Assembly: GCF_015687155.1 (NCBI RefSeq)
Contig: NZ_JADPQF010000003.1
Span: 310,001 to 374,000 of the forward strand
Reading direction: 5' to 3'
DNA length: 64,000 nt
DNA from: Aliikangiella sp. G2MR2-5
GTDB taxonomy: Bacteria; Pseudomonadota; Gammaproteobacteria; Enterobacterales; Kangiellaceae
The notes under the pieces were generated by a model, which was not told the DNA's origin, did no database searches, and saw nothing but the letters and a program-made list of their open reading frames with translations. Shown here piece after piece: positions 1 to 64,000 of this stretch (position 1 is its first letter; each line of letters starts with the position of its first letter). Position numbers and translations under genes: made by a program.

Positions 1-93
1 ACGCTAAAGCGTATCAAAACGCGTGCGAAGGGTAGAGCGGATCGCATTTTTAAGCGTTCTTGTCATATCACCGTTAAAGTTTCGGATAACTAG
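1..93 (+). CDS. rplV: 50S ribosomal protein L22, C-terminal end (partial)
   Basis: The window opens inside this gene; the last 30 codons plus a TAG stop are visible. The tail contains [20 protein letters not shown], the conserved L22 C-terminus that includes part of the beta-hairpin tip lining the exit tunnel. It is followed after 11 bases by rpsC, the usual S10-operon order. The 5' end lies outside the window. Confidence 0.93.
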
Positions 94-104
94 GAGATAG
101 ATCC

Positions 105-797
105 ATGGGTCAAAAAGTACATCCAAATGGTATCCGTCTTGGCATCGTTAAAAAGCATAGCTCTATTTGGTATGCAGAACGCGGTGAATATGCGGATTTC
201 TTGGAAAGCGATATCAAAATTCGCGAATGGTTAATGAACGAACTTTCTCGCGCTTCGGTTTCTAAAATCGATATCGAGCGTCCAGCGAAAGCGCTTCGCG
301 TTACTATCCACACTGCCCGTCCAGGTATTGTGATTGGTAAGAAAGGCGAAGACATTGAAAAGCTACGTAAGAAAGTTTCTCAAATGACTGGCGTACAAAC
401 TCAAATCAATATTGAGCAAGTACGTAAGCCAGAACTAGATGCGCAATTGGTTGCTGATAGCATTGCTCAGCAGTTAGAGCGTCGTGTTATGTTCCGTCGT
501 GCTATGAAGCGTGCCGTTCAAAACACTATGCGTGCAGGCGCTGAAGGTATCAAGGTTCAAGTAAGTGGTCGTTTAGGCGGCGCAGATATTGCTCGTGCTG
601 AGTGGTATCGTGAAGGTCGAGTGCCATTGCACACATTGCGTGCTGACATCGACTATGCAACTGCTGAAGCTGCAACCACCTACGGAATTATTGGTGTTAA
701 GGTCTGGATTTTCAAAGGTGAGGTATTCGGTGATGAGCCACAAGTTGTGGCCGAAGAGAAGCCGAAAAAGAAACCTTCCCGAGCTAAGAAACAGTAG
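105..797 (+). CDS. rpsC: 30S ribosomal protein S3
   Basis: S3 binds the 3' major domain of 16S rRNA and lines the mRNA entry channel. The 230-residue product starts [14 protein letters not shown] and carries the KH-domain GxxG motif in [13 protein letters not shown], then the conserved C-terminal half. The extreme C-terminus is Lys-rich ([13 protein letters not shown]). Length matches the family (about 233 residues in E. coli). A TAGGAGA Shine-Dalgarno precedes the ATG. It lies between rplV and rplP in the S10 operon. Confidence 0.98.
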
Positions 798-808
798 GGG
801 AATAGACC

Positions 809-1216
809 ATGTTACAACCAAAAAGAACGAAATTTCGTAAGCAACACACCGGCCGCAATCGCGGTGTTGTTAACCACACGGTAAGCTTTGGTGAGTTTGG
901 TCTTAAGTCTGCTGCACGTGGACGTATGACCGCTCGTCAAATCGAGGCTGCTCGTCGTGCTATGACTCGTCATATGCGTCGTCAAGGTAAAGTCTACATC
1001 CGTGTCTTCCCAGACAAGCCGATTACCAAAAAACCTTTGGAAGTTCGTATGGGTAAAGGTAAAGGTAGTGTGGAATATTGGGTAGCACAAATTCAGCCAG
1101 GACGTATGTTGTTCGAAGTTGAAGGTGTGCCAGAAGGTTTAGCGCGTGATGCTTTTGCATTAGCAGCAGCTAAACTTCCTTTTAAAACAACTTTTGTTAA
1201 GCGGACGGTACTGTAA
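809..1216 (+). CDS. rplP: 50S ribosomal protein L16
   Basis: L16 sits near the A site and peptidyl-transferase region of the large subunit. The 135-residue product starts [19 protein letters not shown] and has the family pattern including RIFPD-like [19 protein letters not shown] and [15 protein letters not shown]. Length is normal (136 in E. coli). It begins 11 bases after rpsC with a GGGGAA ribosome-binding site, and its stop directly abuts rpmC, so the two are probably translationally coupled. Confidence 0.98.
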
Positions 1217-1420
1217 ATGAAAGCTTCAGAGTTGAAAGATAAAAGCGTCGAGGAGCTCAACAACGAGCTACTTGAGCTACGCAAAGAGCAGTTCAATCTG
1301 CGAATGGCGAAAGCAACTGGACAGTCTAATCAGACTCATACGTTGAAAAACGTACGTCGCGACATTGCGCGAGTTAAGACTGTACTTAATCAGAAGGCTT
1401 CTACCGGAGAGCAGAACTAA
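1217..1420 (+). CDS. rpmC: 50S ribosomal protein L29
   Basis: This small helical protein sits at the polypeptide exit site and helps dock trigger factor and SRP. The 67 residues read [20 protein letters not shown] onward, with the conserved [16 protein letters not shown] and [13 protein letters not shown] segments. The ATG follows the rplP TAA without a gap, and the TAA stop overlaps the next ATG by one base (TAATG). This strongly suggests coupled translation of rplP-rpmC-rpsQ. Confidence 0.97.
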
Positions 1421-1680
1421 TGAGTGAGCAGAAAGTAATCAAGCGTACTCTGACTGGTAAAGTCGTCAGCGACAAGATGGATAAAACCATCACTGTTAAA
1501 GTTGAGCGTCAAGTTAAGCATCCTTTATATGGAAAGTTTATCAAGCGTTCTACTAAAGTTCATGCGCATGACGAAGCCAATGAGTGCAGAGTAGGCGACA
1601 CTGTCACTGTTGTAGAAAGCAGACCGCTTTCTAAGAACAAGACTTGGCAGTTAGTTGAGGTTGTTGAAAAAGCTAACTAA
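1420..1680 (+). CDS. rpsQ: 30S ribosomal protein S17
   Basis: S17 is a primary 16S rRNA-binding OB-fold protein. The 86-residue product contains [20 protein letters not shown] and [20 protein letters not shown], both diagnostic. Its ATG overlaps the rpmC stop by one base. It is the last gene of the S10 operon; a 145-base gap with a promoter-like element follows before rplN. Confidence 0.98.
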
Positions 1681-1728
1681 AGATTTGGAAAATTCCTTAT
1701 CTTTACCGTAGCTGAATCAATTGAATGA

Positions 1729-1737
1729 TGGTATACT
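1729..1737 (+). promoter_or_regulatory. Candidate extended -10 promoter upstream of rplN (spc operon)
   Basis: The bases TGG-TATACT form an extended -10 (TGn plus a good -10) followed by a G/C-rich discriminator (CCCGCTCC). No convincing -35 lies 16-18 bases upstream, as is usual for extended -10 promoters. It falls in the 145-base rpsQ-rplN gap, where the spc operon of E. coli also has its own promoter. Assigned from sequence only. Confidence 0.5.
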
Positions 1738-1825
1738 CCCGCTCCTTTTGCGCGGCATGGCCTTAAATCTGCTTGATTTTTAGGCGATTGCGTGGATATA
1801 GAGCGGGAATTCTTGGAGAAAACCA

Positions 1826-2194
1826 ATGATCCAGATGCAAACCCAGCTTGACGTGGCTGATAATAGCGGTGCACGTCGAGTTCAGTGTATTAAGGTTCTT
1901 GGAGGATCACACCGCCGTTACGCAAGAATCGGTGACGTGATCAAGGTAAGCGTTAAAGAAGCTATCCCTCGCGGTAAAGCGAAAAAGGGTGATGTTTTAA
2001 ACGCGGTTGTTGTAAGAACCCGTAAAGGTGTACGTCGTCCAGACGGTTCTCTGATCCGTTTTGATGGCAACGCTGCGGTTCTTTTGAATGCAAACCTGCA
2101 GCCAATAGGTACTCGTATTTTCGGACCTGTTACTCGCGAACTTCGTGGTGACAAGTTTATGAAAATCGTTTCTTTGGCTCCAGAAGTATTGTAG
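1826..2194 (+). CDS. rplN: 50S ribosomal protein L14
   Basis: L14 is at the subunit interface, where it forms part of bridges to 16S rRNA. The 122-residue product starts [19 protein letters not shown] and has [16 protein letters not shown] and the Arg/Lys loop [17 protein letters not shown]. Length is exactly typical. TTGGAGAA provides the ribosome-binding site. It is first in the spc-type gene block, after a gap holding a likely promoter. Confidence 0.98.
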
Positions 2195-2204
2195 GAGAGA
2201 TGAC

Positions 2205-2522
2205 ATGCGAAAGTTGAAAACTGGCGACGAAGTTATCGTTCTTACAGGTAAAAGCAACGGCCAACGCGGTAAGATTTCTAAAATCATTGCCGACAAGAAC
2301 CGAGTTGTGGTTGAAGGCTGTAACATGATTAAAAAGCATGTTCGACCTAACCCACAAGCAGGTATCCAGGGCGGAATCGTAGAGAAAGAAGCCTCTATGG
2401 ATATCTCTAATGTAGCAATCTTTAATCCAGCGACCGGCAAAGCCGATCGTGTTGGAATTAAGGTAGAAGAAGACGGTAAGCGTGTTCGAATTTTTAAATC
2501 GAACGGCGAATTGATCGACTAA
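2205..2522 (+). CDS. rplX: 50S ribosomal protein L24
   Basis: L24 is an assembly-initiator protein of the large subunit. The 105-residue product has the KOW motif region ([20 protein letters not shown]) at the N-terminus, followed by [20 protein letters not shown]. It begins 10 bases after rplN with AGGAGAG. A 93-base structured gap separates it from rplE. Confidence 0.97.
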
Positions 2523-2542
2523 TTTACATTAAGTAAAGGTAT

Positions 2543-2584
2543 GCAGGCGAGTCCTTGGGGAAAATCTCTGAGGTAATCGTCTGC
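2543..2584 (+). promoter_or_regulatory. Structured rplX-rplE spacer, possible S8-type translational control region
   Basis: GCAGGCGA (2543-2550) can pair with TCGTCTGC (2577-2584), with one G-U pair, enclosing an inner CCT/AGG pairing. Just downstream, TGGT (2605-2608) can pair with ACCA (2632-2635) around the rplE start codon. In E. coli ribosomal protein S8 represses the spc operon by binding the mRNA around the rplE start. The location matches, but binding here is inference from position and base pairing. Confidence 0.35.
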
Positions 2585-2615
2585 TAATCGTTTTTTTATC
2601 AATTTGGTGTAAGAA

Positions 2616-3155
2616 ATGGCGAAACTGCAAGACCACTATAAAGAAAGTGTAGTTAAAGCTTTGATTGAAAAGTTTGGCTACAAGTCTGTCATGCAAGTCC
2701 CTAAGATTACCAAGATCACATTAAACATGGGTCTGGGTGAAGCTGTAGGGGATAAAAAAGTTCTAGAGAACGCTTGCGGAGACCTGGCAGCAATCTCGGG
2801 CCAAAAGCCTGTTGTTACTAAAGCACGTAAATCTATTGCGGGCTTCAAAATTCGTGACGACTACCCTATTGGCGCTAAAGTAACACTTCGCGGTGAGCGT
2901 ATGTGGGAATTCATGGAGCGTTTAATCACGATTGCGATCCCTCGTATTCGTGACTTCCGTGGTTTGAATCCCAAGTCGTTCGACGGTCGTGGTAATTACT
3001 CTATGGGTGTAAAAGAGCAAATCATTTTCCCTGAGATTGATTACGACAAAGTCGACAAGATCCGTGGTATGGATATTACCATCACTACCACTGCGAACAC
3101 TGACGAAGAAGGACGCGAGCTTTTAGGCGCGTTTAACTTCCCGCTTAAAGGCTAA
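2616..3155 (+). CDS. rplE: 50S ribosomal protein L5
   Basis: L5 binds 5S rRNA and contacts the P-site tRNA. The 179-residue product starts [16 protein letters not shown] and has [36 protein letters not shown] and the C-terminal [14 protein letters not shown]. Length equals the E. coli protein. Start codon context lacks a strong Shine-Dalgarno (GTAAGAA), consistent with regulated initiation at this site. Confidence 0.98.
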
Positions 3156-3166
3156 GGGGTAAATCA

Positions 3167-3472
3167 ATGGCTAAAGTATCAATGGTACAGCGCGAAGCAA
3201 AACGCGCTCGCACAGTAGCTAAGTACGCTCAAAAGCGTGCCGAGCTTAAGGCGATTATTGCTGACCTCAACAAAAGCGACGAAGAACGTTGGGAAGCTCA
3301 GGTAGCACTACAAAAGCTACCACGTGACGCTAGCCCAGTTCGTCAACGTAACCGCTGTCGTATGACCGGTCGTCCGCACGCTTACCTTCGTAAATTCGGT
3401 TTATGCCGTAATAAGTTACGAGAGCAAGCGATGAAAGGTAATGTTCCTGGCCTAGTGAAAGCTAGCTGGTAA
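3167..3472 (+). CDS. rpsN: 30S ribosomal protein S14 (zinc-independent form)
   Basis: S14 is in the head of the small subunit. The 101-residue product starts [20 protein letters not shown] and ends with [20 protein letters not shown] and a C-terminal ASW. It is the long type lacking the CxxC zinc ribbon found in the short type. It lies 11 bases after rplE with AAGGGG as ribosome-binding site. Confidence 0.97.
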
Positions 3473-3490
3473 TTTGTTGGGAGAATCAAT

Positions 3491-3886
3491 ATGAGCATGC
3501 AAGATCCTATTGCTGATATGCTGACTCGCATCCGTAACGGGCAATCAGCAGGCAAAAAAGTCGTTTCCATGCCTTCTTCTAAGCTGAAGACTTCTATCGC
3601 TGAAGTTTTAAAGGCTGAAGGTTACATTACTGACTTTGCAAAAAAAGAAGACAGCGGTAAATCCGAGTTGTCTATTGAGTTGAAATACCACCAGGGATCA
3701 CCTGTTATCGATAACATCAAGCGTGTTAGTCGTCCTGGTCTGCGTATTTATAAAAAGTCTACTGAGCTACCTCGTGTTCTTGATGGCTTGGGCATCGCGA
3801 TCGTATCAACCAATCAAGGTGTGATGACTGACCGCGCTGCACGCAAAGCCGGCCACGGCGGCGAAGTTCTCTGCATCGTGTCTTAA
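3491..3886 (+). CDS. rpsH: 30S ribosomal protein S8
   Basis: S8 binds the central domain of 16S rRNA and, in E. coli, is the autogenous repressor of the spc operon. The 131-residue product starts [20 protein letters not shown] and ends GGEVLCIVS, with the [12 protein letters not shown] segment. Length is typical (130 in E. coli). The ribosome-binding site is GGGAG. Confidence 0.98.
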
Positions 3887-3900
3887 GGGAGAACCAGAAA

Positions 3901-4434
3901 ATGTCTAGAGTAGCAAATAATCCAGTTGTTATCCCATCAGGCGTAACTGTTGACCTTAAAGGTGTAACATTGTCTGTTAAGGGTAGCAAAGGCGAATTGA
4001 AGCAAGATATTCATGCTTCAGTTGACGTTAATGTAGAAGATAGCCAAATCACTTTTGCTGGCCGTGACGGTATGCCAGGCGCGAAAGCGCTTTCAGGTAC
4101 TATGCGTTCACTGGTTAACAATATGGTTACTGGCGTATCTGAAGGTTTTGAAAAGAAGCTGCAATTGGTTGGTGTTGGTTACCGTGCTAAAGCACAAGGT
4201 AAGAACCTTGACCTAACCCTTGGTTTCTCTCACCCGGTTGTCTACGAAGTACCTGAAGGGATTACTATTGAAACTCCTTCAAATACTGAAATCGTAGTTA
4301 AAGGGGTCGACAAACAATTGGTCGGTCAGGTAGCAGCAAACATCAGAGCTTATCGTCCACCAGAGCCTTATAAAGGTAAAGGTGTGAAATACGCGGATGA
4401 ACACATCCGTCGTAAAGAAGCTAAGAAAAAGTAG
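3901..4434 (+). CDS. rplF: 50S ribosomal protein L6
   Basis: L6 lies near the sarcin-ricin loop. The 177-residue product has the two homologous L6 domains and the signature region [19 protein letters not shown] with a Lys-rich C-terminus (RRKEAKKK). Length equals E. coli L6. GGGAGAA precedes the start by about eight bases. Confidence 0.98.
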
Positions 4435-4443
4435 GGCAGCGTC

Positions 4444-4797
4444 ATGAATAAGAAACAAGCTAGAATTCGTCGTGCGACTAAAGGTCGTATGAAAATGAAA
4501 GAGCTAGGTGCCACTCGTTTAGTTGTTAATCGTACACCTCGCCACATTTACGCTCAGGTTATCTCTGCCGATGGTGGAAAAGTCCTGGCGACTGCTTCTA
4601 GTGTCGAAAAAGACATTAAAGCAGGCGGTCACGCTACAGGTAATGTTGAAACAGCTAAAGCTGTTGGTGCATTGGTTGCCAAGCGTGCTACTGAAGCGGG
4701 CGTTTCAAAAGTTGCTTTTGACCGCTCTGGTTTTAAATACCATGGTCGTGTAAAGGCGTTAGCCGATTCTGCACGCGAAAATGGTCTTCAGTTTTAA
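4444..4797 (+). CDS. rplR: 50S ribosomal protein L18
   Basis: L18 binds 5S rRNA with L5 and L25. The 117-residue product starts [20 protein letters not shown] and contains [15 protein letters not shown] and the C-terminal [20 protein letters not shown], both conserved. It follows rplF after nine bases with AGGGCAG and precedes rpsE by eleven. Confidence 0.97.
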
Positions 4798-4808
4798 GGG
4801 TATGACAA

Positions 4809-5315
4809 ATGGCTAGACAAGAAGCAAATAACACCGAAGGTCTGGTAGAAAAGTTGGTCAACGTTAACCGTGTTTCTAAAGTGGTTAAAGGTGGTCGAAT
4901 TTTCTCTTTCACAGCATTAACGGTTGTTGGCGATGGCAACGGTAAAGTTGGTTTTGGTCGTGGTAAGGCACGTGAAGTACCTGCTGCAATCCAAAAAGCA
5001 ATGGAACAGGCTCGTCGCAATATGATTCAGGTTGAACTGAAAGACGGACACACGTTACAACATCCAATCAACGCAAGACACGGCGCATCTAAAGTTTACA
5101 TGCAGCCTGCTTCACCTGGTACTGGTATCATCGCCGGTGGTGCAATGCGTTCTGTATTTGAAGTTGTTGGCGTAGAAAACGTATTGGCTAAAAGCATCGG
5201 TTCGACAAACCCAATCAACATCGTTCGCGCAACTATCCGCGGTTTAAGTGACATGTTCTCTCCAGAGTCTGTTGCTTCTAAGCGTGGTAAGTCTGTTGCC
5301 GAGATTATGGAGTAA
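4809..5315 (+). CDS. rpsE: 30S ribosomal protein S5
   Basis: S5 is at the mRNA entrance and affects fidelity. The 168-residue product has the N-terminal double-stranded RNA-binding fold ([40 protein letters not shown]) and the C-terminal S5 domain with [18 protein letters not shown]. Length is typical. It is closely spaced with rplR and rpmD in the spc block. Confidence 0.98.
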
Positions 5316-5320
5316 AAATC

Positions 5321-5506
5321 ATGGCTGCAAAAAAATTCATGAAAGTTACTCAAACCAAATCATCAAATGGCCGTTTGAAAAATCATAAGGCTTGCTTGAT
5401 GGGATTAGGTTTACGTCGCATTGGGCACACTGTTGAAGTTGAAGATACACCTTCAACTCGCGGTATGGTCAACACTATCAACTACATGGTTCGTGTGGAG
5501 GACTAA
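5321..5506 (+). CDS. rpmD: 50S ribosomal protein L30
   Basis: This small protein of 61 residues contains [20 protein letters not shown] followed by [20 protein letters not shown], the standard L30 pattern, and ends NYMVRVED. It begins five bases after rpsE and four bases separate it from rplO, as in other gammaproteobacterial spc operons. Length is normal for bacterial L30 (about 59 residues). Confidence 0.97.
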
Positions 5507-5510
5507 TATC

Positions 5511-5948
5511 ATGAGATTAAATACTCTAAGTCCTGCTGAAGGTTCAAAGAAAAATGCCAAGCGAGTTGGCCGTGGTATCGGTTCAACTTTAGGTAAAACC
5601 TGTGGCCGTGGTCACAAAGGTTTGAAGTCACGCTCTGGTGGTAAAGTTAAGCCAGGTTTTGAAGGTGGTCAAATGCCTTTGAAACAGCGTCTTCCAAAGT
5701 TTGGTTTTACTTCAAGAAAGTCTTTGGTTTCTGCTGAAGTTCGTTTGAGTGAGTTAAAGAAAGTTGAAGGCGAAACTATCGATCTTCTTTCTTTGCGTGC
5801 AGCTGGCCTGATCACCAAGAACATTGAGCAGGTTAAAATCATGCTTTCTGGCTCTATCGACCGTAAAGTAACTATCGGCGATGGTGTAAGAGTGACTAAA
5901 GGCGCACAAGCAGCTATTGAAGCTGCTGGCGGAAGTGTTCAAGCATAA
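5511..5948 (+). CDS. rplO: 50S ribosomal protein L15
   Basis: L15 is a late-assembly protein of the large subunit. I place the start at the ATG giving [20 protein letters not shown], because this is the universal L15 N-terminus; an in-frame upstream start inside rpmD would add about 30 unrelated residues. The product is 145 residues, with the Gly-rich [17 protein letters not shown] motif and [18 protein letters not shown]. It precedes secY. Confidence 0.97.
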
Positions 5949-5989
5949 GCTTGTACTTGATTTAGGCTTTTTTAGGGTTTTGATAAGAA

Positions 5990-7327
5990 ATGGCTAAAGC
6001 TCCAGTAGAAAAAAAATCAGGCGGCGGTTTAACCGAGCTGAAACAGCGCTTGCTGTTTGTGCTAACAGCGATCATTATTTTCCGATTAGGCTCTTTTGTG
6101 CCGGTACCGGGAATTGATTCAAGCGTGTTAGCGCAGTTGATGGATCAACAGTCTGGTACTATTTTGGCGTTGTTCAACGTATTTTCCGGTGGAGCTTTAG
6201 AAAGAGCGAGCGTCTTTGCGCTCGGTATCATGCCTTATATTACTGCGTCGATCATCATTCAGGTGATGAGCTTCGTTGAGCCTAAACTTCAGGAAATTAA
6301 AAAAGAAGGTGAAGCTGGTCGTCGTAAGATTAATCAGTACACGCGCTATCTAACTTTTGCTTTAGCGTGTCTACAGGCTATCGGAATAGCGACTAACTTC
6401 CCTAATTTGATGCCTGGACTAGTTCCAAACCCTGGCTTTAGCTTCTACTTCGGCGCTATTGTCAGCTTGGTGACTGGTACTATGTTTTTGATGTGGTTAG
6501 GTGAACAAATCAACGAGCGCGGTATTGGTAATGGTATTTCGGTATTGATTTTTATCGGTATCGTTGCCGGGTTACCAACTGCTCTTGGTCAAACTTTTGA
6601 GCAAGCGCGCCAGGGCGAAATGAACATCCTTGCTTTGTTGTTGATTCTAGCTGTGGTTTTACTGGTTACTGCATTTGTTGTATTTATGGAGCGCGGACAA
6701 CGACGTATTGTCGTTAACTACGCACAAAAACAACAAGGCCGCAGAATGTATCAGGCACAGTCTTCGCATTTACCACTTAAAGTGAATATGGCTGGTGTTA
6801 TTCCTGCTATATTTGCTTCCAGTATCATTCTTTTCCCTGGCACTATTGCCCAGTGGGTGGGTGCGAGCAAAGGTGAAGACTGGTTGTGGTTACAAAACGT
6901 GGCTAATCAAATGCAGCCAGGAAACCCGCTATATATCTTGATTTATGGCGCAGGCATCATGTTCTTCTGCTTCTTCTATACTGCATTGGTATACAATCCT
7001 CGTGATACTGCCGATCAGTTGAAAAAGTCTGGAGCGTTCATCCCCGGGATTCGTCCTGGTGAGCAAACCTCCAAATATATTGATAAGGTAATGACTCGCT
7101 TAACGCTAGTAGGTGCACTGTATATAACAGCGGTCTGCTTGTTGCCTGAGTTTATGATCTTATTCTGGCAAGTGCCTTTCTACTTCGGTGGAACCTCATT
7201 ATTGATTATTGTTGTTGTTATTATGGATTTTATGTCGCAAGTTCAAGCGCACTTGATTTCCAGAGACTACGAGTCAGTGTTGAAAAAGGCCAACTTTAAA
7301 AACTATGGGGCTACCGGGATCCGATAG
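5990..7327 (+). CDS. secY: Protein translocase subunit SecY
   Basis: SecY forms the channel of the SecYEG translocon in the inner membrane. The 445-residue product has the ten expected hydrophobic segments, the N-terminal [20 protein letters not shown] helix, the [20 protein letters not shown] cytoplasmic loop, and the C-terminal [20 protein letters not shown] region with [11 protein letters not shown]. Length and position after rplO are typical. A short AT-rich spacer precedes the ATG. Confidence 0.98.
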
Positions 7328-7361
7328 GATTTTGGTGTTTCATTGAAATTGGAGTACGAAA

Positions 7362-7475
7362 ATGAAAGTTCGAGCTTCTGTTAAAAAAATCTGTCGTGAA
7401 TGCAAAGTTATTCGCAGAAACGGCAGTGTTCGAGTAATTTGTTCTGACCCGCGCCATAAACAGCGTCAGGGTTAA
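7362..7475 (+). CDS. rpmJ: 50S ribosomal protein L36 (zinc-ribbon form)
   Basis: A 37-codon gene reading [20 protein letters not shown] and ending DPRHKQRQG. Cys11, Cys14, Cys27 and His32 make the CCCH zinc site, so this is the zinc-dependent L36 form. GGAG precedes the ATG by six bases. It closes the spc block directly after secY, the standard position. Confidence 0.96.
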
Positions 7476-7531
7476 TAAGGATACTTCCTCATCATATCTC
7501 TTAAGAGAGATTAACAAATTATATTAACAGG

Positions 7532-7560
7532 TTGATTTTTAATCGTTTCAAGGCTATTAT
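7532..7560 (+). promoter_or_regulatory. Candidate sigma-70 promoter of the alpha operon (rpsM-rplQ)
   Basis: TTGATT (7532-7537) and TATTAT (7555-7560) are 17 bases apart, followed by a G/C-rich discriminator GTCGCGCC. The predicted transcript would have a leader of about 70 nucleotides before rpsM. That leader contains GTCTT/AAGAC pairing (7581-7585 with 7595-7599), a possible target for S4 control as known for the E. coli alpha operon; the S4 link is inference. Confidence 0.6.
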
Positions 7561-7637
7561 GTCGCGCCTTTTTGCAAGGTGTCTTTTCTTATTTAAGACG
7601 TCTTAGCACTTGAAACTGAAATTTGGGAGTTAAGTAA

Positions 7638-7994
7638 ATGGCCCGTATCGCTGGTATTAACATTCCAGTTAATAAGCATTCGGTAATTGCGTTGACATCG
7701 ATCTACGGAATTGGCCGAACTCGCGCACAGCAGATCTGTGAAGCCGCTGGTATTGAAGCTAGCCGCAAGATCCGTGATCTGACTGAAGCCGAAGTTGAAT
7801 CACTTCGTGGCGAAGTTGCAAAATTCACTGTTGAAGGTGACTTGCGTCGTGAAGTTTCTATGAATATCAAACGCTTAATGGATCTTGGTTGTTTCCGTGG
7901 CATTCGTCACAGAAGAAGCCTGCCTGTCCGTGGACAGCGTACCAAAACAAACGCACGTACCCGTAAGGGCCCACGTAAACCAATTAAGAGATAA
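7638..7994 (+). CDS. rpsM: 30S ribosomal protein S13
   Basis: S13 is in the head of the small subunit and contacts the P-site tRNA and L5. The 118-residue product starts [20 protein letters not shown] and has [14 protein letters not shown] (helix-hairpin-helix) and the C-terminal [23 protein letters not shown] ribosome-binding site precedes the ATG. It is first in the alpha operon block. Confidence 0.98.
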
Positions 7995-7999
7995 CAGCT

Positions 8000-8386
8000 A
8001 TGGCAAAATCACCTCGTTCTCGTAAAAAGGTCAAAAAGCACGTAGTTGATGGAATGGCGCACATTCACGCGTCTTTCAACAACACCATCGTGACTGTTAC
8101 TGATCGTCAAGGAAACGCGTTGGCTTGGGCTACTGCTGGTGGTTCTGGTTTCCGTGGTTCACGTAAAAGCACTCCATTTGCTGCACAGGTCGCTGCTGAC
8201 CGCGTTGCTGAAATGGTTAAAGAAATGGGCATGAAGAATATGGAAGTATTCGTCAAGGGCCCTGGACCAGGCCGTGAGTCTGCTGTTCGTGCTTTAAACA
8301 ATGCTGGATTTAAGATTACTAACATCACTGATGTTACTCCAATCCCGCATAACGGATGTCGCCCGCCTAAAAAGCGCCGCGTGTAA
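8000..8386 (+). CDS. rpsK: 30S ribosomal protein S11
   Basis: S11 lies on the platform near the Shine-Dalgarno helix. The 128-residue product has [38 protein letters not shown] and the conserved C-terminus [20 protein letters not shown]. It begins five bases after rpsM. Length is typical for the family (129 residues in E. coli). Confidence 0.98.
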
Positions 8387-8414
8387 CGATTAGGTACAGC
8401 TGGAGAATTGACAG

Positions 8415-9035
8415 ATGGCAAGATATATTGGACCTAAATTAAAGTTAGCACGTCGCGAAGGCGTCGATTTGATGCTGAAAAGCGGTGTTCGTGCTATCGA
8501 AGATAAATGTAAAATTGACCAGGCGCCCGGTTTCCACGGAGCTCGACGTCCTCGTCTTTCTGACTACGGTTTGCAGCTTCGTGAGAAGCAAAAAGTTCGT
8601 CGTATTTACGGTGTACTTGAAAAGCAGTTCCGTAACTACTATAAAGAAGCAGCCCGTTTAAAAGGGGCGACAGGTGAAAACCTGCTTCAACTATTGGAAT
8701 CACGTTTAGATAACGTTGTTTACCGCATGGGCTTTGGCTCTACTCGTGCTGAAGCACGTCAGTTAGTTAGCCATAAAGCGATTTTGGTAAATGGTAAGAC
8801 TGTTAATGTACCTTCTTACAAAGTGTCTGCTTCAGATGTGATTTCAATCCGTGAGAAGTCTAAGACTCAAGCGCGTATCGTCGCTGCTTTAGAATTGGCC
8901 TCACAAAAAGATAAACCTGTTTGGGTTGAAGTTGATGAGAAGAAGATGGAAGGGACATTCAAGAACGTTCCTGAGCGTTCTGATTTACCATCAGATATCA
9001 ACGAAAATCTAATAGTGGAATTATACTCTAAGTAA
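8415..9035 (+). CDS. rpsD: 30S ribosomal protein S4
   Basis: S4 starts 16S rRNA assembly and, in E. coli, is the autogenous repressor of the alpha operon. The 206-residue product starts [20 protein letters not shown], contains the S4 RNA-binding domain ([38 protein letters not shown]) and ends [10 protein letters not shown]. Length equals E. coli S4. Unlike the zinc-binding type, no N-terminal Cys cluster is present. Confidence 0.98.
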
Positions 9036-9054
9036 CACTTGAAGAGGACTATAT

Positions 9055-10041
9055 ATGGGCAATGTCACTGAGCTTCTGACTCCACGCCAGATAAAAGTGG
9101 AAAATCTGGGCGAGCGAAGAGCTAAAGTTGTATTGGAACCTTTCGAAAGAGGTTTCGGACACACTTTAGGTAACTCGCTTCGCAGAATCTTACTTTCATC
9201 TATGCCTGGATGTGCAGTTGTAGAAGTGGAAATCGATGGTGTTCTTCATGAGTATACGACTATAGAAAATGTTCAAGAAGACGTCATCGACATATTGCTA
9301 AACATTAAAGGTTTAGCAATTAAGTTGGAAGACAAAGACGAAGCAACTCTTGTTCTTCAGAAAGAAGGCGAAGGTCCTGTGACTGGTGCTGACATTCAAG
9401 AACAAGCTGGTGTTGAGATTGTTAATCCAGATCATCATATCGCGACATTGACCAAAGCAGGTTCTTTAAGCATGCGTCTGTATGTTAAAAAAGGCCGCGG
9501 CTATGAGCCTGCTGCAGTGCGTAAAAGCAATGAAGATGAAGATATGAGTATCGGTCGTCTACAAATTGATGCTTCATTTAGCCCTGTTAGACGTGTTTCT
9601 TACGTTGTTGACTCAGCGCGTGTTGAGCAGCGAACTAACCTGGATAAGTTGATTATCGACCTCGAAACCAATGGCACTATCGAGCCAGAGGAAGCGATTC
9701 GTCGTTGTGCAACAATTTTACAGCAGCAGCTTGCAGCTTTCGTTGATTTAAAAGATGAGAAACAAGCTGAGCCAGAAAAAGAAGAGCCTGAGGTTGATCC
9801 TATTCTTCTTCGTCCAGTGGATGATCTGGAGTTAACAGTTCGTAGTGCTAACTGTCTGAAGACTGAAAATATTCACTATATTGGTGACCTTATTCAGCGA
9901 ACCGAAGTTGAGCTTCTTAAAACCCCTAACCTGGGTAAGAAGTCTCTGACAGAAATCAAAGACGTATTAGCGTCTAGAGGTCTGTCTCTTGGTATGCGTT
10001 TGGAAAACTGGCCACCATCGAGCATTTTGGACGACGCTTAA
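9055..10041 (+). CDS. rpoA: DNA-directed RNA polymerase subunit alpha
   Basis: The alpha subunit dimerises to seed RNA polymerase assembly and binds UP elements and activators. The 328-residue product has the N-terminal domain ([19 protein letters not shown], typical dimerisation helix), an acidic linker near residues 240-255 ([14 protein letters not shown]) and the C-terminal domain with [13 protein letters not shown], which contains the Arg equivalent to the DNA-contacting Arg265 of E. coli. Length is standard. It follows rpsD by 19 bases. Confidence 0.98.
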
Positions 10042-10064
10042 GTCTAAAAAGCTTTAAAGAATAT

Positions 10065-10100
10065 GATAAAACCCTATTCCGTAAAGGATAGGGTTTTATC
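10065..10100 (+). terminator. Strong hairpin between rpoA and rplQ (possible attenuator or partial terminator)
   Basis: A 13-base perfect arm GATAAAACCCTAT pairs with ATAGGGTTTTATC, extended by a G-U and a C-G pair, with a loop of about six bases. No continuous T tract follows, so it may be a processing or attenuation signal more than a full terminator. It splits rpoA from rplQ, which are normally adjacent in one transcript. Confidence 0.45.
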
Positions 10101-10190
10101 GTTATAACCGGTGTATAAAGCACCAAATAACACAAACCAAAGAATACCAGTACTATTGCAGGCTGGTAGTAACATAAAAGGTAATTGAAA

Positions 10191-10589
10191 ATGCGTCATC
10201 GTCATAGCGGTCGCCAATTAAACAGAAACTCAAGCCATCGTCAGGCTATGTTTCGTAACATGTCAGTCTCTTTGATTGAACATGAAATGATCAAGACTAC
10301 TGTAGCTAAAGCAAAAGAACTTCGCCGAGTTGTTGAGCCTTTAATCACTTTGGCAAAAGAAGACACTGTTGCTAACCGTCGTCTAGCTTTCTCTCGCACT
10401 CGTAACAAAGCGGCTGTTGGGAAGCTTTTTGATGAGTTGGGACCTCGTTATCAAGAACGTCCTGGCGGATACCTGCGCATCATCAAAGCTGGTTTCCGTG
10501 CAGGTGACAAAGCGCCGGTTGCATACGTTGAGCTGGTAGATCGTCCTATCATTGAAGAAGCAGACGAGATCGAAGAAACAGAAGAATAA
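10191..10589 (+). CDS. rplQ: 50S ribosomal protein L17
   Basis: L17 lies near the polypeptide exit tunnel. The start is taken at the ATG giving [20 protein letters not shown], the universal N-terminus. The 132-residue product continues with [20 protein letters not shown] and [20 protein letters not shown], then a short acidic tail ([11 protein letters not shown]). It is 149 bases after rpoA, an unusually long gap that holds a hairpin; a classical terminator follows. Confidence 0.97.
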
Positions 10590-10616
10590 GGACTAGTCCT
10601 GTTCGAACAAATTTTT

Positions 10617-10642
10617 AGCCGGGACTTTCCCGGCTTTTTTTT
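10617..10642 (+). terminator. Rho-independent terminator after rplQ
   Basis: GCCGGGA (10618-10624) pairs perfectly with TCCCGGC across a three-base loop, followed by a run of eight Ts. It ends the ribosomal protein gene block. Its T tract overlaps the stop codon of the convergent Lgt-like gene, so it may also work in the other direction through the preceding A-rich bases. Confidence 0.9.
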
Positions 10643-11405
10643 ATCCGTTAGTTGTTGCTTTCTTTTTTGTATTTAGCCGCAAAAAGAAAATAGAACCACT
10701 TATAAACATTAATAAGGCGCCAAACTGAGAGCCGCTCATGCCTAAGATTTTAGGAGGGTTAATTGAAACAAACTCTACCAAAAATCTGGCTGCTCCCCAG
10801 GTAAGCAGCAGTAAAAAGAAGGGAGAAAAATCAGCAACATCCCTTTTCTGATATTGGTGAATTAATACCGCAATTCCGATTGAGTAGGCTATTTCATACA
10901 AAGGCACTGGATGGACTTTGTCGTGGGTAGGCTCAATTCCATTTGGGAAAGACATGCCCCAGGGCAAACTTGTTTCAATGCCGTAACAGTTATCTCCAGC
11001 CAGGAAACAGCCAAATCGAGCTAGCGCGTAAGCCACAATTGCTGGAAAGGCAGCATTATCAAGCAGTAGTGAAACTTTTGTTTTAGTCAGGTTGGCAAAC
11101 GCAATAGTCACCAGAATAGCGGCAATGATTGCGCCTTGACTTGAAAAGCCACTACCTTTGATTAAATTTGAAAAGTCCTGAGTTGATATTTCAGTAGGAT
11201 TTTTAAGGACAAACATAAGTTTTGCCCCTATAACGCCAAAAACCAGAAGAAGAATAATCAAAAGTTCAGTATTGATGGTCTTGGTGCTATTAATATTAAG
11301 GCGTTTGATATATAGATATCTGCCGGTGAGGTATGCAATGGCGAGCATTACGCCATAGCTGCCAATAGTAATCGAACTAGAATTAATAATATAAGGAAAC
11401 ATCAA
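10641..11405 (-). CDS. Lgt-like (prolipoprotein diacylglyceryl transferase family) membrane protein, divergent
   Basis: The 254-residue product has about seven hydrophobic segments and the Lgt-family layout: an N-terminal IGSYGVMLAIAYLTG, a GFSSQGAIIAAI loop, RFGCFLAGDNCYG and the late RFLVEF motif. The Arg and Glu of the family core are kept, but the usual His in the SFHGG-type loop is Gln, and the Asn of the RxGNF-type motif is Cys. It therefore resembles the GCF/CYG-type Lgt-like subfamily and not canonical Lgt. A genuine lgt is expected elsewhere. Whether it transfers lipid to proteins is unknown. It is convergent with rplQ. Confidence 0.75.
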   Translation of the reverse strand: MMFPYIINSSSITIGSYGVMLAIAYLTGRYLYIKRLNINSTKTINTELLIILLLVFGVIGAKLMFVLKNPTEISTQDFSNLIKGSGFSSQGAIIAAILVTIAFANLTKTKVSLLLDNAAFPAIVAYALARFGCFLAGDNCYGIETSLPWGMSFPNGIEPTHDKVHPVPLYEIAYSIGIAVLIHQYQKRDVADFSPFFLLLLTWGAARFLVEFVSINPPKILGMSGSQFGALLMFISGSIFFLRLNTKKKATTNG

Positions 11406-11676
11406 CCTTCTCTATTTGAGAACAAAGCGATAACACCACTTATCCATTGTAAAAGCTGCTTCGGCAATAATAACATTTTAAAGAGCCCGATCTCTGACTA
11501 GAATGAAATTAAAGAAGTTTCTTATGGATTTGAGAAGCAGTTAATTGATTATCGTTTATAGTTATCCTATCTTAATATTCATAATTGTTATATGTAAACA
11601 CAAATTCATTTGATCTTTCGAGAAGGTTGATAGAATGTCCAGGTTTCCAGGAATGCACTAAACAGGGAGTGTAAAG

Positions 11677-11940
11677 TTGAAAGTAGTTGCCATTAATAAG
11701 CTAACCGAAGCGCAGAGCAAGTATCCTGCTGCGCAAGACTATCTTAAAGGCTGGTACCAGATTGTGAGTAGAGGTGACTTTTCCTCTGAAGAGGACTTGC
11801 GTGCGACTTTTGGAGATATGAGAGGGTTTAATGTCGCTTTTAGATTTCCAATACCCAAAACCACTTTACTAGTCCACACTCTGATAGACTTTAAAGCGCA
11901 AGTTGCGCTTATCGAAGATATAAAGCCAGGAAATCATTAG
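11677..11940 (+). CDS. higB: HigB-like type II toxin-antitoxin system toxin (divergent)
   Basis: The 87-residue product resembles the N-terminal half of HigB mRNA interferases (YPAAQDYLKGWYQIVSRGDF, SSEEDLRATFGD). Its C-terminal part (FRFPIPKTTLLVHTLIDFKA) deviates from the family GNKYRLI-type core and lacks the final His-x-x-Tyr-type end, so RNase activity is uncertain. The start is TTG at 11677 with AGGGAG seven bases upstream. A HigA-like gene follows after 15 bases in the toxin-first order typical of higBA. If functional, the toxin would cleave mRNA at the ribosome and HigA would neutralise it. Confidence 0.65.
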   Translation: MKVVAINKLTEAQSKYPAAQDYLKGWYQIVSRGDFSSEEDLRATFGDMRGFNVAFRFPIPKTTLLVHTLIDFKAQVALIEDIKPGNH

Positions 11941-11955
11941 CAGGGAGAGTCGATA

Positions 11956-12363
11956 ATGCAAGAAAATTTGGAAAAAGCTGTTCAACACTGGGGAGCCGTG
12001 GCAAATGTTGTGGATACTCCTAAGTGTAATGAAGACTACCAGGTATTGATTCAAAACTTAAAAGACGCCATTGAACTGGTCGAAAATAGACCTGAGAGTC
12101 CCTTATCTGGTCTAGTTAAGGCGATGGCCAGGGCCGCAGAGGAATACGAAAACAAGTTTATGTCCGCTCAGCAGGGTGGCGCTCTCTTAGCTTTAAAGTA
12201 CTTGATAAAGCTTCATGGCATTAAACAGTCAGAGTTGAAAGAAATTGGAAGCCAGGGAGTTGTTTCTGAAGTGTTAAATGGAAAACGCTCATTAACTCTA
12301 CGTCATGTCAGAGAGTTATCAAAAAGGTTCAATGTCTCTCCTGGCGTGTTTATTGATCCTTAG
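11956..12363 (+). CDS. higA: HigA-like antitoxin, XRE-family helix-turn-helix protein
   Basis: The 135-residue product has an N-terminal helical region (LENRPESPLSGL-type region, here VENRPESPLSGLVKAM) and a C-terminal XRE helix-turn-helix: GIKQSELKEIGSQGVVSEVL, NGKRSLTLRHVRELSKRFNV, ending SPGVFIDP. This is the common HigA architecture. It lies 15 bases after the HigB-like gene with AGGGAGAG as ribosome-binding site. The family usually binds its own promoter; an operator was not identified in the AT-rich 271-base region upstream of the pair. Confidence 0.8.
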   Translation: MQENLEKAVQHWGAVANVVDTPKCNEDYQVLIQNLKDAIELVENRPESPLSGLVKAMARAAEEYENKFMSAQQGGALLALKYLIKLHGIKQSELKEIGSQGVVSEVLNGKRSLTLRHVRELSKRFNVSPGVFIDP

Positions 12364-12479
12364 GCTCACTAACCAGTAGTCCTCATGACGCAGAGACATT
12401 ATCCGTAGCGTCTTTCATTTTAATGCCGTATTATTCTGACTTTAGAATATCTATCTCTGCTTAAATAGAAGGCCTTCCA

Positions 12480-13607
12480 GTGTCTAGCGAATCACCAGAT
12501 ACAAAAAACTCCTCATTGCCCTTACAAAAAGAAAGTCGAGAGACCGCTGAGTCTGAATTAAAGGTACACTGTCCAAACTGCGGAGAAAATTTAGTTGGTC
12601 CATATTGTCATCTGTGTGGTCAGCATAGCCGGAGTATGATTAAGTTTTTCGGGTCTCTGGTGAAAGAACTAACCGAAGATGTTCTAGGTTATGACTCTAG
12701 AATTAAGCACACTATAATTCCTTTATTACTTAAACCTGGCCAAATTACTCTCGATTATATTCGAGATCGGCGCTTCTATTACGTACTTCCGCTCAGACTG
12801 TATTTACTAACCAGTCTGATTTTGATTTTATTACTTCAAATAAATACTGATCCGAAATCTGTTATTTCAGAAGCGACTAGCGATTCGACGACATTGAATG
12901 AGCAGGATAGGTTAGCTATTGATAGCGCGAAAAGCGAACTAGAAAAGCTGAATGAAAAAGGTGTCAGTCTAGAGATTGAAGAACCTCAAATTTTAGATGC
13001 CATTAAAGCAATTGAAGATAAGGAAGAACACTCAAACTTGTCTGAGGATGGATTAAGAAAAGTCGGTCAAAGAGATTCAAAAGTTATAAAAGGCGATATA
13101 TTTGAAGAGCCCGGAATAATGAAAGAGTTTGCAGATAAGGTGAATGGCAATTGGAAAGCATGGCGACAAAATCCCGAACCAGTCATTAAGGAGTTTTATG
13201 AACTTTTGCCATATATGATGTTCGTTCTACTTCCTCTTTTCGCATTAATATTGAAATTATTTTATTTATTTTCAAAAAGGTATTACGTTGAGCACTTGAT
13301 ATTGCTTATTCATAATCACTGCTTTGTATTTACTATTTTAATTATCCAGATTTTACTCCTGAATATAGAAAGCTTCATAAGTCACTCAGAAAATAGTTTG
13401 CTTTTAAAACTTGCAGGAGCGCTTGATTTCGTAAACTTTCTTATCGGATTTTGGATAGTTATCTACATTTTCCTTTCTATGAAGCGCGTATACCAGCAGA
13501 ACTGGACCTTGACTATCAGTAAGGGAGTCGCGTTGTCTTTAGTTTATTTTGTGCTACTGTTAACCGGATTTGTTACAACTGTTTTACTAACGGCCTACTT
13601 CGCTTGA
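12480..13607 (+). CDS. DUF3667-type membrane protein with N-terminal zinc ribbon
   Basis: The 375-residue product starts at GTG. Residues 31-46 hold CPNC and CHLC pairs (zinc ribbon), followed by RPG-type KPGQITLDYIRDRRFYYVLP and a first membrane helix near residue 105, the DUF3667 signature. A charged, helical insertion rich in Glu and Lys occupies about residues 125-235, before three or more further hydrophobic segments. Function of the family is unknown. It precedes the DedA gene by 19 bases and is probably cotranscribed with it. Confidence 0.8.
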   Translation: MSSESPDTKNSSLPLQKESRETAESELKVHCPNCGENLVGPYCHLCGQHSRSMIKFFGSLVKELTEDVLGYDSRIKHTIIPLLLKPGQITLDYIRDRRFYYVLPLRLYLLTSLILILLLQINTDPKSVISEATSDSTTLNEQDRLAIDSAKSELEKLNEKGVSLEIEEPQILDAIKAIEDKEEHSNLSEDGLRKVGQRDSKVIKGDIFEEPGIMKEFADKVNGNWKAWRQNPEPVIKEFYELLPYMMFVLLPLFALILKLFYLFSKRYYVEHLILLIHNHCFVFTILIIQILLLNIESFISHSENSLLLKLAGALDFVNFLIGFWIVIYIFLSMKRVYQQNWTLTISKGVALSLVYFVLLLTGFVTTVLLTAYFA

Positions 13608-13626
13608 TACGAGATAGAAAACTAAA

Positions 13627-14373
13627 ATGATAGAAAACCTTCTTCTATTTATTGAGCAGCATGGCGAATATGCCGGAATCATTATTTTCATAGTTGCGTT
13701 CCTCGAGTCAATGGCTATTGTTGGCCTTTTAGTTCCTGGTTGGCTGGTTCTCGTTGGCGTGGGTTCGCTTATAGGTGCTGACGTACTTTCGTTTTATCCT
13801 ATAGTTATTTCAGCGTATTTTGGAGCCGTTATAGGAGAGTATATTAGTTTTTATTTTGGCTTCCATTATCACGAGAAAATATTAGCCTGGAACTGGGTTG
13901 CTAAACATCAGAAGTTGATTGAAAAGACAAAAGAGTTTTTTGAAAGGTGGGGAGCTTTGGGAGTATTTGTCGGAAGATTTTTTGGCCCAACTCGTGCGGT
14001 ACTTCCTCTAGCTGCGGGTATTGCGGAAATGAGAAAATCAACATTTATGTGGGTAAATTTTGTTTCTGGTATTTTTTGGGCTCCACTATATCTTATTCCT
14101 GGAATTTTAATCGGTGCAGCTTTTCATCTGGAAAAAGAACTTGCTTATCAACTTCTCGGCATTCTTTCTATTATTTCATTTTGCCTGGTTTGGGCCATCA
14201 AAAGTACCCGTCAATATTGGATTAAGCATTATCATCAACAAGAAAAATTTGAGAAGCTTTACAAGCCGATTTTGTGGTGGGTCGTTACTTTAATGACATT
14301 TGCTATTTTTGTCTTAAGTGATTACCTGAACCTTTTTGTTCAGGTAATGTCGATATTTCTTAGCAAGCTTTAA
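13627..14373 (+). CDS. DedA/VTT-family membrane protein
   Basis: The 248-residue inner-membrane protein has the DedA pattern: FLESMAIVGLLVPGWLVLVG near the N-terminus, the GEYISFYFG helix, and FFERWGALGVFVGRFFGPTR followed by VLPLAAGIAEM. DedA proteins are tied to undecaprenyl-phosphate or phospholipid flipping and membrane-potential maintenance. The conserved Glu, Gly-Arg-Phe and Arg positions are present. It is followed convergently by phaR. A perfect 11-base inverted repeat lies within its 3' end (14321-14348). Confidence 0.9.
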   Translation: MIENLLLFIEQHGEYAGIIIFIVAFLESMAIVGLLVPGWLVLVGVGSLIGADVLSFYPIVISAYFGAVIGEYISFYFGFHYHEKILAWNWVAKHQKLIEKTKEFFERWGALGVFVGRFFGPTRAVLPLAAGIAEMRKSTFMWVNFVSGIFWAPLYLIPGILIGAAFHLEKELAYQLLGILSIISFCLVWAIKSTRQYWIKHYHQQEKFEKLYKPILWWVVTLMTFAIFVLSDYLNLFVQVMSIFLSKL

Positions 14374-14408
14374 TTTGCTATTGAAGATGAGAAATCCCTT
14401 CTAAAGGG

Positions 14409-14882
14409 TTACCCGATGGAAATTGAGGAAGTAGAAGTTTCTTTATCTTCAGTAACAGAGGTTTTAGCTGACTTTTTCCACGAATCCATATTTTGCTCAG
14501 CAATATTTTGCATCAGAGATACCGGATTCGCGCCAAGAATTGTATTAAGAGGACTTTTAAGTCCGGCTCGTTTTTCCATAAATAACTTAACAGAATGTTC
14601 TAAAAAGCGGCTCATCATAGCTTGCATTGAGTCACCATAAAAACGAACAAACTCTTTTAATATTTCGGAGGTCAGAATTGGGTGGCCGCTAGTTTCTTCT
14701 TCTGAAATAATCTGCATTAACGTGCAGCGTGTGAGATCTTCATTGGTTTTTGCATCAATGACTTTGAAGTCACTGTATGACATGACCAGGTCTTTTATAT
14801 CATTGAGAGTTATATAACTACTGATTTGAGTATCATAGAGACGACGGTTTGGGTACTTCTTAATAACTCTTATTTCAGACAT
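14409..14882 (-). CDS. phaR: Polyhydroxyalkanoate synthesis repressor PhaR
   Basis: The 157-residue product starts MSEIRVIKKYPNRRLYDTQI, the hallmark of the PHB/PHA accumulation regulator DNA-binding domain, followed by SSYITLNDIKDLVMSYSDFK and TRCTLMQIISEEE. PhaR binds PHA granules and DNA and represses phasin genes. No pha genes are visible nearby, so it may act as an orphan regulator here. The C-terminal part (about residue 110 on) is less conserved. It reads convergently with dedA and lies downstream of acs on the same strand. Confidence 0.9.
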   Translation of the reverse strand: MSEIRVIKKYPNRRLYDTQISSYITLNDIKDLVMSYSDFKVIDAKTNEDLTRCTLMQIISEEETSGHPILTSEILKEFVRFYGDSMQAMMSRFLEHSVKLFMEKRAGLKSPLNTILGANPVSLMQNIAEQNMDSWKKSAKTSVTEDKETSTSSISIG

Positions 14883-15181
14883 ATTGACAGACCCTGTTTT
14901 TGTTTTAGATTGTCCCTGTTGATCAGATTGAATTTATAATTTGTAATATCCTGTATCAACGCCTGGTGCGGGTTAGCAATTTTTATTATTTGACTCGCTA
15001 ACCAATTGAGTGTAACCCGAACTTATGATGCGATACAACAAATATTGGTAAAAAATTGATTAAAAGTTAATCTGTTAAAGCGATAATATTATTGTAGAGA
15101 AAAGGACAAACAAGGGGAAAATCAGGGCGCTCTACAGGTGAATGTAAAAGCGCCAGCGGGTAGTTTCTTGGTCGTTGCCAG
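14883..15181. other. phaR-acs intergenic region (about 300 bases)
   Basis: An AT-rich spacer with no open reading frame that I would call a gene. It holds two inverted repeats: GGTTAGC (14971-14977) with GCTAACC (14997-15003), and GGCGCT (15126-15131) with AGCGCC (15149-15154). The second lies just after the acs stop and may help end acs transcription. I see no convincing T tract on the minus strand. Confidence 0.4.
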
Positions 15182-17116
15182 CTATTGCTGTCTGTTATCA
15201 ATTAAATGATCGACAACTGATGGGTCGGCTAAAGTTGAAGTATCACCGAGGTTTTCAAGGTCATGTGCTGCCACTTTTCGCAAAATGCGCCGCATGATTT
15301 TTCCTGAACGCGTTTTGGGCAAGCCTGGCGCCCATTGTATCGCTTCTGGTCTGGCTATCGGTCCGATCTCCTTGGCCACAAATTGAGCCAGCTCTTTCTT
15401 AAGATCGTCTGACTCTTCAACACCTTTCATTAAGGTAACGTAAGCGTAGATAGCTTCGCCTTTAATTTCATGGGGAAAGCCAACTACTGCTGCTTCAGCA
15501 ACTTTGGGGTGGAGTACTAGAGCGCTTTCGATTTCTGCAGTACCCAGTCGGTGGCCTGATACATTGAGTACATCGTCCATTCGACCAGTGATCCACAGGT
15601 AACCATCTGCATCCCGGCGTGCGCCGTCTCCGGTAAAATAATAGCCTGGAAATTGGGAAAAATAAGTGTCAATAAAACGTTGGTGATCGCCATAAACGGT
15701 ACGCATTTGTCCTGGCCAGCTTTGAGCCATTACTAAGCTTCCGGAGGCTTCCCCGGTTTGTTCATTGCCTTCATTATCGAGCAGCATTGGTTTTATGCCA
15801 AAAAACGGTTTACTTGCAGAGCCTGGTTTAAGGTCATGCGCTCCGGGGAGCGGAGTGATTAATATCCCACCTGTTTCTGTCTGCCACCAGGTATCAACGA
15901 TAGGGCAACGCGATTCTCCGACTATTTTAAAATACCACTCCCATGCTTCAGGATTGATGGGTTCGCCTACTGTTCCCAGCAGTCTTAGACTCGTTCGCGA
16001 GGTTGTTGTGACTGGTTCGTCTCCCAATGCCATTAGTGCGCGTATAGCCGTAGGTGCAGTATAAAAAATTGAAACTTTGTGTTGATCTACGACCTGCCAA
16101 AAACGGGAGGCATCAGGATAATTTGGAACGCCTTCAAACACCAGAGTTGTTGCACCATTTGCTAGTGGTCCATAAAAAATGTAGGAATGACCGGTGATCC
16201 AGCCTGCATCGGCAGTACACCAGTAAATATCCTTATCATGATAGTCGAAAACATATTTATGGGTCATCGCTGCATATAGAATATAGCCGCCCGACGTGTG
16301 CAAAACACCTTTGGGTTTGCCAGTTGAACCTGACGTGTAGAGAATAAAAAGCGGGTCTTCCGCTTGCATAACCTCTGGTTCACACTGGTTACTTGCATCC
16401 GCGTGTAGTGCACGATAATCCACATCAATAGTTTCATTCCAAGCAACCTGGGCGTTGGTATGCTTGATTACCAGCATGGTATGAACATCCGGGCAGCCGG
16501 AAACCGCTTCATCCGCGTTTTGCTTGAGTGGTATTACTTTGCCTCCTCGTACGCCTTCGTCAGCGGTAATCACCACTCGACAGTCAGAGTCCAGTATTCG
16601 GGTTTTTAGTGATTCTGGCGAAAAACCGCCAAAAACAACTGAATGAATGGCTCCGATACGAGCGCAGGCCAGCATGGCGTATCCAACTTCCGGAATCATC
16701 GGCATATAAATACACACTCGATCTCCCTTCTTAACACCACGACTTTTTAAGATATTAGCGAACTTACAAACTTCGTCATGCAATTCCTGATAGCTGATAT
16801 GTCGGGAATTTCCAGGTTCATCGCCTTCGAAGATAATTGCTGTTTTATCAGCTTTTTCAGGTAGATGACGATCAATGCAGTTATAACTTACGTTTAGTTC
16901 GGCTCCCTCAAACCAGCTAATTTTCGCCTTTTGATAATCGACATCGCTGACCTTATCCCAGGGCTTATACCAGGAAATAAACTTTTCAGCCTGTTCTGCC
17001 CAAAATCTATCGGGATCTTCAATTGAGGCTTGATATTCGCCAGAATAGGTGTCGGCATTTATTAAAGCTTGTTTAGAGAAAGAGTCTGGTATTGGGTGGA
17101 TAATGTCGTCGCTCAT
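15182..17116 (-). CDS. acs: Acetyl-coenzyme A synthetase
   Basis: This 644-residue AMP-forming enzyme converts acetate, ATP and CoA to acetyl-CoA in the cytoplasm. It carries the adenylate-forming P-loop [20 protein letters not shown], the [10 protein letters not shown] motif that contacts acetate and [13 protein letters not shown], and the C-terminal [11 protein letters not shown] with the Lys normally acetylated by protein acetyltransferases. Length (about 650 in E. coli) is normal. It stands alone, reading away from the small lipoprotein gene upstream. The 5' region has no obvious regulatory box that I could name. Confidence 0.97.
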
Positions 17117-17240
17117 GACAGAGTTCCTTTCATTTCTTTAGAGTTCAAATAATTAAGCTAAACCATAGTCGATATTGAGGTTGGCTGTCTAGCGGGTTTG
17201 TACTTTCCGTAAGAGATAAAGATATTCTTTCTCTATTGTG

Positions 17241-17266
17241 AAAAAGGGAGACCTAGTCGCCCCCCT
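17241..17266 (-). terminator. Candidate terminator downstream of the small lipoprotein gene
   Basis: Read on the minus strand, a G run and GAC pair with GTC and CCC across a small TAG loop, with a short bulge, followed by TTTTT. It lies just past the lipoprotein stop and before acs. The stem is imperfect, so strength is uncertain. Confidence 0.45.
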
Positions 17267-17275
17267 TGATATTGA

Positions 17276-17668
17276 CTAGTTACTCAAGCTAAAAGCACTA
17301 ATTGAGTTCATCAGATTCCTTGTCCAGTTTCCGTATTGACGATGGATCTTTTTCCCGTCATATAGCAAGTTAACAGAGTCTTTATATTTTATTGAATACT
17401 CTTTGTTGTCGTGAGTAATCGAAACAACCAGTTGGTGTTTACGAATATTCAAGGTGGCCTCGATTTCGCCTTGTTTAACCACTCTTGTTTTCCAGCCTAA
17501 AGACAGACAAGCTTGAAGAATAGCTGTTTCGACAGACTTAACCGTTGATTTTTCCGAATGCGCTCCAGATATGGGCATTGAGTTAAAGTCTCTCACAGGG
17601 ATAGTCTTCTTGCACCCGGAAAGAGTTAATACTGCAACCAAAGTTATCAAATAAACGACTTGTTTCAT
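17276..17668 (-). CDS. Small lipoprotein of unknown function
   Basis: The 130-residue product has a lipoprotein signal peptide with lipobox LSGC and modified Cys at residue 19. The mature part contains VETAILQACLSLGWKTRVVK and EATLNIRKHQLVVSITHD, which look like a small alpha/beta domain of the kind seen in short periplasmic lipoproteins, but I do not recognise the family. It is divergent from the aryl polyene cluster and may share the intergenic promoter region with it. Confidence 0.7.
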   Translation of the reverse strand: MKQVVYLITLVAVLTLSGCKKTIPVRDFNSMPISGAHSEKSTVKSVETAILQACLSLGWKTRVVKQGEIEATLNIRKHQLVVSITHDNKEYSIKYKDSVNLLYDGKKIHRQYGNWTRNLMNSISAFSLSN

Positions 17669-17879
17669 AAATAATCAATCCTTAATAGTATGCATTTTCC
17701 ACACGCAATGATATTTGAGGTGTTTTTACATGTAAAGTTAATAATTTCATATTGTATTGCCATGATTTTAGTCGTAATTTTGTAGCCGCTAATATTAATG
17801 GAAAAATCTATTTTTATGGTTACTTCTGGTTGTAATAGAAGCGTTACTATGCAAAAATCACGCGGTTTTACTAAATGTA

Positions 17880-18635
17880 ATGAAAATGAACCAGTTCTCG
17901 CAATTTTCTATCTCTTCATGGGCTGCTTGGTCTGACTCGTGTAGCCTGCCATCAGAGTGGGCGGCTTGGGCGCGCCATGAGGAATTTTTGCCACAGGAGC
18001 ATGGGCTGGAAATCTCTGATATTCCCGCTATGAAGCGCAGAAGAATGAGCTTTTTGACTAAAATGGCTTTTCACTCGGCCCTTAAATCTGCGTCGAGCTC
18101 TGAAAAAGATTTAAATCTGGTTTTCGCATCTCAACATGGTGAGCTTCAAAGAACTGTCAAAATTTTGAAGTCACTTGCGCAAAGTGGCGAGGTTTCTCCT
18201 ACAGACTTTAGCATGTCGGTACATAATACGGCCGTGGGACTTTATTCCATACTAACGAAAAACCATGCTCCAGCTACTTCTGTGGCAGCAGGAGATGATT
18301 CTTTCGGATTTGGTCTTATGGAGTCTGTAAACCTCCTGTATCGATATCCGCAGAAGTCGACGCTCTTTGTTTATTTTGATGATTCTTTGCCAGAGCCGCT
18401 CGCTCACCTGCCCCGCCAACAAAATAGGCGAGTGAGTATCGCCCTGCTATTGAAAAATTCCGAAGAAAATACTACTTCATTTAGAGTATCACCAAGGGAC
18501 ATCCATGAGGCAGGGGAGTCTTCAGCAAGCCTGACAATGGCTGAGTCATTTCTGCAGTTCTTCCTGGGGCAGAATGTAATAAGTCAGTATCAAACTAGAC
18601 GCTATCTCTGGGAATGGAGAAAAGATAGTGTTTAA
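17880..18635 (+). CDS. apeC: Aryl polyene chain-length factor, ketosynthase-like (ApeC type)
   Basis: The 251-residue product is a short ketosynthase-like protein with FASQHGELQRTVKILKSLA, SMSVHNTAVGLYSILTKNHA and SVAAGDDSFGFGLMES. The active-site Cys expected in ketosynthases is absent, fitting the chain-length-factor partner (PF13723 type). In studied APE systems this protein pairs with the ketosynthase ApeO to elongate the polyene. It is the first gene of the cluster and overlaps the next gene by eight bases. Either ATG at 17880 or 17886 could be the start; neither has a clear Shine-Dalgarno. Confidence 0.85.
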   Translation: MKMNQFSQFSISSWAAWSDSCSLPSEWAAWARHEEFLPQEHGLEISDIPAMKRRRMSFLTKMAFHSALKSASSSEKDLNLVFASQHGELQRTVKILKSLAQSGEVSPTDFSMSVHNTAVGLYSILTKNHAPATSVAAGDDSFGFGLMESVNLLYRYPQKSTLFVYFDDSLPEPLAHLPRQQNRRVSIALLLKNSEENTTSFRVSPRDIHEAGESSASLTMAESFLQFFLGQNVISQYQTRRYLWEWRKDSV

Positions 18636-19404
18636 CATTAATTATGTGTGGCGCTTATTTGCCACGGGGCTCTGCTTTTTTCTATTTGGTATAGGCGGGC
18701 TGATTCTAACTTTAGTTGTATTTCCTTTAGTTAATCTTTTCATTCCTAAAGAAACTAGAGTCAAAAAGGCAAGAAAAATAATATCTCGCTCGTTTAAATT
18801 TTTCATTTCTACAATGCAGTTTGTTGGTATTTTTAATTTTGACTTAAATGAAGCTGAAAATTTTTTGGCAGTTCAAAAAGGTAAGGTTATTGTTGCAAAT
18901 CACCCTTCGCTTATTGATGTTGTTGTTCTAATTTCGATTATCCCACATGCAGATTGCGTTGTTAAAAAGGATTTATGGCAAAACTTCTTTTTAAAGGGTG
19001 TTGTTAAAGCTGCTGATTACATAAAAAATGACGAAAATCCTGAAGAGTTGTTGGCTGCTTGTCAAAAATCTCTAAATCAGGGATTTTCTCTGATTATATT
19101 TCCTGAAGGCACACGAACTAAGCCAGGGATGCCTTTGAAATTGCAAAGAGGTGCATCCAATATTGCTTTGAGATGCAAAGCAGATCTAGTCCCCGTGGTG
19201 ATAGACTGTTTTCCTACTACCTTAACAAAAAATGAGCCTTGGTACAGTATTCCTGATAAAAAAGCCGAGTTTTCAATAAAGGTTAAAAACTTGATTTCAG
19301 TGACACAATTTTTAGCAAGTGATAGCGGTCTTTCTTTAGCCGCAAGAAAGCTAACTGAAGAAATTAAAAAACGAATTAGTAGAGAGAGTAATGGTTATGC
19401 CTGA
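18628..19404 (+). CDS. Aryl polyene cluster lysophospholipid-type acyltransferase
   Basis: The 258-residue product has a membrane segment near residues 10-40 and the PlsC/LPLAT signature: ANHPSLIDVV (His92 and Asp97, the HX4D pair) and FPEGTRTKPGMPLKLQRG. It starts with GTG, overlapping the chain-length-factor gene by eight bases, and overlaps the next ACP gene by 14. It occupies the position of apeD in the collinear clusters. It may attach the polyene carboxylate to a glycerolipid anchor; the exact acceptor is unknown. Confidence 0.85.
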   Translation: MFNINYVWRLFATGLCFFLFGIGGLILTLVVFPLVNLFIPKETRVKKARKIISRSFKFFISTMQFVGIFNFDLNEAENFLAVQKGKVIVANHPSLIDVVVLISIIPHADCVVKKDLWQNFFLKGVVKAADYIKNDENPEELLAACQKSLNQGFSLIIFPEGTRTKPGMPLKLQRGASNIALRCKADLVPVVIDCFPTTLTKNEPWYSIPDKKAEFSIKVKNLISVTQFLASDSGLSLAARKLTEEIKKRISRESNGYA

Positions 19405-19654
19405 TTTAGAACAAGAAATTAAATCGTTAATTATCGAGTCGTTGGAACTTGAAGATATTGAAGTCGACGATATTGAGACGGACGCTCCCTTATTTGGAGA
19501 CGGTCTTGGATTAGATTCTATAGATGCGTTGGAGCTAGGTCTGGCTATCAAAAAGAAATTTGATATAAAGCTGGAAGCTAATTCTGAAGATTCGAAAAAA
19601 CATTTCTATTCAGTTGCTACCCTGGCAGCGTTTGTAAGTGAACAGAGAGATTAA
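19391..19654 (+). CDS. apeE: Aryl polyene acyl carrier protein 1
   Basis: An 87-residue acidic ACP. The phosphopantetheine site is Ser43 in GLGLDSIDALELGLAIKK. The chain-extending role is inferred from context: it precedes a second ACP and the AMP ligase. Start ATG 19391 overlaps the acyltransferase gene; an in-frame ATG six bases on is also possible. In the Xenorhabdus system two ACPs (ApeE, ApeF) share loading and extension. Confidence 0.88.
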   Translation: MVMPDLEQEIKSLIIESLELEDIEVDDIETDAPLFGDGLGLDSIDALELGLAIKKKFDIKLEANSEDSKKHFYSVATLAAFVSEQRD

Positions 19655-19659
19655 TTACA

Positions 19660-19908
19660 ATGAAAACAAGAGAAGAAATAAGCGCCAAATTGACAAATAT
19701 TCTGGTAGAAGAATTTGAAATTGAAGAGTCTGATATTACTCCTGAGGCAAATTTGTATACCGATCTGGATTTGGATAGTATCGATACAGTTGATCTGGTG
19801 ATTAAATTACAAGAACTAATTGGTAAAAAAATAGAGCCTGAAACCTTCAAGTCGGTCAGAACTGTTGAGCACGTTTTGGATGCAATTGAGCAGCTAGTCG
19901 GCGAATAA
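19660..19908 (+). CDS. apeF: Aryl polyene acyl carrier protein 2
   Basis: An 82-residue ACP with Ser40 in DLDLDSIDTVDLVIKLQ as attachment point for 4'-phosphopantetheine. It differs from the first ACP in its C-terminal helix (ETFKSVRTVEHVLDAIEQL). Two ACPs in tandem are characteristic of APE clusters. The stop overlaps the next ATG by one base (TAATG), so translation is coupled. Confidence 0.9.
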   Translation: MKTREEISAKLTNILVEEFEIEESDITPEANLYTDLDLDSIDTVDLVIKLQELIGKKIEPETFKSVRTVEHVLDAIEQLVGE

Positions 19909-20465
19909 TGAAACTGTTTTTTAAAATTATTATTGGGGGGATCGCTTTTGCCTACCCCATAATAATTTTTTTCGGGATTAAGTACTTTGATATTAAGTAT
20001 TTGTTCTTTGTTTTGTTAGTTGTTCTTGCAGGAAGATATATTCTTATATCTGGTGAAAACAAGAAATTTTTTAGTAGTCAAAAATGGCTAATCATAGCCG
20101 TATTAGTCATTGTTTTGTTAGCAATGAGTTTCGACGCCGCTACTGGTTTAAAATTGTATCCTGCAGCAATGAATTTTTCTTTTTTGCTTTTGTTTGTTGG
20201 AAGTTTGCTTTATCCACCATCGATAATAGAAAAGGTTGCTCGCATTCAACAGCCCGATCTGGACGAAGATGGTGTTGCCTATACCAGAAAAGTCACTATC
20301 GTATGGTGTACTTTCTTTTTGCTCAATGGCCTTGTTGCTCTGTGGACTGCTTTCTACGAAAGTTTGGAGGTTTGGACTTTCTATAATGGCTTTTTATCAT
20401 ACATTCTTATGGGAAGTCTGTTTCTGGGTGAGTTGTTTTATCGTAAGTGGGTTCTAAGAAAATGA
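19908..20465 (+). CDS. Aryl polyene cluster integral membrane protein (COG4648-like)
   Basis: The 185-residue protein has about five or six hydrophobic helices, with conserved polar patches LYPAAMNFSFLLLFVGSL, YPPSIIEKVARIQQPDL and LNGLVALWTAFYESLEVWTF. It corresponds to the small membrane protein found beside the AMP ligase in other APE clusters (apeG position). The function is not established; a membrane scaffold or export role is possible. Its stop overlaps the AMP ligase start in ATGA. Confidence 0.75.
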   Translation: MKLFFKIIIGGIAFAYPIIIFFGIKYFDIKYLFFVLLVVLAGRYILISGENKKFFSSQKWLIIAVLVIVLLAMSFDAATGLKLYPAAMNFSFLLLFVGSLLYPPSIIEKVARIQQPDLDEDGVAYTRKVTIVWCTFFLLNGLVALWTAFYESLEVWTFYNGFLSYILMGSLFLGELFYRKWVLRK

Positions 20466-21853
20466 TGCTGGCTCAATTGAATAGACAACTTTTTTCAGAC
20501 CATAATCTTACCGTTTGCGTTGACAATAGATTGCGAGCTCAAAAGAATACCGAAATAATGAGAGGTGAGGTATTTAACCTGGCAGACAAGCTTAGCCAGC
20601 TAGATGAAACACGCTGGTTACTATATTGTGATTCCAGCTATCAGTTTCTCCTTTCATTTTTAGCATTGCTGTTAGCGAGGAAAGAGGTTGTTATATGTGC
20701 CAATATATCGCCACTTTGGCTCGAGAAAGTTGCCGAATCCTTTGATGCTGTTATTTCGGATGTTAGTCTTTTTGTTGAAGGGAAGAAAGCTGTAAAGCCA
20801 AGTCAACCCAACGTTGATATAGATAGCGTAGGAAACAGCGCTTCGCAGTTTTTGCCTTTGACCGGTGAAGAGAGTATTCGTTTTTTTACATCGGGTTCTA
20901 CCGGAAAGCCGAAAGCAATTGACAAAAAGCTGGCTTGTCTGCTTAATGAAGTGGAGCAACTTGAAGAAAGTTTTGGCTCTCTACTGGACAAAACAGTCAT
21001 TATATCAACTGTGTCTCACTGTCATATCTATGGATTGCTATTCAAGCTGATATGGCCTTTTGTCAGCGAACGCTCATGGTTAGAAGAGACGCTGGAATAT
21101 CAGGAACAAATTGCACAGATGTGTAATAAGCTTAATAGTTTAGACAAACCTTGCCAGTTGTCCTTGATTTCCAGTCCTGCATTTCTAGCAAGACTCGACA
21201 AGCAGATAAAAATAGACTCTCTGGCTTGCATTTTTTCCTCAGGAGGTCCGCTAGCCTTCAATGACTCCCAGTTGGCTAATCAGTTGTTTGGTTGTCTGCC
21301 AATAGAAGTCTATGGTAGTACCGAAACAGGTGGAATAGGTTATCGCCAGGCGGTTTCACCATCTCAGCCCTGGACACTTTTTGATGATAGTCAGCTAGTT
21401 TCAAGCGAAGAAGAAACTTGGTTTTTTTCAAAACATCTAACCCTGAACGAGAAGGTATGTCTGGACGATAAAGTCTCTTTGTTAGAGTCGAACCGCTTTA
21501 TTCTCGAAGGGCGTAAAGATCGCGTCATCAAGATAGAAGAAAAGCGCGTTAGCTTGACAGAGATAGAAGAATTTTTGGAATCATTCGAGTGGATAGAAAG
21601 ATGTATCGCATTGCCTGTTAGCGGAAAACGTAAAGTTATTGGTTGTGTTGTAAAACTAAGTGAAGTTGGTGAAGAAAAATATGAGGGCACCAATTTTCGA
21701 GAGTTATGCAGATTGCTTAAATCAAATATGCGTAAACGCTTTGAGGCCGTAACAATTCCCAGAAAATGGAGAAAGGTTGATACTTTTCCAATAAACAGAC
21801 AGGGAAAAGTTATTTATGATTCCTTGCATGAGCTTTTTTTAGTACAGGATTAG
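20462..21853 (+). CDS. apeH: Aryl polyene AMP-dependent ligase activating the aryl starter
   Basis: The adenylate-forming enzyme of 463 residues has [17 protein letters not shown] (P-loop), YGSTETGGIGYRQ, LEGRKDRVIKIEEKRVSLTE and the C-terminal NRQGKVIYD Lys. It should activate an aromatic acid and load it on an ACP. I take the ATG that overlaps the previous TGA (ATGA); an upstream GTG at 20447 is less likely. Neighbouring ammonia-lyase suggests a cinnamate-type substrate; 4-hydroxybenzoate is the alternative reported in some APE systems. Confidence 0.88.
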   Translation: MMLAQLNRQLFSDHNLTVCVDNRLRAQKNTEIMRGEVFNLADKLSQLDETRWLLYCDSSYQFLLSFLALLLARKEVVICANISPLWLEKVAESFDAVISDVSLFVEGKKAVKPSQPNVDIDSVGNSASQFLPLTGEESIRFFTSGSTGKPKAIDKKLACLLNEVEQLEESFGSLLDKTVIISTVSHCHIYGLLFKLIWPFVSERSWLEETLEYQEQIAQMCNKLNSLDKPCQLSLISSPAFLARLDKQIKIDSLACIFSSGGPLAFNDSQLANQLFGCLPIEVYGSTETGGIGYRQAVSPSQPWTLFDDSQLVSSEEETWFFSKHLTLNEKVCLDDKVSLLESNRFILEGRKDRVIKIEEKRVSLTEIEEFLESFEWIERCIALPVSGKRKVIGCVVKLSEVGEEKYEGTNFRELCRLLKSNMRKRFEAVTIPRKWRKVDTFPINRQGKVIYDSLHELFLVQD

Positions 21854-21857
21854 AAAG

Positions 21858-22199
21858 ATGCAACTGGCGCGAGTTGACGAAATTAATGAAGTTGATGATG
21901 GTATCGAACTGTTACTCGAGATAAATGGTGACTTAGATTCATTTGATGGGCACTTTGACGAGGTGGCTATTTTACCCGGCGTTATTCAAATTGGTTGGGC
22001 TTTGGCGTATGCTAAAATTTATAAAATTGTCTCTGAAGAAAAACTTATTGATAGTATATCAGCTTTAAAATTTCAACAAGTTATTGTACCTGGAGATCTG
22101 GTAAATCTTTCTTTACGGCTTCACAGAGATACGCTTGTTTTTTCTTTTACATCAGGTGATAAAAAACATTCATCTGGCAAATTATTATTAAGCGAGTGA
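21858..22199 (+). CDS. apeI: Aryl polyene hot-dog dehydratase (ApeI type)
   Basis: The 113-residue FabZ-like hot-dog protein has DSFDGHFDEVAILPGVIQIG with catalytic His32. In APE biosynthesis this small dehydratase removes water from the 3-hydroxyacyl-ACP, forming a complex with the second dehydratase encoded farther down (30715-31203). It follows the ligase by four bases with AAAG upstream. The matching Asp/Glu partner is not obvious in this chain, in keeping with heteromer formation. Confidence 0.82.
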   Translation: MQLARVDEINEVDDGIELLLEINGDLDSFDGHFDEVAILPGVIQIGWALAYAKIYKIVSEEKLIDSISALKFQQVIVPGDLVNLSLRLHRDTLVFSFTSGDKKHSSGKLLLSE

Positions 22200-22202
22200 G
22201 CC

Positions 22203-23933
22203 GTGGATAATTCGTTTAATCCATGTTTGCTAGTGCCAGTATACAATCACGCTCGATTGTTTTCTTCTGTCGTAAAGAAAATGCAATCGCTCGGACTGCC
22301 GATTATCGTTGTTAATGACGGAAGCGACGATGAAAACAGCCGAATTCTTCAACAACTGGCTAGCGAAATAGAGAATGTCGATTTAGTGGCTCTTGAAGAA
22401 AATCAGGGAAAGGGCGGCGCTGTGACTGAAGGTATCCGCCATGCTTTTCACCGCGGATATTCACACGCGTTTCAGGTAGATGCAGATGGCCAGCATAACC
22501 TTGAAGATATTGAATCTTTTGTCGAATGTTCGAGAGCTCACCCTGACGCAATAATATGTGGTCATCCTGTCTATGACAGTAGTGTTCCATTGGGCAGACT
22601 CATTCCAAGATATATTACTCATTTTTGGGTTTGGGTGGAAACATTGAGCTTTAGCATTATCGATTCAATGTGTGGCTTCCGCCTTTATCCGGTAAAACCT
22701 GCATTTGACTTAATCGAATCTGAGTACCTCGGTAAAAGAATGGACTTCGACACTGAAATACTGGTTAGGAGTTATTGGCGACAGGTTCCGATAGTATTTA
22801 AACCTACGCGTGTCATTTATCCAGAAGATGGTATCTCTCATTTCAATTTATTGAACGACAACTGGTTGATTACCAAAATGCATACTCGATTGTTTTTTGG
22901 AATGCTGTTGCGATTGCCGCAATTACTTAAAAGAAAATTTTTCAAAAAAATGTCTTTAGAGAAAAATACTAAGGCTGAGCAACATTGGTCCTTAAAATCG
23001 GAAAAAGGCGCAGTATGGGGAATTAAATTTTTGGTCAACACTTACAGGATTTTGGGGAAACGAGCGTTTTATTTGTTACTGCATCCAATCATTACTTATT
23101 TTGTTCTGACATCGCCAAGAGTCAGAGGTGCTTCCAGACAATTCTGGAATAATTTTTATCAGTACCAGGGCATCAATAAAAAAATAGGCATCAAAATTAT
23201 ATATCGTCATGTTTATGCTTTTGGTTGTGCGGCTATTGATAAAATAGCCTGCTGGTTGGGCGATATAAAACAAGACTCTATCGAATTTGAAAGCAGATAC
23301 TTGATCGAAAAAATCGCAACTTCAGGAAAGGGGGCTGTTTTTATTGGTTCTCATTTGGGTAATCTCGAAGTTTGTAGAGCCATTGGTGAAACTGCTGAAG
23401 AAATTAAAATCAATGCAGTAGTATTTAATCAACATGCAACAAAGTTTAATTCAGTTTTAAATCAAGCTAACGAAAAGGTTAGTGTCAATATTATTCAGGC
23501 TCAGACCATGGGGGCGGAAACTGCTATATTGCTGGAAGAAAAAGTTTCAGCAGGAGAGGTTGTTATTATCGTTGGCGATCGTACGTCTACCTCAACATAC
23601 GGAAGGGTCAGATATGCCAGGTTTTTGGGGCATAAGGCGCCGTTTGCAGAAGGTCCCTATATCCTTGCTGGGTTGCTTGATTGTCCTGTGTATTTGATGT
23701 TTTGCCTAAAGCAATCCGGTAAATATCATATCTATCTCGAGCATTTTGCCGATAGTTTGAAGTTTCCAAGGCGCTTTAGAGACGAAAAGCTAGCACAGAC
23801 AATTGAGCGATATGCAGAACGTCTTGAACATTATTGTATCAAGGCGCCAGAGCAATGGTTTAATTTTTTTAATTTTTGGCAAGCTGATAACCCCGAAAAT
23901 GTTATCAGACCGAAGATGAATACGAATGAGTAA
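22203..23933 (+). CDS. Bifunctional glycosyltransferase family 2 / LpxL-like acyltransferase
   Basis: The 576-residue protein begins with GTG. Residues 1-240 are a GT2 domain (CLLVPVYNH, VVNDGSDDENSR, FQVDADGQHNLEDIE with the Asp-x-Asp, MCGFRLYPV). From about residue 285 it is an LpxL/HtrB-type acyltransferase with GSHLGNLEV (His384 and Glu389, HX4E), VGDRTSTSTYGRV and APFAEGPYILAGLLDCPVY. It occupies the apeJ position and would glycosylate and acylate the polyene or its lipid anchor at the membrane. The domain fusion is common to APE clusters. Confidence 0.85.
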   Translation: MDNSFNPCLLVPVYNHARLFSSVVKKMQSLGLPIIVVNDGSDDENSRILQQLASEIENVDLVALEENQGKGGAVTEGIRHAFHRGYSHAFQVDADGQHNLEDIESFVECSRAHPDAIICGHPVYDSSVPLGRLIPRYITHFWVWVETLSFSIIDSMCGFRLYPVKPAFDLIESEYLGKRMDFDTEILVRSYWRQVPIVFKPTRVIYPEDGISHFNLLNDNWLITKMHTRLFFGMLLRLPQLLKRKFFKKMSLEKNTKAEQHWSLKSEKGAVWGIKFLVNTYRILGKRAFYLLLHPIITYFVLTSPRVRGASRQFWNNFYQYQGINKKIGIKIIYRHVYAFGCAAIDKIACWLGDIKQDSIEFESRYLIEKIATSGKGAVFIGSHLGNLEVCRAIGETAEEIKINAVVFNQHATKFNSVLNQANEKVSVNIIQAQTMGAETAILLEEKVSAGEVVIIVGDRTSTSTYGRVRYARFLGHKAPFAEGPYILAGLLDCPVYLMFCLKQSGKYHIYLEHFADSLKFPRRFRDEKLAQTIERYAERLEHYCIKAPEQWFNFFNFWQADNPENVIRPKMNTNE

Positions 23934-23939
23934 AATGCA

Positions 23940-25508
23940 ATGAATGAAGTTCAATCAAATATGAAGTCCGGTAATGTTATATTTGGCGACAATAAATTAT
24001 CTATCGAAGAAGTTAATTTGATCGCGGAAAATCAGGCGAAAGTAGCGTTAAACGATTCCGCTGAGTATCGCAATAAAGTCGATGCGGGTTCCGAGTTCCT
24101 CGAAAAACTTTTAAAGGAAGATGGCGTCATTTATGGCGTAACTACAGGATATGGCGATTCATGTACCGTTAATGTTCCTCTAGATATAGTCGAAGAGCTA
24201 CCTCTTCACTTAACTCGCTTTCATGGCTGTGGTTTAGGAGATTTTTTTAGTGTTTCCCAATCTAGAGCAATTATGGCTGCGAGACTCGCTTCGCTAAGTA
24301 AAGGGATGTCTGGCGTTCGTTGGGAGTTGCTGGAGCAGCTTAAAATATTGATCAACAGTGGCGTTTCTCCTGTTATACCGCAGGAAGGCTCGGTTGGTGC
24401 CAGTGGCGATTTAACGCCCTTATCCTATGTCGCAGCAGCTTTGATCGGAGAGAGAGAAGTTTACTATAAAGATGAAATGATTCCCGCAAATGAGGCTTTA
24501 GCAAAAATAGGCGTTCGACCGATTACTTTAAAGCCTAAAGAAGGATTGGCTATTATGAATGGCACTGCCGTCATGACTGCGCTTGCCTGTATTGCATTCC
24601 AGAGAGCAGAGTACCTATCGAGACTCTGTGCAAGAATCACTGCGCTTTGTTCACTTGCGCTTAAAGGAAATAGCAATCACTTTGATGATATTTTGTTTAG
24701 CGTTAAGCCGCACAAAGGACAAAATCAAGTTGCCGAGTGGATAAGAAATGATTTACATCATGAACATCATCCTCGGAATTCATCGAGACTTCAGGATCGC
24801 TACTCAATCCGTTGTGCACCGCATATTATTGGTGTGTTAAGAGATGCTTTGCCATTTATGCGTGAAATGATTGAGAACGAACTCAATAGCGCCAATGATA
24901 ACCCGATTATTGATGGTTTAGGCGAGCATGTATTACACGGTGGACATTTTTATGGCGGTCATATTGCTTTTGTTATGGATTCTATGAAAAATTGTGTCGC
25001 CAATCTCGCTGACTTGATGGATCGACAGATGGCATTGTTAATGGATAGTAAATTTAACAATGGATTACCCAACAATTTATCCGGAGCTATAAATGAACGT
25101 AAGCCTCTAAACCATGGGTTTAAAGCGGTTCAAATCGGGGTCAGTGCATGGACTGCTGAAGCGTTAAAGCTGACTATGCCTGCTAGCGTTTTTTCACGCT
25201 CAACGGAGTGCCACAACCAGGATAAAGTTAGTATGGGAACTATTGCTGCACGTGATTGTTTAAGAGTCTTGGAGTTGACCGAACAAGTCGCAGCGGCCAG
25301 TTTAATGGCTAGTGTTCAGGGACTGCACTTGAGAATGTCGCAAAATGAATTGTGCCGAACAACTTTGTCAGATGAAGTGTCAAAGACCTATGACGAAGTT
25401 TTCGCTAATTTTGAATTGTTAACTGAAGATCGTAGACTGGACAATGATTTGAGAAAATTTGTTGACAAGATTCAAGCCAGAGAATGGACGACTTATGCAG
25501 ATAGATAA
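23940..25508 (+). CDS. MIO-type aromatic amino acid ammonia-lyase (HAL/TAL/PAL family)
   Basis: The 522-residue enzyme has the MIO-forming Ala154-Ser155-Gly156 triad in GSVGASGDLTP and the catalytic Tyr65 in VIYGVTTGYGD. Later motifs include NSANDNPIIDG and DKVSMGTIAARD with the conserved core. The selectivity pair is Phe94-His95 in TRFHGCGLG, unlike Ser-His of histidine ammonia-lyase and His-Leu of many tyrosine ammonia-lyases. In this cluster it most likely makes a cinnamate-type aryl starter from Tyr or Phe; context excludes simple histidine degradation. It is inserted between the apeJ- and apeK-like genes. Confidence 0.85.
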   Translation: MNEVQSNMKSGNVIFGDNKLSIEEVNLIAENQAKVALNDSAEYRNKVDAGSEFLEKLLKEDGVIYGVTTGYGDSCTVNVPLDIVEELPLHLTRFHGCGLGDFFSVSQSRAIMAARLASLSKGMSGVRWELLEQLKILINSGVSPVIPQEGSVGASGDLTPLSYVAAALIGEREVYYKDEMIPANEALAKIGVRPITLKPKEGLAIMNGTAVMTALACIAFQRAEYLSRLCARITALCSLALKGNSNHFDDILFSVKPHKGQNQVAEWIRNDLHHEHHPRNSSRLQDRYSIRCAPHIIGVLRDALPFMREMIENELNSANDNPIIDGLGEHVLHGGHFYGGHIAFVMDSMKNCVANLADLMDRQMALLMDSKFNNGLPNNLSGAINERKPLNHGFKAVQIGVSAWTAEALKLTMPASVFSRSTECHNQDKVSMGTIAARDCLRVLELTEQVAAASLMASVQGLHLRMSQNELCRTTLSDEVSKTYDEVFANFELLTEDRRLDNDLRKFVDKIQAREWTTYADR

Positions 25509-25932
25509 AAAAGCCTTGTCTCATTTAACTACAGAAATCGAAATTAAAGTTCCATTTTATGATCTCGATCCCATGAATGTGGTATGGCATGGGAACTACG
25601 TCAAATATTTTGAAAAAGCGCGTTGCGCGCTATTAGAAAAGTACGACTATGACTATGTGCAAATGAGGGATTCTGGATATATGTGGCCAATTATAGATAT
25701 GCGGTTGAAATATGTGAATTATGCTAGCTTTGGACAGGTTGTAAAGTGTCGTGCAACCATCACAGAAGTTGAGAATCGATTAAAAATTGAGTATCTCATT
25801 TACTGTCCTGAAAGTGGAAAACGCCTGACTAAAGGCTATACCATGCAAGTGGCCGTTGATTTGGAAACAATGGAAATGCAGTTGGTTTCACCTTCGGTAT
25901 TAAAAGAGAGATTAGGAGTGAACTGTGCGTAG
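25495..25932 (+). CDS. Hot-dog acyl thioesterase, 4HBT/YbgC type
   Basis: The start is placed at the ATG inside the ammonia-lyase 3' end (14-base overlap). The 145-residue product has IKVPFYDLDPMNVVWHGNYV, closely like the active site of 4-hydroxybenzoyl-CoA thioesterase; Asp25 is the predicted catalytic residue. An earlier in-frame start exists at 25459 but would lie deeper in the upstream gene. It may free the polyene or proofread the ACP. It overlaps the LolA-like gene by eight bases. Confidence 0.83.
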   Translation: MQIDKKALSHLTTEIEIKVPFYDLDPMNVVWHGNYVKYFEKARCALLEKYDYDYVQMRDSGYMWPIIDMRLKYVNYASFGQVVKCRATITEVENRLKIEYLIYCPESGKRLTKGYTMQVAVDLETMEMQLVSPSVLKERLGVNCA

Positions 25933-26518
25933 CCTACTGGTATTTATCTTCTTATCTTTACTGTCGAACTATTTGGCAGCTGACTCATGCGACATTGAAG
26001 ATCTGATGATACAGAATTCCAAAGAGTCCAGCCTTTTTCAGTTTACTCAGGAGAAGCAAATCAAGTTTTTGTCGAAACCACTGATTTCTCAAGGTGAGTT
26101 GTTACAAACAGACACAGGAGAACTTGTTTGGCAAACGCAAAAACCGATCAAAACTACTCTTGTTCTTACTCGGGAAAGAGTCAAACAGTTTGATTCGCTG
26201 GATAAGTCAGTTGATTTGCCTGGCGCTTCAATTGTTAAAAATTTATCCAACACTTTTTTATCTTTGCTTTCCGGTGATTTTTCTCGACTAAAAATTGATT
26301 TTCATTCAACAGTTTCGTGCAAAGCTAGTAAATATTCACTTGAACTCATTCCAAAGAATAGTGAATTAAAAGCTCTTTTTTCAAATATCAAAGTGTCTGG
26401 ACAATTGTCAGTTGAAACAGTTGTTATTGAAGAAGCAAGAGGTGATCTGACAACTATTCATCTTACAAAGTTCTCAAGTAGTACCTCTAGCCTTTTAGAT
26501 AGATACCTGGATAATTAG
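25925..26518 (+). CDS. LolA-like outer membrane lipoprotein carrier-type protein
   Basis: The 197-residue product starts with GTG and has a Sec signal peptide (MRSLLVFIFLSLLSNYLA). The mature part contains FTQEKQIKFLSKPLISQGEL and GELVWQTQKPIKTTLVLTRE, the LolA-like fold signature. In APE clusters such proteins are thought to shuttle the lipidated polyene across the periplasm, together with the MMPL exporter encoded next. Overlaps the thioesterase gene, and only one base separates it from the exporter gene. Confidence 0.8.
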   Translation: MRSLLVFIFLSLLSNYLAADSCDIEDLMIQNSKESSLFQFTQEKQIKFLSKPLISQGELLQTDTGELVWQTQKPIKTTLVLTRERVKQFDSLDKSVDLPGASIVKNLSNTFLSLLSGDFSRLKIDFHSTVSCKASKYSLELIPKNSELKALFSNIKVSGQLSVETVVIEEARGDLTTIHLTKFSSSTSSLLDRYLDN

Positions 26519-26519
26519 A

Positions 26520-28865
26520 ATGGGGCTTGATAAACGGCTTTATATCTGGACTGGACTATTTTCTTTACTAGTTCTCGCCCTGATTTTTATTATTCAGGAT
26601 GGGCCAAGGATCGAAAGTAATATTTTAAAATTGCTTCCGTCGAAGCAATACAATCCTATTGTTGATAAAGCCTTTACCCAGTTCTCGGAAGAAAAAGGTA
26701 AGCAACTTTTCTTTCTCGTCGAGACTGAAACTTCGCAAGCTGACGACAATGTATCGTTTGCCGTGCAAGAGTTAATTGAGATCCTAAAAAAAAATCAGTA
26801 CGTTGAATCGGCATATTCCGGAATTTCGGAAAAGGAAAGGCGTTCTATTGCAAAGTTTATATTTGATAATCGTTTTTATTTGATGACCGAAGGTGATGCA
26901 TCAAAGATTAAAAACGGAGACTATCATTCTTTTTCTGATTTAGTTCAGCAGCAGCTTTACTCTCCTTTTAGCGGAGAAGTTATCCGTTTATTACCGAAAG
27001 ACCCCTTACTATTCAGCTATCGCTATGCAAAAGAGTTAAAGCTGAGCGAACGAAATTTTCAGCAAGACAACGAGCTCATTTTTTTGGCGGATAAGGAACA
27101 TCGTTATTACGTTGTCAGAGCAAAGCTTAAGGAAAGCCCGTTTTCTCGTTCTGTTCAAAAAGCTTTGCTTAAAGAGATTAGTACTTTTGAAAAACAATGG
27201 GACAGTTCAAGGATTAAGCTCTATCGTACTGGTGCAATGTTTTTCGCTGCCCACGGGTTTGAAAGTGGTGAAAGAGAAGTCTCAACAATTGGCGTTGGCT
27301 CGATAGCGGGAATCTTTTTATTGATTCTTTGGGCTTTCAGAAGTTTAACCCCTTTGATATCGATATTATTGACCATCAGTGTAGGGGTAGCCAGTGGCTT
27401 TGCCGTCGTACATACTATTTTTAATGAAATTCACTTGATTACGCTTATTTTTGGGGCAAGTTTAATCGGGGTATCGGTCGACTATGCATTTCACTACCTA
27501 TGCTCATCGAGCGTAAATCGAAAAGAAAGAATAGAGCGAATATTCGTTGCGATAACACTAGGACTGGCTTCCAGTGTGATCGGCTATCTTGCACTAGGGA
27601 CCGCTCCTTTTCCGGGATTAAAGCAGATGGCGGTATTTTGTACTTCCGGCTTAATTGCTTCCTATGTGACCGTCGTATTATTAATTCCCTGTTTACCAAT
27701 GAATGCCAGGTTAACGCCGACGGTGTTAACTCAAGTAAATGCCCTGGCTAGTGTTTTTCGAGCCGAAAAAGCCAAACTTCTTTTTTTCGGCTGTCTTATA
27801 TTTCCTATTTATGCAGGCTTCTCACTTTGGAAAGCTATGCCTGAAGTGGAGGATATTCGACAGTTTCAAAATAAAAATCAAGAGCTGGCAGGTGAGCAGA
27901 ATAAAATAAAGGATGTAGTTGCCTTAGGTGAAGTGAATCAGTTTTTTATCGTCAAAGGCAGGAGTCAGGAGCTATTGCTGGAAAGTCTTGAAATTCTTCA
28001 GCAACAGCTTGAGCTATGGAAAAGTGAAGGCATCATCGGCGGTTACCTTTCATTAGGACAATACCTTCCCAGTCGAAAAAGAAAACAACGAAATATCGAG
28101 CTGTATTCGCAATTGATGGATAGTGATGCATTAAATGTCGTAGTCGATATGGAGCTAATGACAAGAATTGAGAGCAAGGCATTAACAGAATCATTTATCC
28201 AGCAAATCCCAGGCAGGGTTGATATTGAAAGTTCCTTACAGGATTTGGGTGCTTCTGCAATCAGTGAGCAGTGGCTTGGAAAAATTGATGATGAATTTGT
28301 CACCATTGTTAGTTTGTCTTCAATAAGCAATCTGTCCGAGATGAAAGATTTAAACGCGGATATTCTATTTGTTGATAAGGTCGATAGCGTTTCTCGAATA
28401 TTTAGTGAATACAAAAAGCAGTCATTGCTTTTACTCCTGCTTGCTATCGGCGTGATATTATTTACCTTAAGTATTCGCAGAGGATTACGAAATGCACTTA
28501 TCGTCATCGCCTCGCCAGTTTGTGCTATTTCGATAGCTATAACCACTTTGCTTGTATTCGGTTATTCGGTGAGCCTATTTAATGTATTGGCGTTATTTCT
28601 AGTTTTGGGGGTCGGTGTCGATTACGGTGTTTTTCTTATGGAAAGTGGTGATGAGGATAAAGAAACATCAACAGCCGTATTATTGGCTGCTTTGACAACC
28701 TTATTATCATTTGGCTTGTTGTCCTTAAGCGAAACACCCGCGATTCAAGGATTTGGGGTGACTATGCTGTTTGGTATTTGTAGTGCTTATATTTTGGCGT
28801 CGATTAGTTTTCGCTTTTTACAAAGCGAAAAAGGATCTTCTGTAAAAGGTGATATTTCAAAATGA
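26520..28865 (+). CDS. MMPL/RND-family exporter of the aryl polyene cluster
   Basis: The 781-residue membrane protein has an N-terminal helix, a large periplasmic domain, then two blocks of membrane helices. The relay-type Asp residues appear in LIGVSVDYAFHYL and VLGVGVDYGVFLMES, showing the duplicated RND/MMPL design. It likely exports the polyene-lipid to the periplasm or outer membrane using the proton gradient. It overlaps the DUF3261 gene by four bases. Length is usual for single-chain MMPL exporters. Confidence 0.88.
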   Translation: MGLDKRLYIWTGLFSLLVLALIFIIQDGPRIESNILKLLPSKQYNPIVDKAFTQFSEEKGKQLFFLVETETSQADDNVSFAVQELIEILKKNQYVESAYSGISEKERRSIAKFIFDNRFYLMTEGDASKIKNGDYHSFSDLVQQQLYSPFSGEVIRLLPKDPLLFSYRYAKELKLSERNFQQDNELIFLADKEHRYYVVRAKLKESPFSRSVQKALLKEISTFEKQWDSSRIKLYRTGAMFFAAHGFESGEREVSTIGVGSIAGIFLLILWAFRSLTPLISILLTISVGVASGFAVVHTIFNEIHLITLIFGASLIGVSVDYAFHYLCSSSVNRKERIERIFVAITLGLASSVIGYLALGTAPFPGLKQMAVFCTSGLIASYVTVVLLIPCLPMNARLTPTVLTQVNALASVFRAEKAKLLFFGCLIFPIYAGFSLWKAMPEVEDIRQFQNKNQELAGEQNKIKDVVALGEVNQFFIVKGRSQELLLESLEILQQQLELWKSEGIIGGYLSLGQYLPSRKRKQRNIELYSQLMDSDALNVVVDMELMTRIESKALTESFIQQIPGRVDIESSLQDLGASAISEQWLGKIDDEFVTIVSLSSISNLSEMKDLNADILFVDKVDSVSRIFSEYKKQSLLLLLLAIGVILFTLSIRRGLRNALIVIASPVCAISIAITTLLVFGYSVSLFNVLALFLVLGVGVDYGVFLMESGDEDKETSTAVLLAALTTLLSFGLLSLSETPAIQGFGVTMLFGICSAYILASISFRFLQSEKGSSVKGDISK

Positions 28866-29536
28866 GTAAACTATTTACTTACTTTATACCGAGAATGACG
28901 CTTATTTGCTGTAGTTTACTGTTTCTCTCGTGTGCGTCTCAGCTAAGTACGCAACGTCGCGTTGAGATCGCCAAAGGTATCAATTTTCCGCTATTAGCAC
29001 CTCATTCCTTCGGTGACTCTGTTGCTTTAACCCAATTGGCTAAGGTTAATTATGAGAAGGATAGCGGTGAGCAATTGTTATTTAGAATAGAGATTAGCCC
29101 AGAAAAAATGACGGTTGCCGGATTGACATTAAGCGGGACTCGTCTTTTCGCTATTGAATATGATGGCTCAAAAATAATAAGTGAGGGCTTGGCTGCAATA
29201 TTGGATAAAATAAAACCACAATATTTGTTGGCCGATATCCAGATATCTTTGTGGCCATCGAAGGTTTTACTTAAACATTTTGATGAGCAAATTTGTGTTA
29301 GCAAGGAAAATTGTTTATTTAGTGTCGATAGCAAAAGTGGTGCGCGTGAACTTTATCAGAATAACAAACACTTGTTTACAGTGAATTATTTGGCTGATAC
29401 GCGAGATGCCCAGAAAATAGAGCCTATGGAAAAAATGGAGGTCTCGAAAAAACTTGAAGTCATACATTATCAGCGAAAATATCGACTGATGATTAAGAAC
29501 CTGGAGAAAGAATCCATCGAGAGTAGCAATGAATAA
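28862..29536 (+). CDS. DUF3261-type lipoprotein of the aryl polyene cluster
   Basis: The 224-residue product has a signal peptide with lipobox LSC and lipidated Cys at residue 24. The rest includes KVNYEKDSGEQLLFRIEI, MTVAGLTLSGTRLFAIEYDG and PQYLLADIQISLWP, typical of the DUF3261 proteins that accompany MMPL genes in APE clusters (apeN position). A role in outer-membrane insertion of the pigment is plausible but unproven. It overlaps the MMPL gene by four bases and the ketosynthase gene by eight. Confidence 0.78.
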   Translation: MSKLFTYFIPRMTLICCSLLFLSCASQLSTQRRVEIAKGINFPLLAPHSFGDSVALTQLAKVNYEKDSGEQLLFRIEISPEKMTVAGLTLSGTRLFAIEYDGSKIISEGLAAILDKIKPQYLLADIQISLWPSKVLLKHFDEQICVSKENCLFSVDSKSGARELYQNNKHLFTVNYLADTRDAQKIEPMEKMEVSKKLEVIHYQRKYRLMIKNLEKESIESSNE

Positions 29537-30722
29537 ACGCCCGAAAGTATATTTGAGTCGTCCCGGTATTGTCTGTGCGTTGGGCTGTGATGAGTCTGAA
29601 GTCTATCAGAATCTGATTGACGGTCAGTCAAAAGGGATGAGGGTGATTAAATCCCCATTACGGCATTCTCATTTTTTTGTCGGTCAGGTTTGCTCTGAAC
29701 TGCCGTCCATTGATTCCTCTTTATCTGAGCTTGATTGTCGTAACAATCAACTGGCTGCAGCTGCGCTTGCGCAAATTCAGACTGAAATTGACGAGCATAA
29801 AAAATGTTATTCTGCGCATAGGCTAGGAGTAGTCGTTGGTACGAGTACATCTGGGATAGCGGAAGCTGAACAGGCGCTCAATGCTTACAATCAGTCACAG
29901 AAATTTCCAGAAAGTTATCATTATAAAAAGCAGGAGTTGGGTTCTCTAGCTGAATTTGTCGCTGAGTTTACCGGAGCTACTGGACCATCATATGTGGTTT
30001 CTACTGCTTGCTCTTCGAGTGGAAAAGTATTCGCTTCTGCTAGAACACTAATTGAAAGAGGGCTTTGTGACGCAGTTATTGTTGGTGGTGCTGATTCAAT
30101 ATGTGAGTTGACTTTAAGTGGTTTTGAGTCTCTGGAGGCTACGAGCAGCGAGCGAACTATTCCGTTTAGTCGAAATCGAAACGGCATCAATATTGGTGAA
30201 GGCGCGGCATTTTTTGTCATGAGCCGGGCTCAAAGCCCTGTTGAACTTTTAGGTGTTGGTGAATCTTCAGATGCCTATCATATGTCTGCTCCTGAGCCTG
30301 ACGGTAAAGGTGCGTGCTTGGCTATGCGTAGGGCGCTGGAGGATTCAGGGCTGGAAGCTGAGGAAGTTGACTATCTAAATTTACATGGAACCGGAACCAG
30401 GTTGAATGATCAAATGGAAAGTCGTGCTGTACACCTGCTGTTTGGAGAAAGTTTGCAGGTAAGTTCAACCAAGCCGCTTACCGGCCATGCATTAGGGGCT
30501 GCCGGTGCGATTGAAGCTGCAATTTGCTGGACTCTCCTAGCCCATCGAGAGGACAAAAAGGTTGCGCCACACATCTTCGATGGCTGCTATGATCCTGAAC
30601 TGAGTCCTGTTGCCCTTTGCGAATCAAGCGAAAGCAAGAAGATGCTATCTAAAGTGATGAGTAATTCCTTTGCTTTTGGTGGAAATAATGTCAGTGTTAT
30701 CTTAGGAAGTTGTCATGAGTAA
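29529..30722 (+). CDS. apeO: Aryl polyene beta-ketoacyl synthase (ApeO type)
   Basis: The 397-residue ketosynthase has the full Cys-His-His triad: Cys161 in VVSTACSSSGKVF, His in LNLHGTGTRLND and His in KPLTGHALGAAGA. It should condense malonyl-ACP units on the growing aryl polyene, together with the Cys-less ApeC partner. ATG at 29529 overlaps the DUF3261 gene by eight bases. It is followed by the apeP-like dehydratase with an eight-base overlap. Confidence 0.9.
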   Translation: MNKRPKVYLSRPGIVCALGCDESEVYQNLIDGQSKGMRVIKSPLRHSHFFVGQVCSELPSIDSSLSELDCRNNQLAAAALAQIQTEIDEHKKCYSAHRLGVVVGTSTSGIAEAEQALNAYNQSQKFPESYHYKKQELGSLAEFVAEFTGATGPSYVVSTACSSSGKVFASARTLIERGLCDAVIVGGADSICELTLSGFESLEATSSERTIPFSRNRNGINIGEGAAFFVMSRAQSPVELLGVGESSDAYHMSAPEPDGKGACLAMRRALEDSGLEAEEVDYLNLHGTGTRLNDQMESRAVHLLFGESLQVSSTKPLTGHALGAAGAIEAAICWTLLAHREDKKVAPHIFDGCYDPELSPVALCESSESKKMLSKVMSNSFAFGGNNVSVILGSCHE

Positions 30723-31203
30723 AAGTGCGACTAAAGCAGATCTAGAGAGAGTGGTACAAGAACACCCGATTGAGAACTTGATTCCTCACTCTCAACCGAT
30801 GGTTTTAATTGATCGAATTGTTAATATCGAGACAGATAGTTTAGTTGCGGAAATTGATATTCACCAGCACGTGCGCTTTTGGGATGAGGCGAGTGGTGGA
30901 GTTCCGACCTGGGTAGCAATCGAGTATATGGCTCAAGCGATAGCGGCGCTTGCAGGATGTAAAGCGCTGGCACTTGGTGAGAGCGTTAAACTTGGCTTTC
31001 TATTGGGCAGCAGAAAGTTTGGCATTAATCGTCCTGTGCTGGAGTCGGAAAAAACCTTCAAAATTCTGGTAGAACAACTTTATATGGATGACTCTGGTCT
31101 GGCGTCTTTTCAGTGTAAAGTTGCTGATGGAATAAACGAATACGCCAATGCCAAACTCAATGTATTTGAAACTGATGATGTTAGTCAGGTATTGGCAGGA
31201 TAA
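30715..31203 (+). CDS. apeP: Aryl polyene 3-hydroxyacyl-ACP dehydratase (ApeP type)
   Basis: A 162-residue hot-dog dehydratase with NLIPHSQPMVLIDRIV (predicted catalytic His25), and WVAIEYMAQAIAALAGCKAL, the standard second half. In characterised systems it works with the ApeI-type dehydratase. Start overlaps the ketosynthase gene. A 177-base gap follows, the largest inside the cluster; it holds a perfect palindrome TCCCATGGGA (31211-31220) and an isolated TTGACA (31277-31282). Confidence 0.85.
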   Translation: MSKSATKADLERVVQEHPIENLIPHSQPMVLIDRIVNIETDSLVAEIDIHQHVRFWDEASGGVPTWVAIEYMAQAIAALAGCKALALGESVKLGFLLGSRKFGINRPVLESEKTFKILVEQLYMDDSGLASFQCKVADGINEYANAKLNVFETDDVSQVLAG

Positions 31204-31380
31204 TGTAGTGTCCCATGGGATAAGGCTAAACAGATTTTAATATTTTTTGTAGTATATCATTTGCAACTTTATCTTCTTGACAGAAATGGTTTGTACCCAG
31301 GCTTAGATAAGACGTTCAGAGTGAAGTTAAGAATAATCAATCGTGTTAACGAAATGAGAAAAAATAAGAGAGTAAGATAA

Positions 31381-32106
31381 ATGGGGAGATGGGTTCTTGT
31401 GACCGGTTCGAGCCGGGGGATTGGAAAGGCTGTAGCGCTTGCGTTGGCGAAAGATGGATTTAATATTGTTGTTCATTGTCGAAGCGGACTCGACCTGGCA
31501 CAGAATGTGATGCAGGAAATTCTGTCGCTCGGCCAGGAAGCCCGAGTGGTTCAGTTCGATATCAGTGACAGAAAGGCTGCTGCTCAAGTTATTCAGAGTG
31601 ATATTGAAACCTTCGGCGCATACTATGGTGTCGTTTGTAATGCAGGGGTAACTCGAGATAATGCGTTTCCATCGATCAGTGGTGAAGACTGGGATACCGT
31701 TTTACATACCAATCTGGATGGTTTCTACAATGTTGTTCATCCGCTTGTTATGCCGATGATTCAGGCGAGAAAAGGCGGGCGAATAGTTGCTATGTCTTCA
31801 GTCTCAGGAGTGGCAGGCAACCGTGGCCAGGTGAATTACAGTGCTTCCAAGGCGGGATTAATCGGCGCGACTAAAGCACTAGCGGTTGAACTAGCGAAGC
31901 GAAAAATTACTGTGAATTGCGTTGCGCCTGGAATGATTGATACTGAAATGGTTGATGAAATGGTGTTAAAAGAAGCGATGAAAATGATCCCTGCCAAGCG
32001 GGTAGGAAAAGTAGAAGAAGTCGCCAGCCTTGTTGCTTATCTATTTTCTGATAATGCGGGATACATTACTCGTCAGGTAATTTCTGTCAATGGAGGTATG
32101 GCATGA
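31381..32106 (+). CDS. apeQ: Aryl polyene 3-oxoacyl-ACP reductase (ApeQ, FabG-type)
   Basis: The 241-residue short-chain dehydrogenase has the NADPH loop TGSSRGIGKAVA (residues 8-19), the CNAG motif, Ser140, and the catalytic Tyr153-x-x-x-Lys157 in NYSASKAG. It reduces the 3-keto group each cycle. A start-proximal GAGAGTAAG acts as ribosome-binding site. Its stop overlaps the final ketosynthase start (ATGA), so the two genes are translationally coupled. Confidence 0.9.
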   Translation: MGRWVLVTGSSRGIGKAVALALAKDGFNIVVHCRSGLDLAQNVMQEILSLGQEARVVQFDISDRKAAAQVIQSDIETFGAYYGVVCNAGVTRDNAFPSISGEDWDTVLHTNLDGFYNVVHPLVMPMIQARKGGRIVAMSSVSGVAGNRGQVNYSASKAGLIGATKALAVELAKRKITVNCVAPGMIDTEMVDEMVLKEAMKMIPAKRVGKVEEVASLVAYLFSDNAGYITRQVISVNGGMA

Positions 32107-33332
32107 CCGCTCGTGTTGTAGTGACTGGAATGAGTGGGATTACTGCATTTGGAAGTGACTGGCAGACGATTAAATCTTTGCTTCAGAAGGGAAACAATGC
32201 TGTCAGGTATATGAATGAATGGGATATCAGTGATGATTTGCGAACCCGTTTGGCAGCTCCGGTAGAAAATTATGAGTTTCCCAAATTCCCGCGTAAAAAA
32301 ATACGGAGTATGGGACGAGTCTCATTACTTGCAACTTGTTCTACACAACAAGCTTTGTTGCAATCTGGCTTGCTTGAGTCCAAGTTTTTAACCGATGGTA
32401 CCACCGGTATCGCTTACGGTTCTTCTTCCGGAAGTACCGCGCCAATAAAAGTGTTTAGTAATATGATGCAAACAGGCAGTATGACCGGATTCACCTCTAC
32501 TTCATATGTAGAAATGATGAGTCATACTGCACCTGTCAATATGGGGGTTTTCTTTGGCTGTCGTGGTCGGATTATTCCTACGAGTAGTGCTTGCACGTCA
32601 GGTAGCCAGGGAATTGGCTATGCCTACGAAGCGATTAAATATGGGCGACAAAAAATAATGATCGCAGGCGGAGCCGAAGAATTGTGTATTACACAAGCTG
32701 GCGTATTTGATTCTTTATTCGCCACATCCACAAAAAATGATACACCAGAGCTGACACCGCGCCCCTTCGATATTGGTCGAGATGGGTTGGTTATAGGAGA
32801 GGGGGCTGGAACATTAATTCTTGAAGATTACGAATTTGCCAAACAACGTGGAGCTAAAATATTGGCAGAAGTTGTGGGGTTTGGTTGTAATTCCGATGGT
32901 GCTCATGTCACACAGCCACAAAAAGAAACCATGTCGATTGCTATGAGACAGGCTTTAGATGACGCCAACTTATCGGGGGATGAAATAGGCTACGTTAGTG
33001 CTCATGGTACTGCGACAGATCGAGGAGATGTAGCTGAAACATGCGCAACTTATGACGTGTTCAATCGAGCAGTACCTATCAGTTCATTAAAGAGCTACTT
33101 TGGTCATACTTTGGGGGCATGCGGGGCAATTGAAGCCTGGCTCAGCATTGAGATGATGCATGACGGCTGGTTTTCACCGACAGCCAACCTTCACTCTGTT
33201 GATCCAGAGTGTGGTTCGCTTGACTATATTACTGGGAATGGTCGAGAGATAAATTGCGATTTTGTTATGAGTAACAATTTTGCATTTGGTGGGATTAACA
33301 CTTCATTGATTTTTAAAAAAGTGACGGATTAA
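32103..33332 (+). CDS. apeR: Aryl polyene beta-ketoacyl synthase (ApeR type)
   Basis: The 409-residue ketosynthase has Cys164 in IIPTSSACTSGSQGIGYA, His in VSAHGTATDRGD and His in SYFGHTLGACGAIEAW, so the triad is complete. In the Xenorhabdus system this second ketosynthase is linked to starting the chain. It overlaps the reductase gene by four bases and closes the biosynthetic cluster. A 34-base spacer with AAGGAAA leads to a lipoprotein gene. Confidence 0.9.
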   Translation: MTARVVVTGMSGITAFGSDWQTIKSLLQKGNNAVRYMNEWDISDDLRTRLAAPVENYEFPKFPRKKIRSMGRVSLLATCSTQQALLQSGLLESKFLTDGTTGIAYGSSSGSTAPIKVFSNMMQTGSMTGFTSTSYVEMMSHTAPVNMGVFFGCRGRIIPTSSACTSGSQGIGYAYEAIKYGRQKIMIAGGAEELCITQAGVFDSLFATSTKNDTPELTPRPFDIGRDGLVIGEGAGTLILEDYEFAKQRGAKILAEVVGFGCNSDGAHVTQPQKETMSIAMRQALDDANLSGDEIGYVSAHGTATDRGDVAETCATYDVFNRAVPISSLKSYFGHTLGACGAIEAWLSIEMMHDGWFSPTANLHSVDPECGSLDYITGNGREINCDFVMSNNFAFGGINTSLIFKKVTD

Positions 33333-33366
33333 ATAAATAAAAACGTAAACAAAAAAGGAAATACTC

Positions 33367-33969
33367 ATGAAATTTGTAAAATTCTTGCCGGTACTGCTTT
33401 TAATTGTGCTTACCGGTTGTGCATCAAACCCGATGTTAGTGAGAAAAGGACAAAAGATTGAAATTGCTGAATTGGGGAAAGCTCAGGTAGTATTCATGAG
33501 ATCTTCATTTGTCGGAGGGGCGATCAATGCATCCTTATACGATGTAACCAATGGTGATATTAAATTTATTGGCATTATTGCGAATGATACCAAGATTGCC
33601 TATTCAGTGAGCCCTGGCAAACATCGGTTTATGGTGGTTTCCGAAGCGGCAGATTTTATGGAAGCAGAACTGGCTGCGGGAAAAACTTACTATAGTATTG
33701 TTACCCCACGTATGGGCTTTTGGAAAGCTCGATTCTCGATGTGGCCTATCAGGAATGACAACGAATCACAGTATAATCTGAACTCTAAAGACTTCAAAGG
33801 ATGGCTTACCGGGACTGACCTGGTCGAAAATTCCGAAAAATCACTTCAATGGTACGAAAAGAATAAAGTCAGTGTCGCTAATAAATTTGCAGAATATCTG
33901 ACTGTTTGGAAGCAAAAATCAGCAAATGATTTGGCTGAACGTACACTAAATCCGGCCGATGGTATCTAA
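33367..33969 (+). CDS. DUF2846-like lipoprotein
   Basis: The 200-residue product has a lipoprotein signal (lipobox LTGC, Cys18). The mature part holds GKAQVVFMRSSFVGGAINAS, SPGKHRFMVVSEAADFMEAE and LAAGKTYYSIVTPRMG, the beta-sandwich-like pattern of DUF2846 lipoproteins. Function unknown. It could belong to the pigment cluster transcript, but its stand-alone ribosome-binding site and position past apeR leave this open. Confidence 0.72.
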   Translation: MKFVKFLPVLLLIVLTGCASNPMLVRKGQKIEIAELGKAQVVFMRSSFVGGAINASLYDVTNGDIKFIGIIANDTKIAYSVSPGKHRFMVVSEAADFMEAELAAGKTYYSIVTPRMGFWKARFSMWPIRNDNESQYNLNSKDFKGWLTGTDLVENSEKSLQWYEKNKVSVANKFAEYLTVWKQKSANDLAERTLNPADGI

Positions 33970-34545
33970 TGTAAAATATTCGCCGCTAAATTGATGCGGT
34001 CGCTTTATCAGTGCGAATCTTCAGGTCTCCATTGAAATTCGCACTTTCTCTATACGCTCTTCTTTCGATGCAAAAAATCTACAGCAACGACTTCAAATTG
34101 CTCAGTCGATACTTTGCCTGTTGTTGTAGAGCCTAAACCAATATGGACTATTTTTTCAGTTTTTTAGTTACTTTTATCCTTGTTGCTAAGCCGAATAGTT
34201 TATAGCTTGATATTTCAAATTGAGAACCCTGGTAAGGTGTTTCGGATATTTCACATTGAAAGTAGCTATCCGTTTTGAGCAGCTAAATTTCCTGTAAATC
34301 CAAAAATATCAAACTATACTTTATTCAACATGTAAAGATATTAAGATGATTGTTGTTTAATCTCAGAGAGAAAATATCAAAAATAGTAATGCAAGGATTT
34401 GAGACACGCTATTTGAATGGGAGCAATGATAACAATGAAAGAGTAGTCGACTCTTAGTGAGTACTACTTTCAGCCTTTAGTTTCTATCTGCTATAAGCAA
34501 GAAGTTATGGGTATCATCCCAAATAGTTGCGAGTGCTAGAATATT
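33970..34545. other. Gene-poor gap between the lipoprotein gene and the MglA-like GTPase
   Basis: About 576 bases without a convincing gene. It begins with a terminator hairpin (34011-34044). The remainder is AT-rich with a small imperfect repeat around 34438-34470 (AAAGAGTAGT against ACTACTTT). I see no tRNA, promoter of clear quality or ncRNA that I could defend. Confidence 0.4.
34011..34048 (+). terminator. Likely terminator after the lipoprotein gene
   Basis: GTGCGAAT (34011-34018) pairs perfectly with ATTCGCAC (34037-34044), with a further TTCA/TGAA pairing inside, and a short T-rich tail (TTTCTCT) follows. It probably ends transcription through the aryl polyene cluster and the lipoprotein gene. 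Confidence 0.55.
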
Positions 34546-35205
34546 ATGGCCGATTGGAACAGTGATAAAAAAGTACTAACGATAAAACTGGTTTACTACG
34601 GTCCAGCTCTAAGCGGAAAAACGACTAATGTAGTGTCGTTACACGACCTCCTTCAGCCAGAGCTAAAAGGGGACATGCAGATACTGGAAACGAAAAACGA
34701 TAGAACACTATTTTTTGATTTGCTTCCTCTTGGGATCAGAAGCCCTGATGGGACATTAATCAAACTTAAAATCTACACAGTGCCAGGTCAAGTCGTACAC
34801 AATAGTACTCGAAAAGCCGTCTTATCTCGATGTGACGGGATTATTTTTGTAGCAGACTCACAGATAACACAATCGGAAAATAACGCAGAGTCTTTCAATA
34901 ATCTTATCCAAAATGCAAAGCTCGTTGGTATTGATATAGATAGAATTCCTCTGATAATACAATTCAACAAGCGAGACCTAAATGAAATTACTACCAAAGA
35001 GGAACTCGAAAAACGTTGGGAAAACTGTCCTTGGCCGTTAACTTATGCAAGTGCCCTCAATCAGGAAGGAGTCGTCGAGTCTTTGATACTACTACTTCAT
35101 AAGGTATACGAATTTATCGACTCTGACTCGCAGGGTTTTAGTCGACATGGTTTGGGCAAAGAGCAATTTGTCGAGCATATTATATCTGGAAACATTAAAT
35201 GCTAG
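34546..35205 (+). CDS. MglA-like Ras-type GTPase
   Basis: The 219-residue small GTPase has the MglA-type P-loop GPALSGKTTN, the NDRTLFFDLLPL segment, YTVPGQVVHNSTRKAVLSR (MglA-type G3 with TVPG in place of DTPG) and QFNKRDL (G4, Asn-Lys-x-Asp). MglA proteins set cell polarity and direct type IV pili in Myxococcus. No MglB/roadblock gene adjoins it. It overlaps the kinase gene by seven bases, so the GTPase and kinase are likely made together. Confidence 0.85.
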   Translation: MADWNSDKKVLTIKLVYYGPALSGKTTNVVSLHDLLQPELKGDMQILETKNDRTLFFDLLPLGIRSPDGTLIKLKIYTVPGQVVHNSTRKAVLSRCDGIIFVADSQITQSENNAESFNNLIQNAKLVGIDIDRIPLIIQFNKRDLNEITTKEELEKRWENCPWPLTYASALNQEGVVESLILLLHKVYEFIDSDSQGFSRHGLGKEQFVEHIISGNIKC

Positions 35206-36428
35206 CCAACGATTTTGAGCAGGATTATACGCTTGATAGTTTGTTCGGTGCGAACAGTCGAAACAAGGTCTGTTCAGCGCTAAGAGGCTTGGGGTTTGAA
35301 AGCTTTTCTGTCGTTAACCTGAACAAAGAGGAAATCCTGAGGCAGGGCGATTTAACTGAGCTTGATTCTGTTCAAATTGAGCTGGTTGTAGAGTTGGAGC
35401 CTGTTGGCCATCTTGTCGTTGATAGATCTAAAGAGATACTGGCAAAAGGTGCTGCTGAATTCATAGTAGAAATATTACAAATTAACTGGCGTTACCAAAT
35501 GGCATCTAGTCTTCATTTACAGGTTTCACAAAGTGATTTCGAAGAGTTAAAACAGAAAAATCGAGAGCTAGCTGAGTCAGAACTTCGTTACAAAGAGTTA
35601 TCTGAAAATCTTGAAATGAGAGTTAATGATCAGGTCAAACTTATTGAAGAATCACAAAGACAACTTTATGAAGCAGAAAAGTTTGCATCTGTTGGACATC
35701 TTGCTGCCGGAATGGCTCATGAGATCAATACTCCAGTAGGATTTATTCAGAGTAATTTGAGCGCTGCTTTTGATTATCTCGATGAAATCAAAGAAAAAGT
35801 GCTTTCTAAAAATTACGATAATGTTAAACAAAAGGATGCCGAAGATTTGGAATTTGTTTTACAAGATTTTTTTGATTTGCTAAATGAGTCGAAAAATGGA
35901 GCAAAACGGATAGCATCAATCGTTTCTGATTTAAAAGCGTTTTCAAATGTAGAGCAAGCCGAAGAGCAGAAGTTAGATCTGAATGAGACCATACAGTTGG
36001 TCTCCAGAATATTTAAAACTTCGATAGGAGGTTCCATTGAGTTGGTGACCGACCTGCATCCAGTTGAAAAGATAATTGGAAAACCTGCTCATATTAACCA
36101 GTTATTGCTCAACTTATTACAAAATGCATCACAAGCATTTTCTGTGACTGAAAGGAGTGCTGCTGAACCTAGAATTAAAATCTCAAGCAAAATGAAAGAA
36201 AAACAGCTGGAAGTTTCCATCAGTGATAATGGTTGTGGTATGAGTGAAGAGGTCATTAGGCAGATATTTACACCATTCTACACTACTCGAGATGTTGGTG
36301 GTGGTACTGGTTTGGGACTGACTGTCTGTAAGGATATTGTCACTGCTCACAATGGAAGTATTGAAGTCAAAAGTAAACCAGGGATGGGAACACTGGTTAC
36401 TTTACGCTTTCCGTGCAATTGCCTATAA
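35199..36428 (+). CDS. Soluble histidine kinase next to the MglA-like GTPase
   Basis: The 409-residue protein has no membrane helix. Residues 1-105 look like a degenerate GAF-type sensor (VGHLVVDRSKEILAKGAAEF). A coiled coil (about 110-165) leads to the H-box GMAHEINTPVGF with His174, then NLLQNASQAF (N-box), DNGCGMSEE and GGGTGLGLTVCKDI (G-boxes). It probably phosphorylates the receiver of the downstream PilB-fusion protein. The start overlaps the GTPase gene. GTPase control of the kinase or the reverse is inference. Confidence 0.85.
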   Translation: MLANDFEQDYTLDSLFGANSRNKVCSALRGLGFESFSVVNLNKEEILRQGDLTELDSVQIELVVELEPVGHLVVDRSKEILAKGAAEFIVEILQINWRYQMASSLHLQVSQSDFEELKQKNRELAESELRYKELSENLEMRVNDQVKLIEESQRQLYEAEKFASVGHLAAGMAHEINTPVGFIQSNLSAAFDYLDEIKEKVLSKNYDNVKQKDAEDLEFVLQDFFDLLNESKNGAKRIASIVSDLKAFSNVEQAEEQKLDLNETIQLVSRIFKTSIGGSIELVTDLHPVEKIIGKPAHINQLLLNLLQNASQAFSVTERSAAEPRIKISSKMKEKQLEVSISDNGCGMSEEVIRQIFTPFYTTRDVGGGTGLGLTVCKDIVTAHNGSIEVKSKPGMGTLVTLRFPCNCL

Positions 36429-36460
36429 ATAGCTTTGTCTTAGTATCAGGTGTTCACAAA

Positions 36461-38701
36461 ATGGAAAATTACGACTCCCTCTTTACCGGCAAAAAAAAGG
36501 AAAAGAAAGAAGACAATAAAGCAAATTTTTTACCGGAACAGTATTGTGTTTTGCTGGTTGATGATGAGCCGGCGATGTTGAAATCTTTGCAGCGGTGCTT
36601 TCGACGTGAAAATTATGCTATCACTCTATCTGAAGAACCTATAGAAGCGTTAAAACTAATACAAAACCAAAGGTTTCATTTGGTGATTTCTGATTTTAAA
36701 ATGCCGAAAATGAATGGTGCCGATTTTTTAAGAGAAGTTAAAAGGATAAGTCCAGAAACGGTAAGGATAATGTTGACTGGGCATGCAGATACCTCTGCTG
36801 TGATGGCTGCAATCAAAGATGGTGCTGTCTACAAGTTTATTCTAAAACCCTGTAATAATGATGATCTTAGGGTGACAGTTGCTCTTGCTTTGGAACAGTA
36901 TGAGCTGCAGAAAAAAAATGCGAAGCTTGAAGCTGATAATAAGAAACATCAAAAGGATTTGTCGCGATTAACTCGATTGATGACGAATAATCGAACCCAA
37001 TTATTATTTGTATTGAACAAAAAAAATCTTATTTCCGATGTTCAAGTTCAGCAGCTGGTCAAACTTTCAATTGCTACTCGTCAAATCCCTATAAAGCTCC
37101 TGTTAGATAAGGGGTGGGTAAAAGAGAGTAAAGTTCGCCAAGTTATCAAGCAACAGTTCTTTATTGATGAAGTGCTTCTCAACGAATTCAAAATAGATCC
37201 TGCGGTAGTCAGCTTGATTCCCGCATCATTTTGTCGAAAACAGTTGATATTACCTATTAAACAACAGAAAAAAGTAGTCACGCTTGTAATGGCTGATCCT
37301 CTAGATGATGGTGTTATTGAAAGTCTAAAGTTCAGTAGTGGACTGGATTTCAATATAGTGATGGCCAATTGTGATGATATTGAAAAAAAAATCAAGGAAG
37401 TCTTTAGCGAAGGAAGCCAGCTAGAAAATTATGATTCTTTGATTTCTCAGGACGAAGCTTCGGATACGATAGAAATTATTATTGAGGAAGAAGAAGATAT
37501 TGAGCTTGTTGAATTATTAGAAGGGACTTCTGAACCTCCCGCGATCAAGTTAGCCAATGCGCTGATTATGGAAGCTATCCGATTAAATGCGAGTGATATT
37601 CATATTCAGCCCACATCAAAATATGTGATTGTTCGTCTAAGAATTGATGGGGTTTTGTTTGATAAGATTCATGTACCTCTTAGTTTACATATGCCATTGG
37701 TTTCCCGTATAAAAATCATGGCGGAGCTTGATATAACCGAAAGACGTAGGCCACAGGATGGAAGGATTACAGTTAAGTCTCCACTAAAAATTGTTGATCT
37801 GCGACTATCTACACTTCCTACGATCAATGGTGAAAAAATTGTAATGCGCCTACTGGATAGAAACTCCAGTATGTTACCTCTGCCTGATCTCGGGTTTACA
37901 AAAGAACAGCTTGATAAACTGGAATTGATTAGTACAAAGCCTCAGGGAATTATATTAACAACCGGACCAACGGGTAGCGGGAAAACTACTACCCTGTATT
38001 CATTGCTTCAAAGTAACGCAAATTCTGAGAAGAACTATATCACCATTGAGGATCCTGTAGAGTACTATATGGATAGAGCTGTTCAGGTAATGGTTAAGGA
38101 AAAGATTAATCTGAATTTCACTTCGGTACTACGAGCTGTTTTAAGGCAAGATCCCGACACCATTTTACTGGGCGAAATAAGAGATGCAGAAACCGCTGAT
38201 ATTGCGTTTCAGGCCGCGTTGACAGGACATGTTGTTTATTCAACGCTCCATACAAATTCCGCAATAGCGACAATAGCCAGACTGTTTGATTTTAATATGC
38301 GTCCATATGTCATTGCTTCGGCAATTGAAGCCATTGTCGCGCAAAGATTAGTAAGAAAACTCTGCCAAAAGTGCAAAATTCGAGTGAGCCCAGAGAAAAA
38401 ACAAATCAAACTTTTAGGCAAATCTTTTTTTGATGGTTTGGATAAAATTTTCGACGCAACTGGATGTGAGCACTGTCAGGGAAGCGGTCTGAAAGGAAGA
38501 ATAGGGATTTATGAGTTGCTTATTTTTAGTGAGGATATACGTCAGGCAATTTCCAAGCAGAAGAATATTATTGAGATCGCGAGTCTGGCTCATGAAAATG
38601 GTTTACTTTCTCTTTTGGAAGATGCAAAACTTAAAGTCGCAGAGGGGCTTATTTCTGTCGATGAAGTAATACGTGTGTTAGGCGCACAAGATCTTGATTA
38701 G
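36461..38701 (+). CDS. Receiver domain fused to PilB/GspE-type secretion ATPase
   Basis: The 746-residue protein (ATG start giving MENYDSLFTG; an earlier GTG at 36413 overlaps the kinase gene) has an N-terminal receiver with Asp78 (VISDFKMPKMNG), Thr106 and Lys129. A MshEN/T2SSE-like region (about 165-315) follows, then an acidic linker (IIIEEEEDIELVELLEG) and a PilB-type ATPase. The ATPase has Walker A GPTGSGKTTTL (from residue 502), Walker B ILLGEIRDAETAD, and a zinc tetracysteine (Cys635, 638, 669, 672). The fusion suggests direct phospho-control of a type IV pilus or secretion motor by the neighbouring kinase. No pilus structural genes are nearby. Confidence 0.88.
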   Translation: MENYDSLFTGKKKEKKEDNKANFLPEQYCVLLVDDEPAMLKSLQRCFRRENYAITLSEEPIEALKLIQNQRFHLVISDFKMPKMNGADFLREVKRISPETVRIMLTGHADTSAVMAAIKDGAVYKFILKPCNNDDLRVTVALALEQYELQKKNAKLEADNKKHQKDLSRLTRLMTNNRTQLLFVLNKKNLISDVQVQQLVKLSIATRQIPIKLLLDKGWVKESKVRQVIKQQFFIDEVLLNEFKIDPAVVSLIPASFCRKQLILPIKQQKKVVTLVMADPLDDGVIESLKFSSGLDFNIVMANCDDIEKKIKEVFSEGSQLENYDSLISQDEASDTIEIIIEEEEDIELVELLEGTSEPPAIKLANALIMEAIRLNASDIHIQPTSKYVIVRLRIDGVLFDKIHVPLSLHMPLVSRIKIMAELDITERRRPQDGRITVKSPLKIVDLRLSTLPTINGEKIVMRLLDRNSSMLPLPDLGFTKEQLDKLELISTKPQGIILTTGPTGSGKTTTLYSLLQSNANSEKNYITIEDPVEYYMDRAVQVMVKEKINLNFTSVLRAVLRQDPDTILLGEIRDAETADIAFQAALTGHVVYSTLHTNSAIATIARLFDFNMRPYVIASAIEAIVAQRLVRKLCQKCKIRVSPEKKQIKLLGKSFFDGLDKIFDATGCEHCQGSGLKGRIGIYELLIFSEDIRQAISKQKNIIEIASLAHENGLLSLLEDAKLKVAEGLISVDEVIRVLGAQDLD

Positions 38702-38757
38702 TGTGAACCACAACTGATTTTTCACCAAGTCTCGATAAGAGTCTTGCTGTAAAAGTC

Positions 38758-40071
38758 CTACTCCTCACTCTTTTTTACATAGACCCTTAACGGTGAATTG
38801 TAAATTTTTTCAAACATAAGGATTTTATCGATCATCATCTCGTTAAGGAGCGTGTCTTTTTTCAATAATAGTAATCCATTCTTATTAGTACAATCTCTGC
38901 TAAGTACCATACCTTCCTCAAGGCTATGACCTGAGAGCATATGTTCTTCTGAAACTTCTTCTTCTTCCTGTTGCTTTTTCGAAAGCTCTATAAATCGCTC
39001 TACTAAGCTCTTGTCATAAAGTTTTCCTTTGTTTTGTTCAATAAAATAGCGGGCATCTTCAGTGGTGTAATCAATACCGTCATATTTTCCTGCCCTTAGC
39101 AGGAAGTAATCCTTGATTATCGCCATAATTCGGCTACCAATAGAGATATCAGTACCCTTTTGTCCTTCAGGTTCTCCTGAACCATTGTAGTATTCACAGT
39201 GATGCTCAATAATTCGTGCAGTGTCATTAAAGCTGCTTATGTCGGACAATACTGTTGCCCCGATTTGCGGATAGTTCATATATTGTTTGTATTCATCGAC
39301 GCTCATCATTTTGACTGGAGTAGTGAGAAGTTTTTCCGGCAGAGCCAATTTGCCAAGCTCAAATAGAAGTGCTGAATAGTATATCTGCTTAACCATATAG
39401 TCACTAAGCTCCGCAGCTTCGGCCAGTTGCTCTGCTAGCTTTGGCAATTCCGGATACTTACGGCTAAAAATGTTCTCGCGAGCACAAATTGCATGATATA
39501 AAAGGTGAATAACGGCATCATAGCTTTCAGATAGCTCTTTGTAAGCATTATCAAGCAGGCACTCGGTCTCTCTTAACTCACGAACTCTGGCTTCTACCTT
39601 CTCTTCAAGCTTCTTGTTCCAGTCCCTTAACTGCTTATTTTGCTGATGTGTCAGAACAAGTAATCGTTCCTTTTCCTTTTCCAGATGGCTAATTTTAAGT
39701 AACGAGCTGACTTTCAGTTTGATATCGTTATCTTCCCAGGGCTTGCTGACGTAGGCACTAATCCTGCCGTCATTGATCGCTCTGATTGTTGATTGCTGGT
39801 CGGAGAAACCGGTAAGTAAGATGCTCGGAATTTTGGGGTGCTTTTCTTTCGCATGGCTTAAAAACTCTGCGCCATCCATATTGGGCATGCGCATATCGGA
39901 AATGATAAGGTCAATTTTTGTCTCTTCAAGTATGTTGAGACCTTCTTGTCCGCTTTCGGCAAGATGTATGTTGTAGCCATCCTTTCGGAAAAGTCGTTTT
40001 AATGAAACAAGAATATTGCGCTCATCATCAACGCATAGAATATTGGGTTGTTCTTGTAGTTTTTCGTTCAT
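38758..40071 (-). CDS. Response regulator with degenerate HD-GYP domain
   Basis: The 437-residue protein has a receiver (Asp59 in LIISDMRMPNMDG, Lys110), a coiled coil (about 130-185) and an HD-GYP-like domain. The catalytic HD dyad is replaced by Phe237-Glu238 in ALLFELGKLALPEKLL, and GYP is Gly-Glu-Pro (299-301), although His290-His291 and NGSG remain. It is therefore probably not a working c-di-GMP phosphodiesterase; binding or signalling roles are likelier. It converges with the PilB-fusion gene and follows a small cysteine protein on the same strand after 108 bases. Confidence 0.85.
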   Translation of the reverse strand: MNEKLQEQPNILCVDDERNILVSLKRLFRKDGYNIHLAESGQEGLNILEETKIDLIISDMRMPNMDGAEFLSHAKEKHPKIPSILLTGFSDQQSTIRAINDGRISAYVSKPWEDNDIKLKVSSLLKISHLEKEKERLLVLTHQQNKQLRDWNKKLEEKVEARVRELRETECLLDNAYKELSESYDAVIHLLYHAICARENIFSRKYPELPKLAEQLAEAAELSDYMVKQIYYSALLFELGKLALPEKLLTTPVKMMSVDEYKQYMNYPQIGATVLSDISSFNDTARIIEHHCEYYNGSGEPEGQKGTDISIGSRIMAIIKDYFLLRAGKYDGIDYTTEDARYFIEQNKGKLYDKSLVERFIELSKKQQEEEEVSEEHMLSGHSLEEGMVLSRDCTNKNGLLLLKKDTLLNEMMIDKILMFEKIYNSPLRVYVKKSEE

Positions 40072-40179
40072 TTACTGAGTCTCACTACCAAGTCTAAAGT
40101 TTTGACGCACCAGTTGTACCCAGGGCACTTTTACACTGTTCACGCTAAAGTCTAGGTTATTATTCTGAGAAATTCTAAT

Positions 40180-40617
40180 TTAGCTTTCAGAGCGCTTTTT
40201 TATCCGTTTTTTAAAAACTCCAAATTGTTCAAGTATCTTGCTTGTTCCGTGCTTCATATAGTATTTAAGCTCTTTTCTGGCCACCTCCTCCTCGAGGCCT
40301 TTACTGACTAAGTCGTGCATTACCCTGTCAAAAGCGTTACGCCTTTTTAATCCTTGTTCAGATGTATCGCGACGATTTTCGAAAAAATCGAGAAGGGTCG
40401 AGCCGCACACACAGTTACGGAATAGTTCCAGAACGACCTCTCCATCATCATCTTCTGATGATTTTAGTCCACTTTTTCCATGAACATCGACAGTCCTGGA
40501 AATAAACTCATCGACTGTATTGTAGATTTCACCGCAAGTGACGCATTTCTTGGGGAAAGAGTTCTTTTCAAGGGTAACCAGATCAAAAAACAGTTCAGAA
40601 TTGTCACTCGCTATCAT
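40180..40617 (-). CDS. Uncharacterised cysteine-rich protein coupled to a histidine kinase
   Basis: A small soluble protein of about 145 residues with CVTCGEIYNTVDEFISRT and FRNCVCGSTLLDFFENRRD. Two Cys pairs (CxxC and CxC) suggest a zinc or redox site. The C-terminal part is basic (KKRIKKRSES). I do not recognise the family. It is translationally coupled to the upstream kinase: GGGAG precedes GTG/ATG right at the kinase stop. A sensor or adaptor role in that signalling pair is inference. The GTG three bases earlier is an alternative start. Confidence 0.7.
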   Translation of the reverse strand: MIASDNSELFFDLVTLEKNSFPKKCVTCGEIYNTVDEFISRTVDVHGKSGLKSSEDDDGEVVLELFRNCVCGSTLLDFFENRRDTSEQGLKRRNAFDRVMHDLVSKGLEEEVARKELKYYMKHGTSKILEQFGVFKKRIKKRSES

Positions 40618-40619
40618 CA

Positions 40620-42083
40620 CTAATCTCCCGAGTTTAAGTCTGCTTCCTCTTCAGCTTCTTCGAGAGAGCTCACTATTGGCAGATGGATGGTAAAGCAGGT
40701 ACCGACTCCCACTTCACTTTCGACCACTATTTTTCCCTTATGATTTTCGATGATGCCGTAGGATATAGAGAGACCAAGCCCGGTACCCTGGCCGACAGGT
40801 TTGGTTGTAAAAAACGGATTGAATAGCTGGTTCAAGTGCTTTTCATCAATACCAGTACCATTATCCTGAATTTTTATACAGATAAAGTCGTCAACTTTAT
40901 AAGTCTTAATGGATATCTCACCTTTTTCTTTGATTGCGTGCCCTGCATTGATAAGAAGATTCATAAAAACCTGGTTTAACTGACTAGGGTGACAGTAAGT
41001 TTCTGGCAGCTCACCCAGTTCTTTTTTAACTTTGCAGTGGTACTTCAATTCATTCCAGACAATACGCACCGTCTCTTCAATACAGGCATTTATGTCACTT
41101 TTCTTCATTTGCTCTTCACCAGCATGAGTGAAGTTCTTCAAGCTCTGTATTATCTTCTTTACTTTTTCCATTCCAAAAATGCTCTCAGAAACCAGTTCCT
41201 GGGTGTCAGAGAGAATAAATTCAACTTCGTATTCATTCTTGAGGTTACTGATGACTTCCGGTATTTGTGAGCAACTTTCCTGTTTATTGCAGATATCTCC
41301 GACCTGATTTAATAGCTCATCGATAAACTGGCCCAATTCCATGACATAGTCTTTCAATGTATTCAGGTTACTGTTGACATATCCCAGAGGATTATTAATT
41401 TCATGGGCAACTCCGGCAGCTAGCTGCCCAATTGACGCCATCTTTTCAGAATGTACAAGTTGGCTTTGGGCTGATTTAAGTTCTTCGTATTGTTGTTTAA
41501 TCTTTGCCTTTGAGTGATAGGCTGAGAGAAAGTTTCCAACATGCATAGTGACATAGGCCAGCATCGACATATCACTGTAGGAAAATCTGCCTTCTCTATC
41601 ATATTGTTGGGCAACTATCCCTCCATGGAGATTAACTGCATGAAAAGGAAGGAATACCCATTGACAGGGAACATTCCCCAAACATTTGACCTTTTCATTC
41701 TGAACTAATTCAAGGACATCTTCTTTCGCCAGGATGAGTGAGCGCTTTTGTTTAAGCGCATATGCTACAAGGCTATGCTTCAAGTCTGGATTGGTGGATT
41801 CATTCAGCTGCTCTTTTGTAAATTCTGAGGACTCATCGATAATAAAAGGAATATCCAGAAGACCATCAACTTTCAAGCAAATGTAAAAATTTTCAATATG
41901 AATTATTTCAGTAAGCAAAGTGAATATTCGTTTATAGATATTTTCAAGCTTGTCTTCTCTTCCCTGAAATTGTGATATTTCCGAAATAACATTTTTAACT
42001 GCCAACTCTCTTTGCAGTGTTAGATTTTCCTGACGCAGATCGCTTAACTGTGCTTTTAAGCTATTTATTGTATTCGCTTCCAT
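40620..42083 (-). CDS. Soluble GAF-domain histidine kinase
   Basis: The 487-residue kinase has no membrane helices. An N-terminal coiled coil leads to a GAF-like domain (about residues 30-190; with CLGNVPCQWVFLPF), then a linker helix, the H-box GVAHEINNPLGY with His227, and an ATPase domain with LLINAGHAIK, DNGTGIDEKHL and GTGLGLSI. It is the upstream gene of a short minus-strand group with the cysteine protein and the HD-GYP response regulator. Phosphotransfer to that receiver is likely but untested. Confidence 0.88.
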   Translation of the reverse strand: MEANTINSLKAQLSDLRQENLTLQRELAVKNVISEISQFQGREDKLENIYKRIFTLLTEIIHIENFYICLKVDGLLDIPFIIDESSEFTKEQLNESTNPDLKHSLVAYALKQKRSLILAKEDVLELVQNEKVKCLGNVPCQWVFLPFHAVNLHGGIVAQQYDREGRFSYSDMSMLAYVTMHVGNFLSAYHSKAKIKQQYEELKSAQSQLVHSEKMASIGQLAAGVAHEINNPLGYVNSNLNTLKDYVMELGQFIDELLNQVGDICNKQESCSQIPEVISNLKNEYEVEFILSDTQELVSESIFGMEKVKKIIQSLKNFTHAGEEQMKKSDINACIEETVRIVWNELKYHCKVKKELGELPETYCHPSQLNQVFMNLLINAGHAIKEKGEISIKTYKVDDFICIKIQDNGTGIDEKHLNQLFNPFFTTKPVGQGTGLGLSISYGIIENHKGKIVVESEVGVGTCFTIHLPIVSSLEEAEEEADLNSGD

Positions 42084-42472
42084 TGAATTTCTCTAACCAT
42101 AGAAAGGAGCATGTAGGTTGATTAATTTAGTATGGTTTATAAACTCGAAAACGCAAATTTCCATCTGTCAAATCAAGCTCAGATTTATTGCGACTTTGTT
42201 GTCTTGAACTCAAAGGCACACTGAAAAATGCGTAAATATCTCAAAAAGAAATGTGTCTGTGCAGGATTAGCGTCTAATCTAAAAATAGTGCAGAAGATAA
42301 AGAGTTTTAGTCAATTGATTCGTTTGGCTGGGAAATCTTAATATGAGATAAGTTATGTTCTGCAAATTTCCAAAATATCGAGTTGATTTACGGCTCGCGT
42401 GTTTCTACCTTTTTGCATGGAAAGATAGGAAAGACATTCAAACCGTTTTCAAATATACCGAAAAGTAGATCT
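42084..42472. other. Divergent intergenic region between kinase and GGDEF-EAL genes
   Basis: About 390 bases with no supported gene. It should hold promoters for both directions. A plus-strand candidate promoter is recorded at 42315-42344. The in-frame extension of the GGDEF-EAL gene from 42383 (TTG) is not convincing, so I leave that stretch as leader. Confidence 0.4.
42315..42344 (+). promoter_or_regulatory. Candidate promoter of the GGDEF-EAL gene
   Basis: TTGATT (42315-42320) and TAATAT (42339-42344) are separated by 18 bases. It lies about 130 bases before the chosen ATG. Read by eye only, so spurious matches in AT-rich DNA are possible. Confidence 0.35.
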
Positions 42473-44260
42473 ATGATTAATTATACTTCGAGCGAGCAGT
42501 TCACAATACTTATCGTAGAAGATAATCTTACGATGATGACGGTGATTCAAGAGCTACTAAAAGCGGCTAATATAGCCAAATCAATAACTTGCACCTCCAC
42601 TGGTAAAGAAGCGCTGACTCAATATCAGAATAATCAATTTGACTGCATATTATTGGACTATGAGCTTCCAGATATGGACGCAAATGAAATTTTGGTTGAG
42701 TTTCAAAAAGATAAGCCGCTTGAGTGTCCTGTTTTGATTCTTACAGCGCATGAAGATCCTAAATTAGCGTCTAAAAGTCTCTCTTTAGGAGCTGTAGATT
42801 TCATTACCAAATCAGAATGCTCTGCTCAGGTTTTAAAAAGAGCGATACTTTTCGCTATTACCAGAAGACGTTATGACTTGAGCAAAATACGAAGTGTTGA
42901 GTCAACTGCACAGACAAGCGATGATTATAAAGAGCTAAAAGACATTATTGTCAATCACAATACTGGTATTGTGGAATACAACTACTTCCTCAATGAACTC
43001 GAGCGTGCACTTGCTCGAGCTCGGCGTTATCAACTTCGAGTTTCTGTTGTTGCAATTTGCGTAGAGGATTATGAGCAAATTATTTCCAAAGGCGGAGCGA
43101 GTAAAAAGAAATCATTCCTGGAGTCCTTTGCAGAAAGGTTGCAAGTGTCAATTCGAGCAATAGATTTGATTGGCTGGATTCGCGAAGATAAATTCTGTGT
43201 TTTAGTTGAGCATGTTGCAGATAAAAAGACTGCATTACTAGTTGCCAGACGAATCAAGAATACACTAGAGCTACCACTACAAACTCAATTTGAAAAAATT
43301 GATATCAGAGTAAAAATCGGCCTTTGTCATGAAAAGCATTTAACCATTTCCGGAAAGCGAATTTTAATTAATGCACAGGCAGCAATGGAAAGTATCGATG
43401 AGCAGTCAGAAGAAAAAATTAAGTTTTATTCTGAAGAGATACAGACCCATGACAGGGCTCAATTGCTAGTGAAGCGTGAGTTTAAAAAAGCATTAAAAAA
43501 TCAGCAGCTTTTTCTCGAGTACCAGCCAATAGTAACTATTGGAGCAGAAAAAACCGTTGCAGCAGAGGCTCTTGCTCGTTGGAAACATCCTGATTTTGGT
43601 GTTATTCCACCAATGGATTTTGTACCCTTTCTGGAAGAGTCTGGATTCATCAACAAGTTCGATAATTGGGTACTGGAAACTGTATTTATGCAGCTTGATA
43701 TGTGGCGAAAAAGGATGAGTGAACCTCCGGTGGTTTCTATTAATGTTCTCGTGCATACGTTGCAGGATGAAAGTTTTTTCAATCAAATCAAGAAAGGATT
43801 GGATGAAAGAGAGCTTTCAGGAAAGTATTTGCAGCTAGAAATTTCCGAAGAGTTAGTCAGTCTGACATCTACAGATTTTTATGCGACTTTAAGAAAACTT
43901 CAGGCTTTAGGAGTTTCAATTGCCCTGGATAACTTTGGACTTAATATGCCATCCTTGTCGGTTATTGAGGATTTTCCCTTTGATGTTCTCAAAATAGACA
44001 AGAAACTCGTTCAGCTGGTTTCAGAAGATCGAAATGTCTGTGCGATTGTAGAGGCGCTAATCGATATTGCTCTCAATTTGGAGAAGCGGGTTGTTGTTGA
44101 GGGCGTTGAGACTCACAATCAGTTAGATTTCTTCACTAACTTAAAAGTTGATTTAGCTCAAGGGTTCTTTTTTTCTCGGGCGATAGATGCTGATACTTTT
44201 ACTCAACGTTTACTTGATGAAAGTGTCGATACTGACAAAGTCGTTAAGTTTAAATACTGA
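42473..44260 (+). CDS. Receiver-GGDEF-EAL protein with non-canonical motifs
   Basis: The 595-residue product (ATG giving MINYTSSEQF) has a receiver with Asp62 (ILLDYELPDM), a GGDEF-like domain in which the signature is IREDKF, and an EAL domain. The EAL domain keeps EALARW, SINVLV, LEISEEL, LKIDKK, VEGVET and AQGF, but loop 6 reads LDNFGLNMPS in place of DDFGTGYSS. The cyclase half should be inactive. The EAL half may bind c-di-GMP, with hydrolysis in doubt. It stands beside a second-messenger-type response regulator and the PilB fusion, suggesting a c-di-GMP effector in the same circuit. Confidence 0.87.
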   Translation: MINYTSSEQFTILIVEDNLTMMTVIQELLKAANIAKSITCTSTGKEALTQYQNNQFDCILLDYELPDMDANEILVEFQKDKPLECPVLILTAHEDPKLASKSLSLGAVDFITKSECSAQVLKRAILFAITRRRYDLSKIRSVESTAQTSDDYKELKDIIVNHNTGIVEYNYFLNELERALARARRYQLRVSVVAICVEDYEQIISKGGASKKKSFLESFAERLQVSIRAIDLIGWIREDKFCVLVEHVADKKTALLVARRIKNTLELPLQTQFEKIDIRVKIGLCHEKHLTISGKRILINAQAAMESIDEQSEEKIKFYSEEIQTHDRAQLLVKREFKKALKNQQLFLEYQPIVTIGAEKTVAAEALARWKHPDFGVIPPMDFVPFLEESGFINKFDNWVLETVFMQLDMWRKRMSEPPVVSINVLVHTLQDESFFNQIKKGLDERELSGKYLQLEISEELVSLTSTDFYATLRKLQALGVSIALDNFGLNMPSLSVIEDFPFDVLKIDKKLVQLVSEDRNVCAIVEALIDIALNLEKRVVVEGVETHNQLDFFTNLKVDLAQGFFFSRAIDADTFTQRLLDESVDTDKVVKFKY

Positions 44261-44277
44261 GATCCAATTTCTAAAAA

Positions 44278-44311
44278 TAGTAGCCATAAAATAACTATTT
44301 TGTGGCTACTA
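44278..44311. terminator. Bidirectional terminator-like hairpin
   Basis: A 16-base arm beginning TAGTAGCCATAAAATA pairs with TATTTTGTGGCTACTA (one G-U pair), with a two-base loop. It sits between the convergent GGDEF-EAL gene and the methyltransferase gene, partly over the latter's last codons. A-rich and T-rich flanks suit use in both directions. Confidence 0.6.
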
Positions 44312-45035
44312 AATTGACAAGTGTTTCCTCTCTTTTTTGTGGAGGAGCAATTCCCAGAAGTGTTTCTCTTATGCCCAGATCTTCCCTAGACCACCAGAGA
44401 AACGGTAAAGATATGCTTTCATCGGACACTCGAAATCCTGACGATCTTATTAGTTCAATATATTCTTGAGCTGTTTTTTGTACTTTCATCGGATGCCGAA
44501 AAAGATAACGAATTAGATAAGAATTGATGTAGCGTTTGGTTGATTCTGCAAACAAAAAGATGCCTCCCGGCTTTAATATTCGATAGAATTCATCAATTGC
44601 TTTTTCTTGCTCGATGATATGATGAAACGTCTGATGACAAAAAAGCAGGTCTACACTATTATCTTCAAGCGGAATCTTCTCGCTGGAACAAAGAATAAGC
44701 TCAGCGTTTAAAGAGTTCTTAATACTTACCTTTTCGGTTGCTTCAATCATTTCCTCACTAATATCAAGGCCAATTAGTCTTTGCGGTGAAAACCTGGCTT
44801 TCAGTTTGGGAAGTGAGTGACCATAACCGCATCCAACATCGACTACTGTGTCGTAGTTTGCCTTTTTATCCGGAATAAGTTGCTCAAGGTCCTTCAGTGC
44901 TCTTTCAAGAACATGGAGTTTCCATGTGTGGGTACGTAAAAACCATTTGCCAAAACCTGTTTCGTCAACGTAAATATTTCCTAGTCGATTTCTTACACGA
45001 CCTTTACGTTTTTCTTCTTTAGTCAAACTATTCAT
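44295..45035 (-). CDS. Class I SAM-dependent methyltransferase
   Basis: The 246-residue product has the SAM-binding motif VVDVGCGYGHSLPKL, LIGLDISEEMIEA (motif II acidic), the VDLLFCHQTFHHI segment and LKPGGIFLFAE, standard for class I enzymes with a methyltransferase-11/25 fold. Substrate not identifiable from sequence. It follows panC by six bases and ends the pantothenate-side operon. Confidence 0.85.
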   Translation of the reverse strand: MNSLTKEEKRKGRVRNRLGNIYVDETGFGKWFLRTHTWKLHVLERALKDLEQLIPDKKANYDTVVDVGCGYGHSLPKLKARFSPQRLIGLDISEEMIEATEKVSIKNSLNAELILCSSEKIPLEDNSVDLLFCHQTFHHIIEQEKAIDEFYRILKPGGIFLFAESTKRYINSYLIRYLFRHPMKVQKTAQEYIELIRSSGFRVSDESISLPFLWWSREDLGIRETLLGIAPPQKREETLVNLVATK

Positions 45036-45041
45036 GCAATA

Positions 45042-45893
45042 TCAGTTTACTTCAAATTCAAAGTTGTCAATTAATCTTGGTTGTCCTAACCAGGCCGCAG
45101 CAGCTATCAGTAGATGTTTGTCAGTCTTTTTTGCCTGCTCAAGATCTGTCTGGTTAACGACTTCAAAGTAGTCGACTTTAAAGCCTTTATCCGTCAATGC
45201 TTCTATAGCGTCGGTTCTCGCATCAGTAATGCTTTTTTTTCCACTCTCAATACTTTCTGCTGTAGATAGGATTACTTTGCGAAGTTGACTTGCGTCTTCT
45301 TTCTGTTGTTCTGTCAAGTATCCATTTCTCGAGCTCATCGCAAGACCATTATTTTCGCGTACAATTTCTGCACCGATTATTTCTATAGGCATTATCAAAT
45401 CTTTTACCATGGTCTTGATGATTTGATATTGCTGGTAATCTTTTTTACCAAAGATAGCTAAATCAGGCTGGACAATATTGAATAATATATTGACGATTGT
45501 TGTGACTCCGCGAAAGTGGCCTGGCCGACTTGCTCCACAAAGTTTATCCGTTAGCCTGTTTACTTCTACGCTAGTGTGAATTTCCTTACCTAGAGGATAA
45601 ATATCGTCTATAGTTGGGGTTAACAGGAAGTCACAACCAACGGATTCGAGCTTGCTGATATCTTGTTCGAGTGTTCTGGGATAACTATCAAAATCTTCAT
45701 TTGGACCAAACTGCATTGGATTGACAAAGATACTACTGACTACAATATCGGCTCTTTTCTTTGCTTCGGTTATCAGTGATAAGTGACCCTGGTGTAGGTT
45801 TCCCATTGTTGGAGCAAAACCTATTTTCTTACCCGACCTTTTAAGTTGAAGCAGTTTAGATTGTAGTTGCAAAGGGGAACTAAATATTTCCAT
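45042..45893 (-). CDS. panC: Pantothenate synthetase
   Basis: PanC joins pantoate and beta-alanine with ATP, giving pantothenate. The 283-residue product has FAPTMGNLHQGHLSLI with the HxGH nucleotide-binding signature, VSSIFVNPMQFGPNEDF and IFGKKDYQQ, followed by GLAMSSRNGYL. Length is typical. It lies 20 bases downstream of panB, so the two consecutive enzymes of the pathway are cotranscribed. Confidence 0.97.
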   Translation of the reverse strand: MEIFSSPLQLQSKLLQLKRSGKKIGFAPTMGNLHQGHLSLITEAKKRADIVVSSIFVNPMQFGPNEDFDSYPRTLEQDISKLESVGCDFLLTPTIDDIYPLGKEIHTSVEVNRLTDKLCGASRPGHFRGVTTIVNILFNIVQPDLAIFGKKDYQQYQIIKTMVKDLIMPIEIIGAEIVRENNGLAMSSRNGYLTEQQKEDASQLRKVILSTAESIESGKKSITDARTDAIEALTDKGFKVDYFEVVNQTDLEQAKKTDKHLLIAAAAWLGQPRLIDNFEFEVN

Positions 45894-45913
45894 TGATTTT
45901 AATTCCTTTTCTA

Positions 45914-46714
45914 CTAATCAAAAGTGTGGGACTCAGAGGGAAAGCTACGATCTTTAACCGATTTTACATATGCTTCTATGGCATCTTTTATCGATTGCAC
46001 TCCAGGCTCGGCCATGAAGTTTCTAACAAACTTAGGTTGAAAGTCATCGTTCAGACCAAGCATATCCTGTAATACTAAAACCTGTCCGTCAGTTTGATTT
46101 CCGGCGCCAATGCCAATAGTCGCAACTTGAAGCTTTTGGGTTAACCGAGTTGCCAGGTCTTTAGGAACACATTCAAAAACGATTAGTGATACTCCTGCAT
46201 CTTGTAGCGCCATTGCATCTGCTTCCAATTTTTCAGCAGCGGCCTTATCTCGTCCTTGAACTTTATATCCCCCTAATGCGTCAACAGATTGGGGGGTTAG
46301 CCCGAGATGTCCGCACACAGGAATGCCTCTTTCGGTGAGTTTTCGAATGCTTTCTGTTAACCATTCGCCACCTTCCAGTTTCACCATATTTGCGCCTGAC
46401 TGCATCAATTTAGCCGCATTTTTCAGTGTTTGTTTTTCTGTTGCGTAGCTCATGTAGGGCATATCAGCAATAAGCAATGCACCCTTATTCCCTCTAGCGA
46501 CACAGGTTGTGTGGTAACACATATCTTTCATGCTGACTGGAACTGTTGAGTCCTGACCTTGTATAACATTTCCCAGAGAATCGCCGATCAGAATAATTTC
46601 AACTCCAGTCTCGGATATTAGTTTGGCAAAAGTTGAATCATAGGCGGTTAAAACGCTAATGGGTTCACCTTTATGCTTTAAGGCCTGGATAGTGTGCAGC
46701 GTTTGTTTTTTCAT
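45914..46714 (-). CDS. panB: 3-methyl-2-oxobutanoate hydroxymethyltransferase
   Basis: PanB makes ketopantoate from 2-ketoisovalerate and methylenetetrahydrofolate. The 266-residue product starts MKKQTLHTIQALKHKGEPIS, with VLTAYDSTFAKLISETGVE, LIGDSLGNVIQGQDSTVPVS, KLEGGEWL and VCGHLGLTPQSVDALGGYKV. Length is normal (264 in E. coli). It stands between a deoxynucleoside kinase gene and panC. Confidence 0.97.
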   Translation of the reverse strand: MKKQTLHTIQALKHKGEPISVLTAYDSTFAKLISETGVEIILIGDSLGNVIQGQDSTVPVSMKDMCYHTTCVARGNKGALLIADMPYMSYATEKQTLKNAAKLMQSGANMVKLEGGEWLTESIRKLTERGIPVCGHLGLTPQSVDALGGYKVQGRDKAAAEKLEADAMALQDAGVSLIVFECVPKDLATRLTQKLQVATIGIGAGNQTDGQVLVLQDMLGLNDDFQPKFVRNFMAEPGVQSIKDAIEAYVKSVKDRSFPSESHTFD

Positions 46715-46759
46715 ATGTTTCTCTAATGAATTATGAATGTCTCAATGATTCCTGCCCGC

Positions 46760-47416
46760 TCAGGCAAAAGCAGGATTGAAATAATGGCGACCACTTGTCG
46801 TCAGCTCTATTCTTTCCAGAAGTTGTTGATAATCTTTGTCGCTATTGACCAGATCAATTCCGGATGCATTAACAATTAATAAAGGAGAACTGTCATAATA
46901 GTGGAAAAAATCTGTGTAAGCTGAAGCAACTTTTTTCAAATACTCATCTGTAATTGAATATTCCATTTTGATACCCCGTTGACGAATTCTTTTGAGCAGA
47001 ATGTCTACTGGTGCCTGGAGGTAAATCACAAGATCCGGGGTCGGCGCATCGATGGTGAGATTGCTATACACCTGATCATAAAGGTTGAGCTCATCATGAT
47101 CGAGCGTCACATTGGCAAAGAGCTTATCTTTATCGATTAAAAAATCTGCGACAGTGCAATTTACAAAAAGATCTTCCTGAATTAATGTTTTCAATTGCTG
47201 GGTACGCTGGAAAAGAAAGAACAGTTGAGCAGGCAGGGCACCTGTTTTTGGGTCTTGATAAAAGCGCTCTAAAAACGGATTTTCATCCGCGCCCTCAAGC
47301 AATATTTCGCCTTCAAAGGTTTGAGCCAACTTCCTGGCCAGAGTTGTTTTGCCTACTCCGATAGGGCCTTCGATAGCGATAAAAGACTTTTTCTTATTTG
47401 TGTTAGTATCTATCAC
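46760..47416 (-). CDS. Deoxynucleoside kinase family protein
   Basis: The 218-residue kinase has the P-loop GPIGVGKTT (residues 17-25), LEGADENPFLERFYQDP with the deoxynucleoside-kinase ENPFL motif, and LQAPVDILLKRIRQRG with the LID Arg residues. Family members phosphorylate deoxyadenosine or deoxyguanosine. It overlaps folK by four bases and precedes panB. Substrate not determined. This gene often sits in the folK-panB region of gammaproteobacteria. Confidence 0.85.
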   Translation of the reverse strand: MIDTNTNKKKSFIAIEGPIGVGKTTLARKLAQTFEGEILLEGADENPFLERFYQDPKTGALPAQLFFLFQRTQQLKTLIQEDLFVNCTVADFLIDKDKLFANVTLDHDELNLYDQVYSNLTIDAPTPDLVIYLQAPVDILLKRIRQRGIKMEYSITDEYLKKVASAYTDFFHYYDSSPLLIVNASGIDLVNSDKDYQQLLERIELTTSGRHYFNPAFA

Positions 47417-47910
47417 AGTTTTTCGATTCCTTGGTGACCTACAGACTCTAGAAGTTCATGAATGTGTTTTCCATCGGGAAATATGAGCTCCGGCTCTATT
47501 TCACAAAGCGGGATTAGTACAAAGTTTCTTTGCTTTATGCCATAGTGAGGGATAGTTAGTCTAGGGGTATTTATTTGTTCAGAAGCATACAATAATATAT
47601 CCAGATCAAGAGTTCTTGGTCCCCAGCGCTCATCCTTTCTTACCCTTCCTTGCGACAACTCAATTTGTTGTAATTCATTTAGTAACTCTTCGGGAGTCAA
47701 TGTTGTATGAATACGACAGACCGCATTAATGTAGTCATCCTGGTCCTGAGGACCCATTGGCGAACTGCGATATAAGCTGGAACATACCTGTAGCACTATT
47801 TTTTCGAGCGAACCAATTGCAAGTAAGGCCTTCTCAATTTGTTTTTGAGGCTCATTCAGATTAGCTCCCAACCCGATATAAGCTATTTGCATATTTTCAG
47901 TCTGTTGCAC
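47413..47910 (-). CDS. folK: 2-amino-4-hydroxy-6-hydroxymethyldihydropteridine pyrophosphokinase
   Basis: FolK transfers pyrophosphate from ATP to the pterin in folate synthesis. The 165-residue product has AYIGLGANLNEP, SSLYRSSPMGPQDQDDYINA, and the signature RWGPRTLDLDILLY. GTG at 47910 is chosen because AAGG lies eight bases upstream; ATG at 47892 is an alternative start giving MQIAYIGLG. It comes 19 bases after pcnB and overlaps the next gene. Confidence 0.93.
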   Translation of the reverse strand: MQQTENMQIAYIGLGANLNEPQKQIEKALLAIGSLEKIVLQVCSSLYRSSPMGPQDQDDYINAVCRIHTTLTPEELLNELQQIELSQGRVRKDERWGPRTLDLDILLYASEQINTPRLTIPHYGIKQRNFVLIPLCEIEPELIFPDGKHIHELLESVGHQGIEKL

Positions 47911-47929
47911 TTGTTGAACCTTAACTCAA

Positions 47930-49354
47930 TTAGTCTTGATGATTCGTCTTGTCTGAGCGGCGATACTGGTTAGGTTTTCGATGTTTATTACTTCGGCGAC
48001 GCCGACTTTTGGTAATGTTTGACTTTTCCTTGTCACGCTTATTGCCTGAATTTTCGGTGTGCTTTTTGGAATGCACAGATTTTAGTATTTCCATGCGACC
48101 ACGAGGATCCGCTTCCTGAAACTCAGTCCACCAGTCAGCGAGAGCTTTTAATTCTGGCGTTTCATTTGCTCTCAGACACAAAAAGTCGTACGCAGCTCTA
48201 AATTTTGGATGTTGAATTAAAGTGTCAACATTTCTCTTCTTGCGATTAAACAGACGAAATTGAAGATTCCATATCTCACGCATTGTAATTGAAAATCGCT
48301 TTGGAATAGCTATTGTTCTGCGTTGAATATCTAAGACTCTGGAAGCTGCTTTTTGTCCAGCATCGTATTTGGGCATCCCTCTAGCTGCAAATCGCTCTGT
48401 TTGCTCCTGGAGGGGTTGCCATAATAACACTGCAAATAAGAAAGCTGGCGTTACAGGTTGGTCGTAAGCTATTCGTCGATCAGTACTTTCAAGCGCTCGC
48501 TCTAAAAATGCGGCAAAATGGCTATCATTTTTGAGACTGGTGCAGCTTTGCTGAAACAAGTGCTGAGCTATCTGAGACTTGATTAGCAATTGCCAGGTTG
48601 CCAAGGCATGACCGCCGAGAAATAGTTTATTGCACTCGTCCCACAGCCTGGCCGGAGAAACATGTTCCAGCAATTCTGACATTTGTTCAATTGGAGCGGC
48701 GGTCTTTTCTTCTATAGACAAGCCCAATTTGGCTGAAAGGCGAATCGCTCTCAAAATGCGGACAGGGTCTTCTGTGTAACGAGTTGCTGGCTCTCCTATA
48801 AGTCTAAGTTGACGCTTTTCCAGGTCTTCGATACCGCCGGTAAAGTCAACCACGGTAAAGTCTTTTGCACAGTAGTAGAGTGCATTAACCGTGAAATCTC
48901 GACGTACCGCATCTTCTTCAAGACTACCGTAGACGTTATCACGCACTAGCAGTCCTTGTTCGCTCACTTTTGACTGATGCTGATTTTCTTTCTCATCATG
49001 TGAAGCCCTGAAGGTTGCTACCTCTATGACTTCTCGACCAAACAGGATGTGGGCCAATCTGAATCTTCTTCCAATAAGTCGGCAATTTTTAAATAGTCTG
49101 GCTACCTGCTCTGGAGTTGCACTTGTTGCTATATCAAAGTCTTTCGGTTTTAAGCCCAACATCATGTCTCTAACGCCGCCTCCCACCAGATAGGCTTCGT
49201 ATCCAGCGTTGTTAAGCCTGTAGAGGACCTTTAGTGCATTTGGACTCATATTATTTCGTGAAACCTGGTGCTGGCTGCGTTCAAGAACACGCTTTTGCGG
49301 CCGTTTACCAGAGGATGATTTGGGAGACAGTCTGTTCCAGAGCTTCTTCAGCAT
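47930..49354 (-). CDS. pcnB: Poly(A) polymerase I
   Basis: PcnB adds 3' poly(A) tails that promote RNA decay. The 474-residue product has an N-terminal basic tail, then the class II nucleotidyltransferase core AYLVGGGVRDMMLGLKP and the catalytic Asp72-x-Asp74 pair in KDFDIATSATPEQV. IGRRFRLAHI, RDFTVNALYY and EDPVRILRAIRLSAKLGL follow. The C-terminus is very basic (GNKRDKEKSN, RRRRSNKHRK). Only eight bases separate it from the upstream peptidase gene. Length is close to E. coli PcnB. Confidence 0.95.
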   Translation of the reverse strand: MLKKLWNRLSPKSSSGKRPQKRVLERSQHQVSRNNMSPNALKVLYRLNNAGYEAYLVGGGVRDMMLGLKPKDFDIATSATPEQVARLFKNCRLIGRRFRLAHILFGREVIEVATFRASHDEKENQHQSKVSEQGLLVRDNVYGSLEEDAVRRDFTVNALYYCAKDFTVVDFTGGIEDLEKRQLRLIGEPATRYTEDPVRILRAIRLSAKLGLSIEEKTAAPIEQMSELLEHVSPARLWDECNKLFLGGHALATWQLLIKSQIAQHLFQQSCTSLKNDSHFAAFLERALESTDRRIAYDQPVTPAFLFAVLLWQPLQEQTERFAARGMPKYDAGQKAASRVLDIQRRTIAIPKRFSITMREIWNLQFRLFNRKKRNVDTLIQHPKFRAAYDFLCLRANETPELKALADWWTEFQEADPRGRMEILKSVHSKKHTENSGNKRDKEKSNITKSRRRRSNKHRKPNQYRRSDKTNHQD

Positions 49355-49362
49355 ATTGAGAG

Positions 49363-50697
49363 TTAGCCTTTGTCCGACAGGTTCATCAGGAGCGAAGCGA
49401 TGCTACGAGTGCCACGTCCTGTGGCACCGGCAGAGAAGTATGCGTTTGCATTAGCATGGTAACAAGCCGCCAGATCAATATGTAGCCAGCCTTTGTTTGG
49501 GGTTTCGATGAAGCGGGATAAAAATCCGGCTGCATTACTCGCTCCGCCAGGCCCTCCACCCGGTATCGGCTTGCTGTTAGCCGTGTCAGCGTAAGCAGAA
49601 GGACAGTTGTTTTTATGACTTTCATCTAAAGGTAGTCGCCATGCCTGGTCATAATTTTTCCTGGCGATAGAAAGGTATTCTGTACACAACTCATCGTCCA
49701 TGGAAAATACTGCATTATAGTCTTCCCCAACGGCGGTTACTGCGGCACCTGTTAAAGTTGCTGCGTCAATAATAAGGGGGGTTTTTGAGTTACACGCATC
49801 AATGAGACCATCAGCTAAAACCAGGCGACCCTCGGCGTCAGTATTAACGACCTCTACCGATACTCCGTTGCGATACTTCAGAATTTCCGATAGCTTATAA
49901 GCTTCACCGCTGACCATATTTTCGGCACAACACAAAATTAGCCTGACTGGTGATTTGAGACCATTGATAATAGCTAATGCTAAAGCTCCGGAAACTGTTG
50001 CCGCACCACCCATATCGGCTTTCATATGTAACATTCCCTGGCTTTGTTTAAGGCTGTAGCCACCACTGTCAAAGGTAATCCCTTTGCCTACGAGCACCGC
50101 AGCAGGAGAGTTCAGCTTTGATCCTTTGGGAATAAAGTCCAAAGTTAACAGCGCCGGCTCATGTCTACTCCCTCTACCAACGTTATAAATTCCCGTATAG
50201 CCCGCGTCTTTTAATGCTTCACCGGTCATTATTTCATAACTAACTTCATTCGGTGCTAATTGGGTAAGGTACTCGCCCACTTGCATACAAAGGCTATGTG
50301 GAAAAATATCTTCCGGAGTCTGATTGACTAACGATTTTACCCAGCTGTAGGTTTTAATCATTGCATTTAGTTGTTCAGCTTCAGCTTTAGCTAGCGGAGC
50401 AAGTTCGAGTTCTGGAAAATAGCAGGGATCGGATAAGCCTTGCCAAAAGTGCCACTGATATTCCAGAGGCCACTCGCCGACCAGAGAGATATGGGGGATT
50501 TTATGAGCAACAATTTTTCGAGCGGCAAGTTGTACTCGCTGCAGAGAAGTCTTGCAGTTTTCCAGTGATTGAATATGAATAAAGGCACCATTCTCATTAT
50601 ATGTCAGTTGGGTCTCTCCCCAACATTTTGGCGCTTTATCCGTTGATAGCTGGATCTGGAATGTTTGACTCATATAGTTAGAACCGTTGTTTGACAT
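49363..50697 (-). CDS. pepB: Aminopeptidase of the M17 family, PepB-like
   Basis: The 444-residue product has GKGITFDSGGYSLKQSQGML, HMKADMGGAATVSGAL and VNTDAEGRLVLADGL, the M17 signature with metal-binding Asp, Lys and Glu. The GITFDSGGYS and the shorter N-terminal domain resemble peptidase B more than PepA. It is cytoplasmic and two-metal dependent. An in-frame ATG 24 bases downstream is an alternative start. It is followed by pcnB after eight bases and preceded by ribA on the same strand. Confidence 0.88.
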   Translation of the reverse strand: MSNNGSNYMSQTFQIQLSTDKAPKCWGETQLTYNENGAFIHIQSLENCKTSLQRVQLAARKIVAHKIPHISLVGEWPLEYQWHFWQGLSDPCYFPELELAPLAKAEAEQLNAMIKTYSWVKSLVNQTPEDIFPHSLCMQVGEYLTQLAPNEVSYEIMTGEALKDAGYTGIYNVGRGSRHEPALLTLDFIPKGSKLNSPAAVLVGKGITFDSGGYSLKQSQGMLHMKADMGGAATVSGALALAIINGLKSPVRLILCCAENMVSGEAYKLSEILKYRNGVSVEVVNTDAEGRLVLADGLIDACNSKTPLIIDAATLTGAAVTAVGEDYNAVFSMDDELCTEYLSIARKNYDQAWRLPLDESHKNNCPSAYADTANSKPIPGGGPGGASNAAGFLSRFIETPNKGWLHIDLAACYHANANAYFSAGATGRGTRSIASLLMNLSDKG

Positions 50698-50757
50698 TTA
50701 ATTTATTGGCACTTTTATTATCTTGAAGAGAGTCCTGCTAATTGGTGTATGCTTCGT

Positions 50758-51345
50758 CTAATCAAGGTAGTGACCCAGCTTCCCATGTTTGGTAGAGAGG
50801 TAGCTTTCATTGTGAGGGTTACGTCCATATTTTAGCGGCACCCTTTCTACCACATCTATTTTGGCTGCTTTTAGTGCTGCCACTTTGCGTGGATTGTTGG
50901 TCATAAGCTTTACCTGAGAAACTCCGAGAGAATCGAGTATTTCTGCGGCTACCGAAAAATTTCTCTGATCGGCTTGAAACCCGAGGTTCAAGTTGGCTTC
51001 GACCGTGTCTTGTCCCTGATCTTGCAGAGCGTAAGCTTTAATCTTGTTTACCAGACCTATGCCGCGGCCTTCCTGACGTAGATACACTACCATTCCACGG
51101 CCTTCTTCGGCAATTTTTTGCATTGCTGCTTCCAGCTGAGGTCCGCAGTCGCATCTTAAACTGGAAAAAGCATCTCCGGTTAAGCACTCAGAGTGAACCC
51201 TTATGAGTAGCGGTTCATCAGAAGCTATATCACCCAAGGCGAGGGCGACATGTTCTTTTCCGTCTGAGGATTTCTCCAGGGCATGAATAGTAAAGTCACC
51301 CCATTTAGTGGGTAACTTGGCGCTAACGATGGGGTTTTGCTTCAT
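50758..51345 (-). CDS. ribA: GTP cyclohydrolase II
   Basis: RibA opens the imidazole ring of GTP in the first step of riboflavin synthesis. The 195-residue product has Cys54, Cys65 and Cys67 in [20 protein letters not shown] (zinc ligands) and the [20 protein letters not shown] motif, with the Arg/Tyr-rich C-terminal region [19 protein letters not shown]. Length is typical of the single-domain enzyme (196 in E. coli). It is the first gene of the minus-strand group. Confidence 0.97.
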
Positions 51346-51675
51346 ATAAAAACTTCAATTTGCCAGAGCTTAAGGTCCTGAAAACAGGCTAAATGTCATT
51401 TTAGCTTAAATTTCAAGGGATTAATACGTTACAATCGGTATCATTCAGGCAGTTGTTCTATTAAGCCTCTCTTTTAGAAGGCTTGCAGAAAGCTAATGAT
51501 ATTCGATCCTGCGCGAATTCTATTGCTTTCGGCATAAAGGTACAATGTCAAAGGGAAAAATGTGGAAAATTTGTAGGGAATTACATTAATGGTTGCTGGC
51601 TTTCATAATAAATTCATTAATGGGGTGACGAAATCGGGGGGGAACTGGTATCCACCTGGAAGGGGGGCTGAAAGC

Positions 51676-53199
51676 TTGACACCTTTGATAGTCGCTTTTT
51701 GGCGCACACTCTTTGTCTTGTTTACTATGACTATGGTTGGGTGTGTAAGTGTCCGCGAGCGCAGCAGGGTTGAAGAAAATGCAGGGATTGACCAACTGAC
51801 TCAATCTACGGCCAGTACTCAAATTAGTCCTCAGCTCCTCATCGAAGATCTCAGATTTATTGATGATAATTTACGAAAAGTTCATCCTAATCCATTTCTA
51901 CGTGTCACTGAACAGAATTACAATGAATTGTTAGATAAAACATTATCGCAATTAAAAATAGGGCAAACTCGAGGAGAGTTTTACTTAAAAGTTGCTCCTC
52001 TGCTAGCGTCATTAAGAGATGCCCACAGTTTTGTCCATCTGCCTAAAGATCGTCGTGGAGAGTTTCGCCGACGAGGAGAGATGCTTTTTCCTCTTGCGGT
52101 CATTGTTGATGGTGAACGCTTACTAACTGCCGCCGATTTATCATCAATGCCAAAGGTACCCTCGGGAGCAGAGATAGAGGAGATCAACGGTGCTCCGGTC
52201 AGTTATTTACTAAGCCGAATGAGACAGTTAATAGTCAAAGAAACACAAGAAGGACAAGACCGTAAGATTCAAATGGAATTTGCCTGGCTTTTGTCGTCTC
52301 TGGGTCTGGCTCGAGGTGCATATCAAGTCAAATATTCCTTTGATGGTGAAAATATCACGACAGAAATCGATGGCATACTTCCGCCTGCAACAGGAGATAA
52401 GGCTGGGCAGCCAAAATCTTTCTATGGATTTTCTGTTCTTTCTGATAAAACTGCCCTGCTTTGGCTTAATGATTTTAACGAAAAGCCGGAAGTCTTTGAA
52501 CAGTTTATGCAAGATAAACTAGCGCTGATGGAGCGGCACAATATCGGTAATCTAATCATTGATATCAGGTACAATAGTGGTGGGCTATCACAAAACCTGA
52601 AAACACTTCTAGCTTTCATCAGTGACAAAGAAACCCACTGGGCGGTGAAGGCAAAAATTAAAATCAGCGAGCAACTTAAACAAAATCATCGGAGCCAGAC
52701 TCGTCATCGACGAGAAGAAAAGTACAGCTGGGGGCTACAATGGTTGCCTGTGGAGTGGACCAATAAGTTGCAACATTCAATATACTGGGCTGATAACGGT
52801 GAATACTTAGATTTGAGTCTTGAGCCAATAGAGTCTTTGAGGAAAAAGGCTCTTAAAGGAGTGTGGGTACTTACAAATGGGTACTGTTACTCAGCTTGTA
52901 GTTTCTTCGTTGCCAGTGTGAATCGCGACAAAAGTGCAATAACGCTTGGTGAAAGAGTAGGTAGCCTTGTCGATGTTCAATTTGCCTACCCGGTTACATT
53001 AGAATTGCCGCATAGTCATTTGAAAGTAACTTTACCTACCATGGAGTTGATATTTTCCGACCCAAACCAGGCTAGTCAGGATAACCGCTTAATTTTACCT
53101 TTGGTTCCCATCAAGAGAACCGAGTCAGATATTCAGCTTAAACAGGATCCTGTCCTAAAAAGAGCCTTATTAGAGGCTGAAAGCATAAGTAATCATTAA
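51676..53199 (+). CDS. S41-type peptidase, predicted lipoprotein
   Basis: The start is placed at TTG 51676, which has a strong AGGGGGG Shine-Dalgarno eight bases upstream and gives MTPLIVAFWRTLFVLFTMTM directly followed by a lipobox ending in Cys23. An ATG at 51589 would add 29 residues with no signal-like character. The 507-residue protein has the S41 core: NLIIDIRYNSGGLSQNLKTL, then VWVLTNGYCYSACSFFVAS with the nucleophile Ser. An N-terminal domain (about 40-260) precedes it. It probably acts in the periplasm on unknown proteins. Confidence 0.8.
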   Translation: MTPLIVAFWRTLFVLFTMTMVGCVSVRERSRVEENAGIDQLTQSTASTQISPQLLIEDLRFIDDNLRKVHPNPFLRVTEQNYNELLDKTLSQLKIGQTRGEFYLKVAPLLASLRDAHSFVHLPKDRRGEFRRRGEMLFPLAVIVDGERLLTAADLSSMPKVPSGAEIEEINGAPVSYLLSRMRQLIVKETQEGQDRKIQMEFAWLLSSLGLARGAYQVKYSFDGENITTEIDGILPPATGDKAGQPKSFYGFSVLSDKTALLWLNDFNEKPEVFEQFMQDKLALMERHNIGNLIIDIRYNSGGLSQNLKTLLAFISDKETHWAVKAKIKISEQLKQNHRSQTRHRREEKYSWGLQWLPVEWTNKLQHSIYWADNGEYLDLSLEPIESLRKKALKGVWVLTNGYCYSACSFFVASVNRDKSAITLGERVGSLVDVQFAYPVTLELPHSHLKVTLPTMELIFSDPNQASQDNRLILPLVPIKRTESDIQLKQDPVLKRALLEAESISNH

Positions 53200-53268
53200 G
53201 TTTAGGAAAAAGCCGCTTATAGGGTCTACACTTATCCTGGATGTTTCAAGCAATTTTGAGGACTGCTC

Positions 53269-53550
53269 GTGGCCAAGTGGGTTACCGAACAACTAGAGGA
53301 ATTACTCAATCAGATTAATGAGGTTCCCTATACTGATGACAGAGATAAAAGGCAGCTAACGATACTAATGGCTGGCTTTATGCGACTTAACAATCAGGCT
53401 ATGGAAAATGCAGCGGTTAAAACTCGCTCCCAAATGAGAGGTTGGAGCCTTGATGATGCTGTCGAGGAAGACACCAAAAAGAAAAAGTCATCTGGAAAAG
53501 TAGAAGACTCTACAGCTGATGAATTAACTAAGCTGCGCCCAATTCGTTAG
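53269..53550 (+). CDS. Small hypothetical protein
   Basis: A 93-residue product starting at GTG after GAGGAC. The N-terminal half (WVTEQLEELLNQINEVPYTD, MAGFMRLNNQAMENAAVK) is helical; the C-terminal half is charged and Lys/Ser/Asp-rich. No family recognised. It lies between the S41 peptidase gene and the miaB promoter region; neighbouring spacing does not link it firmly to either. Confidence 0.6.
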   Translation: MAKWVTEQLEELLNQINEVPYTDDRDKRQLTILMAGFMRLNNQAMENAAVKTRSQMRGWSLDDAVEEDTKKKKSSGKVEDSTADELTKLRPIR

Positions 53551-53849
53551 ACTACATATTTTTGTAATACTTCAGGTTTGTTGAGTAACCTTTAGATCAT
53601 TTCGCTCTCAGAATTAGCTGTCAATCGAGACCTTCTTCCCGCGGAATCTCTGGTGTTTAGCTTTTGACCAATGATATAATCCGCGCCCTGAAATTTCTTA
53701 CTTATTTACTCATACGCTGCAAGTTTGCGCTAAAAGGTGTTGATTTAGCAATGCATTTGGCACTCAAGACTCAACTGTTACTCCATAGAGCGTGAGTGTT
53801 AAGTGAATGAGATGTATTAATTAATTGTATTATTGATTGAGTTACCGCA
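53551..53849. other. Leader region upstream of miaB (about 300 bases)
   Basis: Contains one promoter-like element at 53672-53680 and would give a 5' leader near 160 nucleotides. GCTAAA/TTTAGC pairing occurs inside the leader. No tRNA, small RNA or reading frame seen with enough support. Confidence 0.4.
53672..53680 (+). promoter_or_regulatory. Candidate extended -10 promoter of miaB
   Basis: TGA-TATAAT is a perfect extended -10, followed by the G/C-rich discriminator CCGCGCCC. A TTGACC just upstream is too close (five bases) to be its -35. Expected to drive miaB and probably phoH-ybeY. Confidence 0.55.
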
Positions 53850-55226
53850 ATGACACAGACTCTCGAAAACGACAATATCGACGTTTCAAAAAACAAAAAG
53901 TTGTATATCAAAACCTGGGGATGCCAGATGAACGAATATGATTCGTCCAGAATGGCTGACCTGCTGAATAAAACACATCAGCTCGAAATGACTGATGAGC
54001 CAGAAGAAGCAGATGTCCTGGTTTTGAACACATGCTCAATTCGAGAAAAAGCGCAGGAAAAGGTTTTTTCGCAACTGGGTCAATGGAAGAACTATAAGCA
54101 GAAAAAGCCTGACTTACTAATTGCTGTTGGAGGATGTGTTGCTAGTCAGGAAGGAAAAATGATTCGTCAGCGAGCCCCATATGTCGATATGGTATTTGGA
54201 CCGCAGACCCTGCATCGTTTACCTAATATGATTAATGAAGTGAGTGCGCAGAAATCTCCAGTAATTGACATTTCATTTCCTGAAATTGAAAAATTTGATG
54301 CTCTTCCAGAACAGCAAGTAGAAGGGGTTACCGCTTTTGTCTCTGTCATGGAAGGGTGCAGCAAGTACTGCTCATTTTGTGTTGTTCCCTATACCAGAGG
54401 GGAAGAAGTTAGTCGTCCATTCGACGATGTAATTGCTGACGTTGTTGAGCTTGCGGCAAAAGGCGTCCGAGAAGTCAATCTACTCGGTCAGAATGTAAAC
54501 GCCTATAGAGGGAAAACACATGATGGAGGAGAGGCCGATCTTGCTGCTTTGATTGAGCTGATTGCTGCTATAGAAGGGATCGATAGAATTCGATTTACCA
54601 CTTCCCATCCAGTCGAATTTTCTCAGCGCTTGATCGATGTCTATGAGAAAGTTCCTGAGTTAGTAAGTCACTTGCACCTCCCCGTCCAAAGTGGTTCTGA
54701 CAGAATTTTGAATATGATGAAGCGTGGGCATACCGCGCTTGAATATAAATCAAAGATTCGAAAGCTGAAAAAAATTCGCCCGGGTATCAGTATGTCTTCC
54801 GATTTCATCATCGGCTTTCCAGGGGAAACGGAAAAAGATTTTGAAGACACAATGAATTTAATTGCTGATATTGATTATGACATGAGCTTTAGTTTTATCT
54901 ATAGCGCCAGACCAGGAACGCCTGCTTCCGATATGGTTGATGATACTCCGTTGGAAGTAAAAAAGGAGCGGTTGGCATTGTTGCAACAAAGGTTGAATCA
55001 ACAGTCGCTAGCTCATGCTCGCCGAATGATGGGAACAACGCAACGAATTCTGGTCGAAGGTCCATCCAAAAAAGACCCTATGCAGCTGAGTGGAAGAACT
55101 GAAAATAATCGAATTGTAAACTTTGACGGGCAGCCTAATATGATCGGCCACTTTGTTGATGTTGAGATTACTGAAGTTCTACCTAACTCGCTCAGAGCTA
55201 AACTGACAAACAATAGTATTTATTAA
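53850..55226 (+). CDS. miaB: tRNA-2-methylthio-N6-dimethylallyladenosine synthase MiaB
   Basis: MiaB methylthiolates i6A37 of tRNAs. The 458-residue radical-SAM enzyme has the N-terminal cluster Cys25 ([14 protein letters not shown]), Cys62 and Cys96, the radical-SAM CxxxCxxC at Cys170, Cys174 and Cys177 in [18 protein letters not shown], and a C-terminal TRAM region ([20 protein letters not shown]). Length is close to E. coli MiaB. It is followed by phoH after 48-60 bases. Confidence 0.97.
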
Positions 55227-55286
55227 TTTTGAAATGTCCGGTATTCCGGGCAATGGACTTTATCGACTTTTCACTTGGCGAATTTA

Positions 55287-56288
55287 ATGGCAACTCAGGA
55301 ATTCTTAATCGAACCTTTTGATAATCAGGTGCTGGCAACGGTAGGCGGGCATCTGGATGAAAATTTTCGTCTGATTGAAAAACGATTTGGTGTTGAAATT
55401 AATAATAGAGCCAACGTGTTTAAAATTATTGGCGATGAAGAACACATAGCAATGGCCAGGCACATTATTCTGGCATTATTTGAAGAAGTTGAACAAACAC
55501 AAAGTTTATCCAAAGAAACATTGCATTTGATAATTCAGTCTGGCGCACAAGCTTTGTCCCAGTCTTCCCACGAAAAGCAACATGATGTTGTTATAAAAAC
55601 TAAACGAGGACAAATCAGGCCTCGTGGACTCAATCAGCAAAAGTATGTTGAGAATATTTTATCAAGTGATGTCACTTTTGGTATTGGCCCTGCGGGAACA
55701 GGAAAGACATATCTTGCCGTCGCTGCGGCAGTTGACTCTCTGGAGAGACAGGAGGTTCGTCGAATTCTACTCACTCGTCCTGCGGTAGAAGCTGGCGAAA
55801 AACTGGGGTTTTTACCCGGAGATCTTAATCAGAAAGTTGACCCCTATCTAAGACCTTTGTATGACGCACTGTATGAGATGTTGGGCTTTGAGCGAGTGGC
55901 TAAATTAATGGAAAGAAATGTTATTGAAGTTGCTCCCTTGGCTTATATGCGAGGAAGAACATTGAATGAAGCATTTATTATTATGGACGAGAGCCAGAAT
56001 ACAACAGTAGAACAAATGAAAATGTTTTTAACTCGCATTGGGTTCAATTCTCGAGCGGTTGTTACTGGTGATATAACGCAGGTAGATTTACCTCGAGGCA
56101 AAGTTTCTGGTTTGAGACAGGCCATCGATATTCTTGATGGTGTTAAAGGTGTAAAGTTCAGCTTTTTTCAAGCAGGGGATGTCGTTAGGCATCCTGTTGT
56201 ACAGAGAATTGTCAGAGCTTATGAAGCGGTAGAACTCGCCAAAAGTAAATCTTCCGCTAGTAGTCATCTATCTGATACGGAAGAGTGA
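55287..56288 (+). CDS. ybeZ: PhoH-family ATPase (YbeZ)
   Basis: PhoH/YbeZ is a nucleotide-binding protein linked to RNA metabolism with YbeY. The chosen ATG gives [20 protein letters not shown]; an upstream in-frame TTG (55275) adds four residues. The core has [17 protein letters not shown] (Walker A), [18 protein letters not shown] (Walker B) and [19 protein letters not shown]. Length is normal. It abuts ybeY (two-base gap), the usual partner, within the miaB-phoH-ybeY group. Confidence 0.94.
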
Positions 56289-56289
56289 A

Positions 56290-56751
56290 ATGCAATTATT
56301 CGTTGAGATTCAAAACCCGGAAAATTTTACTGATATTCCTGAGAGTGCAAAAATCAACGAGTGGATTGGTTGTGCGTTGCAGCATGCTGATTATTCGTCT
56401 GATGAAGCAGAACTCACTGTGAGGGTTGTTGGAGAAGCGGAAAGTCAACAGCTCAATTCACAATATCGAGGTAAAAACAAACCGACCAATGTTCTTTCTT
56501 TTCCGTTTGAAGCACCATTTGAAATCGAAACCTGCCTGTTAGGTGATCTTGTTATTTGTCAGCCCATATTAGTTGCTGAAGCAAAAGAGCAGGGAAAGGC
56601 TGAGCAAAGCCATTGGGCCCACCTAATCGTGCATGGTACCCTGCATTTACTGGGCTATGACCATATTGACGATGAAGAAGCTGAAGCCATGGAGTGCCTC
56701 GAAACAACAATTCTACAGTCATTAAAATTTGAAGATCCTTATCAAGAATAA
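56290..56751 (+). CDS. ybeY: Endoribonuclease YbeY
   Basis: YbeY acts in 16S rRNA 3'-end maturation and ribosome quality control. The 153-residue product has the zinc motif [11 protein letters not shown] (His115, His119, His125) and [14 protein letters not shown]. Length matches the family. It starts two bases after phoH. The usual corC gene is not next; a TonB receptor gene with its own promoter intervenes. Confidence 0.95.
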
Positions 56752-56883
56752 AAAATCTCAAAACCCAAAGATTCTCAACGACCTAAGAATCCCTGTCTGC
56801 AATATTTTTTTAAATATTTTTCTTGCAAAATCCAGCATCCTAAACTACTCGTTTTTTTTGAAAATTATCGATAAGTAGACTGC

Positions 56884-56912
56884 TTGCAATTGCTAAGTTT
56901 CTGTTTTATAAA
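56884..56912 (+). promoter_or_regulatory. Candidate promoter of the TonB-dependent receptor gene
   Basis: TTGCAA (56884-56889) and TATAAA (56907-56912) are 17 bases apart, about 100 bases before the receptor ATG. Supports independent transcription of the receptor gene from the ybeY group. Confidence 0.5.
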
Positions 56913-57012
56913 CGAATGACATCGCGAGTCTGTGTTGTATCCGGTGCCAAAATAAAATCGCAAAAAAGCGGTGCTATAAAAACAACTTTCAGCAATCAAA
57001 GGATAAAAAGAC

Positions 57013-59685
57013 ATGGCTAACTACTTTCAGAAAAAGAGCCTGGTCCTGGCAATGGGATTAGCGCTCAGCGCTACTCCGCTATACGCTGCTGAGGACGAGC
57101 AATCAGAAGCCGCCGAGGAAGAAGAACCCGCACAAACAATGGTCATCGTTGGTTCGCGTGCAGCTCCTCGTTCCATCGGTGATTCTCCAGTACCTGTAGA
57201 TGTAATTACATCCGAAGAAATGGCCCGAAATGGTTCAACCGACATGACTTCGCTGTTGGCTGCCGTGGCGCCATCATTCAATGTTAACGAGCAGCCAATT
57301 AGTGATGCGGCTACCATTGTTCGACCAGCTAACTTAAGAGGACTGCCACCAGATAACACATTAATTTTGGTTAACGGTAAGCGACGTCATCGCTCTGCGG
57401 TAATCGCTTTCCTTGGTGGTGGTATTTCTGATGGTTCACAGGGGCCGGATGTTTCAGTTATTCCATCGATTGCAATTAAGCAGGTTGAGATATTGCGAGA
57501 TGGTGCATCTGCTCAGTATGGCTCTGATGCGATCGCCGGTGTTATTAACTTTGTATTGAAAGATCACAGTGAAGGAGCGGAAATAGAAGCTCGTTGGGGA
57601 GAGTACTCTGAAGGAGACGGCGACACTATGGTGGTCGCAGGTAACATGGGGTTACCTCTTACAGATCGCGGTTTTGCCAATTTTGCTTTTGAAGTTAAAA
57701 ATGCCGATGCAACCAGTCGCTCGGTTCAACGAAATGATGCTCAGGCTTTAATCGATGCGGGAAATAGCAATGTCGCTAACCCTGCTCAAATATGGGGCTC
57801 TCCTGAGGTCAAAGATGACATTAAGATATGGACAAATATGGGGCTGGATCTGGGCAATAATAAAGAAGCCTATCTTTTTGGTAACTATGCATCTAGAGAG
57901 GTAGATGGAGGATTTTTCTTCCGAAATCCTACAAATCGTCCAGGTGTTTTCGGAGGAATTTATCGAGATGTGAACGGTACAGTCATGGCTCGCCCAGATG
58001 AAGATCTTGATCCGGTAGGAGCTGCTGCATGGGACAATGCAACTCCGACTTTGTTGGTTGGCTCTTTAACCGGTTCCGCTGATCAAATTAACTGTCCTCT
58101 TGTTGAAATAAATAATGGGATACCAGATCCTGTGGCCCTAAACTCTTTGGCTGCTGCAAACTGTTTTTCCTTCTACTCAATGTTCCCGGGCGGCTTCACT
58201 CCGAGATTTGGTGGCGAAGTCGTTGATGCTTCGATAGTCATGGGGACTCGAGGTGAGTTCTCCAATGGCATGAGTTATGACACTAGCATTAGCCTGGGAC
58301 GAAACGCGGTAGACTTTGCAATTCGAAACACTGTTAATGCTTCGTTAGGACCAAACACACCAACAGAGTTTAATCCTGGTAGCTATATTCAGCTAGAAAA
58401 GGCATTCAATTTTGATGTATCTAAAGAGCTTGAAACTAGTTTTGATTTGATGACTTTATCTGCCGGGTTAGAATGGCGAGAAGATTCTTTCGAAGTGAAA
58501 GCTGGCGACCCAGAGTCATTTGAAGTTGGTCCTTTAGGATATGATCCTGTGACAGGAACATCTCAAGGCTTTGGCATTGGCTCCAATGGTTTTCCTGGAT
58601 TCAAGCCTGAAGCACAAGGAGTGTTCACTCGCAGAAATCTTGGGCTTTATGTAGATTGGGAAACTTACATAAACGAAAGCTGGATGGTTGACCTTGCTCT
58701 TCGCCATGAAGATTTCAGTGACTTTGGCTCGACTACAGATTGGAAGCTATCGTCTCACTTCCAGGCGACAGACTATTTTGCCATTCGAGGTTCCGTATCG
58801 ACTGGTTTTAGAGCGCCTACTGTCGGCCAATCAAATGTTATTAATGTATCCACCGCATTCACTGATGGGGTCTTAGCTGACGAAGCGACATTGCCGCCAA
58901 CCAATCCTATTTCGATTCAAAAAGGTGGTGCTCCTCTAACTCCTGAGGAGTCAGAAAGCTATACTGTTGGTATGGTTTATGAGTATGAAGATTGGTTTAT
59001 TACCTTTGATTATTTTAATATCGAAGTCACTGATCGTATTAGTCAAACATCAACTTTGGCGCTGACTCAGGCGGATATTGATGCTTTGGTTGACTTAGGT
59101 GTAACAGATGCTTCAAGTTATACCGGTGTTAAGTTTTTCACTAATGACTTTGATACGTCCACTAAAGGTTTTGACTTGGTTATTAGCTACTCAACGGAAA
59201 TGCTAGGTGGCGATAACGACTTCAACTTTGCTTTCAACCACACGGAAACAAATGTTGATTCTTGGAATCCTCTAATTATCAGTGATACCCGTATCAAACA
59301 ATTGGAAGAAAATGTACCGAATGACAGGGCGACCTTAACTTGGAAACACTCGCAAGATAGCTGGAACATACTTACTCGTTTGAATTACTACGGAGAGTTC
59401 TTTGAGGCTCATCTGGACGATGGTACCTTGCCCATATATGCTGACTCAGAGTTTACCTTAGATACTGAGTTTTCATACGATGTTTCCGATGATTTAACGC
59501 TTGCAGTTGGGGCAAAGAATTTGCTGGATGAATACCCTATCGATTTGGAAACTGTGTACTTTGATCCAAACGATCCTGGCGCAGGCAACTATGCGGCAGA
59601 CGTTGTGGGGGCTAAATATCCACCAACTTCTCCAATGGGCTTTAATGGTCGTTTCCTTTATCTGAAAGCGAACTATCGTTTTTAG
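57013..59685 (+). CDS. TonB-dependent outer membrane receptor
   Basis: The 890-residue product starts MANYFQKKSLVLAMGLALSA (signal peptide, cleavage near ATPLYAAEDE). A TonB box-like TMVIVGSRA is followed by a plug domain (DSPVPVDVITSEEMARNGST; LRGLPPDNTLILVNGKRRHR; VEILRDGASAQYGSDAIAGV) and a long beta-barrel ending with the aromatic FLYLKANYRF. Substrate is unknown: no siderophore or cobalamin genes adjoin. It lies between ybeY and corC, with its own promoter and terminator. The ATG is preceded by an AAAGGATAAAAAGAC ribosome-binding region. Confidence 0.93.
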   Translation: MANYFQKKSLVLAMGLALSATPLYAAEDEQSEAAEEEEPAQTMVIVGSRAAPRSIGDSPVPVDVITSEEMARNGSTDMTSLLAAVAPSFNVNEQPISDAATIVRPANLRGLPPDNTLILVNGKRRHRSAVIAFLGGGISDGSQGPDVSVIPSIAIKQVEILRDGASAQYGSDAIAGVINFVLKDHSEGAEIEARWGEYSEGDGDTMVVAGNMGLPLTDRGFANFAFEVKNADATSRSVQRNDAQALIDAGNSNVANPAQIWGSPEVKDDIKIWTNMGLDLGNNKEAYLFGNYASREVDGGFFFRNPTNRPGVFGGIYRDVNGTVMARPDEDLDPVGAAAWDNATPTLLVGSLTGSADQINCPLVEINNGIPDPVALNSLAAANCFSFYSMFPGGFTPRFGGEVVDASIVMGTRGEFSNGMSYDTSISLGRNAVDFAIRNTVNASLGPNTPTEFNPGSYIQLEKAFNFDVSKELETSFDLMTLSAGLEWREDSFEVKAGDPESFEVGPLGYDPVTGTSQGFGIGSNGFPGFKPEAQGVFTRRNLGLYVDWETYINESWMVDLALRHEDFSDFGSTTDWKLSSHFQATDYFAIRGSVSTGFRAPTVGQSNVINVSTAFTDGVLADEATLPPTNPISIQKGGAPLTPEESESYTVGMVYEYEDWFITFDYFNIEVTDRISQTSTLALTQADIDALVDLGVTDASSYTGVKFFTNDFDTSTKGFDLVISYSTEMLGGDNDFNFAFNHTETNVDSWNPLIISDTRIKQLEENVPNDRATLTWKHSQDSWNILTRLNYYGEFFEAHLDDGTLPIYADSEFTLDTEFSYDVSDDLTLAVGAKNLLDEYPIDLETVYFDPNDPGAGNYAADVVGAKYPPTSPMGFNGRFLYLKANYRF

Positions 59686-59713
59686 TTGGAAATTTGGCTT
59701 GATTTAGCAGATG

Positions 59714-59736
59714 CCGGCGCTTATGCGCCGGTTTTT
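59714..59736 (+). terminator. Rho-independent terminator after the TonB receptor gene
   Basis: CCGGCGC (59714-59720) pairs perfectly with GCGCCGG across a TTAT loop and is followed by five Ts. It isolates the receptor gene from corC. Confidence 0.88.
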
Positions 59737-59758
59737 GTCTGGCGAAGGATATTTTTTC

Positions 59759-59787
59759 TTTAGACGCCTAAAGACCTTTGCTACAAT
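59759..59787 (+). promoter_or_regulatory. Candidate promoter of corC-lnt
   Basis: TGC-TACAAT (59779-59787) is an extended -10 with a weak TTTAGA (59759-59764) 17 bases upstream. It lies right after the receptor's terminator and about 35 bases before the corC ATG, as expected for a new transcript. Confidence 0.45.
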
Positions 59788-59821
59788 CAACAGGTTAACA
59801 GTAAAGAGAGTAACAGACTGA

Positions 59822-60670
59822 ATGAACGACGATATCCCTCCCTCGAGGAGCTGGTTCGAGAAAATAACACAGATTTTCCAAGACTCCCCCAAAGACCGCG
59901 ACGAACTGGTTGAGGTCCTCAAAGAAGCTGAAGAAAACACCCTCATTAACCCAGAATTACTTTCGATGATGCTTGGCGTTATGCATATCTCAGAGATGCA
60001 GGCTCGAGACATCATGATCCCCCGTCCTGAAATGGTCGTGATCGATGAAAACCTTGATTATCCGACGATGCTTTCTCGTGTTGTAGAGTCCGGGCATTCT
60101 CGCTTTCCCGTAATAGGCGACAATCGCGATGATATTGAAGGCATTTTACTGGCAAAGGATTTACTTCATCATTCTTCCATGGTGGAAGAAGACTCTGAGC
60201 AGCGCTTCACTCTCAAGGACTACTTACGGCCAGCTGTTATAATTCCCGAAAGTAAACGACTTGATACTCTCCTTAAAGAGTTTCGCGCTAACCGTAATCA
60301 CATGGCGATTGTCGTAGATGAGTATGGCGGGGTTGCAGGGTTGATAACCATCGAAGATGTGCTCGAACAGATCGTAGGTGAAATTGAAGATGAGTTTGAT
60401 ATTGACGATGAAGATGACAATATTCATCAAATAGCAGATAACCGCTTTAATGTGAAAGCGCGAACAGAAATCGCTGAGTTCAATAACTGTTTTGGCACAT
60501 CATTTAGTAACGATGAATATGACACCATCGGTGGCATTCTGATGCAGGCGTTCGGCCATATGCCATCAAGAGGAGAGAATATTGTCATCGACAATATTAA
60601 GTTCGAAATAGTGTCCGCGGATACTCGACGAATTAAATTGTTAAAGGTGAGCCGGACCGAACAGCATTAA
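59822..60670 (+). CDS. corC: HlyC/CorC family protein (magnesium/cobalt efflux-associated, YbeX)
   Basis: The 282-residue cytoplasmic protein has two CBS domains (ARDIMIPRPEMVVIDENLDY; FPVIGDNRDDIEGILLAKDL; VVDEYGGVAGLITIEDVLEQ) and a C-terminal CorC_HlyC domain (VNAR-type NRFNVKARTEI). YbeX affects ribosome maturation and magnesium homeostasis in E. coli. Starts MNDDIPPSRSW; length matches E. coli YbeX. Followed by lnt after about 100 bases, the normal pairing. Confidence 0.95.
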   Translation: MNDDIPPSRSWFEKITQIFQDSPKDRDELVEVLKEAEENTLINPELLSMMLGVMHISEMQARDIMIPRPEMVVIDENLDYPTMLSRVVESGHSRFPVIGDNRDDIEGILLAKDLLHHSSMVEEDSEQRFTLKDYLRPAVIIPESKRLDTLLKEFRANRNHMAIVVDEYGGVAGLITIEDVLEQIVGEIEDEFDIDDEDDNIHQIADNRFNVKARTEIAEFNNCFGTSFSNDEYDTIGGILMQAFGHMPSRGENIVIDNIKFEIVSADTRRIKLLKVSRTEQH

Positions 60671-60774
60671 GTTAACCAGTTTGCAGGAAAGCAAATAAAA
60701 GCAAAACAAGAGTGCTAAAGATAACAAAAGGGTATCTTTCCTGCGATTTAAGCCGAATTATTTAAGGGTGCTTC

Positions 60775-62352
60775 TTGATATTTCAAGACTTTCAATCAAT
60801 TGTTCAGCGATTTGTCCAATATTGTACGGCTAATCACTGGCGCCTTCGTACCAGTTTACTTATTTCTGGAGCCGTTTATCCGCTCGCTTTTGAACCATTT
60901 GGATGGTGGTTGCTCGCCTTTCTATCCATCATTTTTCTATGCCTTGTCATTCTTTCCGACAAGGTTCTGAGCAATTTTAAAGTCGGATTATATTGGGGGC
61001 TTGGTGCGTTTGGTGTTGGGGCCAGCTGGGTTTATGTCAGTATTCATGAATTTGGCTTTGTACCAATGATAGGTGCTGCCGCGTTAACGCTGCTTTTTGT
61101 GGTGATTTTATCACTTTATAAAGCAATTTTTGCCTGGGTGGCGGGCTGGTTCATCGTCCGCACCGGAAAGATGTTAGCTGTGATTTCACTGCCTTTGGCG
61201 TGGCTGCTTAGTGAATGGATTCAAGCTTCATTTCTGAATGGTTTTCCTTGGCTACTAACCGGGTACAGTCAAATTGACTCACCTTTAGGAGCTGTTGCTA
61301 GCTGGGTTGGTGTTTTCGGAGTGAGTTGGTTTACCTTGTGTTTTTCCTGTCTGATTGCGTTAATGCTTTTGTCAAAACAGATCAAAGTCTACTTGGCCGT
61401 ATCTGGGATTTTGGTGCTGGTTGTTATTAGCATAAACTGGCAATATTTTTCCTTAAAGCCCCACAAGAAACGAAATGCTCCGGTTGATGTTGCCCTGATT
61501 CAACCGAATGTTTTACAACACGAAAAGTGGGATCGACGATATTTTGGCAAAATAGTACAAACAATGTACCAACAAACAGAGGATGTTTGGGAGGCTGAGT
61601 TAATTGTCTGGCCAGAAGGTGCGATACCTGCATACGCCCATCAGGTGCAGGATATTACTCGAGACTTGGAGATTAAGGCTAAAAATAACTCCTCCCATTT
61701 GATAATGGGGATCCCCGAGTATCAAAAGTCTAATGGACGAAGTTATGTTGCACTCAAGTCATTTGGAGAGAGCCTGCAAAGTTATCACAAGCAAGTCCTG
61801 GTACCATTTGGTGAATATGTTCCGATGGAAGACTGGTTAAGAGGAGCGATTAAATTTCTTAACCTGCCCATGAGTGGATTCAGTGAAGCGAGTAATGAGC
61901 AACCGCCGATGAGAGTCAGTGACTATGTATTAGTACCTGCAATCTGTTATGAAATAGCCTATCCAGGTATCGTCAGAGGGCTCGCCATTCAGGCAGGAGA
62001 GCAGCCTGCGATGATAGTCACCGTGAGTAATGAGGCCTGGTTTGGCGATTCATTTGGTCCATATCAGCATATGCAAATGGCCAGGATGAGAGCTAAAGAG
62101 CTAGGAATTCCATTGATCAGGTCTACCAATGATGGAATTACTGCTGTGGTGGACTCGCGTGGCAAATTGCTTAAAAAGTTGCCGCGTTATCAGGCTGGCT
62201 CACTTCGTGCCAAAGTTGAGTTAACTAATTTGCCAACAATATACCAGCGATATGGATTTTGGGGGCTTTATGCAACTCTTATTGTTTGTCTGTTAATCTT
62301 AGTTGTCGCATTTTTCAGTAAAATGGAAACCAAAAGTACAAAATCTGAATAA
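60775..62352 (+). CDS. lnt: Apolipoprotein N-acyltransferase
   Basis: Lnt adds the third acyl chain to lipoproteins in the inner membrane. The 525-residue product has about six N-terminal membrane helices, then the nitrilase-like domain with Glu281 (VWPEGAIPAY), Lys339 (YHKQVLVPFGEY) and nucleophile Cys391 (VPAICYEIAY), matching the E. coli catalytic triad. Start is TTG 60775 with AAGGGTG upstream; no ATG is available nearby. Final helix is near the C-terminus. Confidence 0.95.
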   Translation: MIFQDFQSIVQRFVQYCTANHWRLRTSLLISGAVYPLAFEPFGWWLLAFLSIIFLCLVILSDKVLSNFKVGLYWGLGAFGVGASWVYVSIHEFGFVPMIGAAALTLLFVVILSLYKAIFAWVAGWFIVRTGKMLAVISLPLAWLLSEWIQASFLNGFPWLLTGYSQIDSPLGAVASWVGVFGVSWFTLCFSCLIALMLLSKQIKVYLAVSGILVLVVISINWQYFSLKPHKKRNAPVDVALIQPNVLQHEKWDRRYFGKIVQTMYQQTEDVWEAELIVWPEGAIPAYAHQVQDITRDLEIKAKNNSSHLIMGIPEYQKSNGRSYVALKSFGESLQSYHKQVLVPFGEYVPMEDWLRGAIKFLNLPMSGFSEASNEQPPMRVSDYVLVPAICYEIAYPGIVRGLAIQAGEQPAMIVTVSNEAWFGDSFGPYQHMQMARMRAKELGIPLIRSTNDGITAVVDSRGKLLKKLPRYQAGSLRAKVELTNLPTIYQRYGFWGLYATLIVCLLILVVAFFSKMETKSTKSE

Positions 62353-62414
62353 TGTATGCTTGAGTTGCACTGCAATAAAAGCGAAAAAGAAGATTAAAAA
62401 AAACAACTAAAAAT

Positions 62415-62443
62415 TTGCTCAGAACCTTCTACTATTATATAAA
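62415..62443 (+). promoter_or_regulatory. Candidate upstream promoter of the nuo operon
   Basis: TTGCTC (62415-62420) and TATAAA (62438-62443) are 17 bases apart, about 195 bases before nuoA. A TAGCGG/CCGCTA hairpin (62451-62466) lies just downstream. A second extended -10 (TGC-TATAAA, 62612-62620) is nearer to nuoA, after the FNR-like box. Confidence 0.4.
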
Positions 62444-62554
62444 GCTCGCCTAGCGGCAGACCGCTAAAACACTGATTAAAAAAGCAACAAAATCAAATGC
62501 TTCTGTTGTTTTATTGAGCAATACAAAGCGTATTTGAAAGAATTAAATTGTTTC

Positions 62555-62568
62555 TTGATGTAAATCAT
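62555..62568 (+). promoter_or_regulatory. FNR/Anr-type binding box upstream of nuoA
   Basis: TTGAT-GTAA-ATCAT matches the FNR/Anr consensus TTGAT-N4-ATCAA at nine of ten positions. It is about 70 bases before the nuoA ATG. E. coli nuo is known to respond to oxygen through ArcA and FNR. Oxygen control here is therefore likely; whether it activates or represses cannot be told from position alone. Confidence 0.6.
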
Positions 62569-62637
62569 GTCTGTCGCTTGCTATTTTAAACAAAGTCTTT
62601 TAAAAAGGCATTGCTATAAAAGAATGTAGGACTGGGA

Positions 62638-62994
62638 ATGCTAGAGAACTACTTACCTATACTCGTGTTTGTCGCGATCGGGCTCGGTTTCGGGGTTTTT
62701 CTTGAGCTTGTAGGCTATTTTGCCGCGCCAAGAAAAGATGTCGAAGATAAGCTTTTGCCATTTGAATGTGGCTTTGATGCCTTTGAAGATGCACGCCATA
62801 AATTTGATGTTCGTTTTTATCTGGTCGCCATTCTTTTCATCATTTTTGATCTTGAAGTCGCCTTCCTCTTTCCCTGGGCTGTTGTTTTTAAGGAGCTTAG
62901 CTGGTTTGCAATTGGGGCTATGGGAGTCTTTCTGGGGCTGCTCGTAGTTGGCTTCATTTATGAGTGGAAAAAAGGAGCGTTGGAATGGGAGTAA
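62638..62994 (+). CDS. nuoA: NADH-quinone oxidoreductase subunit A
   Basis: The 118-residue membrane subunit of complex I has [20 protein letters not shown] and [20 protein letters not shown], the hallmark NuoA motifs, with three hydrophobic helices. It is first of the nuo operon and its 3' end overlaps the nuoB start by ten bases. Confidence 0.97.
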
Positions 62995-63497
62995 AACTTC
63001 CTACCGAAGCGCCGGGAGCTGAGCCGGTCGAGGCAGGCAAGGGCTATCTAGTCACGGGTATTGACACTCTGGTCAATTGGGCAAGAACTGGCTCTATGTG
63101 GCCAATGACGTTCGGCCTGGCATGTTGCGCAGTCGAAATGATGCAGGCGGGAGCAAGTCGATATGATTTTGACCGCTTCGGTGTCGTTTTCAGACCAAGT
63201 CCGCGTCAATCTGATGTAATGATTGTTGCTGGAACCTTGACCAATAAAATGGCTCCTGCGCTACGTCGTGTATATGACCAGATGCCTGAGCCAAAATGGG
63301 TCATTTCTATGGGCTCCTGTGCTAATGGTGGCGGATACTACCACTATTCCTACGCTGTTGTCAGAGGGTGTGACCGAATTGTTCCCGTCGATATTTACGT
63401 GCCGGGATGTCCGCCAACCGCAGAAGCATTGATCTATGGTGTAGTTCAGCTACAAAACAAGATTAAGCGTACAAATACAATTGCTCGCAAAGTATAA
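62985..63497 (+). CDS. nuoB: NADH-quinone oxidoreductase subunit B
   Basis: The start is placed at the ATG giving [20 protein letters not shown], with GGAG eight bases upstream; an earlier in-frame start at 62964 is less like the family. The 170-residue subunit has the N2 cluster ligands in [20 protein letters not shown] and [11 protein letters not shown], so four Cys are present. It carries electrons to ubiquinone in complex I. Confidence 0.96.
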
Positions 63498-63506
63498 GGG
63501 GTAACC

Positions 63507-64000
63507 ATGTCACAACTATTAATGGACCTGGTCGATAAACATTTTGCGGACAAAGTTCTCGATAAAAAAATTTATCGTGGTCAGCTGACAATCGAAGTTG
63601 ATAAGTCTGATTTACTTAGTGTTTGCGAAACCCTGAGAGACAATGATGATTTTCAGTTCGAGCAGTTAATCGATTTATGTGGGGTTGACTACCTGACTTA
63701 TGGGCAAGATGAATGGTCTACTCATGAAGCCTCAGGTAGTGGTTTTGAACGAGGCCGAGCTAGTTTGGACTTTGATAGCGCAAAAGAAGATTCCGAAAGA
63801 CGCTTTGCTGTTGTTTACCACTTGTTATCTGTCACTTTAAATCATCGGATCCGAGTTAGGGTTTTTGCCGACTCCGAGGATATGATGGTCCCCAGTGTAA
63901 TAGACATTTGGAATGGTGTTAACTGGTTTGAACGAGAAGCCTTTGACCTCTTTGGAATTTTGTTTGAAGGACATCCCGATCTACGTCGTATTTTGACTGA
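63507..64000 (+). CDS. nuoC: NADH-quinone oxidoreductase subunit C (partial, or start of NuoCD)
   Basis: The gene runs off the window end. About 164 codons are visible from ATG 63507, starting [19 protein letters not shown] and including [18 protein letters not shown], then [19 protein letters not shown], and near the end [12 protein letters not shown], the NuoC signature. It follows nuoB by nine bases with AAGGGG. Whether it is fused to NuoD cannot be seen. Confidence 0.95.

Follow-up and report, generated by a model that had tools for sequence, protein, structure and literature searches.

What does an MglA-type small GTPase do in an operon with a soluble histidine kinase and a pilus-type ATPase that carries its own receiver domain? 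The question is raised by positions 34,546 to 38,701 of a 64,000-nucleotide stretch of the Aliikangiella sp. G2MR2-5 genome (the window), where an initial annotation had placed three overlapping genes and suggested a control unit acting in trans on a pilus or secretion motor. We tentatively propose, as a reading with nearly even prospects, that in this trio an orphan MglA GTPase steers an accessory motor of type IVa pili which phosphorylation can switch.

Layout of the module

All three open reading frames are present, and Pfam domains confirm a GTPase, a kinase and a receiver-fused ATPase. The first gene (34546..35205, + strand) encodes an MglA-type small GTPase of 219 amino acids with a Pfam Arf/Ras match, comprising the P-loop GPALSGKT, Arg53, TVPGQ with Gln82, and NKRD. 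It shares 7 nt with the gene for the soluble histidine kinase HK1 (35199..36428, + strand; 409 amino acids), which has HisKA and HATPase_c domains, with His174 at 35718-35720. The third gene (36461..38701, + strand) encodes a type IV filament ATPase with a receiver domain (36548..36880, +; Pfam Response_reg, residues 46-156), an MshEN-like domain (37172..37414, +; Pfam MshEN, 254-334) and a T2SSE motor domain (37529..38674, +; Pfam, 373-754). The acidic pair, phospho-acceptor aspartate (36692-36694), threonine and lysine of the receiver are intact, and the motor domain has Walker A, Walker B, a His box and CxxC pairs. The phospho-acceptor, initially numbered Asp78, is Asp94 when counted from GTG.

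The overlap claimed for the three genes holds between GTPase and kinase and is doubtful between kinase and ATPase, where 16 nt are shared only if translation starts at GTG 36413 (762 amino acids). Judged from the sequence, the start is probably ATG 36461 instead; a 32-nt gap is likelier because the resulting N terminus, MENYDSLFTG, resembles the family consensus M-x-YASLFTG and the resulting length, 746 amino acids, fits the family median of 744.

Conservation of the trio

Gene order and strand are conserved in 73 of 81 distinct trio loci, the relatives being the best 80 of 445 ranked by similarity to the window; seven exceptions run into a contig edge and one is rearranged. The same order and strand does not equate to intact genes, as L063 and L072 each have a short kinase frame. 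At L067, an additional receiver gene lies between kinase and ATPase. The compact three-gene unit is thus borne out in related genomes, and absence of linkage, named at the outset as evidence against it, was not what we found, since the trio is conserved in relatives.

The trio occurs in many beta- and gamma-proteobacteria. Within the class, an intact GTPase and the receiver-ATPase are confined to the same 8 of 370 genomes (Fisher p about 1e-16, with genomes treated as independent), a count that leaves out weak GTPase matches of 24-30% identity (G002, G018, G102, G134, G227, G355 and G521) and the degenerate GTPases of G230 and G490, and in which a receiver-ATPase could be overlooked in some genomes because at most five candidates per genome were scored. 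When all 13 genomes with any GTPase match in the class search are counted, the ATPase is present in 8. The linkage of the trio is not due to chance. A plasmid search with the GTPase gave one match, in Deinococcus ficus (44% over 145 residues), which was considered as a further relative and rejected: a roadblock gene adjoins it, no kinase or ATPase is annotated within 8 kb, and it looks like part of an ordinary MglA/MglB pair.

The GTPase and the missing MglB

The GTPase aligns without gaps to residues 6-181 of Myxococcus xanthus MglA (E 5e-40), in keeping with its first description as a polarity-type GTPase, and Arg53, next to the G2 threonine, aligns with the MglA arginine. Group 1 of the family is defined by the G3 motif TVPGQ and the G4 motif [NT]KxD in the available sections of PMC4316618. 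With Arg53, TVPGQ and its G4 motif, the GTPase is, by sequence, a Group 1 MglA. Of the 16 orthologue loci examined from protein searches run without a peptide pattern, 14 have DRTLFFD, TVPGQ and NKRD at constant spacing, the other two, G230 and G490, being degenerate GTPases; the 14 frames were selected for a P-loop and [TG]VPGQ, and all carry TVPGQ and NKRD. The arginine-motif count across loci (81/81) is biased because the locus scan itself used that motif.

No MglB/roadblock gene adjoins the trio, as had been noted, and a roadblock (PF03259) search of the window's genome gave 0 matches at E<=0.1. According to the same sections of PMC4316618, the PF03259 model overlooks some MglB homologues, and a coupled MglB is usual but not universal, with 59 of 449 MglA-family members being orphans.

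The kinase and its N-terminal domain

No stretch of HK1 resembles a membrane helix, the Kyte-Doolittle mean over 19 residues reaching 0.93 at most, in agreement with the initial annotation. Its phospho-acceptor histidine and ATP-binding boxes are present, the kinase box residues are invariant or nearly so among 41 orthologues, and its structure was predicted with a pLDDT of 88.5. The N-terminal domain (residues 1-112; 35199..35534, +) has no Pfam family and a predicted GAF/roadblock-like fold. It was predicted alone because the 50 matches listed in a fold search with the whole kinase all fell on the kinase core. Its likeness to roadblock proteins equals its likeness to GAF domains and is weak in Foldseek; the VIA list contains many GAF domains and phytochromes and is compatible with other folds as well, and the 10 families listed at E<=0.1 for 41 members do not include Robl_LC7.

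A distinct receiver-fused ATPase

Receiver residues D50, D51, D94, T122 and K145 are invariant in 41/41 ATPase orthologues, as are the Walker A lysine, GEIRD, both histidines and the four cysteines of the motor domain. RLG-type motifs in MshEN domains bind c-di-GMP. The arginine and glycine positions of this motif are replaced in most of the 41 orthologues, and control by c-di-GMP through the ATPase's own MshEN domain was rejected for want of the motif.

The ATPase scores below the cut-offs of the PilB (TIGR02538; 532.1 bits, cut-off 675.65), GspE (TIGR02533; 532.8 bits, cut-off 630.25) and TfpB (NF053534; 430.3 bits, cut-off 850) models, and it occupies a separate clade outside those of PilB and GspE in a quick tree, some of whose forks are open and whose branches around MshE are long; the repeat L169 was left out of it, as was L172, which lacks T2SSE. 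The REC, MshEN and T2SSE domains confirm an ATPase with its own receiver; the name 'PilB/GspE' given to it is only loosely right, because it forms its own clade.

Could the protein be a regulatory decoy or brake, which when phosphorylated binds PilB, PilM or PilC and blocks pilus extension? The module comes without structural genes, and for 14 carriers the tree shows a separate motor of the PilB clade, as a decoy would allow. Nevertheless, Walker A, Walker B, the His box and both CxxC pairs, all invariant in 41/41 orthologues, would be superfluous for a pure decoy, and we regard this role as quite unlikely.

Neighbouring genes and the target of the kinase

The trio is followed on the opposite strand by genes for a REC-HD-GYP protein (38758..40071, -; over the NCBIfam NosR family cut-off), which is a frequent neighbour, a small CxxC/CxCG protein (40180..40620, -; matching no Pfam or NCBIfam family), an occasional one whose cluster occurs in 7 of 80 loci, and a second histidine kinase, HK2 (40620..42083, -), which in relatives often adjoins REC-HD-GYP. 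Of the 59 loci with REC-HD-GYP, 45 have a same-strand HK2 within 3.5 kb on its upstream side. Beyond these lies a gene for a REC-GGDEF-EAL protein (42383..44260, +), whose membership of the unit is doubtful; differently ordered GGDEF-EAL-REC proteins adjoin relatives. The trio often stands amid REC-HD-GYP, lone REC, HDOD-like or GGDEF-EAL genes, and neither HK2 nor REC-HD-GYP had figured in the initial annotation; the HDOD names, like those of MSHA and pilC/pilD below, were assigned by eye. Turnover of c-di-GMP is probably co-regulated with the trio, because in many genomes the trio lies amid REC-HD-GYP, HDOD-like and GGDEF-EAL proteins.

This setting bears on which receiver HK1 serves. GTPase and kinase might form a hub with a mainly c-di-GMP output, HK1 acting on REC-HD-GYP and GGDEF-EAL-REC and the ATPase being one of several outputs. 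HD-GYP matches in the examined flanks of 62/82 loci (one duplicate included; relatives again the best 80 of 445) would fit such a hub, as would a REC-only gene immediately upstream in 41/79 loci with a called upstream gene, and so would G846, which keeps GTPase and kinase and has a receiver-GGDEF-EAL protein (REC-GGDEF-EAL-REC) at the ATPase position. Mirror-trees over 36 loci, in which all parts co-vary (r 0.69-0.90), gave no support to an exclusive pair of HK1 and ATPase receiver, co-variation being general: the REC of REC-HD-GYP follows HK1 more closely (partial r 0.61 given the GTPase, 0.39 given the ATPase core) than the ATPase receiver does (0.29 and 0.09, respectively). However, the trio hardly varies, REC-HD-GYP has a more obvious partner in the adjoining HK2, and at two loci, L078 and L100, no receiver besides that of the trio was detected in the examined flanks. 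Andreprevotia chitinilytica is an example of an isolate with a lone trio. We judge the hub unlikely. The ATPase receiver, proposed from the start as the phospho-target, stands as a candidate by virtue of these lone trios, but not as an exclusive one, given the mirror-trees and the nearby REC-HD-GYP, single REC and GGDEF-EAL-REC proteins.

The target machine

Pilus structural genes neither adjoin the trio in the window, as stated initially, nor appear among the gene clusters common to at least 6 of 80 loci. Elsewhere, the genome encodes PilQ, GspD and MshL, together with PilB, GspE and TfpB above NCBIfam cut-offs (the surrounding operons, with their MSHA and pilC/pilD names, being read by eye). 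Among 23 hand-chosen carriers (11 from the genome comparison set and 12 isolate genomes behind trio loci), PilQ is over the cut-off in 23/23, GspD in 20/23 and MshL in 15/23, so that PilQ is the only one of the three type IV filament secretins present in all. Co-occurrence with PilQ was rejected as proof of a type IVa pilus target, as it is nearly as common in controls (21/22, which include three genus members, G002, G004 and G005, the first with a 28% GTPase-like match). Since PilQ does not discriminate, only the absence of GspD and MshL from some carriers carries weight.

That absence also bears on whether the ATPase drives another machine, be it a type II secretion system, MSHA or an undefined filament. 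The near-identical GspE and PilB model scores and the frequency of GspD and MshL among carriers are compatible with this, but G399 and G575 have PilQ and neither GspD nor MshL over the cut-off (G575 with further weaker secretin matches), and the window's genome encodes GspE, PilB and an MSHA-type ATPase elsewhere. We hold another machine to be decidedly improbable. For action in trans on a pilus or secretion motor, the evidence is indirect: of the three secretins, PilQ alone is over the cut-off in all 23 carriers, yet it is so in nearly all controls too.

Proposed mechanism

In the accessory-motor reading, the orphan Group 1 MglA-type GTPase, whose motifs we observed, would cycle between GTP- and GDP-bound states. 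The GTP form may bind the predicted GAF/roadblock-like domain of HK1, which would substitute for the missing MglB, and the signal would run along one long helix, as modelled, to the phospho-acceptor histidine. HK1 would then phosphorylate the receiver fused to the dedicated extension-type ATPase, in which the required residues are intact. Phosphorylation may decide whether the ATPase engages or powers the type IVa pilus alongside PilB, as a conditional accessory motor, the role that TfpB plays in Acinetobacter. More broadly, the trio might represent a G-protein-gated two-component pathway ending in a motor, from an MglA-type GTPase through a roadblock-like domain in a soluble kinase to a receiver on an unnamed ATPase class, joining GTP state, phosphorylation and pilus force without MglB; we consider this broader reading rather unlikely.

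GTPase and two-component routes to the pilus motor are known mainly through adaptor proteins and from few models, and the trio would make the motor a direct target of both pathways together. With three parts in one operon that recurs in beta- as well as gamma-proteobacteria and that in some genomes lacks any further receiver gene nearby, the proposal is directly testable. It points to an extension-type ATPase class distinct from PilB, GspE, MshE and TfpB, and might explain how MglA GTPases that are orphans function without MglB.

Comparison with known systems

A description of this three-part composition was not found in the open-licence literature, among the matches listed. FrzS of M. xanthus contains a receiver-like domain. 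There, Group 1 MglA directs the extension ATPase, with SgmX, FrzS and SopA controlling type IVa pili, a likeness to the trio; however, as far as the available text of PMC11580455 describes, MglA acts via SgmX on an ordinary PilB and MglB is its GAP, whereas the trio has a soluble kinase in the operon, a receiver on the ATPase itself and no MglB found in the genome. The conservons of Streptomyces (CvnA kinase, CvnB roadblock, CvnC and CvnD GTPase) likewise co-encode a kinase and an MglA-family GTPase, but in the sections of PMC4316618 on them the kinase is membrane-bound, the roadblock protein is separate, no response regulator is included and the GTPase belongs to Group 2, which lacks the arginine finger. 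The trio is not a conservon, Robl_LC7 being unmatched in the window's genome. SofG of M. xanthus and MglA of Bdellovibrio are MglA-family GTPases without a coupled MglB that are linked to type IV pili; an operon with a kinase and receiver-ATPase is not described for them in those sections.

Among motors, TfpB of Acinetobacter baylyi, which is the second extension motor there, resembles the ATPase in being phylogenetically distinct, lacking synteny with pilB and acting on type IV pili, but the available text of PMC8213720 describes no receiver, GTPase or kinase with it. Besides the receiver-ATPase, a TfpB is also encoded in the window's genome (NF053534, 858 bits; cut-off 850). Lastly, EmvR of Xanthomonas oryzae is a receiver that controls an extension ATPase in dependence on its phospho-acceptor aspartate; EmvR, in the portion of PMC11973254 available, is a lone receiver and a separate protein that represses PilB, whereas the receiver of the trio is part of the motor.

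Three linked genes and their boundaries

The module comprises three consecutive genes on the forward strand: a GTPase (34546-35205; 219 aa; Arf/Ras in Pfam), the histidine kinase HK1 (35199-36428; 409 aa; HisKA and HATPase_c in Pfam) and an ATPase ending at 38701, with Response_reg, MshEN and T2SSE domains (Pfam). The initial annotation described all three as overlapping, which holds for the GTPase and kinase genes (7 nt) and less probably for the kinase and ATPase genes. Translation from ATG 36461 gives an N-terminus, MENYDSLFTG, that agrees with that of the family, and a length of 746 aa, where the median is 744; a 32-nt gap is therefore likelier than the 16-nt overlap of a GTG start.

We scanned 84,980 species genomes with the GTPase alignment, obtained 445 relatives and retained the best 80 loci. 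With the domains of the window, we searched 82 loci: these 80 places (two via equivalents), one duplicate and the window itself. GTPase, kinase and receiver-ATPase genes are closely packed and occur in this order on one strand in 74 of the 82 loci (73 of 81 without the duplicate), so the linkage that the initial annotation proposed to look for is indeed conserved. Seven loci stop at a contig edge, and one (L071) has the kinase and ATPase genes inverted beside the GTPase gene. Two order-keeping loci, L063 and L072, have short kinase frames, and L067 has an additional receiver gene between kinase and ATPase. The named hosts of the 80 best relatives are mostly Gamma- and Betaproteobacteria, with a few MAGs under other labels; examples are Methylomonas, Thiobacillus, Sulfuricella, Hahella, Vreelandella and Aromatoleum. 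The closest relative is a Kangiellaceae MAG, followed by Aliikangiella coralliicola.

Co-occurrence across genomes

A GTPase match at E 1e-10 was found in 13 of 370 class genomes, representing eight intact orthologues, two degenerate copies and three remote relatives. The receiver-MshEN half of the ATPase occurs in 8/370, the same eight genomes that hold the intact GTPase (Fisher p about 1e-16, genomes treated as independent); all seven non-window loci of these genomes show the trio. In a 397-genome phylum sample, which overlaps the class sample in some genomes and, like it, contains the window's genome, the GTPase was found in five genomes and the ATPase in four, and, apart from the window, the remaining three of these four show the trio in order. 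The fifth genome, G846 (locus L189), has a REC-GGDEF-EAL-REC frame of 1069 aa in the ATPase's place after GTPase and kinase, possibly an output swap or deletion. It is the only genome of both samples in which the ATPase is missing although GTPase and kinase are intact; the ATPase without the GTPase was seen in neither.

The two degenerate GTPases, in G230 (L134) and G490 (L135), are remnants not accompanied by an intact kinase and receiver-ATPase, and in G490 a T2SSE fragment directly follows the remnant, as if the module decayed as a whole.

The GTPase and ATPase families

Alignment of the GTPase with M. xanthus MglA is free of gaps over residues 6-181 (E 5e-40) and covers Arg53 and Gln82. 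Wuichet and Sogaard-Andersen give TVPGQ, NKxD and an arginine as marks of MglA Group 1, whose gene neighbourhoods vary widely; the available text of that paper holds no description of the present module (PMC4316618). Among 16 orthologue loci, taken from a protein search without a peptide pattern, with frames chosen for P-loop and [TG]VPGQ, 14 keep the P-loop, TVPGQ, NKRD and the arginine motif, with constant distances between them; the other two, the degenerate copies of G230 and G490, have neither P-loop nor arginine motif. The initial annotation saw no MglB or roadblock gene nearby, and none was found even genome-wide with PF03259, a model that overlooks some MglB homologues (PMC4316618).

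The receiver residues and motor motifs of the ATPase are invariant in all 41 aligned orthologues. The NCBIfam models of PilB (532 vs 676 bits), GspE (533 vs 630) and TfpB (430 vs 850) all score it under their cut-offs, which the window genome's own PilB, GspE and TfpB each exceed. A quick tree built from 57 T2SSE domains groups its 17 module ATPases in a single clade (SH-aLRT 100, stem 1.32), separate from those of PilB and GspE. The module ATPase does not conserve the c-di-GMP motif of MshEN. The TfpB-type accessory extension motor of the window's genome lies elsewhere (L028, contig C1, 7441-9207; 858 bits, cut-off 850); the genome would thus carry two accessory motors besides PilB.

Neighbouring genes

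HD-GYP matches occur in the examined flanks of 62 of the 82 loci; in 49 of these the match lies upstream on the same strand, at a distance of no more than 2.5 kb. Where an upstream gene was called (79 loci), the next one is a REC-only gene in 41. Of 80 loci (L071 and the duplicate excluded), 32 have an HDOD-like protein, judged by eye, and 22 have a GGDEF-EAL-REC cluster. Clusters common to at least six of the 80 include no pilus structural genes, in line with their absence beside the trio as initially annotated. The window's counterpart of these neighbours is a reverse-strand set (38758-42083) of a REC-HD-GYP gene, a small CxxC/CxCG protein and the kinase HK2. The small protein (40180-40620, reverse strand; 146 aa) has no Pfam or NCBIfam match; its relatives adjoin 7 of 80 module loci. 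HK2 (40620-42083, reverse strand) scores 285 bits against the subfamily T2SS_HK (NF038348; cut-off 450), a model name for which nothing was found in open-licence literature. Upstream of the trio, 26520-33332 holds genes for an MMPL/RND-like exporter, two ketosynthase-like proteins, a dehydratase-like and a FabG-like protein, which by eye we take to resemble an aryl-polyene or flexirubin type cluster.

At L078 (flanks of 10 and 10 kb) and L100 (6.5 and 10 kb), no other receiver or kinase was detected and the surrounding genes, by eye, are unrelated; the trio can therefore stand alone.

A putative accessory pilus motor

In 23 chosen genomes carrying the module, secretins over cut-off were PilQ in 23, GspD in 20 and MshL in 15. 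G399 and G575 lack both GspD and MshL over cut-off; G575 has further, weaker secretin matches. At E 1e-70, G399 has three extension-type ATPases: one of the PilB clade, that of the module and one other. Since PilQ is also over cut-off in 21 of 22 control genomes, the pattern narrows the target towards the type IVa pilus without proving it.

We propose that the GTPase may act on HK1 via the kinase's N-domain, that HK1 would phosphorylate the receiver fused to the ATPase and that this receiver could gate an accessory type IVa pilus motor. Against this mechanism, a mirror-tree test gave no preference to the pair of HK1 and the ATPase's receiver, and G846 shows a different output after GTPase and kinase.

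Among the matches listed in open-licence literature, no paper describes this module in its title or the opening of its abstract, which does not amount to absence in print. The words 'receiver', 'GTPase' and 'MglA' are absent from the available text of a 2024 review on PilB and its cofactors, whose three mentions of 'REC domain' all concern FimX (PMC11656802). Earlier work offers precedents for parts of the proposal. PilB is recruited by MglA and SgmX in M. xanthus, a precedent for MglA acting on a pilus ATPase (PMC11580455); EmvR, a receiver, can set PilB ATPase activity via its phospho-acceptor Asp, a precedent for receiver control of an extension ATPase (PMC11973254); and TfpB of Acinetobacter, a second motor able to act on type IV pili, is a precedent for a distinct additional motor (PMC8213720).
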